Shown: piece by piece, positions 1 through 38,911 of the stretch | Layout: every line of letters starts with the position of its first letter | Numbering within the stretch: position 1 is the stretch's first letter | From: Paracoccaceae bacterium | Lineage (GTDB): Bacteria; Pseudomonadota; Alphaproteobacteria; Rhodobacterales; Rhodobacteraceae | Direction: 5' to 3' | NCBI GenBank assembly: GCA_902554705.1 | Contig: CACDPP010000017.1 | Location: 1-38,911, forward strand | Length of the DNA stretch: 38,911 nt | Program-made: the position numbers and the translations under genes | Notes under the pieces: model-generated | Told to the model about the DNA's origin: nothing | The model's input: only the letters and a program-made list of their open reading frames with translations | Database searches by the model: none

Positions 1-83
1 CCCTTTTCTGAAAGAAACTCCACATCTGTTAAGGATATTTGAGGAGAAACATGGTATAGTCCAGATATATTAACGATTTGCAT
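1..83 (-). CDS. DUF442/TIGR01244-type sulfur-metabolism protein, N-terminus only
   Basis: The minus strand opens an ATG at 83 with TAGGA just upstream and stays open to the window edge (27 codons). The visible N-terminus has ISGLYHVSPQIS followed by LTDVEFLSEKG. This matches, from memory, the start of the DUF442 (Blh N-terminal, phosphatase/rhodanese-like) family. It begins 24 bases after the stop of the persulfide dioxygenase gene, so the two are probably one operon. In other alphaproteobacteria the same two domains are fused in the Blh protein, and here they would be separate genes. The active-site Cys lies beyond the edge, so activity cannot be judged. Confidence 0.6.
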   Translation of the reverse strand, partial: MQIVNISGLYHVSPQISLTDVEFLSEK

Positions 84-106
84 TTTTTCCTAGATGTCTG
101 GCTAAC

Positions 107-970
107 TCAAAGTTTATTTACAGGGACTTTTATGAATGTATTACCCTGTTCATCCGGGTCGGGCATATTCCCAGCTCTCATATTCACCTGCAGCGATGGA
201 ATGATCAACTTTGGCATATTCAATTTCTTATCGCGCTCGTCCCTCATCTTTACGAAATCTTCTTTAGAATTCCCTACTTTAATGTGGATATTTTTTTCTT
301 TTTGCTCTCGGACAGTTGTCTCCCAGGCAAACTCATCTCTTTCTGGAGACTTGTAGTCATGTCCTACAAATATCCTCGTATCATCCGGTAGACTTAAAAT
401 CTTTTGTATAGAATGAAACATCGTGGTTGATGACCCACCTGGAAAATCACATCGCGCAGTTCCAAAATCAGGCATAAAAAGTGTATCGCCAACAAAAGCT
501 GCATCACCAATTACATACGTGAGACATGCGGGTGTATGCCCTGGTGTGTGAATGACATCACCTCGCATTTGCCCTATGTGAAAACTGTCACCATCTTTAA
601 AAAGTCTATCAAACTGCGAGCCATCACGCTGAAACTCAGTGCCTTCATTGAATATTTTCCCGAAAGTATCCTGGACTAGTTTGATATTCTCCCCAATGGC
701 GATTTTTCCACCAATTTTTTCCTGTAGATATGGAGCTGCTGATAAGTGATCAGCGTGTACGTGAGACTCCAACAGCCATTCCACTGTTAAGCCTTTTTCA
801 TTTACAAAAGCTATAATTTCGTCGGCAAATGCAGTATTTGTCCTGCCTGAAGAAAAATCGAAATCTAAAACACTATCTATAATAGCACATGAGTTCCCGT
901 TAGGGTCTGAAACTACATATGATATGGTGTTTGTAGCAGTATCAAAAAATGATGCGACGTTTGGTTTCAT
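107..970 (-). CDS. MBL-fold persulfide dioxygenase (Blh/ETHE1-like)
   Basis: Metallo-beta-lactamase-fold hydrolase of about 287 residues. Metal ligands are visible: HVHADH near residue 70, HTPGH near 142, the GDTLF aspartate near 162 and a later GHD. Length and the FVGDTLFMPDFGTARCDFPGG stretch fit the ETHE1/Blh persulfide dioxygenases, which oxidise glutathione persulfide to sulfite. The ATG at 970 is chosen over the one at 976 because GGAG sits six bases before it, whereas it directly abuts the upstream ATG. It is followed by a DUF442 gene, the usual partner. No BigR-type repressor is visible. A glyoxalase II role is less likely given the partner gene and family pattern. Confidence 0.85.
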   Translation of the reverse strand: MKPNVASFFDTATNTISYVVSDPNGNSCAIIDSVLDFDFSSGRTNTAFADEIIAFVNEKGLTVEWLLESHVHADHLSAAPYLQEKIGGKIAIGENIKLVQDTFGKIFNEGTEFQRDGSQFDRLFKDGDSFHIGQMRGDVIHTPGHTPACLTYVIGDAAFVGDTLFMPDFGTARCDFPGGSSTTMFHSIQKILSLPDDTRIFVGHDYKSPERDEFAWETTVREQKEKNIHIKVGNSKEDFVKMRDERDKKLNMPKLIIPSLQVNMRAGNMPDPDEQGNTFIKVPVNKL

Positions 971-1039
971 ATACATCTCCGATAAGCAAAAGGTACATGA
1001 AAAACAGGAAGTAAATCAAGCGTAACGTAAAGTGATTTC

Positions 1040-1252
1040 TCAGAGCATTATTCCAAGAATAACTAGCATTAAACCGATAGCAGATAAGAAAAGTGAGGCC
1101 ATATTTAAAGGAACTACTTTTTGTAAGCTGCTACGCAATTCTTCATCTGATACTGCAGACTTTTTTGCCTTTAAAACGGTTTTAATGCACCAAAAGAGGC
1201 CAACAAGGCCAAGTATAGACAAAATTGAACCAATCCAAATAAGTAATTCCAT
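1040..1252 (-). CDS. small two-helix membrane protein
   Basis: A 70-residue protein with a hydrophobic segment at about residues 3-25 and another at about 50-70. They are separated by a basic, then acidic, hydrophilic stretch (KAKKSAVSDEELRSSLQK). The start is supported by GGGGAAGAA immediately before the ATG. It is probably an inner-membrane hairpin protein. I do not recognise a functional family. It lies in its own unit between the persulfide dioxygenase (same strand, 70 bp downstream) and the divergent gapR gene. Confidence 0.65.
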   Translation of the reverse strand: MELLIWIGSILSILGLVGLFWCIKTVLKAKKSAVSDEELRSSLQKVVPLNMASLFLSAIGLMLVILGIML

Positions 1253-1359
1253 TTCTTCCCCGTTTTGGCCTTGAGTTAAGCTAGTTTATTCAATATCGCA
1301 AGTTCTCTAATCATTTAAAAATTTAGATAAAGTTTATCTATTTTTGGTAGGAGGGAATA

Positions 1360-1617
1360 ATGGTTGATACCGTGCCTGACAGTTACAGAGTAGCTGGAGA
1401 AGAGTTGAGGCAATTCGTTGAAAGATTTGAGCGTTTGGAAATTGAGAAAAAAGATATTTCTGATCAACAAAAAGAAGTTATGGCTGAGGCAAAGTCACGT
1501 GGATATGATACGAGAATAATGCGAAAAATTGTGTCTTTACGAAAACGTGATTTGGAAGATGTCGCTGAAGAAGAGGCTATTCTAAGTATGTACAAAACAG
1601 CGCTGGGTATGAATTAG
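1360..1617 (+). CDS. gapR: GapR nucleoid-associated protein (DUF2312)
   Basis: An 85-residue protein matching DUF2312/GapR along its whole length: VAGEELRQFVERFERLE at the N-terminus, a central coiled coil (KKDISDQQKEVMAEAKSRGYD) and the RKIVSLRKRD basic segment. GapR is an alphaproteobacterial protein that clamps AT-rich and overtwisted DNA ahead of replication and transcription machinery and stimulates topoisomerases. TAGGAGGGA upstream of the ATG gives a strong ribosome binding site. The gene itself supports the alphaproteobacterial assignment. The next gene, an iron permease, starts within about 110 bp on the same strand but is unrelated in function. Confidence 0.93.
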   Translation: MVDTVPDSYRVAGEELRQFVERFERLEIEKKDISDQQKEVMAEAKSRGYDTRIMRKIVSLRKRDLEDVAEEEAILSMYKTALGMN

Positions 1618-1730
1618 GTTTTGGTTATTATTCGATCATCTGCTATATTTTTTTATATAAATTTGGTTTGAGCAGGTACATCTTGATAGAGGCTAAAATA
1701 CAAAAAAATAGAATTCTTTTTTTGAAAAAT

Positions 1731-3350
1731 ATGGATATTTGGTCCATTAATGCGGTCTTGATTGCTGCACTAGTAATCTCTCCTATACTATCCGTTTTCA
1801 TAATTGCGTTAACTCCAATAGAAAATATTTGGCCGCATTTGTTATCAACTACTTTGCCCCGATATGCTTCTAACACACTCTTTCTCATGTTTTTTGTGGG
1901 GATATTTTCTGGGGTAATAGGAACTTCTACCGCTTGGTTAATTGCGCGCTACCGATTTTTAGGATCTAACTGGTTGCAATGGGCTCTGTTTCTGCCTCTT
2001 GCCCTGCCTGCCTATGTAGCTTCCTATGCTTTAGTAGATCTGTTGGAATATGCTGGTCCCATCCAATCTTTGTTGCGCAGTTTGTTTAATTGGCAGACAT
2101 CTCAGGATTACTGGTTTCCCGAAGTTCGCAGTTTAAGTTCGGCAATATTTGTTTTGTCACTCGCTCTTTATCCTTATGTTTATTTGATGGCGCGCTCCGC
2201 ATTTTTAGAACAATCAGATTCCGGTGAAGAGGTTGCAAAGTCGTTAGGCATTTCAGTTGTGGGACGTTTTTTTAGGTTAGGGCTGCCACTAGCGCGTCCC
2301 GCTGTTTTTGCAGGTGTGGCTCTTGTAATGATGGAGACAGCCAGTGATTTTGGAGCTGTCGATTTCTTTGCCGTACAAACTTTAACAACTGGAATATTTA
2401 GTGTTTGGTTAGAAAGTAATAATGCAGGAGGCGCTGCCCAAATTGCCTCTACTGTGTTAATTCTAATTGTTTTTTTGATTTCCTTCGAAAAATTTAACCA
2501 ACGAAAATTACGTTTTTATAATTTGTCTTATCGTCACAAAAATATAGAAAAGACTAGTCTAAATCGTATTAATAGTTTGATCGCTTTTTGTGTTTGTTTT
2601 CTTCCAATTTTCTTTGGGTTTATCTTACCCTTCCTCGTTCTCCTAAATTTAGGGTATGGAAATTTAGATCTTTGGATCAATGCTAGTCTAATTTCTGCTA
2701 TAAAAAATACTTTAATAGTGTCCGGGCTGGCTGCTTTTGTCACAGTCACGCTGGCATTATTGATGGTTTATGGTATCCGGCTATCGGGTAAAAAATTACC
2801 GGTTTTGATTTTACCTTTAACCACCATAGGATATGCAGCACCAGGAGCAGTTCTTGGGATAGGTATTCTAATCCCCCTAGCGTTTCTGGATAATTGGTTG
2901 GCAGATCGAGTATTTGACTTGACAGGATATGATCCAGGATTGATTTTTACAGGAACAGCTTTTGCAATCATTTTGGCTTATTGTGTTCGTTTTTTTTCTA
3001 TTGCACAGCAAACCTTAGATGGAGCGCTTGGTAGAGTTTCACCCAGTTTGCCAAGTGCTGCGAGATCACTGGGTCGGAATAAGCTTCAAGTTTTATGGGA
3101 AATTTATCGACCCTTAATAAGTACTTCGACAGCTACTGCACTATTACTTGTATTTGTAGATTGCGTAAAAGAATTACCTGCAACTATGCTATTGAGGCCA
3201 TTCAATTTTGAAACCCTTGCTACCCGAGTGCATGTGCAAGCAAGTTTAGAAGATTTACCAAATGCTGCGCCCGGTGCGATTTTAATTGTTTTGATAGGTC
3301 TTTGTGCTGTTTTCTTGTTAGCGAGAGTGAGCAAGCAAATCTATCATTAA
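1731..3350 (+). CDS. ferric iron ABC transporter permease (FbpB/AfuB type)
   Basis: A permease of about 539 residues made of two tandem binding-protein-dependent transport domains, each with about six hydrophobic segments. The EAA-loop signatures are visible (EEVAKSLGISVVGRFFRLGLP in the first half, AARSLGRNKLQVLWEIYRP in the second). Double-length permeases of this type are typical of Fe(III) uptake systems (FbpB/AfuB/SfuB). The ATG at 1731 begins just before the first membrane segment. An in-frame TTG at 1668 would add 21 mostly polar residues, and neither start has a clear ribosome binding site. The binding protein and ATPase are not in the window, so the gene stands alone here. Confidence 0.88.
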   Translation: MDIWSINAVLIAALVISPILSVFIIALTPIENIWPHLLSTTLPRYASNTLFLMFFVGIFSGVIGTSTAWLIARYRFLGSNWLQWALFLPLALPAYVASYALVDLLEYAGPIQSLLRSLFNWQTSQDYWFPEVRSLSSAIFVLSLALYPYVYLMARSAFLEQSDSGEEVAKSLGISVVGRFFRLGLPLARPAVFAGVALVMMETASDFGAVDFFAVQTLTTGIFSVWLESNNAGGAAQIASTVLILIVFLISFEKFNQRKLRFYNLSYRHKNIEKTSLNRINSLIAFCVCFLPIFFGFILPFLVLLNLGYGNLDLWINASLISAIKNTLIVSGLAAFVTVTLALLMVYGIRLSGKKLPVLILPLTTIGYAAPGAVLGIGILIPLAFLDNWLADRVFDLTGYDPGLIFTGTAFAIILAYCVRFFSIAQQTLDGALGRVSPSLPSAARSLGRNKLQVLWEIYRPLISTSTATALLLVFVDCVKELPATMLLRPFNFETLATRVHVQASLEDLPNAAPGAILIVLIGLCAVFLLARVSKQIYH

Positions 3351-3403
3351 ATTGATTTTGTCTATTGCAAGATTGAAAGTGATTATTTAATGACCATTCC
3401 AGT

Positions 3404-3479
3404 GCCCCTATAGCTCAGCTGGTAGAGCAACTGATTTGTAATCAGTAGGTCCGCGGTTCGAGTCCGTGTGGGGGCACCA
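3404..3479 (+). tRNA. tRNA-Thr (anticodon TGT)
   Basis: A 76-nt cloverleaf with encoded CCA. The acceptor stem GCCCCTA pairs with TGGGGGC (one G-T pair). The anticodon stem ACTGA/TCAGT encloses the loop TTTGTAA, giving anticodon TGT. The T arm contains GGTTCGAGTCC. A terminator-like hairpin follows at once. The 3' end is partly duplicated at 4681-4693 and an internal piece recurs at 12599-12618. Both suggest this tRNA has served as an integration site. Confidence 0.98.
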
Positions 3480-3630
3480 TAAAATCAAAGGCTTAGCGAA
3501 AATCACGCTGAGCCTTTTGTTTTTGGGGAAACGCTGGGGAAACATTTTCCTGTAATACCAGCTTATTAGGGGGTGGGGGTCAAAAACTAGTAGCGGTTAG
3601 GTTGCTAAGATACTGCGCTCACATTTTTTG
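3468..3630 (+). repeat. direct repeat copy A (tRNA 3' end, terminator and flank)
   Basis: This stretch and 4681-4833 align over about 155 bases with few differences. They share the tRNA 3' end (GTGGGGGCACCAT here, GTGGGGGCAGCAT there), the terminator hairpin, TTTTTGGGGAAAC, a GGGGTGGGGG run, CAAAAACTAG and GGTTGCTAAGATACTGC. Copy A carries an additional small internal duplication of GGGGAAACGCT. The pair brackets about 1.05 kb. The arrangement is that expected for att-flanked insertion at a tRNA gene. Confidence 0.85.
3489..3524 (+). terminator. intrinsic terminator after tRNA-Thr
   Basis: AGGCTTAGCG pairs with CGCTGAGCCT (one T-G wobble) across a seven-base loop and is followed by TTTGTTTTT. 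A second copy with two wobbles lies at 4703-4728 inside the downstream repeat, and a decayed version is recognisable at about 12645-12680. Confidence 0.8.
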
Positions 3631-3655
3631 TTAAAAGGGTTTGATCTAATGAGTT

Positions 3656-4099
3656 TCAAGCATTTTCCCAAAAATTTAATGTTCGCATATTCACTTGATT
3701 GTTATCTTTAATTAATTCTAAAACATTGTCGTAAAAATTATCTGCCTCCTCGTCGGAGACTATCAATCTTAAACACTCTATAACTCTAGTTATCCTCAAC
3801 TGATTGTGGTTGTGTTGGCTATTCCAGTACATGTTTCTTTCCAAAAAAGAAAAAAACCATTTAGAGGATTTAATAATATTATTAGTTGCTTCTTTATTAT
3901 TTTTTATTTGTTTCACAAGATCTTGACTATCTAGATAATATCCATGGAATACGGATTGACTGGGTTTGTTTAATGGAAAGATAATTTGAATAAAATCATG
4001 ATTTTCTTCTATTTCTTTATCTGAAAAAGACCAAATATCATCCAGGGTTCTGCCTTTGAAGTCTTTTCCTTTTAGTGTTAAAAATTCTTCATAAATCAT
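3656..4099 (-). CDS. opioid growth factor receptor (OGFr)-like conserved-domain protein
   Basis: A 147-residue soluble protein. Its N-terminal half carries the motif series GRTLDDIWSFSDKEIEENHD followed by FIQIIFPLNKPSQSV. I recognise this as the conserved OGFr N-terminal domain found in vertebrate OGFR and in scattered bacterial proteins. The biochemical role of the bacterial forms is unknown to me. It lies between two direct repeats derived from the tRNA-Thr 3' region, so it looks like cargo of a small integrated element. The gene is very AT-rich. Start ATG at 4099; upstream GAAGTTAGAA is a weak ribosome binding site. Confidence 0.7.
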   Translation of the reverse strand: MIYEEFLTLKGKDFKGRTLDDIWSFSDKEIEENHDFIQIIFPLNKPSQSVFHGYYLDSQDLVKQIKNNKEATNNIIKSSKWFFSFLERNMYWNSQHNHNQLRITRVIECLRLIVSDEEADNFYDNVLELIKDNNQVNMRTLNFWENA

Positions 4100-4148
4100 T
4101 TTCTAACTTCCATAAAGAAACTTTACAAAAGTGGTTTTGATGTTCCAA

Positions 4149-4469
4149 CTAATTTCTTTTGAAGTTTTTCGCCTTAATCTTTGGTTCGAGTAAAAGACAG
4201 CTATGTGATCTATTTGAGTATCTACGATAACCCAAAGTTCTTCCCACCTTCGGCAATGACAGAACAGCAATACAACTGTACCTCTCACCCTGATATGCAA
4301 ATAGAAAACGAGTGTAATCGCCAGCACTATTGCCCACGATTTCCTGACCAATAAATTGACCCTCTGTCATCACTTTGTAAGGGTCAGCGTGTCTTTCTCC
4401 TGCTTTCAAAGCAAAGACGGGGTTGGCTATTCCCAAACTGAGTGACAAGATAAGAAGATTTTTTGTCAT
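4149..4469 (-). CDS. small exported protein of unknown function
   Basis: A 106-residue product starting with a signal peptide (MTKNLLILSLSLGIANPVFA, cleavage likely after AFA/FALK). The mature part contains HADPYKVMTEGQFIGQEIVGN and YQGERYSCIAVLSLPKVGR. AAAGGACGCTTC precedes the ATG. The C-terminal third (basic, low complexity) looks less protein-like. The overlapping frame at 4103-4351 is also open, so a frameshift near 4250 that replaced the original C-terminus is possible. No family recognised. It shares the repeat-bracketed segment with the OGFr-like gene. Confidence 0.55.
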   Translation of the reverse strand: MTKNLLILSLSLGIANPVFALKAGERHADPYKVMTEGQFIGQEIVGNSAGDYTRFLFAYQGERYSCIAVLSLPKVGRTLGYRRYSNRSHSCLLLEPKIKAKNFKRN

Positions 4470-4680
4470 GAAGCGTCCTTTGTTACCTCTTTCTTTATAG
4501 CTATCCTCTTTGAAAACCTAATCTGTGTAAAGCTGAGTATATCTATGTATGGCTTATCTGGAGTACTGACCATATTACTTACCAATATGTGCAGTATTGA
4601 GATGAGCCACGCTATTCTGTATGTAATAAAAACAGAGTGTTAGCTCATATACAGTGCAGGCTTATGGAGCATAACCCAGA

Positions 4681-4833
4681 GTGGGGGCAGCATATAAATC
4701 AAAGGCTTAGCGAAAATCACGCTGGGCCTTTTGTTTTTGGGGAAACATTTTACCGTACTTTCAGTAGATTAAGGGGTGGGGGCAAAAACTAGCAGCGTTT
4801 AGGTTGCTAAGATACTGCTCTCAAATTTTTTTG
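4681..4833 (+). repeat. direct repeat copy B (carries tRNA-Thr 3' end remnant)
   Basis: Second copy of the repeat at 3468-3630, starting with the last 13 bases of the tRNA region with one C-to-G change in CCA. It then has the terminator hairpin (4703-4728) and the same downstream flank through GGTTGCTAAGATACTGCTCTCA. There is no complete tRNA here, so this copy is a 3'-end fragment, as left at the far side of an integrated element. No integrase gene is present between the copies. Confidence 0.85.
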
Positions 4834-4851
4834 AGTTAGGGGTTCTCAAAC

Positions 4852-4989
4852 ATGAAATTTTCAGAAATTGTTTTTTCAAATAAGCATAAGACGCAGCCAA
4901 AATTTGATTTTCCTCTAAAAATATGGTACACACCGCGAGCCAAAAGTTATTGGCAAATTGTAGACGGTATTAAAAATATCGCTGACTGA
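4852..4989 (+). CDS. possible 45-residue small protein
   Basis: ATG at 4852 with TTAGGGG about ten bases upstream opens a 45-codon frame ending TGA at 4989. The predicted peptide has a credible amino-acid mix with aromatic and basic residues (FDFPLKIWYTPRAKSYWQIV) rather than random low-complexity sequence. It begins immediately after repeat B. No homolog is recalled. It is listed because spacing and composition are plausible, but conservation would be needed to accept it. Confidence 0.3.
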   Translation: MKFSEIVFSNKHKTQPKFDFPLKIWYTPRAKSYWQIVDGIKNIAD

Positions 4990-5060
4990 TCAAAAAAATG
5001 CCGCCTTCATTTTTAAGAATATAAAAACAAATTAAAACAAATGATTGAGTAGTTTCTAAG

Positions 5061-5097
5061 CGAGACAGTAACGCTGTCTTAAAAAGCCTCTGTCTCG
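5061..5097 (+). promoter_or_regulatory. leader with two competing hairpins
   Basis: CGAGACAG at 5061-5068 can pair with CTGTCTCG at 5090-5097 (8 bp). Alternatively its AGACAG part can pair with the nearer CTGTCT at 5074-5079 (6 bp). The two structures exclude each other. The ribosome binding site AAAGGAG of the next gene starts about 14 bases further on. This could be an attenuator, or a terminator followed by a promoter. No ligand-binding fold is recognised. Confidence 0.35.
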
Positions 5098-5123
5098 TTC
5101 AACTTTTTACAAAGGAGAACGAA

Positions 5124-5315
5124 ATGCTTGTTCACAGTTTATATGAAAAAGTCGCCAAAACGATAAGCCAAGCAAACTTATCGAAACTCTCTAAAAGCCA
5201 AACTGATTGGTTGGAGGAAGAATTATCAAGACTATCAGCTGAAAAGCAGGGCGACATAGATGAGATAGGGTATGACGACATATTAAAAGCTTTTAATCGA
5301 GCTAAGTCTAAGTGA
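5124..5315 (+). CDS. hypothetical 63-residue helical protein
   Basis: Small charged, mostly helical protein (LYEKVAKTISQANLSKLS, then LEEELSRLSAEKQGDIDEIG). AAAGGAGAACGAA before the ATG is a strong ribosome binding site, so translation is likely. The next gene starts four bases after its stop, so the two form an operon. No family recognised. It lies in the accessory stretch between tRNA-derived repeats. Confidence 0.6.
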   Translation: MLVHSLYEKVAKTISQANLSKLSKSQTDWLEEELSRLSAEKQGDIDEIGYDDILKAFNRAKSK

Positions 5316-5319
5316 AGAT

Positions 5320-5835
5320 ATGAGATATGCTCCGATTTTTTTGATTTTAACAGTCAATTTTGCAATTGCAGACGACGAAAATTTCATTCGAAAAGCTGCC
5401 AAGCACTACAATCTGCCACCGTTGTCAGATTATTTACAAGATGCAAGCAGCAACACTCATGCATTTCTTGAAGTTACTAAAAGGTGTTCTGCTATGCTTG
5501 GAAGTTCTGCATGGGCACTGTCTCACCTTAATGGGTTATCTGATGATGATCCACAAATCTTAGATCTTGATACAATGTACGAAGATTTAAGGCAATTTAG
5601 CTTTAGAGTTAATGTGCAAGCAATAAGGGGTGCAGAATTAAATCAAGACACCTATACAGAAAGCTTGATTGAGGTTGATCCTGATATTCATGATTACCTA
5701 ACTCAGTATTTTGGTCGGCTACACCGAAATCACGATAAGGACGCCACATTAATTGAAAATGATCCTCTTTTGCAGGATGAAACTTTTGCCTGTGTCGGCA
5801 TCCACGAGCAGCTAAGAGAGGGAGGGTATTTTTAA
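5320..5835 (+). CDS. hypothetical exported protein, 171 residues
   Basis: Begins with a short hydrophobic leader (MRYAPIFLILTVNFAIADD), a plausible signal peptide cleaved near AIA-DD. The mature part is acidic, with two cysteines (CSAML and ACVGIHE) that could form a disulfide in the periplasm. It is cotranscribed with the 63-residue gene four bases upstream. No family recognised. It belongs to the small-gene accessory segment downstream of the tRNA-Thr repeats. Confidence 0.6.
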   Translation: MRYAPIFLILTVNFAIADDENFIRKAAKHYNLPPLSDYLQDASSNTHAFLEVTKRCSAMLGSSAWALSHLNGLSDDDPQILDLDTMYEDLRQFSFRVNVQAIRGAELNQDTYTESLIEVDPDIHDYLTQYFGRLHRNHDKDATLIENDPLLQDETFACVGIHEQLREGGYF

Positions 5836-5968
5836 AATGAACAAATAAGATCTTATGTTCAATAACCCATTCTACTTAATACTACGAAAAGATCTACTTT
5901 CCGTTTGGTAACCTTTGACAAAAAAAGTAATTCAAATGAAATAATATTGCAAATAAATGGAGGATTAA

Positions 5969-6241
5969 ATGTTTGTATCTTTTACCGATTGGGAATTTGA
6001 CGGCGATGTTGCTGGCGCTGTTGAGGATGCCAAGGGCTTTTGGCCAGAAATGAAAAAGCATGGCGCAGTCAACATGCGTGCTACAGTTACTGGAGAAAAC
6101 ACAATTAGAACCATGACTGTATGGGGCAGTAAAGAACAGCTTGAAGCAGCCGTGGATGATGTTAGAGCAGCTGCCAGCAAGGCGGTAGGTATGACTATGA
6201 CGGGCGGTATGCTCGGTGAACTCGCAGTTGAGCTTGATTGA
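5969..6241 (+). CDS. hypothetical 90-residue protein, ferredoxin-like alpha/beta pattern
   Basis: Compact protein without signal peptide or membrane segment. The strand-helix-strand alternation (MFVSFTDWEF, helix DVAGAVEDAKGFWPEMKKHG, strands around MRATVTG and IRTMTVWGS, helix EQLEAAVDDVRAAASKAVG) resembles dimeric alpha/beta-barrel proteins such as ABM-domain monooxygenase-like folds. This is a fold impression only. TGGAGGA seven bases before the ATG is a strong ribosome binding site. It stands alone, convergent to the flavin-reductase fusion gene at 6411. Confidence 0.65.
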   Translation: MFVSFTDWEFDGDVAGAVEDAKGFWPEMKKHGAVNMRATVTGENTIRTMTVWGSKEQLEAAVDDVRAAASKAVGMTMTGGMLGELAVELD

Positions 6242-6410
6242 TCGAATAAGTTTTAATCAAATTAGAGCGCTTGCCAGTTACCACATTAAGAAATTTATGG
6301 TTGGGCTGTCTGTCCATCCATAAATATTATTTAGGTTTATGTTTTGGAGATAATATCCCATGTCTCCAGGTTCTTCAGCCAGCGTGGCTCTATGTCGGTG
6401 TCAGTACTCA

Positions 6411-7592
6411 TTAGTCAATCGAGCAATAATCTCCATTGAAATAGAGCAAAGGTGATCCATCGTCTGACCGGAAATCAATCACCTCCCCAAAAATAACCAG
6501 ATGGTCACCGGCATCGACGCTTTTTTGTCTTCGGCAAATGAAATTGGCTAGGGTTTCTTTGATAACTGGTGTTCCCTGCAAAGATTTTTCATAGTCGGCT
6601 TTGTCAAATTTTTCAGCAGATTTTGAAGCAAAAAGAGTTGAGACATCTTGTTGGGTGCTGCGCAGAATATTTACCCCGAAATGTTCACATTCGGAAAAAA
6701 CGCTTTTGCTTAAGGCTGACTTTGCAATGCAGATGAGCAGAATCGGAGGATCGAGCGAAACAGAGGTAAAAGAATTTGCGGTAATGCCGCGGGGTGCTCC
6801 ATCCGACTGGCAGGTGGTGACAATGGTAACGCCGGTGGCAAATTTCCCAAATGCACTGCGCAAGGTGCGTGGATCAAATTTGCGCGACGCTTTTTCAGGA
6901 TCAGGGCTTAAGTATTGCGCGTTATGCTGGCCAAGCCGTGGAGGTGATCCGAGTGGCGGCGATTTAGAGGCTGAAAACCGCAAAGGGTTTGATGCCACGG
7001 TCCACGGGGCCTTTGGGCTATCAGGGTTGTACACCTGCGCAAGCATACTTCTTTCCAAAACGTGGGGATCATCCACAATGTCTGTTATTGAATTCAACGG
7101 CCCGAAGGGAATTTTGCCACCAAGAATGGCGGAAAGTTCGGCCTTGGTGTGGCCTTTGGTCCATGTTTCAACCAAAGAGTTGAGCGCATCCTTATGCTCT
7201 GCGCGCGCCGCGCGGGTTGCAAATTTTGCATTGCTGCAAAGCGCATCACCGCCCATGGCATCGGCCAATATTTTCCAGAACTTATCTTCTACTACGCCGA
7301 TCGCAACGGCGCCGTCTTTCGCCTTAAATAGTCCGAACGGCGCAAGAAACGGGTGATTGTTTCCTTCGGGCCCTGGCGTTGTGCCATTAAAATCATTTAA
7401 GTAAACCGCACGTTCACATAGGCTGAGCACAGCATCATACATAGCGACATCTACAAATTGTCCCTCACCCGTGGCCTCTGCAAGCCGAAGTGCTGCCAGA
7501 ATACCAAATGCCATCATCATGCCAGAAAAAATATCGCCAATGCCCGGCCCGACTTTTGTAAAGCTGTCAGCATCCGGCCCGGTCAGCGACAT
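6411..7592 (-). CDS. C-terminal part of class III CoA-transferase fused to flavin reductase (frame-broken)
   Basis: The first 225 residues or so continue a CaiB/Frc-type CoA-transferase (GIGDIFSGMMMAFGILAALR, then GEGQFVDVAMYDAVLSL, and the C-terminal PRLGQHNAQYL). The last 155 or so form a complete FMN reductase domain of the HpaC type (GKFATGVTIVTT, RGITANSFTSVSLDPPILL, the GDHLVIFGEV strand). The upstream half of the transferase is in another frame at 7583-8071, and the shift is at a run of ten G. The fusion would join CoA transfer with supply of reduced flavin to a monooxygenase. The only flavin monooxygenase seen here is the luciferase-like protein at 20477. This segment is visibly more GC-rich than its neighbours. 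Confidence 0.75.
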   Translation of the reverse strand: MSLTGPDADSFTKVGPGIGDIFSGMMMAFGILAALRLAEATGEGQFVDVAMYDAVLSLCERAVYLNDFNGTTPGPEGNNHPFLAPFGLFKAKDGAVAIGVVEDKFWKILADAMGGDALCSNAKFATRAARAEHKDALNSLVETWTKGHTKAELSAILGGKIPFGPLNSITDIVDDPHVLERSMLAQVYNPDSPKAPWTVASNPLRFSASKSPPLGSPPRLGQHNAQYLSPDPEKASRKFDPRTLRSAFGKFATGVTIVTTCQSDGAPRGITANSFTSVSLDPPILLICIAKSALSKSVFSECEHFGVNILRSTQQDVSTLFASKSAEKFDKADYEKSLQGTPVIKETLANFICRRQKSVDAGDHLVIFGEVIDFRSDDGSPLLYFNGDYCSID

Positions 7593-8071
7593 AACCCCCC
7601 CCCCATGGCCTGCGCAACCACGTCATAAGAGGGCCAATCTGAATATGGGCTTTTGCCAGACCTTGGATCGCCAAAGCCCCGAATGGCCGCATAAACCAGA
7701 CGGGGGTTAAATTTGGACAATGTCTCGAAGGATAGTCCAAGGCGTTCCATCACCCCGGGGCGAAAGTTTTCCACGACAACATCCGCAGATGTAACAAGGG
7801 ATAGAAACGCATCCTTGCCCTCTTTTGATTTTAGATTAATTTCGACGCTTTTTTTGGACCGGTTTAGGCTGACAAAATATCCAGCCCAGTCTTGTTTAGG
7901 ATCATCTTTGCGAAACGGTCCATTTAGTCGGCTGCTATCGCCCGTTCCGCTTTCAATTTTAATAACTTCAGCGCCGTGATCAGAAAGCATCATGGTGCAA
8001 TAGGGCCCAGATAGCATACGGCTAAGGTCTAGGACGCGAATGCCGTTTAATATACCTTTAGTTTTTGGCAA
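7583..8071 (-). CDS. N-terminal part of class III CoA-transferase (frame-broken)
   Basis: First 162 residues of a CaiB/formyl-CoA transferase family protein: ILNGIRVLDLSRMLSGPYCTMMLSDHGAEVIKIE at the start, VVVENFRPGVMERLGLS, and YDVVAQAMGG containing the probable catalytic Asp. After AMGG the frame enters a stop, while the rest of the protein continues in the next frame from 7592. Family members read GG-VMSLTG at this place, which would need 8 or 11 G instead of the 10 present. The start at 8071 lies 39 bases after the gmaS stop, so it could be cotranscribed with mgsABC-gmaS. Confidence 0.78.
   Translation of the reverse strand: MPKTKGILNGIRVLDLSRMLSGPYCTMMLSDHGAEVIKIESGTGDSSRLNGPFRKDDPKQDWAGYFVSLNRSKKSVEINLKSKEGKDAFLSLVTSADVVVENFRPGVMERLGLSFETLSKFNPRLVYAAIRGFGDPRSGKSPYSDWPSYDVVAQAMGGGLCR
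7595..7604. repeat. homopolymer of ten C (ten G on the coding strand)
   Basis: A pure 10-base run inside the CoA-transferase/flavin-reductase gene, exactly where the reading frame breaks. Runs of this length are prone to slipped-strand change in vivo and to miscalling in sequencing. Restoring 8 or 11 residues rejoins both halves. Confidence 0.95.
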
Positions 8072-8110
8072 CTATTCTCAGGCTCCTGTGCTTTTTACAA
8101 TTTTGCGATA

Positions 8111-9445
8111 CTAGATATCTAGGGTATTTTCCTTTTCCCAGGATGAAAAATGCGAAACAAACGAGTTCCATTCTTCCATCTTAAGTTTCAAGTAAGCATC
8201 GGAAAACTCTTTACCCATAGCATCTTTAAGAACCTTGTCCTTATCATAAGCACGAAGCGCATCTAGCATATTTAATGGTAATTTTGGGACTCCTTTAACT
8301 TTATGTCCCTTAGAGTACATATCTATATCATAACGTTTGCCGGGATCAGCTTTGGACCTTACACCAGATAGGCCAGCAGCAATTATTACTGCCTGCAAAA
8401 GATAGGGATTTGCTGCACCATCTGCTAACCTTAACTCAAAGCGACCAGGTCCTGGTATGCGGACCATATGAGTTCTGTTATTACCAGTCCATGTGACTGA
8501 GTTCGGTGCCCATGTTGCTCCTGACACAGTTCTTGGCGCATTTAGTCGTTTATAACTATTAACTGTTGGGTTGGTGACTGCTGTTAGAGCAGGAGCGTGG
8601 GTCATCAACCCGCCAAGGAAATATCGTCCTTTTTCTGACAATCCAAGTTCAGAAGTTTGGCTTTCGGAACTGGGCGTAGTTGCGAACATATTTTTCTTTG
8701 CTTGAGAACCAGGAGCATCCCATACCGAGATATGTGCATGACACCCATTACCGGTTAATCCTTCAAACGGTTTGGGCATAAATGTCGCACGAAATCCGTG
8801 TTTTTCAGCAACAGATTTTGTCATAAACTTGAAAAAGCTGTGTTTGTCTGCTGTAGCTAATGCATCATCAAATTCCCAATTCATTTCAAATTGACCGTTA
8901 GCATCTTCGTGGTCATTTTGATATGGACCCCAGCCCATCTCAAGCATATGATCACAAATTTCTTTTATTACGTCATAGCGGCGCATAACTGCCTGCTGAT
9001 CGTAGCATGGCTTGGCTGCAGTATCGTATTCGTCAGAGATTTGTGATCCATCTGGCGACAATAAGAAAAACTCTGCTTCGATACCTGTCTTGACGTGCAT
9101 ACCTTCCGCGCCGGCTTCATCAATGAGGCGGCGCAACAAATTTCGCGGAGCCTGAGCAACGTCTTCACCTTCCATTACACAATTTGCTGCTACCCAAGCC
9201 ACTTCGGGCTTCCAAGGAAGTTGTATAACGCTGCTTGGATCTGGAACTGCTAGCATATCTGGATGTGCAGGAGTAAAATCAAGCCAGGTTGCAAAACCTG
9301 CAAAACCAGCACCTTCGACTTGCATCTCAGCAATGGCTTGTGTCGGAACCAGCTTAGCTCGTTGAACTCCGAACAAATCAGTGTACGATATCATAAAATA
9401 TTTTACACCTGTATTTTTGGCAAATACGGCTAAGTCTTTAATCAT
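8111..9445 (-). CDS. gmaS: glutamine-synthetase-family ligase, probably gamma-glutamylmethylamide synthetase
   Basis: A 444-residue member of the GlnT/GmaS branch of glutamine synthetases. The Glu/ATP-site motifs are visible: EDANGQFEMNWEFDDAL, GNGCHAHISVWD, NRTHMVRIPG and FELRLADGAANPYLLQA. GmaS ligates methylamine to glutamate with ATP, the entry step of the N-methylglutamate route. The call over plain GlnT rests on the three genes immediately upstream on the same strand (mgsA-mgsB-mgsC), with 51 bases to mgsC. GGGAGAGGA precedes the ATG. Other amines could be substrates. The N-methylglutamate dehydrogenase genes mgdABCD are not next to it here. Confidence 0.8.
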   Translation of the reverse strand: MIKDLAVFAKNTGVKYFMISYTDLFGVQRAKLVPTQAIAEMQVEGAGFAGFATWLDFTPAHPDMLAVPDPSSVIQLPWKPEVAWVAANCVMEGEDVAQAPRNLLRRLIDEAGAEGMHVKTGIEAEFFLLSPDGSQISDEYDTAAKPCYDQQAVMRRYDVIKEICDHMLEMGWGPYQNDHEDANGQFEMNWEFDDALATADKHSFFKFMTKSVAEKHGFRATFMPKPFEGLTGNGCHAHISVWDAPGSQAKKNMFATTPSSESQTSELGLSEKGRYFLGGLMTHAPALTAVTNPTVNSYKRLNAPRTVSGATWAPNSVTWTGNNRTHMVRIPGPGRFELRLADGAANPYLLQAVIIAAGLSGVRSKADPGKRYDIDMYSKGHKVKGVPKLPLNMLDALRAYDKDKVLKDAMGKEFSDAYLKLKMEEWNSFVSHFSSWEKENTLDI

Positions 9446-9496
9446 GGTCCTCTCCCAATCTTTTAAATATAATGGTATAACAATATTCAGTTTGCG

Positions 9497-10843
9497 TTAA
9501 TAAGATGTACCAGGTTTACCAGGGTACCAACTAGTTCCGGCAAGAGGTACTTGAGCCATAGCAGCAGCCTCCATTGTTAGAGCGACTAAATCCTCGGGCT
9601 CCAAATTATGTAAATGATTTTTTCCGCAGGCCCTGGCTATTGTTTGAGCTTCCAAAGTCATCACCTTCAAATAATTCATCAATCGGCGGCCTCCTTCCTT
9701 TGGATCAAATCGCTTTATCAATTCAGGGTCCTGTGTCGTAATACCTGCAGGGTCCATACCTTCATGCCAATCGTCATAAGCTCCGGCCGTTGTTCCGAGT
9801 TTATTGTACTCTTCTTCATAAATTGGATCATTATCTCCCAATGCAACTAAGGCTGCAGAGCCAATTGCTACTGCATCTGCACCAAGAGCTATTGCTTTTG
9901 CTACATCGGCACCATTGCGAATACCTCCTGATAGAATTAGTTGAACTTTGCGGTGCATTCCCAAGTCTTCGAGAGCTTTTACAGCTGGGCGAACTATTGC
10001 CAGAGTTGGTTGTCCTACATGCTCTATAAAAACGTCTTGTGTAGCGGCGGTTCCACCTTGCATTCCGTCCAAAACAATAGCGTCTGCCCCGGCTTTGACA
10101 GCTAATGTTGTATCATAATAAGGACGCGCACCAGCCAATTTAACATAAACTGGAACTTTCCATGCGGTAATTTCTCGGAGCTCTTGTATTTTTATTTCAA
10201 GATCATCAGGTCCAGTCCAATCAGGATGTCTGCAAGCTGAACGTTGATCTATTCCCGTCGGAAGATTTCTCATTTGTGCAACGCGATCTGAAATTTTTTG
10301 ACCTAATAGCATGCCTCCTCCGCCGGGTTTTGCTCCTTGACCAATTACTATTTCAATAGCATCAGCCTTTCGAAGGTCGTCTGGGTTCATTCCGTAACGT
10401 GATGGAAGATATTGATAAACCAGTTTTGTAGAGTGCTCTCGTTCTTCGGGGGTCATACCACCATCGCCTGTCGTCGTTGATGTTCCTGCAGCAGAAGCTC
10501 CTCTACCTAGAGCCTCTTTTGCAGGTCCAGAAAGGGCGCCAAAACTCATACCAGCTATTGTAATTGGTATATCTAATTCGATAGGATTTTTAGCATAACG
10601 CGTTCCAATTTTTACATTCGTTTCGCATTTTTCTCGATATCCCTCCAATGGGTATCTCGAAATAGAGGCACCGAGAAATAATAAATCATCAAACGTTGGT
10701 AGTTTTCTTTTTGCTCCACCACCTCTGATGTCGTATATTCCTGTAGCTGCGGCACGGCGTATATCACTGTTGACGTCGTTTGAAAATGTCGCTGAGTATC
10801 TTGGAGTTGTAAGCGGTATAATCGACTTTTTCCTCTTATCCAT
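9497..10843 (-). CDS. mgsC: N-methylglutamate synthase FMN subunit (glutamate-synthase-like, GlxD/MgsC)
   Basis: A 448-residue FMN-binding glutamate-synthase-type TIM barrel. Seen are PITIAGMSFGALSGPAKEAL, GASAAGTSTTTGDGGM, the glycine-rich GQGAKPGGGGMLLGQKIS, KLAGARPYYDT and the phosphate-binding IRNGADVAKAIALGADAVAIG. It lacks the full length of GltB and corresponds to its central/FMN domain alone, as in the three-subunit MgsABC. It follows mgsB by 11 bases and precedes gmaS. The complex turns gamma-glutamylmethylamide and 2-oxoglutarate into N-methylglutamate and glutamate. Confidence 0.85.
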   Translation of the reverse strand: MDKRKKSIIPLTTPRYSATFSNDVNSDIRRAAATGIYDIRGGGAKRKLPTFDDLLFLGASISRYPLEGYREKCETNVKIGTRYAKNPIELDIPITIAGMSFGALSGPAKEALGRGASAAGTSTTTGDGGMTPEEREHSTKLVYQYLPSRYGMNPDDLRKADAIEIVIGQGAKPGGGGMLLGQKISDRVAQMRNLPTGIDQRSACRHPDWTGPDDLEIKIQELREITAWKVPVYVKLAGARPYYDTTLAVKAGADAIVLDGMQGGTAATQDVFIEHVGQPTLAIVRPAVKALEDLGMHRKVQLILSGGIRNGADVAKAIALGADAVAIGSAALVALGDNDPIYEEEYNKLGTTAGAYDDWHEGMDPAGITTQDPELIKRFDPKEGGRRLMNYLKVMTLEAQTIARACGKNHLHNLEPEDLVALTMEAAAMAQVPLAGTSWYPGKPGTSY

Positions 10844-10854
10844 TAAATCTATCC

Positions 10855-11538
10855 TCAGTAGGCATCTGAATTATCAATGTTAAAATTATACAATTTTCTT
10901 GCTGAACCATATCTTTTAAATTCTTCGGGTTTTGCATCGCATTCGGCTTCCGAGAGTAATTGTTTGAGTAGGTCCATGTGTTCGGGACGCATTTCTTTCT
11001 GTTCACAATCAGTTCCCAAACTTTTAACACATCCTCGAATAAATAATTTTGCTTCGTAAAGGCTATCGCCTAAAGCATCTCCAGCATCACCGCAAACAAT
11101 AAGATTACCTGATTGAGCCATGAACGCAGACATGTGTCCAATATTTCCATGGACTACGATATTTATGCCTTTCATTGAAATTCCGCAACGAGAAGAGGCA
11201 TTTCCCTTTATGACTAGTAGACCTCCTTGACCAGTAGCTCCAGCATATTGGCTGGCATCACCCTCAATTACAACTTTGCCACTCATCATATTTTCGGCCA
11301 CACCAGGACCCACTGAACCTTTCACAGTTATGTTGGCTTGCTGGTTCATTCCACCGCAGTAGTAGCCCGTAGAGCCCTTAATGTTTACTTCGATCGGTGC
11401 ATCTATTCCAACAGCAATTGAATGGCTACCCTTTGGATTAATGACCTCCCATGATGTTTGGTTAGTTTTCTCTTTCTGTTCCTGTAAAGCACTATTTAGA
11501 CTTCTAAGACCGTGTTTTTGTAAATCAAATTGTAACAT
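10855..11538 (-). CDS. mgsB: N-methylglutamate synthase beta-helix subunit (GlxC/MgsB)
   Basis: A 227-residue protein equivalent to the C-terminal (GXGXG) domain of the glutamate synthase large subunit. It shows repeating turns such as GYYCGGMNQQANITVKGSVG, GKVVIEGDASQYAGATGQGG and NIVVHGNIGHMSAFMAQSG. The start is taken as ATG 11538 (MLQFDLQ); the longer frame runs back into the mgsA gene. Only one base separates it from the mgsA stop, which suggests translational coupling. It is a structural partner of MgsA and MgsC in the methylamine assimilation complex. Confidence 0.85.
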   Translation of the reverse strand: MLQFDLQKHGLRSLNSALQEQKEKTNQTSWEVINPKGSHSIAVGIDAPIEVNIKGSTGYYCGGMNQQANITVKGSVGPGVAENMMSGKVVIEGDASQYAGATGQGGLLVIKGNASSRCGISMKGINIVVHGNIGHMSAFMAQSGNLIVCGDAGDALGDSLYEAKLFIRGCVKSLGTDCEQKEMRPEHMDLLKQLLSEAECDAKPEEFKRYGSARKLYNFNIDNSDAY

Positions 11539-11539
11539 T

Positions 11540-12436
11540 TTAGTGTTTCCAAAAATATACTGTTGCAGGCTCCGGCTCCCAAACATGGGCACTTTCGATT
11601 TTTGGTAAATCTACCAATGCCTGATACTCACTTCCAAACGCAACATACTGATCGGTTTCGGCCATAACCGCTGGTTTACATGCGATCTGATCCCGAACAA
11701 CCCCAAATCCATTCTCAGTTCCAACTACAAAAGTGAAAAATCCATCTAAATCCTTTAAAGAGCTTTCAAGCGCTTCACCTAAACTTGCACCGTTTTTAAT
11801 TTTCCAAGTTAAATAAGCAGCTCCCACCTCAGTATCATTTTCTGTCTCTATAAGAATTCCTTCTCTTCTCAGTTTGCGGCGTAAAGAGTTATGGTTGGAG
11901 AGCGATCCATTATGCACCAGACATTGATCTACGCCTGTGTTAAAGGGATGCGCTCCCAAAGTTGTAACAGCAGATTCTGTTGCCATGCGAGTGTGGCCAA
12001 TTCCATGCCGTCCGGACATTTGCGTGATATGGAACCTTTGAGTAACTTGCTCAGGCAAACCAACTTCTTTGTAAATTTCTAGTGATGAACCATGGCTCAT
12101 AATTCTTATTTCAGGATTGAAAGCCGTCAGTACCTCGGAGAATTTATTTTCCACATTTTGATCTAAAGTGACTACTGCATGCGTATCGTTGACTCGAAAG
12201 TCCAAAATGCGATTAAGATGCTTGCTTAGATAATTTGGTAAATCTTGAAAATCTCTTTCAGCATTTTCAGATTGAATGGTGAATTTTGACCTACCTGCAT
12301 GTTCATCAGCGTAGATTGCGATCCCTGCGCTGTCGGGTCCTCTGTCAGTCATAGTTACTAACATGTCGCTAAGAAGTCTGCCAAGACACGGCTGTAAGCT
12401 GGCATCCTTCAAAAATAATCCTACTATACCACACAT
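11540..12436 (-). CDS. mgsA: N-methylglutamate synthase glutaminase-like subunit (GlxB/MgsA)
   Basis: A class II (Ntn) glutamine amidotransferase of 298 residues. The start at 12436 gives M-C-G-I-V-G, placing the catalytic Cys at position 2 after Met removal; ATGGAGCAAATA precedes it. Other family motifs: DRGPDSAGIAIY, GIGHTRMATESAVTTLGAHPF, CLVHNGSLSNHNSLRRKL and ENDTEVGAAYL. In MgsABC it is thought to release methylamine from gamma-glutamylmethylamide and channel it to the FMN subunit. It is the first gene of the mgsA-mgsB-mgsC-gmaS operon on this strand. Confidence 0.85.
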   Translation of the reverse strand: MCGIVGLFLKDASLQPCLGRLLSDMLVTMTDRGPDSAGIAIYADEHAGRSKFTIQSENAERDFQDLPNYLSKHLNRILDFRVNDTHAVVTLDQNVENKFSEVLTAFNPEIRIMSHGSSLEIYKEVGLPEQVTQRFHITQMSGRHGIGHTRMATESAVTTLGAHPFNTGVDQCLVHNGSLSNHNSLRRKLRREGILIETENDTEVGAAYLTWKIKNGASLGEALESSLKDLDGFFTFVVGTENGFGVVRDQIACKPAVMAETDQYVAFGSEYQALVDLPKIESAHVWEPEPATVYFWKH

Positions 12437-12509
12437 TATTTGCTCCATTTCGATAAAGGAGAGACTGTTCACATTGCAGAGAAATTACCCAAACCGTTAT
12501 AACAACTTA

Positions 12510-12525
12510 TATAAAATATTTTATA
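12510..12525. promoter_or_regulatory. AT palindrome upstream of mgsA
   Basis: TATAAAATATTTTATA is a perfect 16-bp palindrome lying 74-89 bases before the mgsA start codon. It may be an operator or part of the promoter region for the methylamine operon. AT-rich palindromes arise easily by chance in this sequence, so the assignment is weak. Confidence 0.3.
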
Positions 12526-12598
12526 AAAAAATCAAAAGTGATCAAAAATAATTTAAAGTTAGTTAAATACAATTTTTAAGTCACTTTGTAACTTATTC

Positions 12599-12618
12599 GT
12601 AATCAGTAGGTCCGCGGT
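12599..12618 (+). repeat. 20-bp tRNA-Thr fragment with decayed downstream flank
   Basis: GTAATCAGTAGGTCCGCGGT is identical to tRNA-Thr positions 3438-3457 (anticodon loop through the T arm) and in the same orientation, 9.2 kb away. The sequence after it (AAAATCAATAACTTAGATGAAATCACG region, about 12639-12667) still resembles the terminator flank after the true tRNA. It cannot form a functional tRNA. It looks like an old att remnant. Confidence 0.8.
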
Positions 12619-12739
12619 CTATCCTGCATAAATTAAAATTAAAATCAATAACTTAGATGAAATCACGTTAGTTTTATTTAATTTTAAGCCGGACAAAGAA
12701 CCAGACAGATGATGGTCTAATTGCATTATTTAATGGTAT

Positions 12740-13123
12740 TCACTCATTTTGATCTATGACCCGTTTAGCCACTCTAAAACACTCTAGTGCTTGAGGCACA
12801 CCGCAATAAATACCTATTACATGAATAATGGCACGAATTTCTTCCTTTGAGACGCCATTATTGAGAGCGCCTTTGCAATGGATTTCCCATTCGTGCATTT
12901 TTCCTAGTGCCCCAATCATGGAGAGGTTCATCATACTGCGAGTTTTTGCAGGTATCACCTCATCGCCCCACCCAAAGCCCCAACACCACGCAGTCATTGC
13001 CTCCTGAAAAGGGCGAGTAAAGTCATCTGCAGCAGCGAGGTTTTTTTCAACGTAGCCTTCTCCAAGAGTGGATTTGCGTTGTTCTAGCCCTTTAAGAAAT
13101 AAATCTTCGTTAAATGTGCTCAT
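12740..13123 (-). CDS. carboxymuconolactone decarboxylase-family protein
   Basis: A 127-residue all-helical CMD/AhpD-like protein. The typical run is MTAWCWGFGWGDEVIPAKTR, then SMMNLSMIGALGKMHEWEIH, then NGVSKEEIRAIIHVIGIYCGVPQALECFRVA. Start ATG 13123 (MSTFNED) has GGAGAAA upstream; the longer frame adds residues without homology. No CxxC peroxidase pair is seen, so a decarboxylase- or lactonase-like role is more likely than alkylhydroperoxidase. It is the last gene on the minus strand of the carnitine-type cluster, 266 bases after the acyl-CoA synthetase. Its substrate there is unknown. Confidence 0.8.
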   Translation of the reverse strand: MSTFNEDLFLKGLEQRKSTLGEGYVEKNLAAADDFTRPFQEAMTAWCWGFGWGDEVIPAKTRSMMNLSMIGALGKMHEWEIHCKGALNNGVSKEEIRAIIHVIGIYCGVPQALECFRVAKRVIDQNE

Positions 13124-13389
13124 AAGTTTTTCTCCACAGTTTCTTTTATCCATTTTTGTAAAAGCAGAATAGAATGTTCCGAATTCACAACACAAGAAAG
13201 GTTAACAGCCAGCGACCAGGTAAATATCTTCTTATACCGTTGTTTCACGATCTTGGACTGTCATCTAGCGAAAAATTTTATTTTCCAGCCTTTTCACAGA
13301 ATACCAACCACTACGCATAAAATCACGCTTGTCCGTATTGTTATTTGCCCCTTGAAAGGTGGCTAAAAAGCCGATGCCATTGAAATCAG

Positions 13390-13917
13390 TCACTTCTCGT
13401 TTGGAACCTGGATTAATACATCGATCGCCGAAACTTCAGCTCTATAAACAAAAAGAGGGTTGATTTCAATTTCTGCTATAGTTTTTATGTTTTCCTGATA
13501 GGTAATGGAGAGTTTATATATCTCCGCAGCCACCTTCGCGATATCTGCAGCTGGCCGACCTCTAAATCCTTCAAGCAAGCGCCCAACCCGGAGACTTTTA
13601 AGTGCACGGATTATTTCAACGGGGCGCGTTGGCAAAAGCAGGGTCGTGGAATCAGCCAGCAACTCAACCAAAATGCCTCCGCTACCAAGCACTAAAGCAG
13701 CTCCAAATTGCGGATCTTGACGAATGTTAATAATGAGCTCTACCAAAGGTTTGGGTGACATTGCCTCAACCAAAAATAACTCACTAACAGCCCTTGCATC
13801 ATAAGCAGTTACATCACTTTTCATCTTCGCGGCCGCAAGTTTCAATGAGTTTCCATCTTTTAGGTTGAGTACTACTGCGCCGGCTTCAGTTTTGTGTGCC
13901 AACCGAGGACTGATCAT
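13390..13917 (-). CDS. C-terminal (ATP-grasp) part of ADP-forming acyl-CoA synthetase (frame-broken)
   Basis: Begins MISPRLAHKTEAGAVVLNL, the conserved ATP-grasp start (usually preceded by GYPVVLK), and continues with FGAALVLGSGGILVELLADS and EINPLFVY, ending the beta part of an ADP-forming acyl-CoA synthetase. The upstream 532 residues lie at 13886-15484 in another frame. Removing one A from the six-A run before ATGATC joins ...GYPVALK to MISPRL without loss. As a separate ORF it has no ribosome binding site of its own, so it is more likely the tail of a broken or miscalled gene than an independent subunit. Confidence 0.8.
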   Translation of the reverse strand: MISPRLAHKTEAGAVVLNLKDGNSLKLAAAKMKSDVTAYDARAVSELFLVEAMSPKPLVELIINIRQDPQFGAALVLGSGGILVELLADSTTLLLPTRPVEIIRALKSLRVGRLLEGFRGRPAADIAKVAAEIYKLSITYQENIKTIAEIEINPLFVYRAEVSAIDVLIQVPNEK

Positions 13918-15484
13918 TTTTTAAAGCTACTGGATATCCCACTACAATTGCTGCCTCGCCTAGCTGCTGGGCTGATACAATCTTTCCCTCTGGGACATTA
14001 AAACCATTGCTTTTAAGCCATTCCTTACCATCACTCTCTGGCAACACTCTTTTCTCACTGCTAGGAACTGCTCGTAATAAATACTCAGGCTTTTCCGATA
14101 AAATATGCGACCGTGCTTGCTTCCAGTTGGCTGAGTCCTTAATGGCATTCAAGGTTTCGTGAATGCCTTGCATTGGAGCTACCCCCTTTTCAATTAGAAG
14201 TTGGCGGGTCTCTAAATCCATATTTTCGGGTAAAGTTGAACAGATTATTGCAGGCAAACCTTTTTCCGTAGTTGCCTCCGCAAAGGCAGTAGCATCCGCT
14301 CTGTAAAAAACTTTAGAGCTGTCTATCTCTGCTGCTGGGTAATCTTGTACTAAGACCGCAGTATCTGCTTCGATCGCCGAAATTGCTTTTGCAAATACTG
14401 GGTAAGTCATCTCTGCTTGCCCCCAGATTGGTGTTGTGTAGTCAAGCGGATTAGAAACTGTGGCAATGTCCGGCAACAGGGCGGACAAGTCATTTTCTTG
14501 TTTAGGATCTACTACTGGAAAAACTAGGTCAATCTTTTCTGCCTGGTCTGCAAGCATCGTCGCACCACCACCCGAACACGTGAAGCCAGCCAATCGCTTC
14601 CCCTTGGGCGCCCCAACTATACAGAGGAGTTTCAAAGTTTCTAGTAGTTGCGAGGGATTAGTTACGCTTATAATCCCTATACGTTGAAAAAAAGCCTCAT
14701 AAAGCTCAGCTGAACCAGAAAGAGAACCAGTATGGCTCACCGTTAACTCCGATCCAATAGTTGAGCTTCCGGTCTTTAATACAACCACCGGTTTACCTTT
14801 GGATAGAGCTTTTAAGGCTGCTAATTCAAACTTTGAGATATTTTGCAATCCCTCAAGGTGCAGTCCAATAGCTCTTACGGCCGGGTCATCGGCAAAGAAT
14901 TCCAGAAAGTCTTCCGGCCCCAAAACCGCCTGGTTGCCTGCCGAAACCATGTAGGCTAATGGTAAAGAGCGCTGGCTCATGGTGATATCAGAAGAGAACA
15001 TTCCTGATTGAGTAATAATCGCAGCACCGTAACCAGGGGACCATCCCCCGTGTTCAAAAGACCACAGTGCTGAATTATCAATATAGTTTATAATGCCATA
15101 ACAGTTAGGCCCAATTAAGGCCATGTCTCCGGTCGCATTTACCAAGTCTTTTTCTTTTTGATTATTCCCTGCTTCTTTGAAGCCAGCAGAAAAGCACACC
15201 ACACCTCCAGCATCTATAAGCGCCAAGCTACGTAACGCGTCAACAACATTATCGGCTGGAATAGCGAGATAAACTGCGTCAGGTGCTACTGGTAAATCTT
15301 CTATGGAGGCGACACATGCAACACCTACTAGGTCATTCCGCGTAGGGTTTACTGCGAACATTTCTCCATCAAATCCTCGCCGACGAGCCTCATTAATTGC
15401 AATAATGGCATAACGGCCGCCAATAAAAGCAATATGGCGAGGCTTTAAAAGCCGTCTAAAATTTTCTCGACGTCTAGGTGTCAT
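13886..15484 (-). CDS. ADP-forming acyl-CoA synthetase, CoA-binding and ligase domains (frame-broken)
   Basis: The first 520 residues or so of an acetate-CoA-ligase (ADP)/acyl-CoA synthetase: CoA-binding domain (KPRHIAFIGGRYAIIAINEARRRG), succinyl-CoA-synthetase-like part with ALIGPNCYGIINY and ITQSGMFSSDI, VSHTGSLSGS containing the phosphohistidine-domain signature, then the ATP-grasp start GFNVPEGKIVSA. The frame ends about 11 codons after GYPVALK owing to an extra base in a six-A run; the missing C-terminus is at 13390-13917. It would activate a betaine acid such as gamma-butyrobetaine, crotonobetaine or carnitine for the neighbouring CoA enzymes. Its ATG overlaps the acyl-CoA dehydrogenase stop (ATGA). 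Confidence 0.8.
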   Translation of the reverse strand: MTPRRRENFRRLLKPRHIAFIGGRYAIIAINEARRRGFDGEMFAVNPTRNDLVGVACVASIEDLPVAPDAVYLAIPADNVVDALRSLALIDAGGVVCFSAGFKEAGNNQKEKDLVNATGDMALIGPNCYGIINYIDNSALWSFEHGGWSPGYGAAIITQSGMFSSDITMSQRSLPLAYMVSAGNQAVLGPEDFLEFFADDPAVRAIGLHLEGLQNISKFELAALKALSKGKPVVVLKTGSSTIGSELTVSHTGSLSGSAELYEAFFQRIGIISVTNPSQLLETLKLLCIVGAPKGKRLAGFTCSGGGATMLADQAEKIDLVFPVVDPKQENDLSALLPDIATVSNPLDYTTPIWGQAEMTYPVFAKAISAIEADTAVLVQDYPAAEIDSSKVFYRADATAFAEATTEKGLPAIICSTLPENMDLETRQLLIEKGVAPMQGIHETLNAIKDSANWKQARSHILSEKPEYLLRAVPSSEKRVLPESDGKEWLKSNGFNVPEGKIVSAQQLGEAAIVVGYPVALKNDQSSVGTQN

Positions 15485-16635
15485 GCACCGAGAGGCCGCA
15501 GAATGGAACGCGTAATTATGTGACGTTGAATTTCAGAAGTACCATCCCAGATTCGTTCCAACCTACTGTCGCGCCAGAAGCGTTGTATTGGCATCTCTTC
15601 CATAAGCCCCATTCCACCAAAAATCTGCACTGCATCATCAGCAATTTTATTTAGCATCTCAGAACAAAACACCTTCACCATGGCAGCATCAGCATCGGTC
15701 ATAGAGCCCTTTTCTGCTCGCAAGACAGCATCTTTAACCAGTAAATCTGCAGCCCTTAGGTTTATGGCTCCATCTGCCAGACGAAATCCTGTAGCCTGAA
15801 ATGAGCCAATAGGTTTCCCGAATTGTTTTCGGTTTGCAGCCCAATCTGTCGCCAAATTCAAAATACGCTCAGCTTTCCCACAGCAAGTAGCACCAACCCA
15901 AATACGGCCCATACCTAGCCATTTTCCAGCAAGCTGAAGACCATGACCTTCATCGCCTAAAACTTTCTGTGAGCTCAAGCGTACATTATCAAAATGCAAC
16001 TCATAGGTATTATAACCACGATAACTGACACATCGTGTCCCTTGACGGCACTCAAAACCGGAAACTCCTACGTCAACTAAAAACGCCGTAATACGCTTAC
16101 GAGGCCCTCTTGGAGTTTCATCTTCACCAGTTGCCGCAAATACAATGGCAAAGTCAGGCATACATGGTCCTGAAACAAAGTGTTTAGACCCATTTAAAAT
16201 CCAGTCATCTCCATCACGACGAGCATTAGACTTCATTCCCATAACATCTGACCCCGCATCAGGTTCAGATAAAGCAAATAACTCTCTTTTTTCGCCACGT
16301 ACGGCCGGGAGAAGATATTGCTCTCGTTGATCGCCCTCGCATGCCATTAGCAATTCCGTCGGGCGAGCTGCCCAACTTTGAAGTGCGTGACTGGTTTTGC
16401 CATATTCCCGCTCAATAAGAGACATGGGCCCATAACCTAAACCACCACCACCTACCTCTTCAGGCAAATTACAAGCAAAGAGGCCCAATTCCTTAGACTT
16501 CGCCTCGATCGTACGCCCTATTTCTTCTGGTACATGGCCTAGACGGTCTATTTCTTCCTCATGGGGAAACATTTCCGTCTCTACAAATCGGCGGACTGTA
16601 TCCATGATTAGATTAATTTCTTGGCTAGATTCCAT
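15481..16635 (-). CDS. acyl-CoA dehydrogenase, likely for gamma-butyrobetainyl-CoA
   Basis: A 384-residue FAD acyl-CoA dehydrogenase. Visible are FALSEPDAGSDVMGMKSNA (FAD/substrate contact), WILNGSKHFVSG, RKQFGKPIGSFQATGFRLAD, VQIFGGMGLMEEMPIQRFWRD and the base Glu in RLERIWDGTSEIQ. It would introduce the double bond that turns gamma-butyrobetainyl-CoA into crotonobetainyl-CoA, analogous to CaiA. This substrate is inferred from context: the CaiD-like hydratase, carnitine dehydrogenase and BKACE next to it. It sits 32 bases after BKACE and overlaps the CoA synthetase start, so the three form one operon. Confidence 0.83.
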   Translation of the reverse strand: MESSQEINLIMDTVRRFVETEMFPHEEEIDRLGHVPEEIGRTIEAKSKELGLFACNLPEEVGGGGLGYGPMSLIEREYGKTSHALQSWAARPTELLMACEGDQREQYLLPAVRGEKRELFALSEPDAGSDVMGMKSNARRDGDDWILNGSKHFVSGPCMPDFAIVFAATGEDETPRGPRKRITAFLVDVGVSGFECRQGTRCVSYRGYNTYELHFDNVRLSSQKVLGDEGHGLQLAGKWLGMGRIWVGATCCGKAERILNLATDWAANRKQFGKPIGSFQATGFRLADGAINLRAADLLVKDAVLRAEKGSMTDADAAMVKVFCSEMLNKIADDAVQIFGGMGLMEEMPIQRFWRDSRLERIWDGTSEIQRHIITRSILRPLGA

Positions 16636-16667
16636 TGTTCAAGTGTCCCTAATTAAAATATGATGCT

Positions 16668-17558
16668 CTAAGTATCAGCACCCCTCAGCTTAAGTTTATT
16701 ACGCGCCTCCTGTGGCGTTACTACCCGCGCACCCATTCGTTCAATAATCTCACGAGCACGAGAAACTAACTGAGCATTTGTCGCCAAAACACCGCGTTCA
16801 AGATAAATATTATCTTCTAAACCGACACGTACATTACCTCCCAGAGCAACTGCTGCAGCCATCATTGGCATTTGGCCGCGACCAATACCAAAACTTGCCC
16901 AACTCGCACCTGTGGGCAATTGTGACTTCATGGCAACCATTGTTTCGACAGTTTGCTCGGCCCCCCAAGGAATACCCAAACACAATTGGAACATAGGTGG
17001 ATCATTAATTAAACCTTCAGAAATAATTGCCTTTGCAAATCGAATGTGTCCAAGCTCAAAAACCTCCAGTTCAGGTTTAACACCCCAATCACGGGCCATT
17101 TCAGCCATTTTTCGTAATGTAGGTGGGGTAGAGATATAGATCATATCTGTGTCAGAAAAGTTTAACGTACCACAGTCAAGCGAACAGATTTCAGGCAAGC
17201 ACTCTTTGATATGAGCGAGCCGCTCTTCCGGACCGATCATATCCGTTCCGGGTCCAGGTTGAGCTGGATCGGAGGCATCCGAAATCCAGTCACCACCCAT
17301 GCCAGCCGTAATATTTATAACTATATCGGTATTACTGTCTCGCACCCGATCCACAATCTCTTTAAAAAGTTTTGGATCACGCGACCCTAAACCCGTTTCG
17401 GGGTCTCTTGCGTGTATGTGAGCAATTGAAGCACCAGCTTCAGCAGCATCAATTGCAGCTTTTGCAATATCTTTCGGGGTAACCGGAACATGGGCACTTT
17501 TTCCAGTCGTGTCCCCAGCGCCAGTTACGGCACAAGTCAAAATTACGTCATTTTGCAT
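16668..17558 (-). CDS. beta-keto acid cleavage enzyme (BKACE, DUF849), probably dehydrocarnitine cleaving
   Basis: A 296-residue Zn-dependent TIM-barrel BKACE. Motifs: CAVTGAGDTTGKSAHVPVTP, the metal-binding HIHARDPETG, VINITAGMGG, DCGTLNFSD, PELEVFELGHI, FGIGRGQMPMMAAAVALGGN and VRVGLEDNIYLERG. The family condenses a beta-keto acid with acetyl-CoA to give acetoacetate and a new CoA ester; on 3-dehydrocarnitine it yields betainyl-CoA. That substrate is suggested by the carnitine dehydrogenase gene nearby. The start at 17558 follows GAGGAGATTGAC; the longer frame adds 22 unrelated residues. It is divergent from the AraC-type regulator, with a 116-bp intergenic region containing an inverted operator-like motif. 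Confidence 0.88.
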   Translation of the reverse strand: MQNDVILTCAVTGAGDTTGKSAHVPVTPKDIAKAAIDAAEAGASIAHIHARDPETGLGSRDPKLFKEIVDRVRDSNTDIVINITAGMGGDWISDASDPAQPGPGTDMIGPEERLAHIKECLPEICSLDCGTLNFSDTDMIYISTPPTLRKMAEMARDWGVKPELEVFELGHIRFAKAIISEGLINDPPMFQLCLGIPWGAEQTVETMVAMKSQLPTGASWASFGIGRGQMPMMAAAVALGGNVRVGLEDNIYLERGVLATNAQLVSRAREIIERMGARVVTPQEARNKLKLRGADT

Positions 17559-17674
17559 GTCAATCTCCTCGTCAAAGATAAATAGGCTGGAAAGCAATGC
17601 AGATTTTTGTCGATTAAACGCCACAGATTAAGTAAAAGTGGCGAAAAATCTGACATGGAGGATGAACCGTAATC
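17559..17674. promoter_or_regulatory. divergent promoter with nested inverted repeats
   Basis: CAGATTTTTGTCG at 17600-17612 is mirrored by TGGCGAAAAATCTGA at 17639-17653. Inside these arms, CGCCAC (17619-17624) is mirrored by GTGGCG (17638-17643). The right arm is repeated exactly at 23152-23166 in the other divergent promoter of this region, and a close variant, CGACATAAATCTG, lies at 26263. It is probably an operator for the AraC-type regulator encoded immediately to the right. The right arm is 22 bases before that gene's start, so autoregulation is plausible. Confidence 0.65.
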
Positions 17675-18745
17675 ATGGAAATAGACATTCTACCTAAAAT
17701 GGAACGTGCGCAAATTCATATGGTATTCATAGTCGTGCCAAGGTTCAACATTACGACCCTAATAACTATGATTGAAACACTACGAATCGCAAACTATTTG
17801 GCACCTACTTCTACATTTTCTTGGGAAGTTGCTTCGTTCGACGGTTCAGAAATTACAGCTAGTAATGGCATGACTGCGAGAATTAAGACTGCAAATGATA
17901 ACTTACAGCCTGCAGAATTTGTTTTTATTCTTGGAAGTTGGGGAACTGAGCATTACCACAATCAAAAATTAACCGCCTGGCTCAGAAAACGTGCTCGCGC
18001 GGGTGAGCGGATTTGTGGCGTAGAGCTGGGGTCTTACATTGTAGCGCGGGCTGGGTTGCTGGACGGCAAGTTGGCTACTATACACTGGTCATGGCTCAAT
18101 GGGTTTAAAGAAAACTTTGATCGTGTCGAAGTGGAAGAGAGCCTATTCACACTAGACAGTAAAGTAATGACGTGTTCGGGTGGATTAGCAGGCGTAGATT
18201 TAATGTTACGCCTAATTGAAGAGCTCAACGGAAGTAGCTTTTCTGGTGAAATTGCAGATCAGATGCTGCATCACCCAATTCGGTCTGCGACTTCTCCTCA
18301 GCGCAGCACAATGGGACGGAGTACCGAAACGATGCGCCCACTGTTGCGCGAAGCGATGACATTAATCGAAAATAATATAGAAGAGCCTCTTACAGTACCA
18401 CAGATTGCAAATCTTTTAGGTATTTCGCAGCGCCAATTGGAGAGGCAATTCAAGAAAAATGTTGGATGCACAGTAGTGCAATTTGGTTTGTTGAAGCGTT
18501 TGCAAAACGCACGCTTGCTGCTAATTTCCACAGACATGAGCATCAGGCAAATAGCCACGGCTTCTGGGTTTAATACAATGTCACATTTCGCCTTTTCTTT
18601 TGGAAAGTTTTTCGGAAGACGGCCCTCGGATTATCGGGAAGCTTGGCCTAAAGAGGAACCTGCACCAACTTGGCCAGGTTCCCTTTCAGATTTCCTTGAT
18701 ACCTTAAATGGCAAACCACCCAAAGATCACTTCAGACGAGCCTGA
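17675..18745 (+). CDS. GlxA-family AraC-type regulator (CdhR-like)
   Basis: A 356-residue regulator. The N-terminal DJ-1/PfpI-like domain (about residues 15-185) has FVFILGSWGTEHYHN and ICGVELGSYIVARAGLLDGK; the Cys is there but catalysis is not expected. The C-terminal AraC double helix-turn-helix (about 220-320) has TVPQIANLLGISQRQLERQF and SIRQIATASGFNTMSHFAFSF. This is the layout of CdhR, GbdR and related sensors of carnitine and glycine betaine. GGAGGATGAACC precedes the ATG. It lies between BKACE and carnitine dehydrogenase and its 3' end overlaps the latter's by 19 bases. It is the obvious candidate to control the cluster. Confidence 0.88.
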   Translation: MEIDILPKMERAQIHMVFIVVPRFNITTLITMIETLRIANYLAPTSTFSWEVASFDGSEITASNGMTARIKTANDNLQPAEFVFILGSWGTEHYHNQKLTAWLRKRARAGERICGVELGSYIVARAGLLDGKLATIHWSWLNGFKENFDRVEVEESLFTLDSKVMTCSGGLAGVDLMLRLIEELNGSSFSGEIADQMLHHPIRSATSPQRSTMGRSTETMRPLLREAMTLIENNIEEPLTVPQIANLLGISQRQLERQFKKNVGCTVVQFGLLKRLQNARLLLISTDMSIRQIATASGFNTMSHFAFSFGKFFGRRPSDYREAWPKEEPAPTWPGSLSDFLDTLNGKPPKDHFRRA

Positions 18746-19674
18746 CGTAATGCATTCAAAACTCCAACAATTTCGCGATCACGCTGAGCGACCATATCCT
18801 CAAAAGCTTGGTCCTTTGCTACTGTATTGCAGCCATCAACCATACGGTTCCTCAAATCTTTAGTAAGTTCAGGAGCCTCCAGTCTTGTCCAAGGTAATTT
18901 AAGCGCTGGACCGAACTGATCCAAATTTGTGGCCATTCCTCCCGTGCCACATGCAACATGAAAAGCCATGCATTGTCCTTGCGCGGCCATACGCGGTGCG
19001 GGTCCGTTCATCAGAGCATTATCAATATCCTCTGGTGTAGCCTCATCGTTGGCAACCATGTGTAAGGCTTCACGCCATAGTGCTTCCTGCAGACGAGTAG
19101 CCACAAACCCTGGAATTTCTTTTTTCATCATCAATGGAGCTTTGCCTGCAGCCCTATAAAATTCTCCAGCCCAGGCAACCGCTTCCGGCGCAGTCCTCTT
19201 TCCACCCACAATTTCAACCAGTGGCAAAAGGTAAGGCGGGTTGAAGGGGTGACCAATAACTGTTCTTTCTGGAGTTGAGCAATCAGACTGAATATCACTC
19301 ATCATCAATCCAGAAGTTGAAGATCCAATAATTATAGATGGAGGTAAGATTTTCCCCATTTCTGAATATAATTTTTGCTTGACCTCAAGCCTCTCTGGCC
19401 CGCTTTCCTGTACGAAATCAGCACCATCAAGAGCTTCTTCCAAGTCAGTCACAATGCGCAACCTGTCCATCGATGCGCTGGGTGCAAGTCCCAACTCAGC
19501 AAGGCTAACCCAAGCTGTTTTTAAAATAGACATAAACGAGCTTTTTTCACTCTTATCGTGCAAATATGCAGTAACATCATACCCGCGCGCTAGGAAATGC
19601 GCAGTCCACCCTCCTCCAATTGGACCTGCCCCAAGACTTGAAATACGCTTTACAGAATTGGGATTGGAATACAT
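18727..19674 (-). CDS. lcdH: L-carnitine 3-dehydrogenase
   Basis: A 315-residue NAD-dependent 3-hydroxyacyl-CoA-dehydrogenase-fold enzyme. It closely follows the known bacterial carnitine dehydrogenases as I recall them: LGAGPIGGGWTAHFLARGYDV, DADFVQES-type ADFVQESGPERLEVK, GSSTSGLMMSD, VIGHPFNPPYLLPLVEIVGG with the catalytic His, KKEIPGFVATRLQEALWREA and FGPALKLPWT. It oxidises L-carnitine to 3-dehydrocarnitine. Many relatives carry a C-terminal thioesterase domain that would release glycine betaine from betainyl-CoA; this one stops without it. ATG 19674 overlaps the CaiD stop (TGATG), so the genes are translationally coupled. Confidence 0.88.
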   Translation of the reverse strand: MYSNPNSVKRISSLGAGPIGGGWTAHFLARGYDVTAYLHDKSEKSSFMSILKTAWVSLAELGLAPSASMDRLRIVTDLEEALDGADFVQESGPERLEVKQKLYSEMGKILPPSIIIGSSTSGLMMSDIQSDCSTPERTVIGHPFNPPYLLPLVEIVGGKRTAPEAVAWAGEFYRAAGKAPLMMKKEIPGFVATRLQEALWREALHMVANDEATPEDIDNALMNGPAPRMAAQGQCMAFHVACGTGGMATNLDQFGPALKLPWTRLEAPELTKDLRNRMVDGCNTVAKDQAFEDMVAQRDREIVGVLNALRQARLK

Positions 19675-20477
19675 CACTCACCTTTAAAATTTGGGTTACG
19701 TTTTTCTACGAATGCGGCAACGCCTTCTTTGGCATCGGATGACTGGAGCATCTTTCGATATATTGGCATTGGATCAGAACGCATTTTATGAAATGCTTTT
19801 TCTAAAGGTACACATTCAATTTCGCGTTGCACTTCCTTAACAGACTGCATTGCTAATGGCGCTGACCAAGCGATTGAGGCTGCCCATTCGCGCGCTGCGT
19901 CCATGAGCTGCTCTTTGGGAACAACCTTATTAACTAAACCATAATGCGCAGCCTCTGCGGCCGTCATACGACGCCCCAATAAAAACATTTCCATAGCTAT
20001 ATTGTGAGGAATACGACGTGGTAGGCGCTGAAGAGCTCCTGCATCAGGCACAATTCCTAAGGGCATTTCAGGAAGCCCAAATTCCACATGATCTGCAGCA
20101 ATTATTAAATCACATCCCATGGCCATCTCAAACCCACCGCCTATTGCAAGGCCATTTACGGCTGCAATGACGGGCTTATTCAATATCCAATTTTCAGTTA
20201 GTCCGGTAAAGCCGCCAAATCCATACTCATCAGCTTCCCACCAGTTATCGAGCTGCATTTCTCCATCATTTAAAGCCTTAAGATCCCAGCCAGCGGAAAA
20301 AATCTTTTCTCCACCACCAGTGAGTATTGCACAACGTAAATCCTTGTCCTCGTGGAGTTGCTGAAAAGCCGCTGCTAATGCCTGGGATGTTGGCACGTCA
20401 ATGGCGTTAACCTTCCCTCGCTCTAATGTAACCTCCAATATGTGCCCATCACGGCGGGTTGTTACTCCATCCGACAT
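19674..20477 (-). CDS. caiD: enoyl-CoA hydratase, crotonobetainyl-CoA hydratase-like (CaiD)
   Basis: A 267-residue crotonase-fold enzyme. KIFSAGWDLKAL, FGGFTGLTENWILNKPVIAAVNG, the oxyanion-hole GGGFEMAMGCDLIIAAD and FGLPEMPLGIVPDAG match E. coli CaiD segment by segment from memory. It would hydrate crotonobetainyl-CoA to carnitinyl-CoA. The start at 20477 overlaps the monooxygenase stop by one base (TAATG), with AAAGGAGG nine bases upstream; the longer frame is an artefact. Position between the monooxygenase and carnitine dehydrogenase puts CoA-dependent and CoA-free carnitine steps in one transcript. Confidence 0.85.
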   Translation of the reverse strand: MSDGVTTRRDGHILEVTLERGKVNAIDVPTSQALAAAFQQLHEDKDLRCAILTGGGEKIFSAGWDLKALNDGEMQLDNWWEADEYGFGGFTGLTENWILNKPVIAAVNGLAIGGGFEMAMGCDLIIAADHVEFGLPEMPLGIVPDAGALQRLPRRIPHNIAMEMFLLGRRMTAAEAAHYGLVNKVVPKEQLMDAAREWAASIAWSAPLAMQSVKEVQREIECVPLEKAFHKMRSDPMPIYRKMLQSSDAKEGVAAFVEKRNPNFKGE

Positions 20478-21523
20478 TAAAGGCCTCCTTTTTGAAATTC
20501 GGGAATGACTTCGTCGCAAAATAATTTAAGTGAACGCTTCTGTGCGGCGTGACTTAGTCCCATCGAAGCATAGTAAATGAACTCATCAACTCCAAGTTGT
20601 TCATAGATCTTAATTTTTTCGATTACAGTTTCAGGAGAACCAAACATGAGGTTCTGTTCTAGCATCAATGGCTCATATTGCTCACGCCCCTCAAGCTCAT
20701 GCAATGGAATTTCTTTTGGAAAACCATTTTTCACATCATCCAAGTTACGGTATAAATTTTCGAATTGCCCCAAAACCCGAGTAATTGCATTTATGGCTTC
20801 ATCGCGATCTGTTTGATTTTCATAAACGGCGGTGTGACGCATTAACGCAAAAATTGGATCTGCTCTGCCCCCATGTTTTGCAATAGCTTCATCTAACTGG
20901 CGCTTATAAAGTTCAGCTTCAGCATGAGGACGCGTGAACGGCCAGCACATTATGTTGGCATTGTTGGCAACGGCGTAATCATATGTGACAGGTGATCTGG
21001 CTGCCACCCAAATGCGCGGCTCAGTCTGAATTGGCTTTGGCACTGAGGTTGACGTTGGAAATTTCCAATATTCTCCGTTATGGGCGTAATCCCCTTTCCA
21101 CAACGCCAGCACAGCAGGCAACATCTCTTGCATGTACTTATAACCATCCGTCTGCAGTAAACCTGGATGCATTCGGTCGAACTCACGTTGATAAGCGCCA
21201 GACCCAAGACCAAACTCCAAGCGACCTCCACTAATCAAGTCAAGGAACGCCGCCTCTCCAGCTAGCCTTATGGGATGCCAATAGGCAGAATTCACAACAG
21301 CTGTTCCAAGACGCACTTTACTTGTTTCACTGGCCCACCAGGTAAGTATCTGAAAAGGATTAGGCGCAATAGTCATTTCCAACGCATGATGTTCCGCAGC
21401 CCATACTATATTGAACCCGCCATCCTCCGCCATTTGTACCATCTCGAGCGTATGGCGGGCCACGTCATCCATAGCGAGACTGTCGTCCAAACGTTCAAGA
21501 TTTACAGCTAGTTGAAATTTCAT
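20477..21523 (-). CDS. luciferase-like flavin-dependent monooxygenase (TgnB-like candidate)
   Basis: A 348-residue bacterial-luciferase-family oxygenase: MVQMAEDGGFNIVWAAEHH, LGTAVVNSAYWHPIRLAGEA, ISGGRLEFGLGSGAYQREFD, PRIWVAARSPVTYDYA and FGSPETVIEKIKIYEQLGVDEF. Such enzymes use FMNH2 from a separate reductase. With the aldehyde dehydrogenase 70 bp upstream in the operon and the divergent RidA, hydrolase and DUF1185 genes, it matches the composition of the trigonelline pathway, where TgnB opens an N-methylpyridinium ring. Substrate is inference, and an oxygenase for another betaine remains possible. AGAGGAAACTAAT precedes the ATG. The only reductase domain in view is at 6411. Confidence 0.85.
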   Translation of the reverse strand: MKFQLAVNLERLDDSLAMDDVARHTLEMVQMAEDGGFNIVWAAEHHALEMTIAPNPFQILTWWASETSKVRLGTAVVNSAYWHPIRLAGEAAFLDLISGGRLEFGLGSGAYQREFDRMHPGLLQTDGYKYMQEMLPAVLALWKGDYAHNGEYWKFPTSTSVPKPIQTEPRIWVAARSPVTYDYAVANNANIMCWPFTRPHAEAELYKRQLDEAIAKHGGRADPIFALMRHTAVYENQTDRDEAINAITRVLGQFENLYRNLDDVKNGFPKEIPLHELEGREQYEPLMLEQNLMFGSPETVIEKIKIYEQLGVDEFIYYASMGLSHAAQKRSLKLFCDEVIPEFQKGGL

Positions 21524-21593
21524 ATTAGTTTCCTCTTTTTTGTTCTTTTACCGCCTCGTCATCCAACTTTAGATTTAGGCTAAATCTCAGTTA

Positions 21594-23075
21594 CTATCGC
21601 ATTACAAAAGGGTTCGCCATTGGGTCATCTGACGTATTCATCCATATGGTCTTGGGACGGGTATAGTCATAAATCGCTTGGAATCCACTTTCGCGACCAT
21701 AGCCAGACCCTTTTACGCCTCCGAACTCTGCTATTGGCGAAACGACCCGATAGGTATTAACCCATACAATGCCTGCTCTCACAGCACCTGCCATACGCAA
21801 GGAACGTGCTGAATTTTGGGTGAATATTCCTGCGGCTAGTCCATGCTCCGTATCATTAGCTAGAGAGAGAACTTCATCCTCTGTCTTAAAACGCTGAACG
21901 CATAAAACAGGTCCAAAAAGTTCTTTATCCACAATTCTCAAGCCTTGGTTTGGGCATTCAATAATTGTAGGCTCATAAAATAGACCTGATTTATCCTCTG
22001 GTTGCTTACCTCCAACCAATATCTTAGCGCCCTCCTGTTTGGCATTTTTTACCTCAATCTCGATATTCTCTAATTGTCCCAGCGTGCATAGCGGACCCAT
22101 TTGGGTATCTTCTTCTAAGGGGTCACCAATTATAATTTGACGGGTTAAAGCAATCATCTTTTCAAGAAACTCATCTGCAATATCTTCATGCAAGTAGAGG
22201 CGCGAACCGGCGACGCAGCTTTGTCCAGTCGCCCCAAAAATACCAGCAATTGAGGCATTAACGGCGCTTTCAATATTTGCATCATCGAACACGATGAAGG
22301 GTGACTTACCACCCAATTCAAGAGAAACTTCTGCAAAGTTACGTTTGACGTTTTCTAATACGTGGCGGGCGGCGTTAGGGCCGCCAGTGAAAGAAACACG
22401 GGCGACGTGTGGATGTGAAGTTAGGACTCGCCCACAAGGTTCTCCATGACCAGTAACAATATTTACAACACCTGGTGGGATACCTGCTTGCTCAATTAAT
22501 TTGCCAAATTCTAACATAGCAGCACTAGCATGTTCAGAAGCTTTGAGTACTACAGTATTTCCAGCGGCTAACGCAGGGCCAATTTTGACTGCCACTAGGA
22601 ATAATTGAGAGTTCCACGGCACAACAGCGGCGACGACGCCAAGTGGTTCTCGCTTCGTGAACACAAACATATCGGGCTTATCAATTGGTAAAGTTTCACC
22701 ACTTACCTTATCAGCACAGCCTGCAAAAAAATGGAAGAACTCTGCAATATACTTAGCTTGCCAGCGCGTTTCTTTCAGCATTTTGCCTGTATCAATGGTT
22801 TCAATGCGACCCAAACTTTCAGAGTTGTCAGCGAGCAAGTCAGCGAGCTTTCGAAGGCATTTTCCACGCTCTGTTGGTGTAAACTTTGACCATGGGCCTT
22901 CGTTGAATGCCTTGTGAGCAGAAGAAACGGCTCGATTAACGTCCGCTTCAGTTGCCTCCGGAACCCGGCTCCAAACATTGTCTGTGTTTGGGTTCACACT
23001 ATCAAAAACACCCCCATCAGATGCATCTACCCAATCGCCGTCGATTAGCATTTGATAATTTTTAATGTCCTCCAT
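21594..23075 (-). CDS. NAD(P)-dependent aldehyde dehydrogenase
   Basis: A 493-residue ALDH with all core motifs: VVPWNSQLF near 152, SLELGGKSPF with the general base Glu near 253, GQSCVAGSRL with catalytic Cys near 287, and EFGGVKGSGYGRESG near the end. It is first in the operon before the luciferase-like monooxygenase and is divergent from RidA. In the trigonelline route an ALDH (TgnD) oxidises the ring-opened hydroxybutyrolactone/semialdehyde, and this position suits that. Betaine aldehyde or another semialdehyde are alternatives that motifs cannot separate. AGAAGGA lies upstream of the ATG, and an operator-like motif is 77-91 bases upstream. Confidence 0.9.
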   Translation of the reverse strand: MEDIKNYQMLIDGDWVDASDGGVFDSVNPNTDNVWSRVPEATEADVNRAVSSAHKAFNEGPWSKFTPTERGKCLRKLADLLADNSESLGRIETIDTGKMLKETRWQAKYIAEFFHFFAGCADKVSGETLPIDKPDMFVFTKREPLGVVAAVVPWNSQLFLVAVKIGPALAAGNTVVLKASEHASAAMLEFGKLIEQAGIPPGVVNIVTGHGEPCGRVLTSHPHVARVSFTGGPNAARHVLENVKRNFAEVSLELGGKSPFIVFDDANIESAVNASIAGIFGATGQSCVAGSRLYLHEDIADEFLEKMIALTRQIIIGDPLEEDTQMGPLCTLGQLENIEIEVKNAKQEGAKILVGGKQPEDKSGLFYEPTIIECPNQGLRIVDKELFGPVLCVQRFKTEDEVLSLANDTEHGLAAGIFTQNSARSLRMAGAVRAGIVWVNTYRVVSPIAEFGGVKGSGYGRESGFQAIYDYTRPKTIWMNTSDDPMANPFVMR

Positions 23076-23215
23076 CTCGGAAATCCTTCTTTGGCTGATT
23101 CTTATTCAAAGACTCTTTAATTATTCCTGCTCAGGAAAAAACGACATATCTTGGCGAAAAATCTGAAATTTACAACTTGCGATCGGGGCACGATATTTTA
23201 AAAGGAGGCAAGGCA
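23076..23215. promoter_or_regulatory. divergent promoter of ALDH and RidA operons
   Basis: Contains TGGCGAAAAATCTGA at 23152-23166, identical to 17639-17653, and at nearly the same distance from the minus-strand gene start (77-91 here, 81-95 there). A perfect 14-base palindrome, TTCCTGCTCAGGAA, lies at 23124-23137. AAAGGAGG at 23201-23208 is the RidA ribosome binding site. Confidence 0.65.
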
Positions 23216-23617
23216 ATGGCACAAAAAAAAGAAGTTATCGGTGGCCCGCTTGAAATCAACGGACGTGTCCTATCGTTGTCTCGGGCCATACGTGCAGGTG
23301 ATTTTGTTTTTCTGACTGGACAGATCCCAATGCGAGACGGCGTTCCAATGACAGATGGCTCAATCCAGGATCAAACGCGCGCTATTCTGGACGATATTAC
23401 AGAAACTTTGGCGACAGCAGATTGTACGCGTGAAGATGTAGTTAAAGCGATGGTATGGCTGCGCGAACGTGAAGATTTTCCAGGGTTCAACGAAATATAT
23501 GGTGAATATTTTCCAGTTGAGCCCCCAACACGCTCGGCCATTGTGAGTGACCTATTAGTTGACGCAAGAGTTGAAGTTGAAGTGGTGGCGTATTGTCCAT
23601 TGGGAGGTAGTGCGTGA
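23216..23617 (+). CDS. RidA-family enamine/imine hydrolase-like protein
   Basis: A 133-residue RidA/YjgF/Rid protein: AIRAGDFVFLTGQIP, QTRAILDDITETLATADC, NEIYGEYFP, and PTRSAIV with the conserved Arg near position 106, ending VEVEVVAY. Rid proteins deaminate reactive enamines or imines. ATG 23216 follows AAAGGAGG; an in-frame TTG at 23177 is ignored. The stop overlaps the start of the next gene (GTGA), so the two are coupled. Next to a flavin oxygenase and hydrolase, it may clear an N-methyl enamine intermediate, as RutC does in pyrimidine breakdown. Confidence 0.9.
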   Translation: MAQKKEVIGGPLEINGRVLSLSRAIRAGDFVFLTGQIPMRDGVPMTDGSIQDQTRAILDDITETLATADCTREDVVKAMVWLREREDFPGFNEIYGEYFPVEPPTRSAIVSDLLVDARVEVEVVAYCPLGGSA

Positions 23618-24417
23618 CGACACTCGCACCAGATGGCACGAATTTTACTTTTAGCGGTCCTAACATGGCGCCAGTTGTCGTGCTAATTCATGGGCTCGGA
23701 TTAAACAAAGACTGCTGGCAGTGGATGATACCAGATCTCAAAGATTCTTATCGCGTTCTAAGTTACGATTTATATGGCCACGGTGGATCTAGTGATCCAG
23801 CCACTGAACCCAATCTGTCACTATTTTCAAAACAACTGAAAGATCTCCTGAATTACTGTGAAATTCAAAAAGCTGTAATCATTGGTTTTTCACTTGGAGG
23901 TATGGTCGCTCGCCGCTTTGCCCAAGATGCTCCACAAAAGTCGCAGGGAATGGTAATTTTGCATTCGCCACATAAACGAAGCAACGCTGCACAAGCGGCA
24001 ATTCTAAAACGTGTCGATCAAGCTCGCACTATGGGACCTCAATCAACAGTGGAGGCAGCCCTGGAGCGTTGGTTTACAGATCCCTTTCGTCAAGCCAACC
24101 CAAAATTAATGAATGAAATCAGACAGTGGGTGATGGCTAACCGCAAAGAAGTCTATCATACTATTTATAAGGTGTTGGCAACTGGTATCGACGAAATTGT
24201 GAAACCAAACCCTGCTTTAATTTGTCCAAGTCTGGTCATTACAGGTGATCAAGATTTTGGCAATGGCCCAGAAATGGCCTTTGCAATTTCTGCTGAGATA
24301 CCGGGCGCCAAAACTCTAGTATTGCCCGCTCTGAGACACATGGCATTGGCTGAGTCTCCCAAAGCAGTAAACAAACCAATAAGGGACTTTCTAGATAGTT
24401 TAGATTTATTCAAATAA
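23614..24417 (+). CDS. alpha/beta hydrolase (TgnC-like candidate)
   Basis: A 267-residue alpha/beta-hydrolase. The oxyanion loop is VVLIHGLGLNKDCW, the nucleophile Ser near 93 is in GFSLGGMVA, the acid is Asp near 214 (ITGDQDFG) and the His near 242 is in ALRHMALAE. It starts with GTG overlapping the RidA stop and has GGGAGG upstream. In the known trigonelline pathway a hydrolase splits the N-methylformamido-methylene-succinate intermediate into methylamine, formate, CO2 and succinate semialdehyde. Alternatively it could be the thioesterase missing from the carnitine branch (betainyl-CoA or carnitinyl-CoA). Motifs do not decide between these. Confidence 0.87.
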   Translation: MTTLAPDGTNFTFSGPNMAPVVVLIHGLGLNKDCWQWMIPDLKDSYRVLSYDLYGHGGSSDPATEPNLSLFSKQLKDLLNYCEIQKAVIIGFSLGGMVARRFAQDAPQKSQGMVILHSPHKRSNAAQAAILKRVDQARTMGPQSTVEAALERWFTDPFRQANPKLMNEIRQWVMANRKEVYHTIYKVLATGIDEIVKPNPALICPSLVITGDQDFGNGPEMAFAISAEIPGAKTLVLPALRHMALAESPKAVNKPIRDFLDSLDLFK

Positions 24418-24565
24418 GCTTAGAAAAACTTAGTTGGAAGAGTATTGAGTTTAAAAGTAAATTCAGATAAATATTTTAGCCGATAGAGCTGTGAAGACTT
24501 AAGAAATGAGGTCTACATTGGCTTTAAAAATAGACTGTAATATACTATTTAATTGGAGAACAGCC

Positions 24566-25174
24566 GTGCTTCCTGAATTGCGAAAAGTTGTAACTTTTGA
24601 TGAGGATATTTACGCTGAGGGTGGGCGTGCATCCAACCCTCCACTGCGTATGATTGGCGTAGCTGCTGTTGTAAAAAATCCTTGGTTTGGCCGGGGATTT
24701 GTTGAAGATCTGTCACCTGAGATCAAGCGAATGGCGCCTTATTTGGGAAAATTGATAACAGACAAACTGATTTCATTAGCAGGTTCTGGTGATGCCATAG
24801 AGGCGTATGGAAAAGCCTGCATAGCGGGTACTAGTTGCGAGGTTGAACATGCGTCTGCTTTGATACACACCCTACAATTTGGTAATTTCTACAGAGAGGC
24901 TGTCGGAGCGAAAAGTTACTTGGGTTTTACAAACACGCGCGGTCCAGCAAATACTCAAATTCAAATTCCATTAATGGATAAACATGACACTGGACGCCGC
25001 TCTCATTATCTTACAGTCCAGTTTTCGGTTTATGACGCCCCAGCAGTCGATGAATTGGTTGTAGCACTGGGTGCTGCAACTCGTGGTCGTCCGCATCACC
25101 GTATTGGAGATCGATATTCGGACCTAGCAGCTATGGGGCGCGACGTAGAAAATCCCGCGGGCGTGAAAGATTAG
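24566..25174 (+). CDS. DUF1185 'amino acid synthesis' family protein
   Basis: About 202 residues, matching DUF1185 from its first residues (LPELRKVVTFDEDIYAEGGR, PLRMIGVAAVVKNPWFGRGFVEDL) through AGTSCEVEHASALIHTLQFGN and FSVYDAPAVDELVVALGAATRGRPHHRIGD. The GTG at 24566 with GGAGAA upstream is preferred; the frame extends 20 codons further back with no similarity. Biochemistry of the family is poorly known. It follows the RidA-hydrolase pair by 148 bases. The trigonelline pathway also includes an uncharacterised conserved protein, but I cannot confirm it is of this family. It ends one base from the convergent ureohydrolase. Confidence 0.85.
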   Translation: MLPELRKVVTFDEDIYAEGGRASNPPLRMIGVAAVVKNPWFGRGFVEDLSPEIKRMAPYLGKLITDKLISLAGSGDAIEAYGKACIAGTSCEVEHASALIHTLQFGNFYREAVGAKSYLGFTNTRGPANTQIQIPLMDKHDTGRRSHYLTVQFSVYDAPAVDELVVALGAATRGRPHHRIGDRYSDLAAMGRDVENPAGVKD

Positions 25175-25175
25175 C

Positions 25176-26159
25176 CTAAATTTTTCCTGTAACATTTTCG
25201 GCAATCATAGCGATCATTTCAAACATAATTGAAGTTGCTGTTAGCGCCGTGATCTGATTTGGGGCGTCTTTGGTTGGCATCATGCAAACGACATCACCAC
25301 CAACAATATTCATTCCTCTGACCGCCTGAAGCAAACCCACAGCCTCATCAATATCGAAGCCCTTTTCACCAGCTTCTATATTTGCCACACCCGGCGCTAT
25401 GGTGGGATCCAGACAATCGAGATCGAAGGTTATATAGATTGGTCGCCCTGCAAGAACAGTTTTTATTTGATCCACCACATCCGCTAACCCGCGCTTACGG
25501 AACTCTTTCATAGTGACAACATTATATCCATACTGATAGGACGGCTCGAGCCAATCCAAAGTCCGGGCATGGCCTCGCAACCCGATTTGCATAGAATGCT
25601 TAGGGTCAACTTTCCCTTGATCGACAAGATATGCACCCCAATGAGCTGCTGATTTTTTTGCGCCTAGGAAGTGATCTACCTTAGTAAATACATCAGTGTG
25701 GGCATCCAAGTGCAAAAAGCAAACTGGGTCGCCTTTGGTAATTTTACCGCATCCAAGGGCCTGCACAATTCCACCAGTAATCGAATGGTCGCCACCAACA
25801 GAAACGGGCCTTGCTCCAGTTTCGTCTATATCTGTAAAAAACCGTGTAATTTGTTCAATGCAATCCTCATTATTGTTAGCACGAGGAAAAGGGACATCGC
25901 CAACATCTACAATTCTGGCAGCTTCCCACGGATTAAGTTGGAAATCGCCATGCATTCGTCGACCCACGGAGGAAACATTACGCAGAGCCCTCGGCCCTAA
26001 ATGCTGGTCGCGCTCCGTTGTTCCATTACCAGTGGAATGGGGTACACCTACCAAAGCTATGTCTTGGTTCGTCGCTTCTTGATGGGGACATCTAAACATT
26101 GTTGGAATACCCCACCAATATAAATTTTCCATCATTGAATTTAAGTGTGCGTCTGCCAT
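25176..26159 (-). CDS. ureohydrolase (agmatinase/guanidino-acid hydrolase family)
   Basis: A 327-residue Mn-dependent ureohydrolase with every metal-ligand motif: SVGGDHSIT (His near 125), FLHLDAHTD (Asp152, His154, Asp156) and TFDLDCLDP (Asp246, Asp248). The family removes urea (or formamide) from guanidino or formimino compounds: agmatine, guanidinobutyrate, guanidinopropionate, formiminoglutamate. The substrate cannot be read from sequence. ATG 26159 is chosen over TTG 26162, with AAGGA upstream. A motif close to the regional operator lies 104-116 bases upstream, tying it to the osmolyte genes. Its convergent neighbour is DUF1185. Confidence 0.88.
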   Translation of the reverse strand: MADAHLNSMMENLYWWGIPTMFRCPHQEATNQDIALVGVPHSTGNGTTERDQHLGPRALRNVSSVGRRMHGDFQLNPWEAARIVDVGDVPFPRANNNEDCIEQITRFFTDIDETGARPVSVGGDHSITGGIVQALGCGKITKGDPVCFLHLDAHTDVFTKVDHFLGAKKSAAHWGAYLVDQGKVDPKHSMQIGLRGHARTLDWLEPSYQYGYNVVTMKEFRKRGLADVVDQIKTVLAGRPIYITFDLDCLDPTIAPGVANIEAGEKGFDIDEAVGLLQAVRGMNIVGGDVVCMMPTKDAPNQITALTATSIMFEMIAMIAENVTGKI

Positions 26160-26578
26160 CAACTAATCCTTCATCGGGTTGCAACAAGATTTCGATTACG
26201 CGAGGCCATCTATAACGCACCCTTAATCAGCCTGTAAAGCTCTGAAGATTCACAACAAGCAACGACATAAATCTGACGGCGTTGATCTCAGTAAATTACC
26301 AACGAAACCAAACTGTTGTCCAATTTAATTTATGCTTATGATAAAATCACAATCTAAGATGATCTTTACACTATCCAACACCCATGACACTCGCTTCAAG
26401 ATACCGTAAACATAGAAAAATTATATTCGTATTAATCCACTAATTTTACCTACATTTCATTGTTGCTGCACAACCTGCTGATGTAAGTCTTAATATCAAA
26501 ACATTTCAGATTTGCATTGCTAATAAAATCGGTGTTAATTACATAGCTAAGCTTTATGCTGTAAAAAAGGGAGTTATT
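26160..26578. promoter_or_regulatory. 418-bp divergent intergenic region, ureohydrolase / ProX
   Basis: No gene seen. CGACATAAATCTG at 26263-26275 differs by one base from the inverted arm CGACAAAAATCTG at 17600-17612 and is followed by ACGGCG. A weaker relative, AAATCTGAAATG on the minus strand (26502-26513), lies about 70 bases before the ProX start. AAAAGGGAG before 26579 is the ProX ribosome binding site. Promoter elements cannot be assigned with confidence. Confidence 0.5.
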
Positions 26579-27589
26579 ATGAAACTAAAAAATCTTACGG
26601 GAATTTCGATTGCGTCTGCTATGACGATTTTCGGTTCGTCTGCTTTCGCCGCCGACTGTGGTGATATCACTATGGCAGATATGAACTGGCCGTCAGCAAC
26701 GCTTATGGCTAATGTAGATAAAATTATACTTGAAGCTGGGTATGGTTGCTCAGTGGAAATGGTGGTTGGAGCTACAACAACAACATTCGCATCTATGAAT
26801 GAAAAAGGCCAACCTGATGTTGCTGGTGAGCTTTGGATAAATGCTGTTCGCGAGCCTTTGATGGCTGCGATGGACGAAGGTCGCTTGCACTCGGCTTTGA
26901 ATGGACCAATCACTGAGTTGGGCGAGGGCTGGTGGATACCACCATATACTGCTGCAAATCATCCAGAATTGAAGACGGTTCTTGATATCCTCGAGCGCCC
27001 CGATCTTTTTCCACACAAAGAAGATCCATCAAAAGGCGCCTTTGTTGGATGTCCTGCAGGCTGGGGTTGCCAATTGTCAAACATCAACTTGTTCCGCGCC
27101 TTTGAAATGGAGAAAAAAGGCTGGGTATTGATTGATCCGGGTTCACAAGCTGGACTTGACGGTTCGATTATCAAAGCCAATGAACGAGAGGAAAACTGGT
27201 TTGGCTATTATTGGGCACCAACGTCGATGATAGGTAAATACGACTTGAAACTAGTTCCATTCGGTGTTCCATTTGCTGGTGCAGAAAACTGGGACGGATG
27301 TATTGCGAAAGCCGAGCAGGATTGTGCAGATCCAAAGCCTTCCGCGTGGACTGAATCCGAAGTACACACTGTTGTAACAACCAACTTTAAAGATAAAGCT
27401 GGTCCCGCAATGGATTACTTTGCAAAACGGATTTACCCAGGTTCAGTAATGGGCTCGATGCTGGTCTTCATGGAAGAAGAGCAAGCTGACGGTGTCGATG
27501 CTGCGGCTGAATTCATGTCTCGTCATGAAGATCTGTGGATGAGTTGGCTTCCTGCTGACGTTGCAGCTAAAGTAAAAGCATCACTTTAA
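26579..27589 (+). CDS. proX: betaine-type ABC transporter substrate-binding protein
   Basis: A 336-residue OpuAC/ProX-family periplasmic binding protein with a signal peptide cleaved at SSAFA-ADCGD. Trp/Tyr-rich patches (DMNWPSATLM, GELWINAVREP, GEGWWIPPYTA, NWFGYYWAPTSM) suit an aromatic cage for a quaternary ammonium group. The group includes binders of glycine betaine, carnitine, choline and TMAO, and the exact ligand is not predictable here. A cysteine pair (VGCPAGWGC) may form a disulfide. It is first gene of proX-proW-proV, with a terminator-like hairpin after it that probably raises its expression over the membrane parts. Confidence 0.9.
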   Translation: MKLKNLTGISIASAMTIFGSSAFAADCGDITMADMNWPSATLMANVDKIILEAGYGCSVEMVVGATTTTFASMNEKGQPDVAGELWINAVREPLMAAMDEGRLHSALNGPITELGEGWWIPPYTAANHPELKTVLDILERPDLFPHKEDPSKGAFVGCPAGWGCQLSNINLFRAFEMEKKGWVLIDPGSQAGLDGSIIKANEREENWFGYYWAPTSMIGKYDLKLVPFGVPFAGAENWDGCIAKAEQDCADPKPSAWTESEVHTVVTTNFKDKAGPAMDYFAKRIYPGSVMGSMLVFMEEEQADGVDAAAEFMSRHEDLWMSWLPADVAAKVKASL

Positions 27590-27604
27590 ATTAAATAAAT
27601 TTAG

Positions 27605-27639
27605 AAAGCCTGTTGGCCTTAGAGCTTGCAGGCTTTTTT
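27605..27639 (+). terminator. hairpin between proX and proW
   Basis: AAAGCCTG (27605-27612) pairs with CAGGCTTT (27629-27636) across a 16-base loop and leads into a run of six T. It is probably a partial terminator or 3' stabiliser for the binding-protein transcript, a common arrangement between binding-protein and permease genes. Confidence 0.7.
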
Positions 27640-27662
27640 ACTAGGCATAATGGGGTTGCGTT

Positions 27663-28553
27663 ATGAGTTTTTTTACTAAGTTTCCTGCAATGGAACGCGG
27701 AGATTTAAGAGACTTGAAAAAAGGGATAGATTCTTCCTTTAAAGATTTTTCAAGGTATTGGGGGGAAAGTATCGAAACTTTTTTTGACCCACTTTTCTAT
27801 TTTTTGGTTAATTTCGAAAAACTACTTTTGGCAACGCCTTGGCCGATTATTATACTGATCGTGGCTGCGTTAAGTTATATTGGTTCCCGTAGCTGGAAAT
27901 TATCTCTAGGGGCTGCAGTTTCATTTTTGCTAATCGGTTATCTAGGCATGTGGGAAAATACCATGTCAACGGTTGCCCTGATCTCCGTCGCAACAATAAT
28001 CTGCATTGCTGTTGGTATTCCAATCGGCATTGCGATGTCTAAATCTGATAGACTGCAGGCAATGATCACGCCCGTGTTAGACATAATGCAGACTATTCCT
28101 ATTTTCGTGTACCTATTGCCAGTTGTAATGTTGCTTGGCATTGGGAAAGTGCCTGGTCTTATCGCTGTCTGTGTGTATGCAATGCCTCCAATTGTGCGTC
28201 TGACCAATCTGGGCCTACGTCTGGTAGATAAAGAGATTCTGGAGGCGGCAGACGCATTTGGATCAAATTATCGACAGCGGCTCTTTAGTGTTCAACTTCC
28301 GTTAGCGTTACCTAATATTTTCGCCGGGGTAAACCAGACGATTATGATGGCTCTAGCTATGGTGGTTATTGCCTCAATGATTGGTGTGAAAGGTCTTGGA
28401 GTTCCAGTGCTTCAATCCATTCAAAATCAATATTTGGCTCTTGGCTTGATGAATGGTCTCGCAATCGTTGCTCTTGCGATTATTTTTGATCGGGTTTCTC
28501 AGCAGTATGGCAAACGCTTACAGCGTCACCGGGAAGGTGGACACGATGTCTGA
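27663..28553 (+). CDS. proW: betaine-type ABC transporter permease
   Basis: A 296-residue OpuAB/ProW permease. After a hydrophilic N-terminal stretch of about 50 residues come about seven hydrophobic segments. Family motifs: ILDIMQTIPIFVYLLPVVML, EILEAADAFGSNYRQRLFSVQLPLALPNIFAGVNQTIMMAL (the EAA loop and after) and ASMIGVKGLGVPVLQSIQ. It works with ProX and ProV to import a quaternary ammonium solute. Its stop overlaps the proV start by eight bases. Confidence 0.92.
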   Translation: MSFFTKFPAMERGDLRDLKKGIDSSFKDFSRYWGESIETFFDPLFYFLVNFEKLLLATPWPIIILIVAALSYIGSRSWKLSLGAAVSFLLIGYLGMWENTMSTVALISVATIICIAVGIPIGIAMSKSDRLQAMITPVLDIMQTIPIFVYLLPVVMLLGIGKVPGLIAVCVYAMPPIVRLTNLGLRLVDKEILEAADAFGSNYRQRLFSVQLPLALPNIFAGVNQTIMMALAMVVIASMIGVKGLGVPVLQSIQNQYLALGLMNGLAIVALAIIFDRVSQQYGKRLQRHREGGHDV

Positions 28554-29598
28554 TTATAAAATCGAGATAAAAAATCTCTATAAAATCTTCGGCCCAAAAG
28601 ATAAAAGCATGGTTGATCTGGTGGCCAATGGAATGAGCAAACAGGAGCTTTTGGACCAGCACAAACATGTTTTAGGTCTTAGAGATGTCAATATAGGCAT
28701 TTCCGCAAACTCAATCAACGTCATAATGGGACTTTCTGGGTCTGGAAAATCAACTTTGATCCGACACATCAACAGACTTATCGAGCCAACTGTTGGCGAA
28801 ATTATCGTTGATGGTGATGACGTACTCGCGATGAACCCAGAAAGAATCCGAGATTTTCGACGCTTTGGAGCGTCAATGGTCTTTCAAAAATTCGGTTTGA
28901 TGCCACATCGTACAGTTTTGGAAAATTGTATGTACGGTCTAAACATTCAGGGTGTTGAAACAGGTGATGCGGAAAAGCGAGCTAAGCATTGGCTAAATCG
29001 CGTAGGCTTGTCCGGTTTTGAGGATCGGTTTCCCGCACAGCTTTCAGGCGGGATGCAGCAGCGTGTTGGCCTGGCGCGAGCGCTTGCGACAGATGCTGAT
29101 ATTTTGCTTATGGATGAGGCTTTTTCTGCCCTTGATCCACTAATCCGAGCCGATATGCAGGGTATTTTGCTGGATTTGCAGAATGAATTGCATAAGACGA
29201 TTGTGTTTATCACCCATGATTTGGACGAAGCTCTACGGATAGGAGATGAAATTGCAATCTTGCGCGACGGAGAATTGATCCAGAAAGGAAACCCTCAAAG
29301 CATAGTTTTAAAACCAGCGAACGATTACGTTGCTGATTTTACAAAAGACGTGAACAGGGCGCGAGTTTTGACCCTTAACACTCTATCTCATGGGTCCTCC
29401 GGTACCAAAAAAGGTTTGCCCTTAAATAGTGATCTTTCTATTGAGGAAGCTATGCAAGAGATGATCGCGTCAGATCATAACTTGGTTACAGTTATGAAAG
29501 AAGATAAGTCTATTGGGCAAGTTTCTCTCAACGATATGGTTGCAGCAATTGCTAAGCCCAAAACAACAGAATCCGGCGAAGCAAATGCTTATCGCTAG
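28546..29598 (+). CDS. proV: betaine-type ABC transporter ATP-binding protein
   Basis: A 350-residue OpuAA/ProV ATPase: the N-terminal extension typical of this subfamily (MSKQELLDQHKHVLGLRDV), Walker A GLSGSGKST near 62-70, Q-loop VFQKFGLMPHRTV, signature QLSGGMQQRVGLARAL, Walker B ILLMDEAFSALD and the switch His in FITHDLDEAL. The C-terminal 70 residues or so resemble a shortened CBS region that senses ionic conditions in relatives. The start at 28546 (MSDYKIEI) overlaps proW by eight bases; the frame is open further upstream but inside proW. Confidence 0.93.
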   Translation: MSDYKIEIKNLYKIFGPKDKSMVDLVANGMSKQELLDQHKHVLGLRDVNIGISANSINVIMGLSGSGKSTLIRHINRLIEPTVGEIIVDGDDVLAMNPERIRDFRRFGASMVFQKFGLMPHRTVLENCMYGLNIQGVETGDAEKRAKHWLNRVGLSGFEDRFPAQLSGGMQQRVGLARALATDADILLMDEAFSALDPLIRADMQGILLDLQNELHKTIVFITHDLDEALRIGDEIAILRDGELIQKGNPQSIVLKPANDYVADFTKDVNRARVLTLNTLSHGSSGTKKGLPLNSDLSIEEAMQEMIASDHNLVTVMKEDKSIGQVSLNDMVAAIAKPKTTESGEANAYR

Positions 29599-29646
29599 AT
29601 GTGTCAAAAAGACGAAGTGTTTGTTATTAGTGTAGGAAGCTAATTA

Positions 29647-30501
29647 ATGGAGGGCTTTGGAGTTCACACCAGTATGTGGTCAATGTCATGGGATCGCTCG
29701 GGCGCGGAGTTAGCAATAGCAAAAGCGGCTTCTTACAATGTTGATTTTGTAGAAATTGCGTTGCTGAATGCAGCAGGAGTTGATGCCTATCACAGTCGGA
29801 AACTACTTGAAGAAAATAATATGCGTTCCGTCTGCTCTCTCGGATTACCAGACGATTTTAGAGCCTCTGTCCATCCTGAAAGAGCCATAGATTATTTGAG
29901 GGTCGCAATCGATAAGTCTGCGGAGATCGGGGCTGAGGCGCTAACTGGGGTCATTTATGGTTCCATAGGCGAGCGTTCTGGGAGGCCGCCGACTGAGGCA
30001 GAATATGATAATATCACCAAGGCTTTGCTTGCCGTAGGAAAGCACGCAAAAAAGCGTGGGATTTCAATTGGTATCGAGGCGATCAACCGTTATGAGAGCC
30101 ATCTGATTAACACCGCAGCCCAATCAGTCGAAATGGTTGAGCGCATTGGATTGGAGAATGTCTTCGTACACCTCGACACTTATCATATGAATATTGAAGA
30201 GAAAGGGGTCGGTGCGGGCATTAGGACTGCTCGTAATCATCTTCGCTACATTCATCTGTCTGAATCCGATCGAGGGATCCCAGGATGTGGAACTTGCGAT
30301 TGGAACGAGATATTCGCTACACTTGCCGCGATCGAGTTCAGAGGTGGAATGGCAATGGAAAGCTTTATAAATATGCCTCCAGAGCTTTCATATGGGTTGT
30401 CGGTCTGGCGCCCAGTCGCGACAGGTGAAGACGCCGTTATGAATGAGGGGCTTCCCTTCTTAAGAAATATGGCTCGACAGTATGGGTTGATTACTGGATA
30501 G
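29647..30501 (+). CDS. sugar epimerase-like TIM barrel (tagatose/psicose 3-epimerase family)
   Basis: A 284-residue AP-endonuclease-2-type TIM barrel. The metal ligands expected for ketose 3-epimerases are visible: Glu in IEAINRYESHLINTA, Asp in FVHLDTYHMNIEE, His in YIHLSESDRG and a late Glu in AMESFIN. NRYE and LDTYHMN are characteristic of the D-tagatose/D-psicose 3-epimerase group. TGGAGG covers the ATG region, but the ribosome binding site is weak. It starts 48 bases after proV on the same strand, so it may be cotranscribed, yet a carbohydrate role would be odd beside a betaine importer. The true substrate is open. Confidence 0.8.
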   Translation: MEGFGVHTSMWSMSWDRSGAELAIAKAASYNVDFVEIALLNAAGVDAYHSRKLLEENNMRSVCSLGLPDDFRASVHPERAIDYLRVAIDKSAEIGAEALTGVIYGSIGERSGRPPTEAEYDNITKALLAVGKHAKKRGISIGIEAINRYESHLINTAAQSVEMVERIGLENVFVHLDTYHMNIEEKGVGAGIRTARNHLRYIHLSESDRGIPGCGTCDWNEIFATLAAIEFRGGMAMESFINMPPELSYGLSVWRPVATGEDAVMNEGLPFLRNMARQYGLITG

Positions 30502-30709
30502 GTAATTCCAAATAAAATATTCAACCGGCGCAATCAATTACGCCTATGCCATTTTCAAGTTGTGGCAAGTGAATTCGCAATAAAGCTTCCGGTTAAATGC
30601 CAAAATATGATTATGAAAAAGCCATGAATTCCTGTCTGAGGCGAGTTCCCTAACATCTACAGCTAAGAGGCGCAAACCAACTCTTTCAAAAAGGTTATAT
30701 TTTTCGTAA

Positions 30710-32335
30710 TTATCCGTGTTTAGAATTTTTCTTGGCTTCTGCAATAGAGAAGCCGGAGTAATTGACACTCTTCAACTCAGTATATTCGTGTAAGCCACCG
30801 ATCCCAAGTTCTCTGCCAACCCCTGAGCAACCAAAACCACCTCGCGAAACAGCAGGATGCTCTGCTAAAAGTCCTTCACCTGTAGAGGTAGCAAAAACAG
30901 CTCCTGCACGTATGCGGTTGGCAACTCTCATTGCCTTTGCGGGGTCAGAAGACATAACAGTCGAGGCTAAACCAAAAGCTGTCGAATTTGCTTCTGTTAT
31001 GGCCTCTGCTTCACTAGAAAAAGAGCGTACTGAAAGTACTGGTCCAAAAATTTCCTTTTGCCAAGCGTCTGAATTGCGTGGCACATTAGTCAAAATAGTT
31101 GGTTGGACAAAATAGCCGCCGGATTTTTTTACATCTGCGAGGTCAGGAACTCCACCACCAGTGTAGATTTCGATACCTGCAGCTTCGACCTCATTAAGGA
31201 AACCCAAGATTTTTTCGTGTTGAGAAGCAGAAACTACTGGTTGGATCACATCTGTCACTCCGGTTTCCCATGCCCTGTCACCGCGTTCCTTTTCCGTAAT
31301 GGGATCCCTACAGTAAGGTATCTTCTCCAACACATTTTTCAGTTTTTTCAACAAATCGTCTTTTATTCCTTCCTGTACTATTAGCCGGGTATGTGCAGTG
31401 CAAATTTGGCCGCCATTAGTTAGGCATCCCTTAATAGTGGCTTCAACCGCTCGCTCGATGTCCGTATCCTCAAATATGACCATGGCCGACTTACCACCCA
31501 ATTCTAATGCTACCTGCGAAAGTTTAGGGGCAGAAGCTTCCATAATCTTGCTGCCTGTCAGTGACGAACCCGTGAAAGAAACCATTGACACTGAGGGCGA
31601 GGCGACAAGAGCGGCACCAGTTTCACGATCGCCAGTTACAACGCTGAATACGCCTTCAGGAATACCTACATCCTGTGCCAGCTTGCCTAAGAACATGCAG
31701 GAAAGACCTGCTATTTCTGAGGGTTTGAGGATGGCGCAATTTCCGGCTACCAACGCTGGAGCTACCTTTCGAAAAGCAACATTTAGTGGGTAATTCCATG
31801 CTGAAATTAAACCAACGATACCAATCGGGTCCCGTCGGTAAACAACATCCCATTCAGCGGGGGGAAGTCCGCCCATACCTCCACCAGAGTTAACCGGTTT
31901 ATCCTGTTCTGCGTCCAGAACGGCACCGAGCGACGCCCAGTATTTACCTTCGTTAGCAGCGCCACCAAGTACCATTGCAGCTTGACGAAAGGGCTTGCCC
32001 ACATCTGCAGCTTCAATTGCAGCTAAAACCTCGATGTTTTCCTCAATACCGTGCGCCATGCGAGAAATTAAGTCACCGCGCGCTGCAGCTGGCATATTTG
32101 CCCAAGCACCATCTAACCACGCAGCTTCGGCTGCACGGATGGCTGACCCTATATCATTGGTATTACCTTTTGGCAGTTCGTGAAAAACTTCACCTGTCGC
32201 AGGATAATAGGTTGGCATCTTTTGACCATCGATAGGGTCAACAAACTGACCCCCGATAAATAACTTATTGAAGCACTCTGCCTTTAGGTGTTCCTGAACT
32301 TCATCTAGTGATTTTGTTTTTGTAGTTTTAGTCAT
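30710..32335 (-). CDS. aldehyde dehydrogenase, betaine-aldehyde-type
   Basis: A 541-residue ALDH, some 40 residues longer than usual owing to an N-terminal extension and an insert after the cofactor domain (ITEKERGDRAWETGVTDVI). Core motifs: LISAWNYPLNV near 180, ALELGGKSAM with Glu near 278, NGGQICTAHTRL with Cys near 312, and GFGCSGVGRELG. It could oxidise betaine aldehyde, succinate semialdehyde or a related aldehyde. It is the second ALDH of the region; one of the two might serve as the succinate semialdehyde dehydrogenase needed by a trigonelline-type route. It is convergent to the epimerase gene. Confidence 0.88.
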   Translation of the reverse strand: MTKTTKTKSLDEVQEHLKAECFNKLFIGGQFVDPIDGQKMPTYYPATGEVFHELPKGNTNDIGSAIRAAEAAWLDGAWANMPAAARGDLISRMAHGIEENIEVLAAIEAADVGKPFRQAAMVLGGAANEGKYWASLGAVLDAEQDKPVNSGGGMGGLPPAEWDVVYRRDPIGIVGLISAWNYPLNVAFRKVAPALVAGNCAILKPSEIAGLSCMFLGKLAQDVGIPEGVFSVVTGDRETGAALVASPSVSMVSFTGSSLTGSKIMEASAPKLSQVALELGGKSAMVIFEDTDIERAVEATIKGCLTNGGQICTAHTRLIVQEGIKDDLLKKLKNVLEKIPYCRDPITEKERGDRAWETGVTDVIQPVVSASQHEKILGFLNEVEAAGIEIYTGGGVPDLADVKKSGGYFVQPTILTNVPRNSDAWQKEIFGPVLSVRSFSSEAEAITEANSTAFGLASTVMSSDPAKAMRVANRIRAGAVFATSTGEGLLAEHPAVSRGGFGCSGVGRELGIGGLHEYTELKSVNYSGFSIAEAKKNSKHG

Positions 32336-32914
32336 TTCATTATTCCCCTAGTCTGGATCAGTTCCCCAATGTTTTGGAGGCAATATATGCTATTCCGTAG
32401 CTCCCAGCCAGATAATTTTCGTACCACCAAGCAAACCAAAGACTCGTGCTTGCGCGCCCGCTGCGGCTCAACTTTTGATAAACTCTAGGTGAGATCTGCT
32501 TCCATATGAGGTCAATAGAAAAGTCATGCACAAAGGATGCATAGATGCAGTCTTTAGCTAAAACCGTTGAAACAACCTAAAAACAACAACTGACCATTTA
32601 GTCTCACTTTTGAAATCTATTGATTCCAAAGTCCAGCCCTGCCCACTCTAGACAAAATGGGCCCAATTGTTAAGCAACCACTGAGATCACTAAATCTATC
32701 GAAGGCATATGATTGTGTGACCTGCTAACCTATTGATATAGTGAGAAACAGGGGTTCCAAATGGGTTCCAAAATGGCGCTTTTTTGTTCATTTAGCATAA
32801 TCTTGATCATTTCACTTTTGATGGAATGCCATTCCGATCTAAGTAGCGTTGGAGTTCTCTTTGACATTTTTTAAATGTAACTATAAAAATTTGTAAGTTT
32901 TGGAGATTTAAATA
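32336..32914. other. 579-bp intergenic region
   Basis: No gene with good support. A 37-codon frame (32761-32874) encodes a small hydrophobic peptide but lacks a ribosome binding site. A short tandem likeness, GGGTTCCAAA twice, lies at 32752-32771. The first 100 bases presumably hold the promoter of the aldehyde dehydrogenase on the minus strand. TTGGAGATTT near the right end is the ribosome binding site of the lipoprotein gene. Confidence 0.5.
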
Positions 32915-33583
32915 GTGCGATTTGTTTTTTTTGTAGCAACAATTTTGAGTCTTTCAGCTTGTAATTTCAATATAACGCCAACTTTTTATATTAGAGATAT
33001 TCAAGATGTAATATCTGATAAACAAAACATTGAAATTCCAATTTTTATAAAACTTCCTGCATCAGACGTGGATAGTTGTAACTCAGAAATAGGGCAGGTC
33101 ATCGGAATATTGGATACTTATGGTATCGATGCTACACTGCAATCTTGTAGCGCTGATGAGAATAATTTATTTGCCACTGCTAATGTAGAATTTACTGCAA
33201 GTGTCGTTTACTCGGAAACTTCGCAGGTCAAAAACTTTAAAGGTATTGTTGGTTTGATTGTCGACGAAGCGGGGGATGGAGTTTATTATTTAAACCTTCA
33301 AGCAAATCCAAACTTACCAAAAGCCATGAGTGATATTGAGGGTGCATTAATTTTTGCTACTCTTGATGCATCTCAAGTAGGCTTCATTATAACTCTTAAT
33401 AATGATACTAGGCGTTCCGTGACTTTCAACATATATGACAGCTTTGTTAACGGCGTTGCCACAGACTATAATACGTTTGAATTAGGACCGCGATCTGAGT
33501 TAGAAGTGCGTGCTTCAGATGTTGGTGCGAATTTATTTTTCAATCGTGGCTGGTTTGGTTTGGGTGACTTCACGAATAACTAA
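32915..33583 (+). CDS. hypothetical lipoprotein, 222 residues
   Basis: GTG start with GGAG eight bases upstream. The N-terminus is a lipoprotein signal, FVFFVATILSLSACN, with the lipobox LSAC and lipidated Cys at 16. The mature part is predicted beta-rich (FTASVVYSETSQVKNFKGIVGLIVDEA, GFIITLNNDTRRSVTFNIYD) and contains two further cysteines (SCNSE, SCSADE). There is no Asp at the +2 position, so outer-membrane delivery is likely. I do not recognise the family. A strong hairpin follows the gene. Confidence 0.75.
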   Translation: MRFVFFVATILSLSACNFNITPTFYIRDIQDVISDKQNIEIPIFIKLPASDVDSCNSEIGQVIGILDTYGIDATLQSCSADENNLFATANVEFTASVVYSETSQVKNFKGIVGLIVDEAGDGVYYLNLQANPNLPKAMSDIEGALIFATLDASQVGFIITLNNDTRRSVTFNIYDSFVNGVATDYNTFELGPRSELEVRASDVGANLFFNRGWFGLGDFTNN

Positions 33584-33610
33584 AGCTCATTAGTTAAAAA
33601 ACTTTTGCGT

Positions 33611-33643
33611 TAGTTGTAGCCGCTTATGAAGAGGCTACAACTA
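33611..33643 (+). terminator. hairpin after the lipoprotein gene
   Basis: TAGTTGTAGCC pairs perfectly with GGCTACAACTA over 11 bp with an 11-base loop. Only a short T run (TCTTTTGG) follows after several bases, so termination may be partial or the stem may protect the 3' end. Confidence 0.6.
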
Positions 33644-33792
33644 GCAGATCTTTTGGGCCTAAGTTTTATTGAGAGTTGGTATCCAAAAAAATACACTTCC
33701 TAAAAATTTGTTTTTTAAAATATTAAACTGAAATAGGATAAACAATATACCTTTTAAACTTGGCCTAAAAAACTAAATACGAAGAGCTTAAA

Positions 33793-34572
33793 ATGAACTC
33801 AAAAAATATAAATTTTTCTGAATTTAAAAATAAAAAAATCTTGATCACTGGTGGATCAACTGGAATTGGCGCTGAGCTAGCTAAAGCCTTTGCCAAACAC
33901 GGTGCAATTGTAGGCTTGCATTATCTGGCTTCTGAAGATGCAGCAAACCAAGTTGCTTCAGAAATCCGTAGTGAAGGTGGCTCTGTGGAATTAATCAGAG
34001 CGGATGTAAGCAATTCACAGGCGCTTTCAGCTGCAGTAAATGAGGCTGCTGAACGTCTTGGTGGATTGAATGGCCTCATTAATAATGCGGGAGGCATGGT
34101 GCGCCGAGTGCCATACGCCAATGTTACAGACACAGACTATGATGAGATCATGGATCTGAATGCCCGCTCAATCGTCGTTGCCTCGAAAGAAGCTTTACCC
34201 TTTCTCAAACAGAAAGGAGGTTTCGTGATCAACACAACATCGGTCGCCGCTCGGAATGGTGCGGGCGGGGGTGCAGGAATGTATGGGTCTTCGAAAGCCT
34301 TCGTATCAAATGTGACAAGGGGTATGGCCAAAGAGTGGATACCGTTTGGTATTAGAGTTAACGCTGTTGCTCCAGGAGTGATCATGACACCATTCCATGA
34401 GCGATATTCTACAAAAGAACAACTGGATGCAATGCTTGCAACTGTTCCTCAAGGTCGTTTGGGCGTTGCTGCTGACTGTGTGGGCGCCTTTTTATTTCTG
34501 GCCTCTGAAAAACTCGCTGGGTATATCATTGGCCAAACAATAGAGGTAAATGGCGGTCAACTTATGCCGTGA
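33793..34572 (+). CDS. short-chain dehydrogenase/reductase
   Basis: A 259-residue classical SDR: cofactor motif ITGGSTGIGAELAKAF near 20-35, NNAGG near 93, Ser in NTTSVAARNG and the active-site YGSSK near 170, then RVNAVAPGVIMTPF and a C-terminal IIGQTIEVNGGQ. Absence of an acidic residue directly after the second strand leaves NAD versus NADP undecided. It oxidises or reduces an unknown alcohol or ketone. It stands alone between the lipoprotein and a convergent membrane-protein gene. Confidence 0.88.
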   Translation: MNSKNINFSEFKNKKILITGGSTGIGAELAKAFAKHGAIVGLHYLASEDAANQVASEIRSEGGSVELIRADVSNSQALSAAVNEAAERLGGLNGLINNAGGMVRRVPYANVTDTDYDEIMDLNARSIVVASKEALPFLKQKGGFVINTTSVAARNGAGGGAGMYGSSKAFVSNVTRGMAKEWIPFGIRVNAVAPGVIMTPFHERYSTKEQLDAMLATVPQGRLGVAADCVGAFLFLASEKLAGYIIGQTIEVNGGQLMP

Positions 34573-34626
34573 GTGATGGTAAAAAGAAATGTACAATTTA
34601 GTGCAAAAACATGAGTGAATAGTAGA

Positions 34627-35175
34627 TTAGTCAAAATTTGAATTCTTTAAAATTCTCCAAATATACATGGCCATAATTAAGAAAATAACCCCCCCCAAGA
34701 CATCCCCCCAAAAATAGTTGAGAAAGTACTCAAAATCGCCAGTTGAAGAGTGTAATCTAGAAAGGCCAATACTATTAAAAAAGGCTGACAAAGCTATTAT
34801 GATCGTTACTAGCACCCAGCCTTTGTCATAAGTATTATCCGGTAAAAAGCTTCTTATGCCTAAAAAAAGTAAGTAGCCGATTAAACAGCCTAAAACGCTA
34901 ACGAGCGGAGAGAAGAAGTCCAAGCCAATATCAGCGCCATGTACTGATATGTACCACATAGCATAATGAGCTGGCAGGAGATAAAGGGTTGCCTTTAAGC
35001 CGAAAAGGAAAAATGCTATTGCTCTTACCCCATGAGGAAGAAATAAAACAGAAGCCATTAGAGAGTTTTCAGGCAAGATGATTTTTTGCATTGGATAAAT
35101 AAACCCAAGGGTAAAAGTATAGGCCGCTGTATATCCTACAAAAACTAAAAAAAACTCTACAAACCATTTTCCCAT
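34627..35175 (-). CDS. multi-pass membrane protein (MASE1-like pattern)
   Basis: A 182-residue protein with about five hydrophobic segments and few charges. The loop ASVLFLPHGVRAIAFFLFGLKATL resembles the P-x-G-x-R turn of MASE1-type sensory membrane domains, but no output domain follows, so the role is unknown. The coding strand contains an eight-G run near 34689-34696 without breaking the frame. It is convergent to the SDR gene and codirectional with the winged-helix genes upstream. Confidence 0.65.
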   Translation of the reverse strand: MGKWFVEFFLVFVGYTAAYTFTLGFIYPMQKIILPENSLMASVLFLPHGVRAIAFFLFGLKATLYLLPAHYAMWYISVHGADIGLDFFSPLVSVLGCLIGYLLFLGIRSFLPDNTYDKGWVLVTIIIALSAFFNSIGLSRLHSSTGDFEYFLNYFWGDVLGGVIFLIMAMYIWRILKNSNFD

Positions 35176-35251
35176 AGAAATATCAAAACCCCCACAGATT
35201 TTGTCTACTAATATTCCTGGTAAAACAATGATAACTAACTAGACAGCTCTT

Positions 35252-35740
35252 TCAGTATTTTTGAGGAAATGTTTGCTCTAATTTTTCAATTTCATTTATT
35301 GATGCTGAGAGACTACGCATATCTGATTTATTGATTATTCCCCACAACCAATCACAATAATCTGCATAAGTTTCAACAGTAATATCAGAGGCTTGTATTT
35401 TGCGCCGATTTCCATTGTCGCGTTTTATTGTTATCCAATTAGCTTCTTCGCATTCTTTTATCATGGTTTCGGCACCTGCACGAGAAATACCAATCAATTT
35501 AATTAAATCTGGTACAAGTAAGTAGTCGTTCTCGAGCTGAGCACGAATGCAATACATTAAAAAATTCCGCCTTTTCTGGCTACTTAGCGAATATTCTTTT
35601 ATCTTACGCTTTGTAAAATTATCGATGTAACGGCTTCCCTCAACCGTTTTTATTTCGATATTGAGCTGTTTTCGCATCCACTCATTTTTAAGGGCATTTT
35701 TGGTACTAGTTAATTCTTTACGCTGTAATTTTATATTCAT
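35252..35740 (-). CDS. winged-helix (MarR-like) DNA-binding protein
   Basis: About 162 residues from ATG 35740. The helix-turn-helix core is visible in DYLLVPDLIKLIGISRAGAETMIKECEEANWI, followed by a wing, ITIKRDNGNRRKIQAS, as in MarR-like regulators. The frame is open further upstream to a TTG at 35827, but that would overlap the preceding gene by 71 bases, so the internal ATG is favoured. It sits 16 bases after another small winged-helix gene, forming a pair of regulators. Targets are unknown; the divergent HMG-CoA reductase gene is a candidate. Confidence 0.65.
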   Translation of the reverse strand: MNIKLQRKELTSTKNALKNEWMRKQLNIEIKTVEGSRYIDNFTKRKIKEYSLSSQKRRNFLMYCIRAQLENDYLLVPDLIKLIGISRAGAETMIKECEEANWITIKRDNGNRRKIQASDITVETYADYCDWLWGIINKSDMRSLSASINEIEKLEQTFPQKY

Positions 35741-35756
35741 ATTCAGGCTATCCGAA

Positions 35757-36041
35757 CTAGTTGCTAGGAGATATTTTATATTCTCCACGTTTTGAAGTGT
35801 GTCGTTTAATTTTCTTAAGTTTCTCAAGCGTTTTGATACTTCTGAATACAGAAATTCTACTCATATTGGCTGTAAATTCGTGGCTCAATAAATGTCCAGT
35901 TTTTGCTGCGCCGTTTTCTTTTTCCAAGTCTTTTATAGCGTATAAAACGTTCCTTTCTACTTCTGATAAGGAATTTAATCCAAAGTCCTTTTCCATACTA
36001 TTTAGTAATTTTTTTAATTCTATAAGAGTATTATTTATCAT
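35757..36041 (-). CDS. small winged-helix regulator
   Basis: A 94-residue protein with SLSEVERNVLYAIKDLEKENG, then an H-T-H-like SRISVFRSIKTLEKLKKIKR and a short wing, SKRGEYKI. It resembles the DNA-binding core of MarR/DtxR-type proteins with no room for a ligand domain. It starts 205 bases from the divergent HMG-CoA reductase start and may control it. It is paired with the second winged-helix gene downstream. Confidence 0.7.
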   Translation of the reverse strand: MINNTLIELKKLLNSMEKDFGLNSLSEVERNVLYAIKDLEKENGAAKTGHLLSHEFTANMSRISVFRSIKTLEKLKKIKRHTSKRGEYKISPSN

Positions 36042-36246
36042 TGGCCTTGCTTAAGTTTCTTTTTGTTATCTTTTCGTTGCAAACATCAAATTATTATATG
36101 GGTCAAGAATATAAAAAATCCAGAAGATAATAATGATTTGAATTTACTATCTAAAGTAGATTTAATTAAATAGCCTCTTTTCGATAAGTGAAAGAGCATT
36201 TTTTGATGTGAACAGTTGCTTAAAGTTTGCTAGCATGGATTTTGAA

Positions 36247-37530
36247 ATGAATAATAATCATTTTTTTTTGAAAAATATCAAAGATTTATCCCCGGAAAAA
36301 AGGCTAGAGGTGATTGGTGAGGTTTTTGAGAATAACCCTGAATTCCTGAGTTCATTAAGTGGAGATGGGGCGCTCCCACTAACTGTGGCTGATGGGATGA
36401 TTGAGAATGTAATAGGTCGGTTTGAGCTGCCACTGGGCGTAGCAACAAATTTCCAGGTCAATGGCAAAGATTATTTGATCCCAATGGCAGTAGAAGAACC
36501 CTCGGTAGTGGCGGCTGCTTCTTATATGGCTAAGCTAGCAAGATTTAATGGAGGATTTTCAGCTTACTCGGATCGTCCCATAATGCGCGCTCAAATTCAG
36601 GTGATGGGCGTCCAAGATTTAAAATCTGCAAAAGAAAGAATCCTAAAGTATAAAAGTGAATTAATTAATGCTGCAAATGAGAAAGATAAAACCCTAGTGA
36701 ACCTAGGTGGCGGTTGTGAAGATATAGAAGTTCATCTTTTTGAGGATACGCCTTCTGGTCCAATGGTGATAGTACATTTGCTTGTTGATGTACGTGACGC
36801 AATGGGGGCTAATACCGTAAATACTATGGCTGAATACATAGCTCCTCAGATAGAAAAAATTTCTCAGGGACAGGTAAGATTGAGAATTTTATCAAATTTA
36901 GCTGATAAACGATTGGTTACTGCTTCAGTAAAAATTGCGTCGGGGCAATTTGATACTCCTGATTACAAAGGCAATGAGGTGATAAAAGGAATTTTGGAGG
37001 CAGCATCCTTTGCAGCGGTAGATCCATATAGGGCAGCGACACATAATAAAGGGATTATGAATGGAATTGACCCGGTCGTAATTGCTACTGGAAATGATTG
37101 GCGCGCTATTGAAGCTGGCGCACATGCATTTGCAGCAATTGGTGGTCATTATACATCTCTAACACATTGGTCTAGTCCGAATGACAGCGAGCTCGTTGGT
37201 AAAATTACTATACCTATGGCAGTTGGGCTTGTTGGGGGAGCAACCAAAACACATCCTACTGCCAAAGCAGCAGTTGCACTTCTTGGTGTAAAATCGGCGA
37301 CGGAATTAGGTCAGGTCATAGCAGCGGTGGGGCTTGCCCAAAATTTGGCGGCGCTGCGAGCACTTGCAACAGAAGGTATCCAACGAGGTCACATGACGCT
37401 TCACGCGAGAAATATTGCTATTCAAGCAGGTGCATCTGGTAGTCAAATAGACTTGATCGTTCAAAGTATGGTTGATAGCCAAAATGTAACAGTAGATAAT
37501 GCTCGCCAAATTTTGAAAGAAATAAAATAA
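36247..37530 (+). CDS. mvaA: class II (degradative-type) HMG-CoA reductase
   Basis: About 427 residues. It follows Pseudomonas mevalonii MvaA closely from memory: [17 protein letters not shown] (catalytic Glu), [49 protein letters not shown] (catalytic Lys), [15 protein letters not shown] (Asp), [17 protein letters not shown], and [16 protein letters not shown] (His). It interconverts mevalonate and HMG-CoA with NAD(H). ATG 36247 gives the family length; GTG 36208 and ATG 36235 are in frame, and none has a clear ribosome binding site. No other mevalonate genes are present, so the direction (mevalonate use or synthesis) is unclear. Confidence 0.9.
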
Positions 37531-37580
37531 TTATCCTCTAGCACAACGGGCTGTTTTAAATTGAGTAAGAAAGTTTGAGC

Positions 37581-38756
37581 TTAATCAAAGATGATATGTG
37601 CTCTACGGTTTGCCTTAATAAAATCCCAGTCATAGGAAACACCTAATCCTATCCCATCTGGTACTTTAACCATTCCATTTTCATCAATGCAGTCGAGCTG
37701 ATCGGAATAACCGTTTAAGTAAACGGGGGCCACTGCATTTGGACAATCTGGACCAACTAACGCTACTTCATAAAAATTTGAGTTCCTTGACATGCCAATT
37801 AGGTGTCGATGGGCAGGACCACAGGCATGGACTTCAACATCAATGCCTAAACTTTCGGCTAAATGGTGTATTTTCATACATCCAGTTATCCCCAAATCGT
37901 ATTCTGGGTCTGATCGGAGAAAATCAGTGCCTCCGGCAATTAAAAAGTCAGCTTTAGGTTCAATGCCTCGAATATGTTCAGTTTGTAGTATGGGTGTCTT
38001 TAACATTTCTCTCAATTTTCGGTGTCCAAAAGCAGATACACCGGAGTCTCTGTAGGGATCCTCAAACCAAAAATATCCTGCCTCATCACAAGCTCTTCCT
38101 ACATAGAGAGCATCAGCAAAAGTTCGCAATTCACAGGCTGGATCTAGCATGAGTGCCATATCTTCACCAACTACCTTACGGACATGTAATACAAGTTCAG
38201 CTTCTTCTTTTGCATTGCCCTCATGCCAGCCATGAATTTTAAAAGCTTTGTACCCCATCTCTTTACATTGAAGTGCAAATTCTCCAAACGCTTCCTTTGA
38301 ATCTAAACCTCCACTTCGGTCGCCATGGTAGGTACTGGCATAAGCTGGTAGAGACTTTCTATACCCTCCTAAAAGTGTAGAAACTGAGCAGTTAAGAGCG
38401 CGCCCCTGCCAATCCCATAGAGCTATATCAAGAGGACCATGACCCATATGATCAAATTGCCTTGCTTCACGTTTTAAATTTTCAAAAATCCCAGTTCGTT
38501 CCTCTGCCTCACAATCAATAAGCATTGGAGCAAGCATCTGCATCTGACCAAATACAGAGGGGGAGGCTCCCCAGTTTAATACATAGCTTCCTTTGCAACC
38601 ATCTTCAGTGAAAATTTCAACTGCATATTTCGTAATGGGAGTTTTTGCACCTTTTTCAAAAGATAATCCACCTATTGAGTTAGTATTTGCACTAAGACCA
38701 AGATTAGTAGCTTCAAACTGGAACTCGTGTAACTCAACTTTATCTATTTTCGTCAT
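37581..38756 (-). CDS. enolase-superfamily enzyme (mandelate racemase/MLE family)
   Basis: A 391-residue member of the mandelate-racemase subgroup. The base motif KIHGW has Lys173 and His175. Metal ligands are Asp205 (LMLDPA), Glu232 (FEDPY) and Glu260 (TEHIRG), with His310 in VEVHACGPAH as a possible second acid/base. MGHGPLDIALWDWQGRA is the usual N-terminal lid region. Such enzymes dehydrate sugar acids or epimerise amino-acid derivatives, including hydroxyproline betaine in some roseobacters. The K-x-H motif does not settle the substrate. Its ATG is one base after the stop of the Fe-S protein gene, so the two are coupled. Confidence 0.87.
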   Translation of the reverse strand: MTKIDKVELHEFQFEATNLGLSANTNSIGGLSFEKGAKTPITKYAVEIFTEDGCKGSYVLNWGASPSVFGQMQMLAPMLIDCEAEERTGIFENLKREARQFDHMGHGPLDIALWDWQGRALNCSVSTLLGGYRKSLPAYASTYHGDRSGGLDSKEAFGEFALQCKEMGYKAFKIHGWHEGNAKEEAELVLHVRKVVGEDMALMLDPACELRTFADALYVGRACDEAGYFWFEDPYRDSGVSAFGHRKLREMLKTPILQTEHIRGIEPKADFLIAGGTDFLRSDPEYDLGITGCMKIHHLAESLGIDVEVHACGPAHRHLIGMSRNSNFYEVALVGPDCPNAVAPVYLNGYSDQLDCIDENGMVKVPDGIGLGVSYDWDFIKANRRAHIIFD

Positions 38757-38757
38757 A

Positions 38758-38911
38758 TCAATTCACTCGATTTTTTTTTCGCTCAAGTTTTTCTGCCAAG
38801 TTTAAACCCACACCTGGAAGAGACCAGGGGCAAACTGCAATGCAAATACCACAACCTTGATGTTGATTAAAAAAAGGCAGACATCTATCAAAATCTACAT
38901 ACCATTTCTTT
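38758..38911 (-). CDS. C-terminus of a 4Fe-4S protein, reductive-dehalogenase-like (partial)
   Basis: The last 50 codons of a gene entering from the right edge, ending TGA at 38758-38760. The visible sequence has KKWYVDFDRCLPFFNQHQG, then CGICIAVCPWS with the CxxCxxxCP cluster pattern and an earlier Cys. This arrangement (WYVDFDRC...GCGICIAVCPWS.PG) is what I recall at the C-terminus of corrinoid reductive dehalogenases and their marine relatives. The rest of the protein is outside, so the catalytic part cannot be checked. It is directly upstream of the enolase-superfamily gene in one transcript. Confidence 0.7.
   Translation of the reverse strand, partial: KKWYVDFDRCLPFFNQHQGCGICIAVCPWSLPGVGLNLAEKLERKKNRVN

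Follow-up and report, generated by a model that had tools for sequence, protein, structure and literature searches.

A stretch of 38,911 nucleotides from a Paracoccaceae bacterium (GCA_902554705.1, contig CACDPP010000017.1, positions 1 to 38,911; the window) carries genes for a luciferase-like flavin monooxygenase (LLM) and an aldehyde dehydrogenase (ALDH) and, divergently, for a RidA family protein, an alpha/beta hydrolase, and a DUF1185 protein. The locus raises the question of whether these genes open the ring of an N-methylated betaine in the manner of the trigonelline (tgn) pathway, as a sequence-only reading had proposed, and which betaine this would be. Trigonelline is a plant and algal compound. 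In the tgn pathway its ring is cleaved, an N-formyl intermediate is formed, and methylamine, formate, CO2, and succinate semialdehyde are released. In passages of PMC11354265 TgnB appears only as a network node, and a passage of PMC4213383 reports trigonelline only as a metabolite.

Gene Content of the Locus

The ORF list and Pfam place the five genes at the positions and on the strands proposed for them, and all five Pfam matches exceed their cut-offs (Table 1). The AlphaFold model of the LLM (mean pLDDT 89.6) has a luciferase-type fold, and its top match in the PDB is 8cbb (E 1.7e-21, 22% identity). The RidA ORF has an in-frame ATG downstream of its listed start and contains the motif PTRSAIV, whose Arg we take to be the catalytic Arg of RidA. 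A single DUF1185 copy was found in the source genome, which is 69% complete; passages of PMC2954203 tie this family to amino-acid metabolism, solely on structural and genome-context grounds. The window also encodes a flavin reductase that was absent from the earlier gene list. Its domain (PF01613, 135 bits) lies at 6417-6848 within ORF 6411-7592.

Table 1. Features of the window, with positions, strands, and supporting matches.
Feature	Position	Strand	Basis and remarks
CoA-transferase family III (N-terminal) then flavin reductase (C-terminal)	6411-8071	-	two overlapping ORFs, 7583-8071 and 6411-7592
Type III glutamine synthetase-like protein (GmaS candidate) and N-methylglutamate-synthase-like MgsCBA genes	8111-12472	-	
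Carboxymuconolactone-decarboxylase-family protein	12740-13195	-	52% to Acinetobacter tgn cluster member
NDP-forming acyl-CoA synthetase	13390-13917 and 13886-15484	-	homologues of synthetase/dehydrogenase stretch in L046, L047, L109
Acyl-CoA dehydrogenase	15481-16635	-	homologues of synthetase/dehydrogenase stretch in L046, L047, L109
BKACE (beta-keto acid cleavage enzyme)	16668-17624	-	PF05853 339 bits
GlxA/AraC-type regulator, GbdR-like	17675-18745	+	NF052371 244 bits (cut-off 480)
CDH, 3-hydroxyacid dehydrogenase like L-carnitine dehydrogenase, divergent	18727-19677	-	NF005471 303/414; NF005716 261/592 (score/cut-off)
ECH, crotonobetainyl-CoA-hydratase-like	19674-20519	-	NF002936 294.8 bits (cut-off 500); overlaps LLM end as listed
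LLM, oxygenase component	20477-21523	-	PF00296 185 bits; TgnB relative, type A clade
ALDH, TgnC relative	21594-23075	-	PF00171 541 bits
RidA family protein (enamine/imine deaminase type)	23177-23617	+	PF01042 84 bits; TTG start as listed
Alpha/beta hydrolase, counterpart of tgn-operon hydrolase	23614-24417	+	PF00561 90 bits
DUF1185 protein	24506-25174	+	PF06684 226 bits
Glycine-betaine/choline-type ABC transporter (binding protein, permease, ATPase), candidate importer	26579-29598	+	binding protein 26579-27589: PF04069 OpuAC 156 bits

Conservation among Relatives

A scan found 533 relatives, of which the best 80 by similarity were kept, a sample biased to close kin. Among these 80, 44 loci were fully flanked (more than 7 kb on either side of the LLM), and gene presence was scored at identity thresholds that we set. 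In the 44 fully flanked loci the ALDH was found 43 times, the alpha/beta hydrolase 38, DUF1185 34, the flavin reductase 32, and RidA 31; the carnitine-like ECH and CDH were found together in 35 and a homologue of the GlxA/AraC-type regulator in 36. By these counts the grouping of the five genes is not due to chance, and RidA, which had been proposed as an addition to the described pathway, is indeed a frequent extra of this branch. The association of the five genes extends over many marine Alphaproteobacteria and into other groups. Carriers among the best 80 include Planktomarina-like Rhodobacteraceae, several Ruegeria and Roseovarius, and uncultured marine Alphaproteobacteria. Among viral contigs, nine stretches matched a pattern, but no relative was encoded in them. 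As side observations, some unannotated ORFs were named by eye, among them one in locus L028 as MttB-like, and these names are leads only; another locus (L171) carries Pot-type ABC genes.

Relation to the Trigonelline Operon

The annotated tgnA/B/C plasmid operon of Acinetobacter sp. PK01 (L057) served as the tgn reference, a stand-in for A. baylyi ADP1. Like the window, it contains DUF1185, alpha/beta hydrolase, flavin reductase, LLM, and ALDH genes, with a carboxymuconolactone-decarboxylase-family gene nearby. The window parts are 26-60% identical to their counterparts: the LLM to annotated tgnB by 36.6% over 344 aa (compared with ~22% for the best-matching solved structures), the ALDH to annotated tgnC by 54.1% over 488 aa, the hydrolase by 25.9% over 243 aa, DUF1185 by 59.9% over 197 aa, and the reductase domain to annotated tgnA by 46.6%. 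Both components of the flavin oxygenase, LLM and reductase, are therefore present in the window. The proposed homology to the trigonelline set holds part by part, and the DUF1185 gene of the annotated operon fits the "conserved hypothetical protein" of that pathway. The pairing of the ALDH with TgnD and of the hydrolase with TgnC was swapped, since the dehydrogenase is the product of annotated tgnC, while a gene of its own, lacking any tgn label, encodes the hydrolase. When 22 window proteins were compared, the succinate semialdehyde dehydrogenase (SSADH) of PK01 was 33.3% and 30.6% identical to two window ALDHs.

In trees of the LLM, ALDH, hydrolase, and reductase, the window proteins fall in a clade of their own (type A), distinct from both the tgn-like (type C) and the rhizobial (type B) clades; the oxygenase and dehydrogenase thus lie outside the tgn-type clades. 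Type B operons (Agrobacterium fabrum C58 pAt, L050; Azospirillum, L048; Shinella, L060; Thalassospira, L061) resemble the window in their flavin reductase-ALDH-LLM-hydrolase arrangement with DUF1185, but differ in clade, regulator, and transporters, and show no carnitine-like unit within the stretch examined. The unrooted LLM tree places types A and B on the same side of a deep split. In the LLM alignment, 69 positions are common to all three types and 24 are fixed differently between types A and C. In the ALDH tree, type A forms one side of a branch with an SH-aLRT of 97; saturation of the branches to the two outgroup rows leaves the root of this tree without meaning. The ALDH and the reductase split by types A, B, and C, as does the hydrolase with weaker support, which suggests that these genes travel as a set. 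Six hydrolase residues are common to the three types in the alignment (Ser93, Asp214, His242, Arg122, Arg133, and Arg152), and the first three presumably form the catalytic triad known from this fold. DUF1185 accompanies all three operon types. Its tree is less clean (type A needs three changes and type C four), and its alignment holds zero residues fixed differently between types A and C.

By sequence comparison, then, each of these window parts has a homologue in the tgn operon, but the set sits on a separate branch. The claim that the set performs the same or a sister reaction is narrowed by this separation: the same reaction on trigonelline is unlikely, while a sister reaction stands. The window further differs from the tgn operon in the addition of RidA, in a reductase joined to a CoA-transferase, in a GlxA-type regulator instead of GntR, and in the joining of the set to ECH, CDH, BKACE, acyl-CoA dehydrogenase, and acyl-CoA synthetase.

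The Carnitine-Like Unit

With carnitine catabolism the window shares homologous CDH, BKACE, acyl-CoA dehydrogenase, acyl-CoA synthetase, and a GlxA-type regulator. However, its CDH and ECH score below the curated carnitine cut-offs (Table 1), and a passing carnitine 3-dehydrogenase (697.5 against a cut-off of 592) lies with its own BKACE on another contig of the source genome; the window BKACE is a paralogue of the latter (52% identity). Fifteen rows of the carnitine-like unit were compared with five carnitine-type rows, Citricoccus being left out. Residues fixed in the carnitine type differ at 7 BKACE and 22 CDH positions, and aromatic ones are among them: in BKACE, Arg195 stands in place of Trp, and in CDH, Trp, Phe, and Phe are replaced by Met230, Cys236, and Asn251. 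Citricoccus keeps both Trp. In the CDH tree its CDH (L177, clustered with BKACE and thioesterase genes) groups with the window unit (SH-aLRT 93), and in the BKACE tree the BKACEs of the carnitine-like clusters L177 and L178 adjoin that unit (SH-aLRT 99).

The reported coupling of the monooxygenase to carnitine genes is upheld as synteny, the LLM forming one tight group with ECH and CDH. Given the scores below cut-off and the residue departures, it is not evidence for carnitine as the substrate, and the unit has probably changed its target. No ECH-CDH unit was seen in type A loci of Gammaproteobacteria, Acidimicrobiales, and Neomegalonema, several of which are on short contigs, and in Ruegeria pomeroyi SZCCDBG043 its genes lie at two separate sites. 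The two units may therefore be independent pathways under one regulator.

The Reductase Fusion and Other Neighbours

The two ORFs of the CoA-transferase/reductase are collinear with residues 4-160 and 162-553 of a 707-aa single protein of Parasedimentitalea marina, and the fusion is a single ORF in 31 of the 40 relatives, from the best 80, in which a reductase was found. The CoA-transferase part was scored in the L109 protein rather than in the broken window copy; it reached 412 for succinyl-CoA:mesaconate, 296 for succinate:glutarate, and 125 for carnitine CoA-transferase, all below cut-offs. The best scores thus point to a dicarboxylate, the kind of product expected of the ALDH. Across the 40 loci, fusion and ECH-CDH unit occur together in 29, the fusion only in 2, the unit only in 4, and neither in 5 (Fisher p 0.003, with loci that are related and not independent). 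One of the two fusion-only loci, L153, is near a contig end.

The carboxymuconolactone-decarboxylase-family protein is 81-83% identical to its counterparts next to the type C operons of L044 and L045. The glutamine synthetase-like ORF (8111-9445) scores 651 bits with TIGR03105 (cut-off 469.6) and has homologues in type A loci L113, L114, L142, L146, and L153 and in type C locus L056; Mgs homologues occur in L113, L114, and L056. GmaS- or Mgs-like genes are therefore found in type A loci of three lineages (the window; L113/L114; L142/L146/L153) and in one type C locus. We assume a methylamine role for these families, and they could also serve methylamine from elsewhere. Homologues of the ABC transporter are present in type A loci L085, L087, L088, L091, and L128, among others.

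Proposed Pathway and Alternatives

Whether the type A set is a Tgn-kind two-component flavin monooxygenase system that opens an N-methylated pyridinium-type betaine, and perhaps hands the acid to a repurposed beta-oxidation unit, is in our estimate evenly balanced. From the gene content, co-conservation, homology, clade structure, and conserved catalytic residues described above, we infer every reaction, the substrate, and the flow from the first unit to the second. The flavin reductase would supply reduced flavin to the LLM, which would open the ring beside the charged nitrogen. Oxidation of the aldehyde by the ALDH would yield an N-formyl-N-methylamino dicarboxylic acid, from which the hydrolase would take off the formyl group, and RidA, perhaps with DUF1185, would resolve the enamine or imine and free methylamine, which GmaS/Mgs-type neighbours could recapture. 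The acid would probably also be activated by the reductase-fused CoA-transferase and finished by ECH, CDH, and BKACE. A more tentative and rather doubtful extension is that an abundant marine N-heteroaromatic betaine is broken down here by a new route, with a Tgn-like module joined through the reductase/dicarboxylate-CoA-transferase fusion to a carnitine-derived ECH-CDH-BKACE unit that has lost its trimethylammonium site and turns the ring-opened acid into acetoacetate and an acyl-CoA. The first candidate substrate is homarine, from which an alpha-imino acid would arise, the kind of compound on which RidA acts. The 24 fixed LLM differences mean that the substrate need not be a pyridinium, and a different betaine, once raised as possible, is now rated likely. 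The set likely serves to consume a natural compound, as a cousin of the trigonelline genes.

A homarine operon, homABCDER, was reportedly described by Ferrer-Gonzalez and colleagues in Nat Microbiol in 2026, with five genes and a regulator. It is rather unlikely that the window set is this operon or its orthologue: that gene count agrees better with the type C operon, which consists of five genes led by a GntR gene, and other enzymes may open homarine. On the other side, many of the best 80 loci bear marine Rhodobacterales titles, RidA would suit an alpha-imino acid, and R. pomeroyi SZCCDBG043, which is not strain DSS-3, has only a type A member of the LLM family besides a distant partial match. 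A literature search on the name homABCDER gave no match. Passages of PMC12817926, which name no strain, report quick homarine uptake by R. pomeroyi with a lifetime of 2 h or less, and passages of PMC9038784, PMC9723723, and PMC10041152 contain no hom genes; those of PMC9723723 give no confirmed homarine transporter for R. pomeroyi. Work cited in passages of PMC13390433 describes bacterial use of this N-methylpyridinium carboxylate with involvement of N-methylglutamate dehydrogenase, which would resemble the role proposed for the window set.

The other alternatives are weaker. A single carnitine/gamma-butyrobetaine pathway, in which the ALDH oxidises the corresponding aldehyde to gamma-butyrobetaine or the LLM breaks the C-N bond, and ECH, CDH, and BKACE finish the chain, would account for the grouping of the LLM with ECH and CDH (35 of the 44 fully flanked loci), the GbdR-like regulator, the betaine-type transporter, and the Citricoccus placements (93 and 99). 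R. pomeroyi DSS-3 also has a four-gene carnitine importer, SPO2995-2998 (passages of PMC10130141), to which the Pot-type ABC genes of L171 may or may not correspond. Yet the hydrolase, RidA, and DUF1185 would be superfluous in such a pathway, loci of other groups carry the LLM but no carnitine-like genes, and the cut-offs, the replaced aromatic residues, and the second carnitine cluster make a plain carnitine pathway unlikely. An ordinary tgn operon, suggested by the common gene set and homology, is very unlikely in view of the 24 fixed LLM differences and the GlxA-type regulator; plain orthology is ruled out by the LLM, ALDH, hydrolase, and reductase trees. The folds of LLM, RidA, alpha/beta hydrolase, and flavin reductase are also those combined in the Rut pathway. 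A Rut-like set for opening pyrimidine rings is nevertheless extremely improbable and is ruled out by scores below cut-off (RidA 47.8 against 169.1 for RutC; hydrolase 63.7 against 238.5 for RutD); no RutA model was among the best 25 of 32 LLM profile matches.

Significance

The carriers, Planktomarina-like Rhodobacteraceae, Ruegeria, Roseovarius, and uncultured marine Alphaproteobacteria, belong to groups that are common in the ocean. Should its substrate be an N-methylpyridinium betaine whose ring it opens, the set would identify consumers of a major dissolved nitrogen compound; with any other substrate, it would point to a betaine still to be added to the known ocean currencies. Cultured Ruegeria species carry the set, which makes it directly testable. 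DUF1185, a family with solved structures, gains a gene context and a set of conserved residues, and the locus illustrates a way in which duplication may give a carnitine-like pathway a new purpose.

The gene set and its distribution

The sequence-only reading had named five genes, encoding a luciferase-like flavin monooxygenase (LLM), an aldehyde dehydrogenase (ALDH), RidA, an alpha/beta hydrolase and a DUF1185 protein. All five were found as open reading frames (ORFs) where it had placed them, and all scored above the Pfam cut-offs. The LLM and ALDH genes run leftward as one group with enoyl-CoA hydratase (ECH) and L-carnitine-dehydrogenase-like (CDH) genes; RidA, the hydrolase and DUF1185 start at the same divergent gap and are read to the right. 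The putative ring-opening genes, including a flavin reductase, are referred to as unit 1, and the carnitine-like set of ECH, CDH and beta-keto acid cleavage enzyme (BKACE) as unit 2. An agmatinase/ureohydrolase-family gene adjoins DUF1185, with homologues in the same locus of four relatives (61-70% identity in L148, L150 and L028; 95% in L082). The host assembly (1.85 Mb, 69% complete) carries the window as contig C17. It also encodes a second LLM, 22% identical to that of the window and with its own flavin reductase nearby.

Location of the features discussed
Feature	Location	Strand
LLM	window 20477-21523	-
ALDH	window 21594-23075	-
RidA	window 23177-23617	+
Alpha/beta hydrolase	window 23614-24417	+
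DUF1185 protein	window 24506-25174	+
Agmatinase/ureohydrolase family	window 25176-26162	
Flavin reductase (PF01613)	window 6417-6848	
Split CoA-transferase/reductase gene	window 6411-8071	
Second LLM, own genome	G000:C24:10652-13059	
Type C operon	L044 ~5700-12000	
Rieske-type protein	L096:6948-8045	
Sarcosine oxidase subunits	L046:29480-31029	

A scan of genome contigs yielded 533 LLM relatives, the best 80 of which were retained for locus analysis. Among these 80, the named entries nearest to the window come from Rhodobacteraceae single cells and from Planktomarina MAGs (LLM identity of 99% to AG-343-P20 and 91% to a Planktomarina MAG). Counting the host genome, the LLM was detected in 20 of 289 genomes of the class (E <= 1e-60) and in 6 of 16 genomes of the genus, many of them incomplete (E <= 1e-40). 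Partner genes were called by identity thresholds set in this analysis. Of the 80 loci, 44 were flanked by over 7 kb in both directions; these contained ALDH (43), hydrolase (38), a GlxA-type regulator (36), ECH and CDH (35), DUF1185 (34), BKACE (34), reductase (32) and RidA (31). When short contigs were counted, the 80 loci gave ALDH in 66, hydrolase in 60, ECH and CDH in 49, DUF1185 in 48, RidA in 44 and reductase in 40.

Both units stand together on two annotated plasmids, one from Parasedimentitalea marina and one from Aminobacter sp. SR38, where DUF1185, reductase, hydrolase and RidA face ALDH, LLM, ECH and CDH, followed by a regulator, BKACE, a Pot-type ABC transporter, an acyl-CoA dehydrogenase (ACAD) and an acyl-CoA synthetase (ACS). 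The window departs from this layout in its distant reductase gene and in carrying a different type of ABC transporter genes. Unit 1, or parts of it, occurs without ECH and CDH in Neomegalonema, Acidimicrobiales, Gammaproteobacteria and some Roseovarius-like genomes (L112, L118, L120, L122). A TPP enzyme gene lies near unit 1 in L026, L028 and five gammaproteobacterial loci (seven listed of nine matches); its best model is sulfoacetaldehyde acetyltransferase, with a score of 420 against a cut-off of 620. In one Acidimicrobiaceae MAG (L096), the ALDH and LLM genes are separated by one for a Rieske ring-hydroxylase-type protein (PF00848, PF00355). LLMs 79-96% identical to that of the window were also seen on contigs that binning had assigned to Flavobacteriales, Oceanospirillaceae or Actinomycetota (L083, L089, L094-L098), reflecting either transfer or wrong binning.

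A fused flavin reductase

Two-component LLMs require a flavin reductase. The host assembly has two PF01613 matches, one beside the other LLM on C24 and one in the window, where the reductase is the C-terminal part of a gene joining a family III CoA-transferase to a flavin reductase. In P. marina (L046) the fusion is a single ORF of 707 amino acids between hydrolase and DUF1185. The window copy is read as a pair of overlapping ORFs that align in order with residues 4-160 and 162-553 of the L046 protein; either an error of assembly or a genuine interruption of the gene may be the cause. The reductase was fused to a full CoA-transferase domain in one ORF in 31 of the 40 relatives that carried it, and Pfam confirmed both domains in the L109 protein. 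L122 retains only a fragment of the CoA-transferase, and in L100 the reductase continues from the hydrolase reading frame instead. The top matches of the CoA-transferase half, scanned in the L109 protein, are dicarboxylate CoA-transferases, below their cut-offs.

Relation to the trigonelline operon

The annotated trigonelline (tgn) operon on a plasmid of Acinetobacter sp. PK01 comprises a GntR gene, DUF1185, hydrolase, tgnA, tgnB and tgnC, with a succinate semialdehyde dehydrogenase (SSADH) and a carboxymuconolactone-decarboxylase family (CMD) gene further on. The window proteins compare with its products as follows: LLM (36.6% identity over 344 aa), ALDH (54.1% over 488), hydrolase (25.9% over 243), DUF1185 (59.9% over 197), reductase (46.6% over 148) and CMD (52.1% over 119). 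Besides the arrangement of the window (type A), a type B was found in Agrobacterium C58, Azospirillum, Shinella and Thalassospira. The PK01 arrangement (type C) is also present in rhizobia, Pantoea, Ruegeria sp. SCSIO 43209, Leisingera and Aquabacterium and, within the family of the window itself, in two genomes (L044, L045). In L044 the operon has rpoC on one side and genes for ribosomal proteins on the other, both identified by eye, and is adjoined by a CMD-family gene 83% identical to that of the window.

In an LLM tree of 65 rows (quick IQ-TREE, SH-aLRT support only), type C was separated from A and B at 100 by a long branch, B formed one clade at 100 and the window was placed deep within A. 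Twelve class-sample rows carried no type in this count; three of them, L030-L032, stand beside A and were treated as A in the other trees and residue counts. Each type lay on one side of a branch in the ALDH tree (A 97, B 98, C 95). A and B were likewise recovered for reductase (99 and 100) and hydrolase (93 and 99), with two changes for C in each; the DUF1185 tree was less clean, with three changes for A and four for C. The genes of the set thus largely move together, DUF1185 less strictly.

At a level of at least 85% in each type, 69 LLM positions, 54 DUF1185 positions, and the Ser-Asp-His and three arginines of the hydrolase are common to all three. Positions fixed differently between A and C number 24 in LLM, 13 in ALDH, 7 in hydrolase, 2 in reductase and 0 in DUF1185. 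This pattern fits a reaction whose chemistry is conserved but whose substrate has changed. The predicted LLM model (mean pLDDT 89.6) matched luciferase-type monooxygenases at about 22% identity.

Proposed chemistry and substrate

Trigonelline degradation serves as the template, and every step proposed here would follow its chemistry. RidA would be expected if the opened product were an alpha-enamino or alpha-imino acid; on chemical grounds homarine would yield such a product and trigonelline would not. Release of methylamine is suggested by neighbouring GmaS- or Mgs-like genes, found in type A loci (the window and Ruegeria L113 and L114; GmaS-like only in L142, L146 and L153 from uncultured Alphaproteobacteria) and, for type C, in the Aquabacterium locus. 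In P. marina, sarcosine oxidase subunits follow the set, which would fit an N-methylglycine product and also glycine betaine breakdown.

The genome of R. pomeroyi SZCCDBG043 has one type A member as its only member of this LLM family, its second match being a distant LLM (31% over part of the query). Fast homarine consumption is described for R. pomeroyi, with no strain given, in the accessible part of PMC12817926. Homarine therefore stays in play, although the two strains may differ.

The carnitine-like unit

The CDH, ECH, BKACE, ACAD, ACS and regulator of the window resemble carnitine catabolism, but CDH, ECH and regulator all score below the curated cut-offs. Contig C6 of the same genome carries in a row BKACE, a CDH-thioesterase fusion, ACAD and ACS, and this fusion exceeds the carnitine 3-dehydrogenase cut-off. 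Pairwise identities between the window proteins and those of C6 are 38% for CDH, 52% for BKACE, 50% for ACAD and 32% for ACS. Four BKACE genes were seen in this small genome (contigs C2, C5, C6 and C17).

Fifteen unit-2 rows, one BKACE row (L158) coming from an over-long ORF, were compared with five carnitine-type rows, leaving Citricoccus out of the fixed-position count. Differences at fixed positions number 7 in BKACE and 22 in CDH, including Trp to Arg195 in BKACE and Trp to Met230, Phe to Cys236, Tyr to Phe239 and Phe to Asn251 in CDH. At the level of sequence, this loss of aromatic residues argues against a trimethylammonium group. The Citricoccus CDH clusters with unit 2 (93) yet retains both Trp. 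The BKACEs of Citricoccus and Caballeronia L178 adjoin unit 2 (99), and carnitine-type BKACEs are therefore not one clade.

The general idea of the sequence-only reading, a tgn-like ring-opening set, holds, while its specific substrate does not follow from the sequence. Type A is apparently not the tgn operon itself, its CoA-transferase/flavin-reductase fusion is unusual, and the carnitine-like unit has probably been repurposed. Overall, the set is a genuine and widespread branch within an already known class of ring-opening systems.
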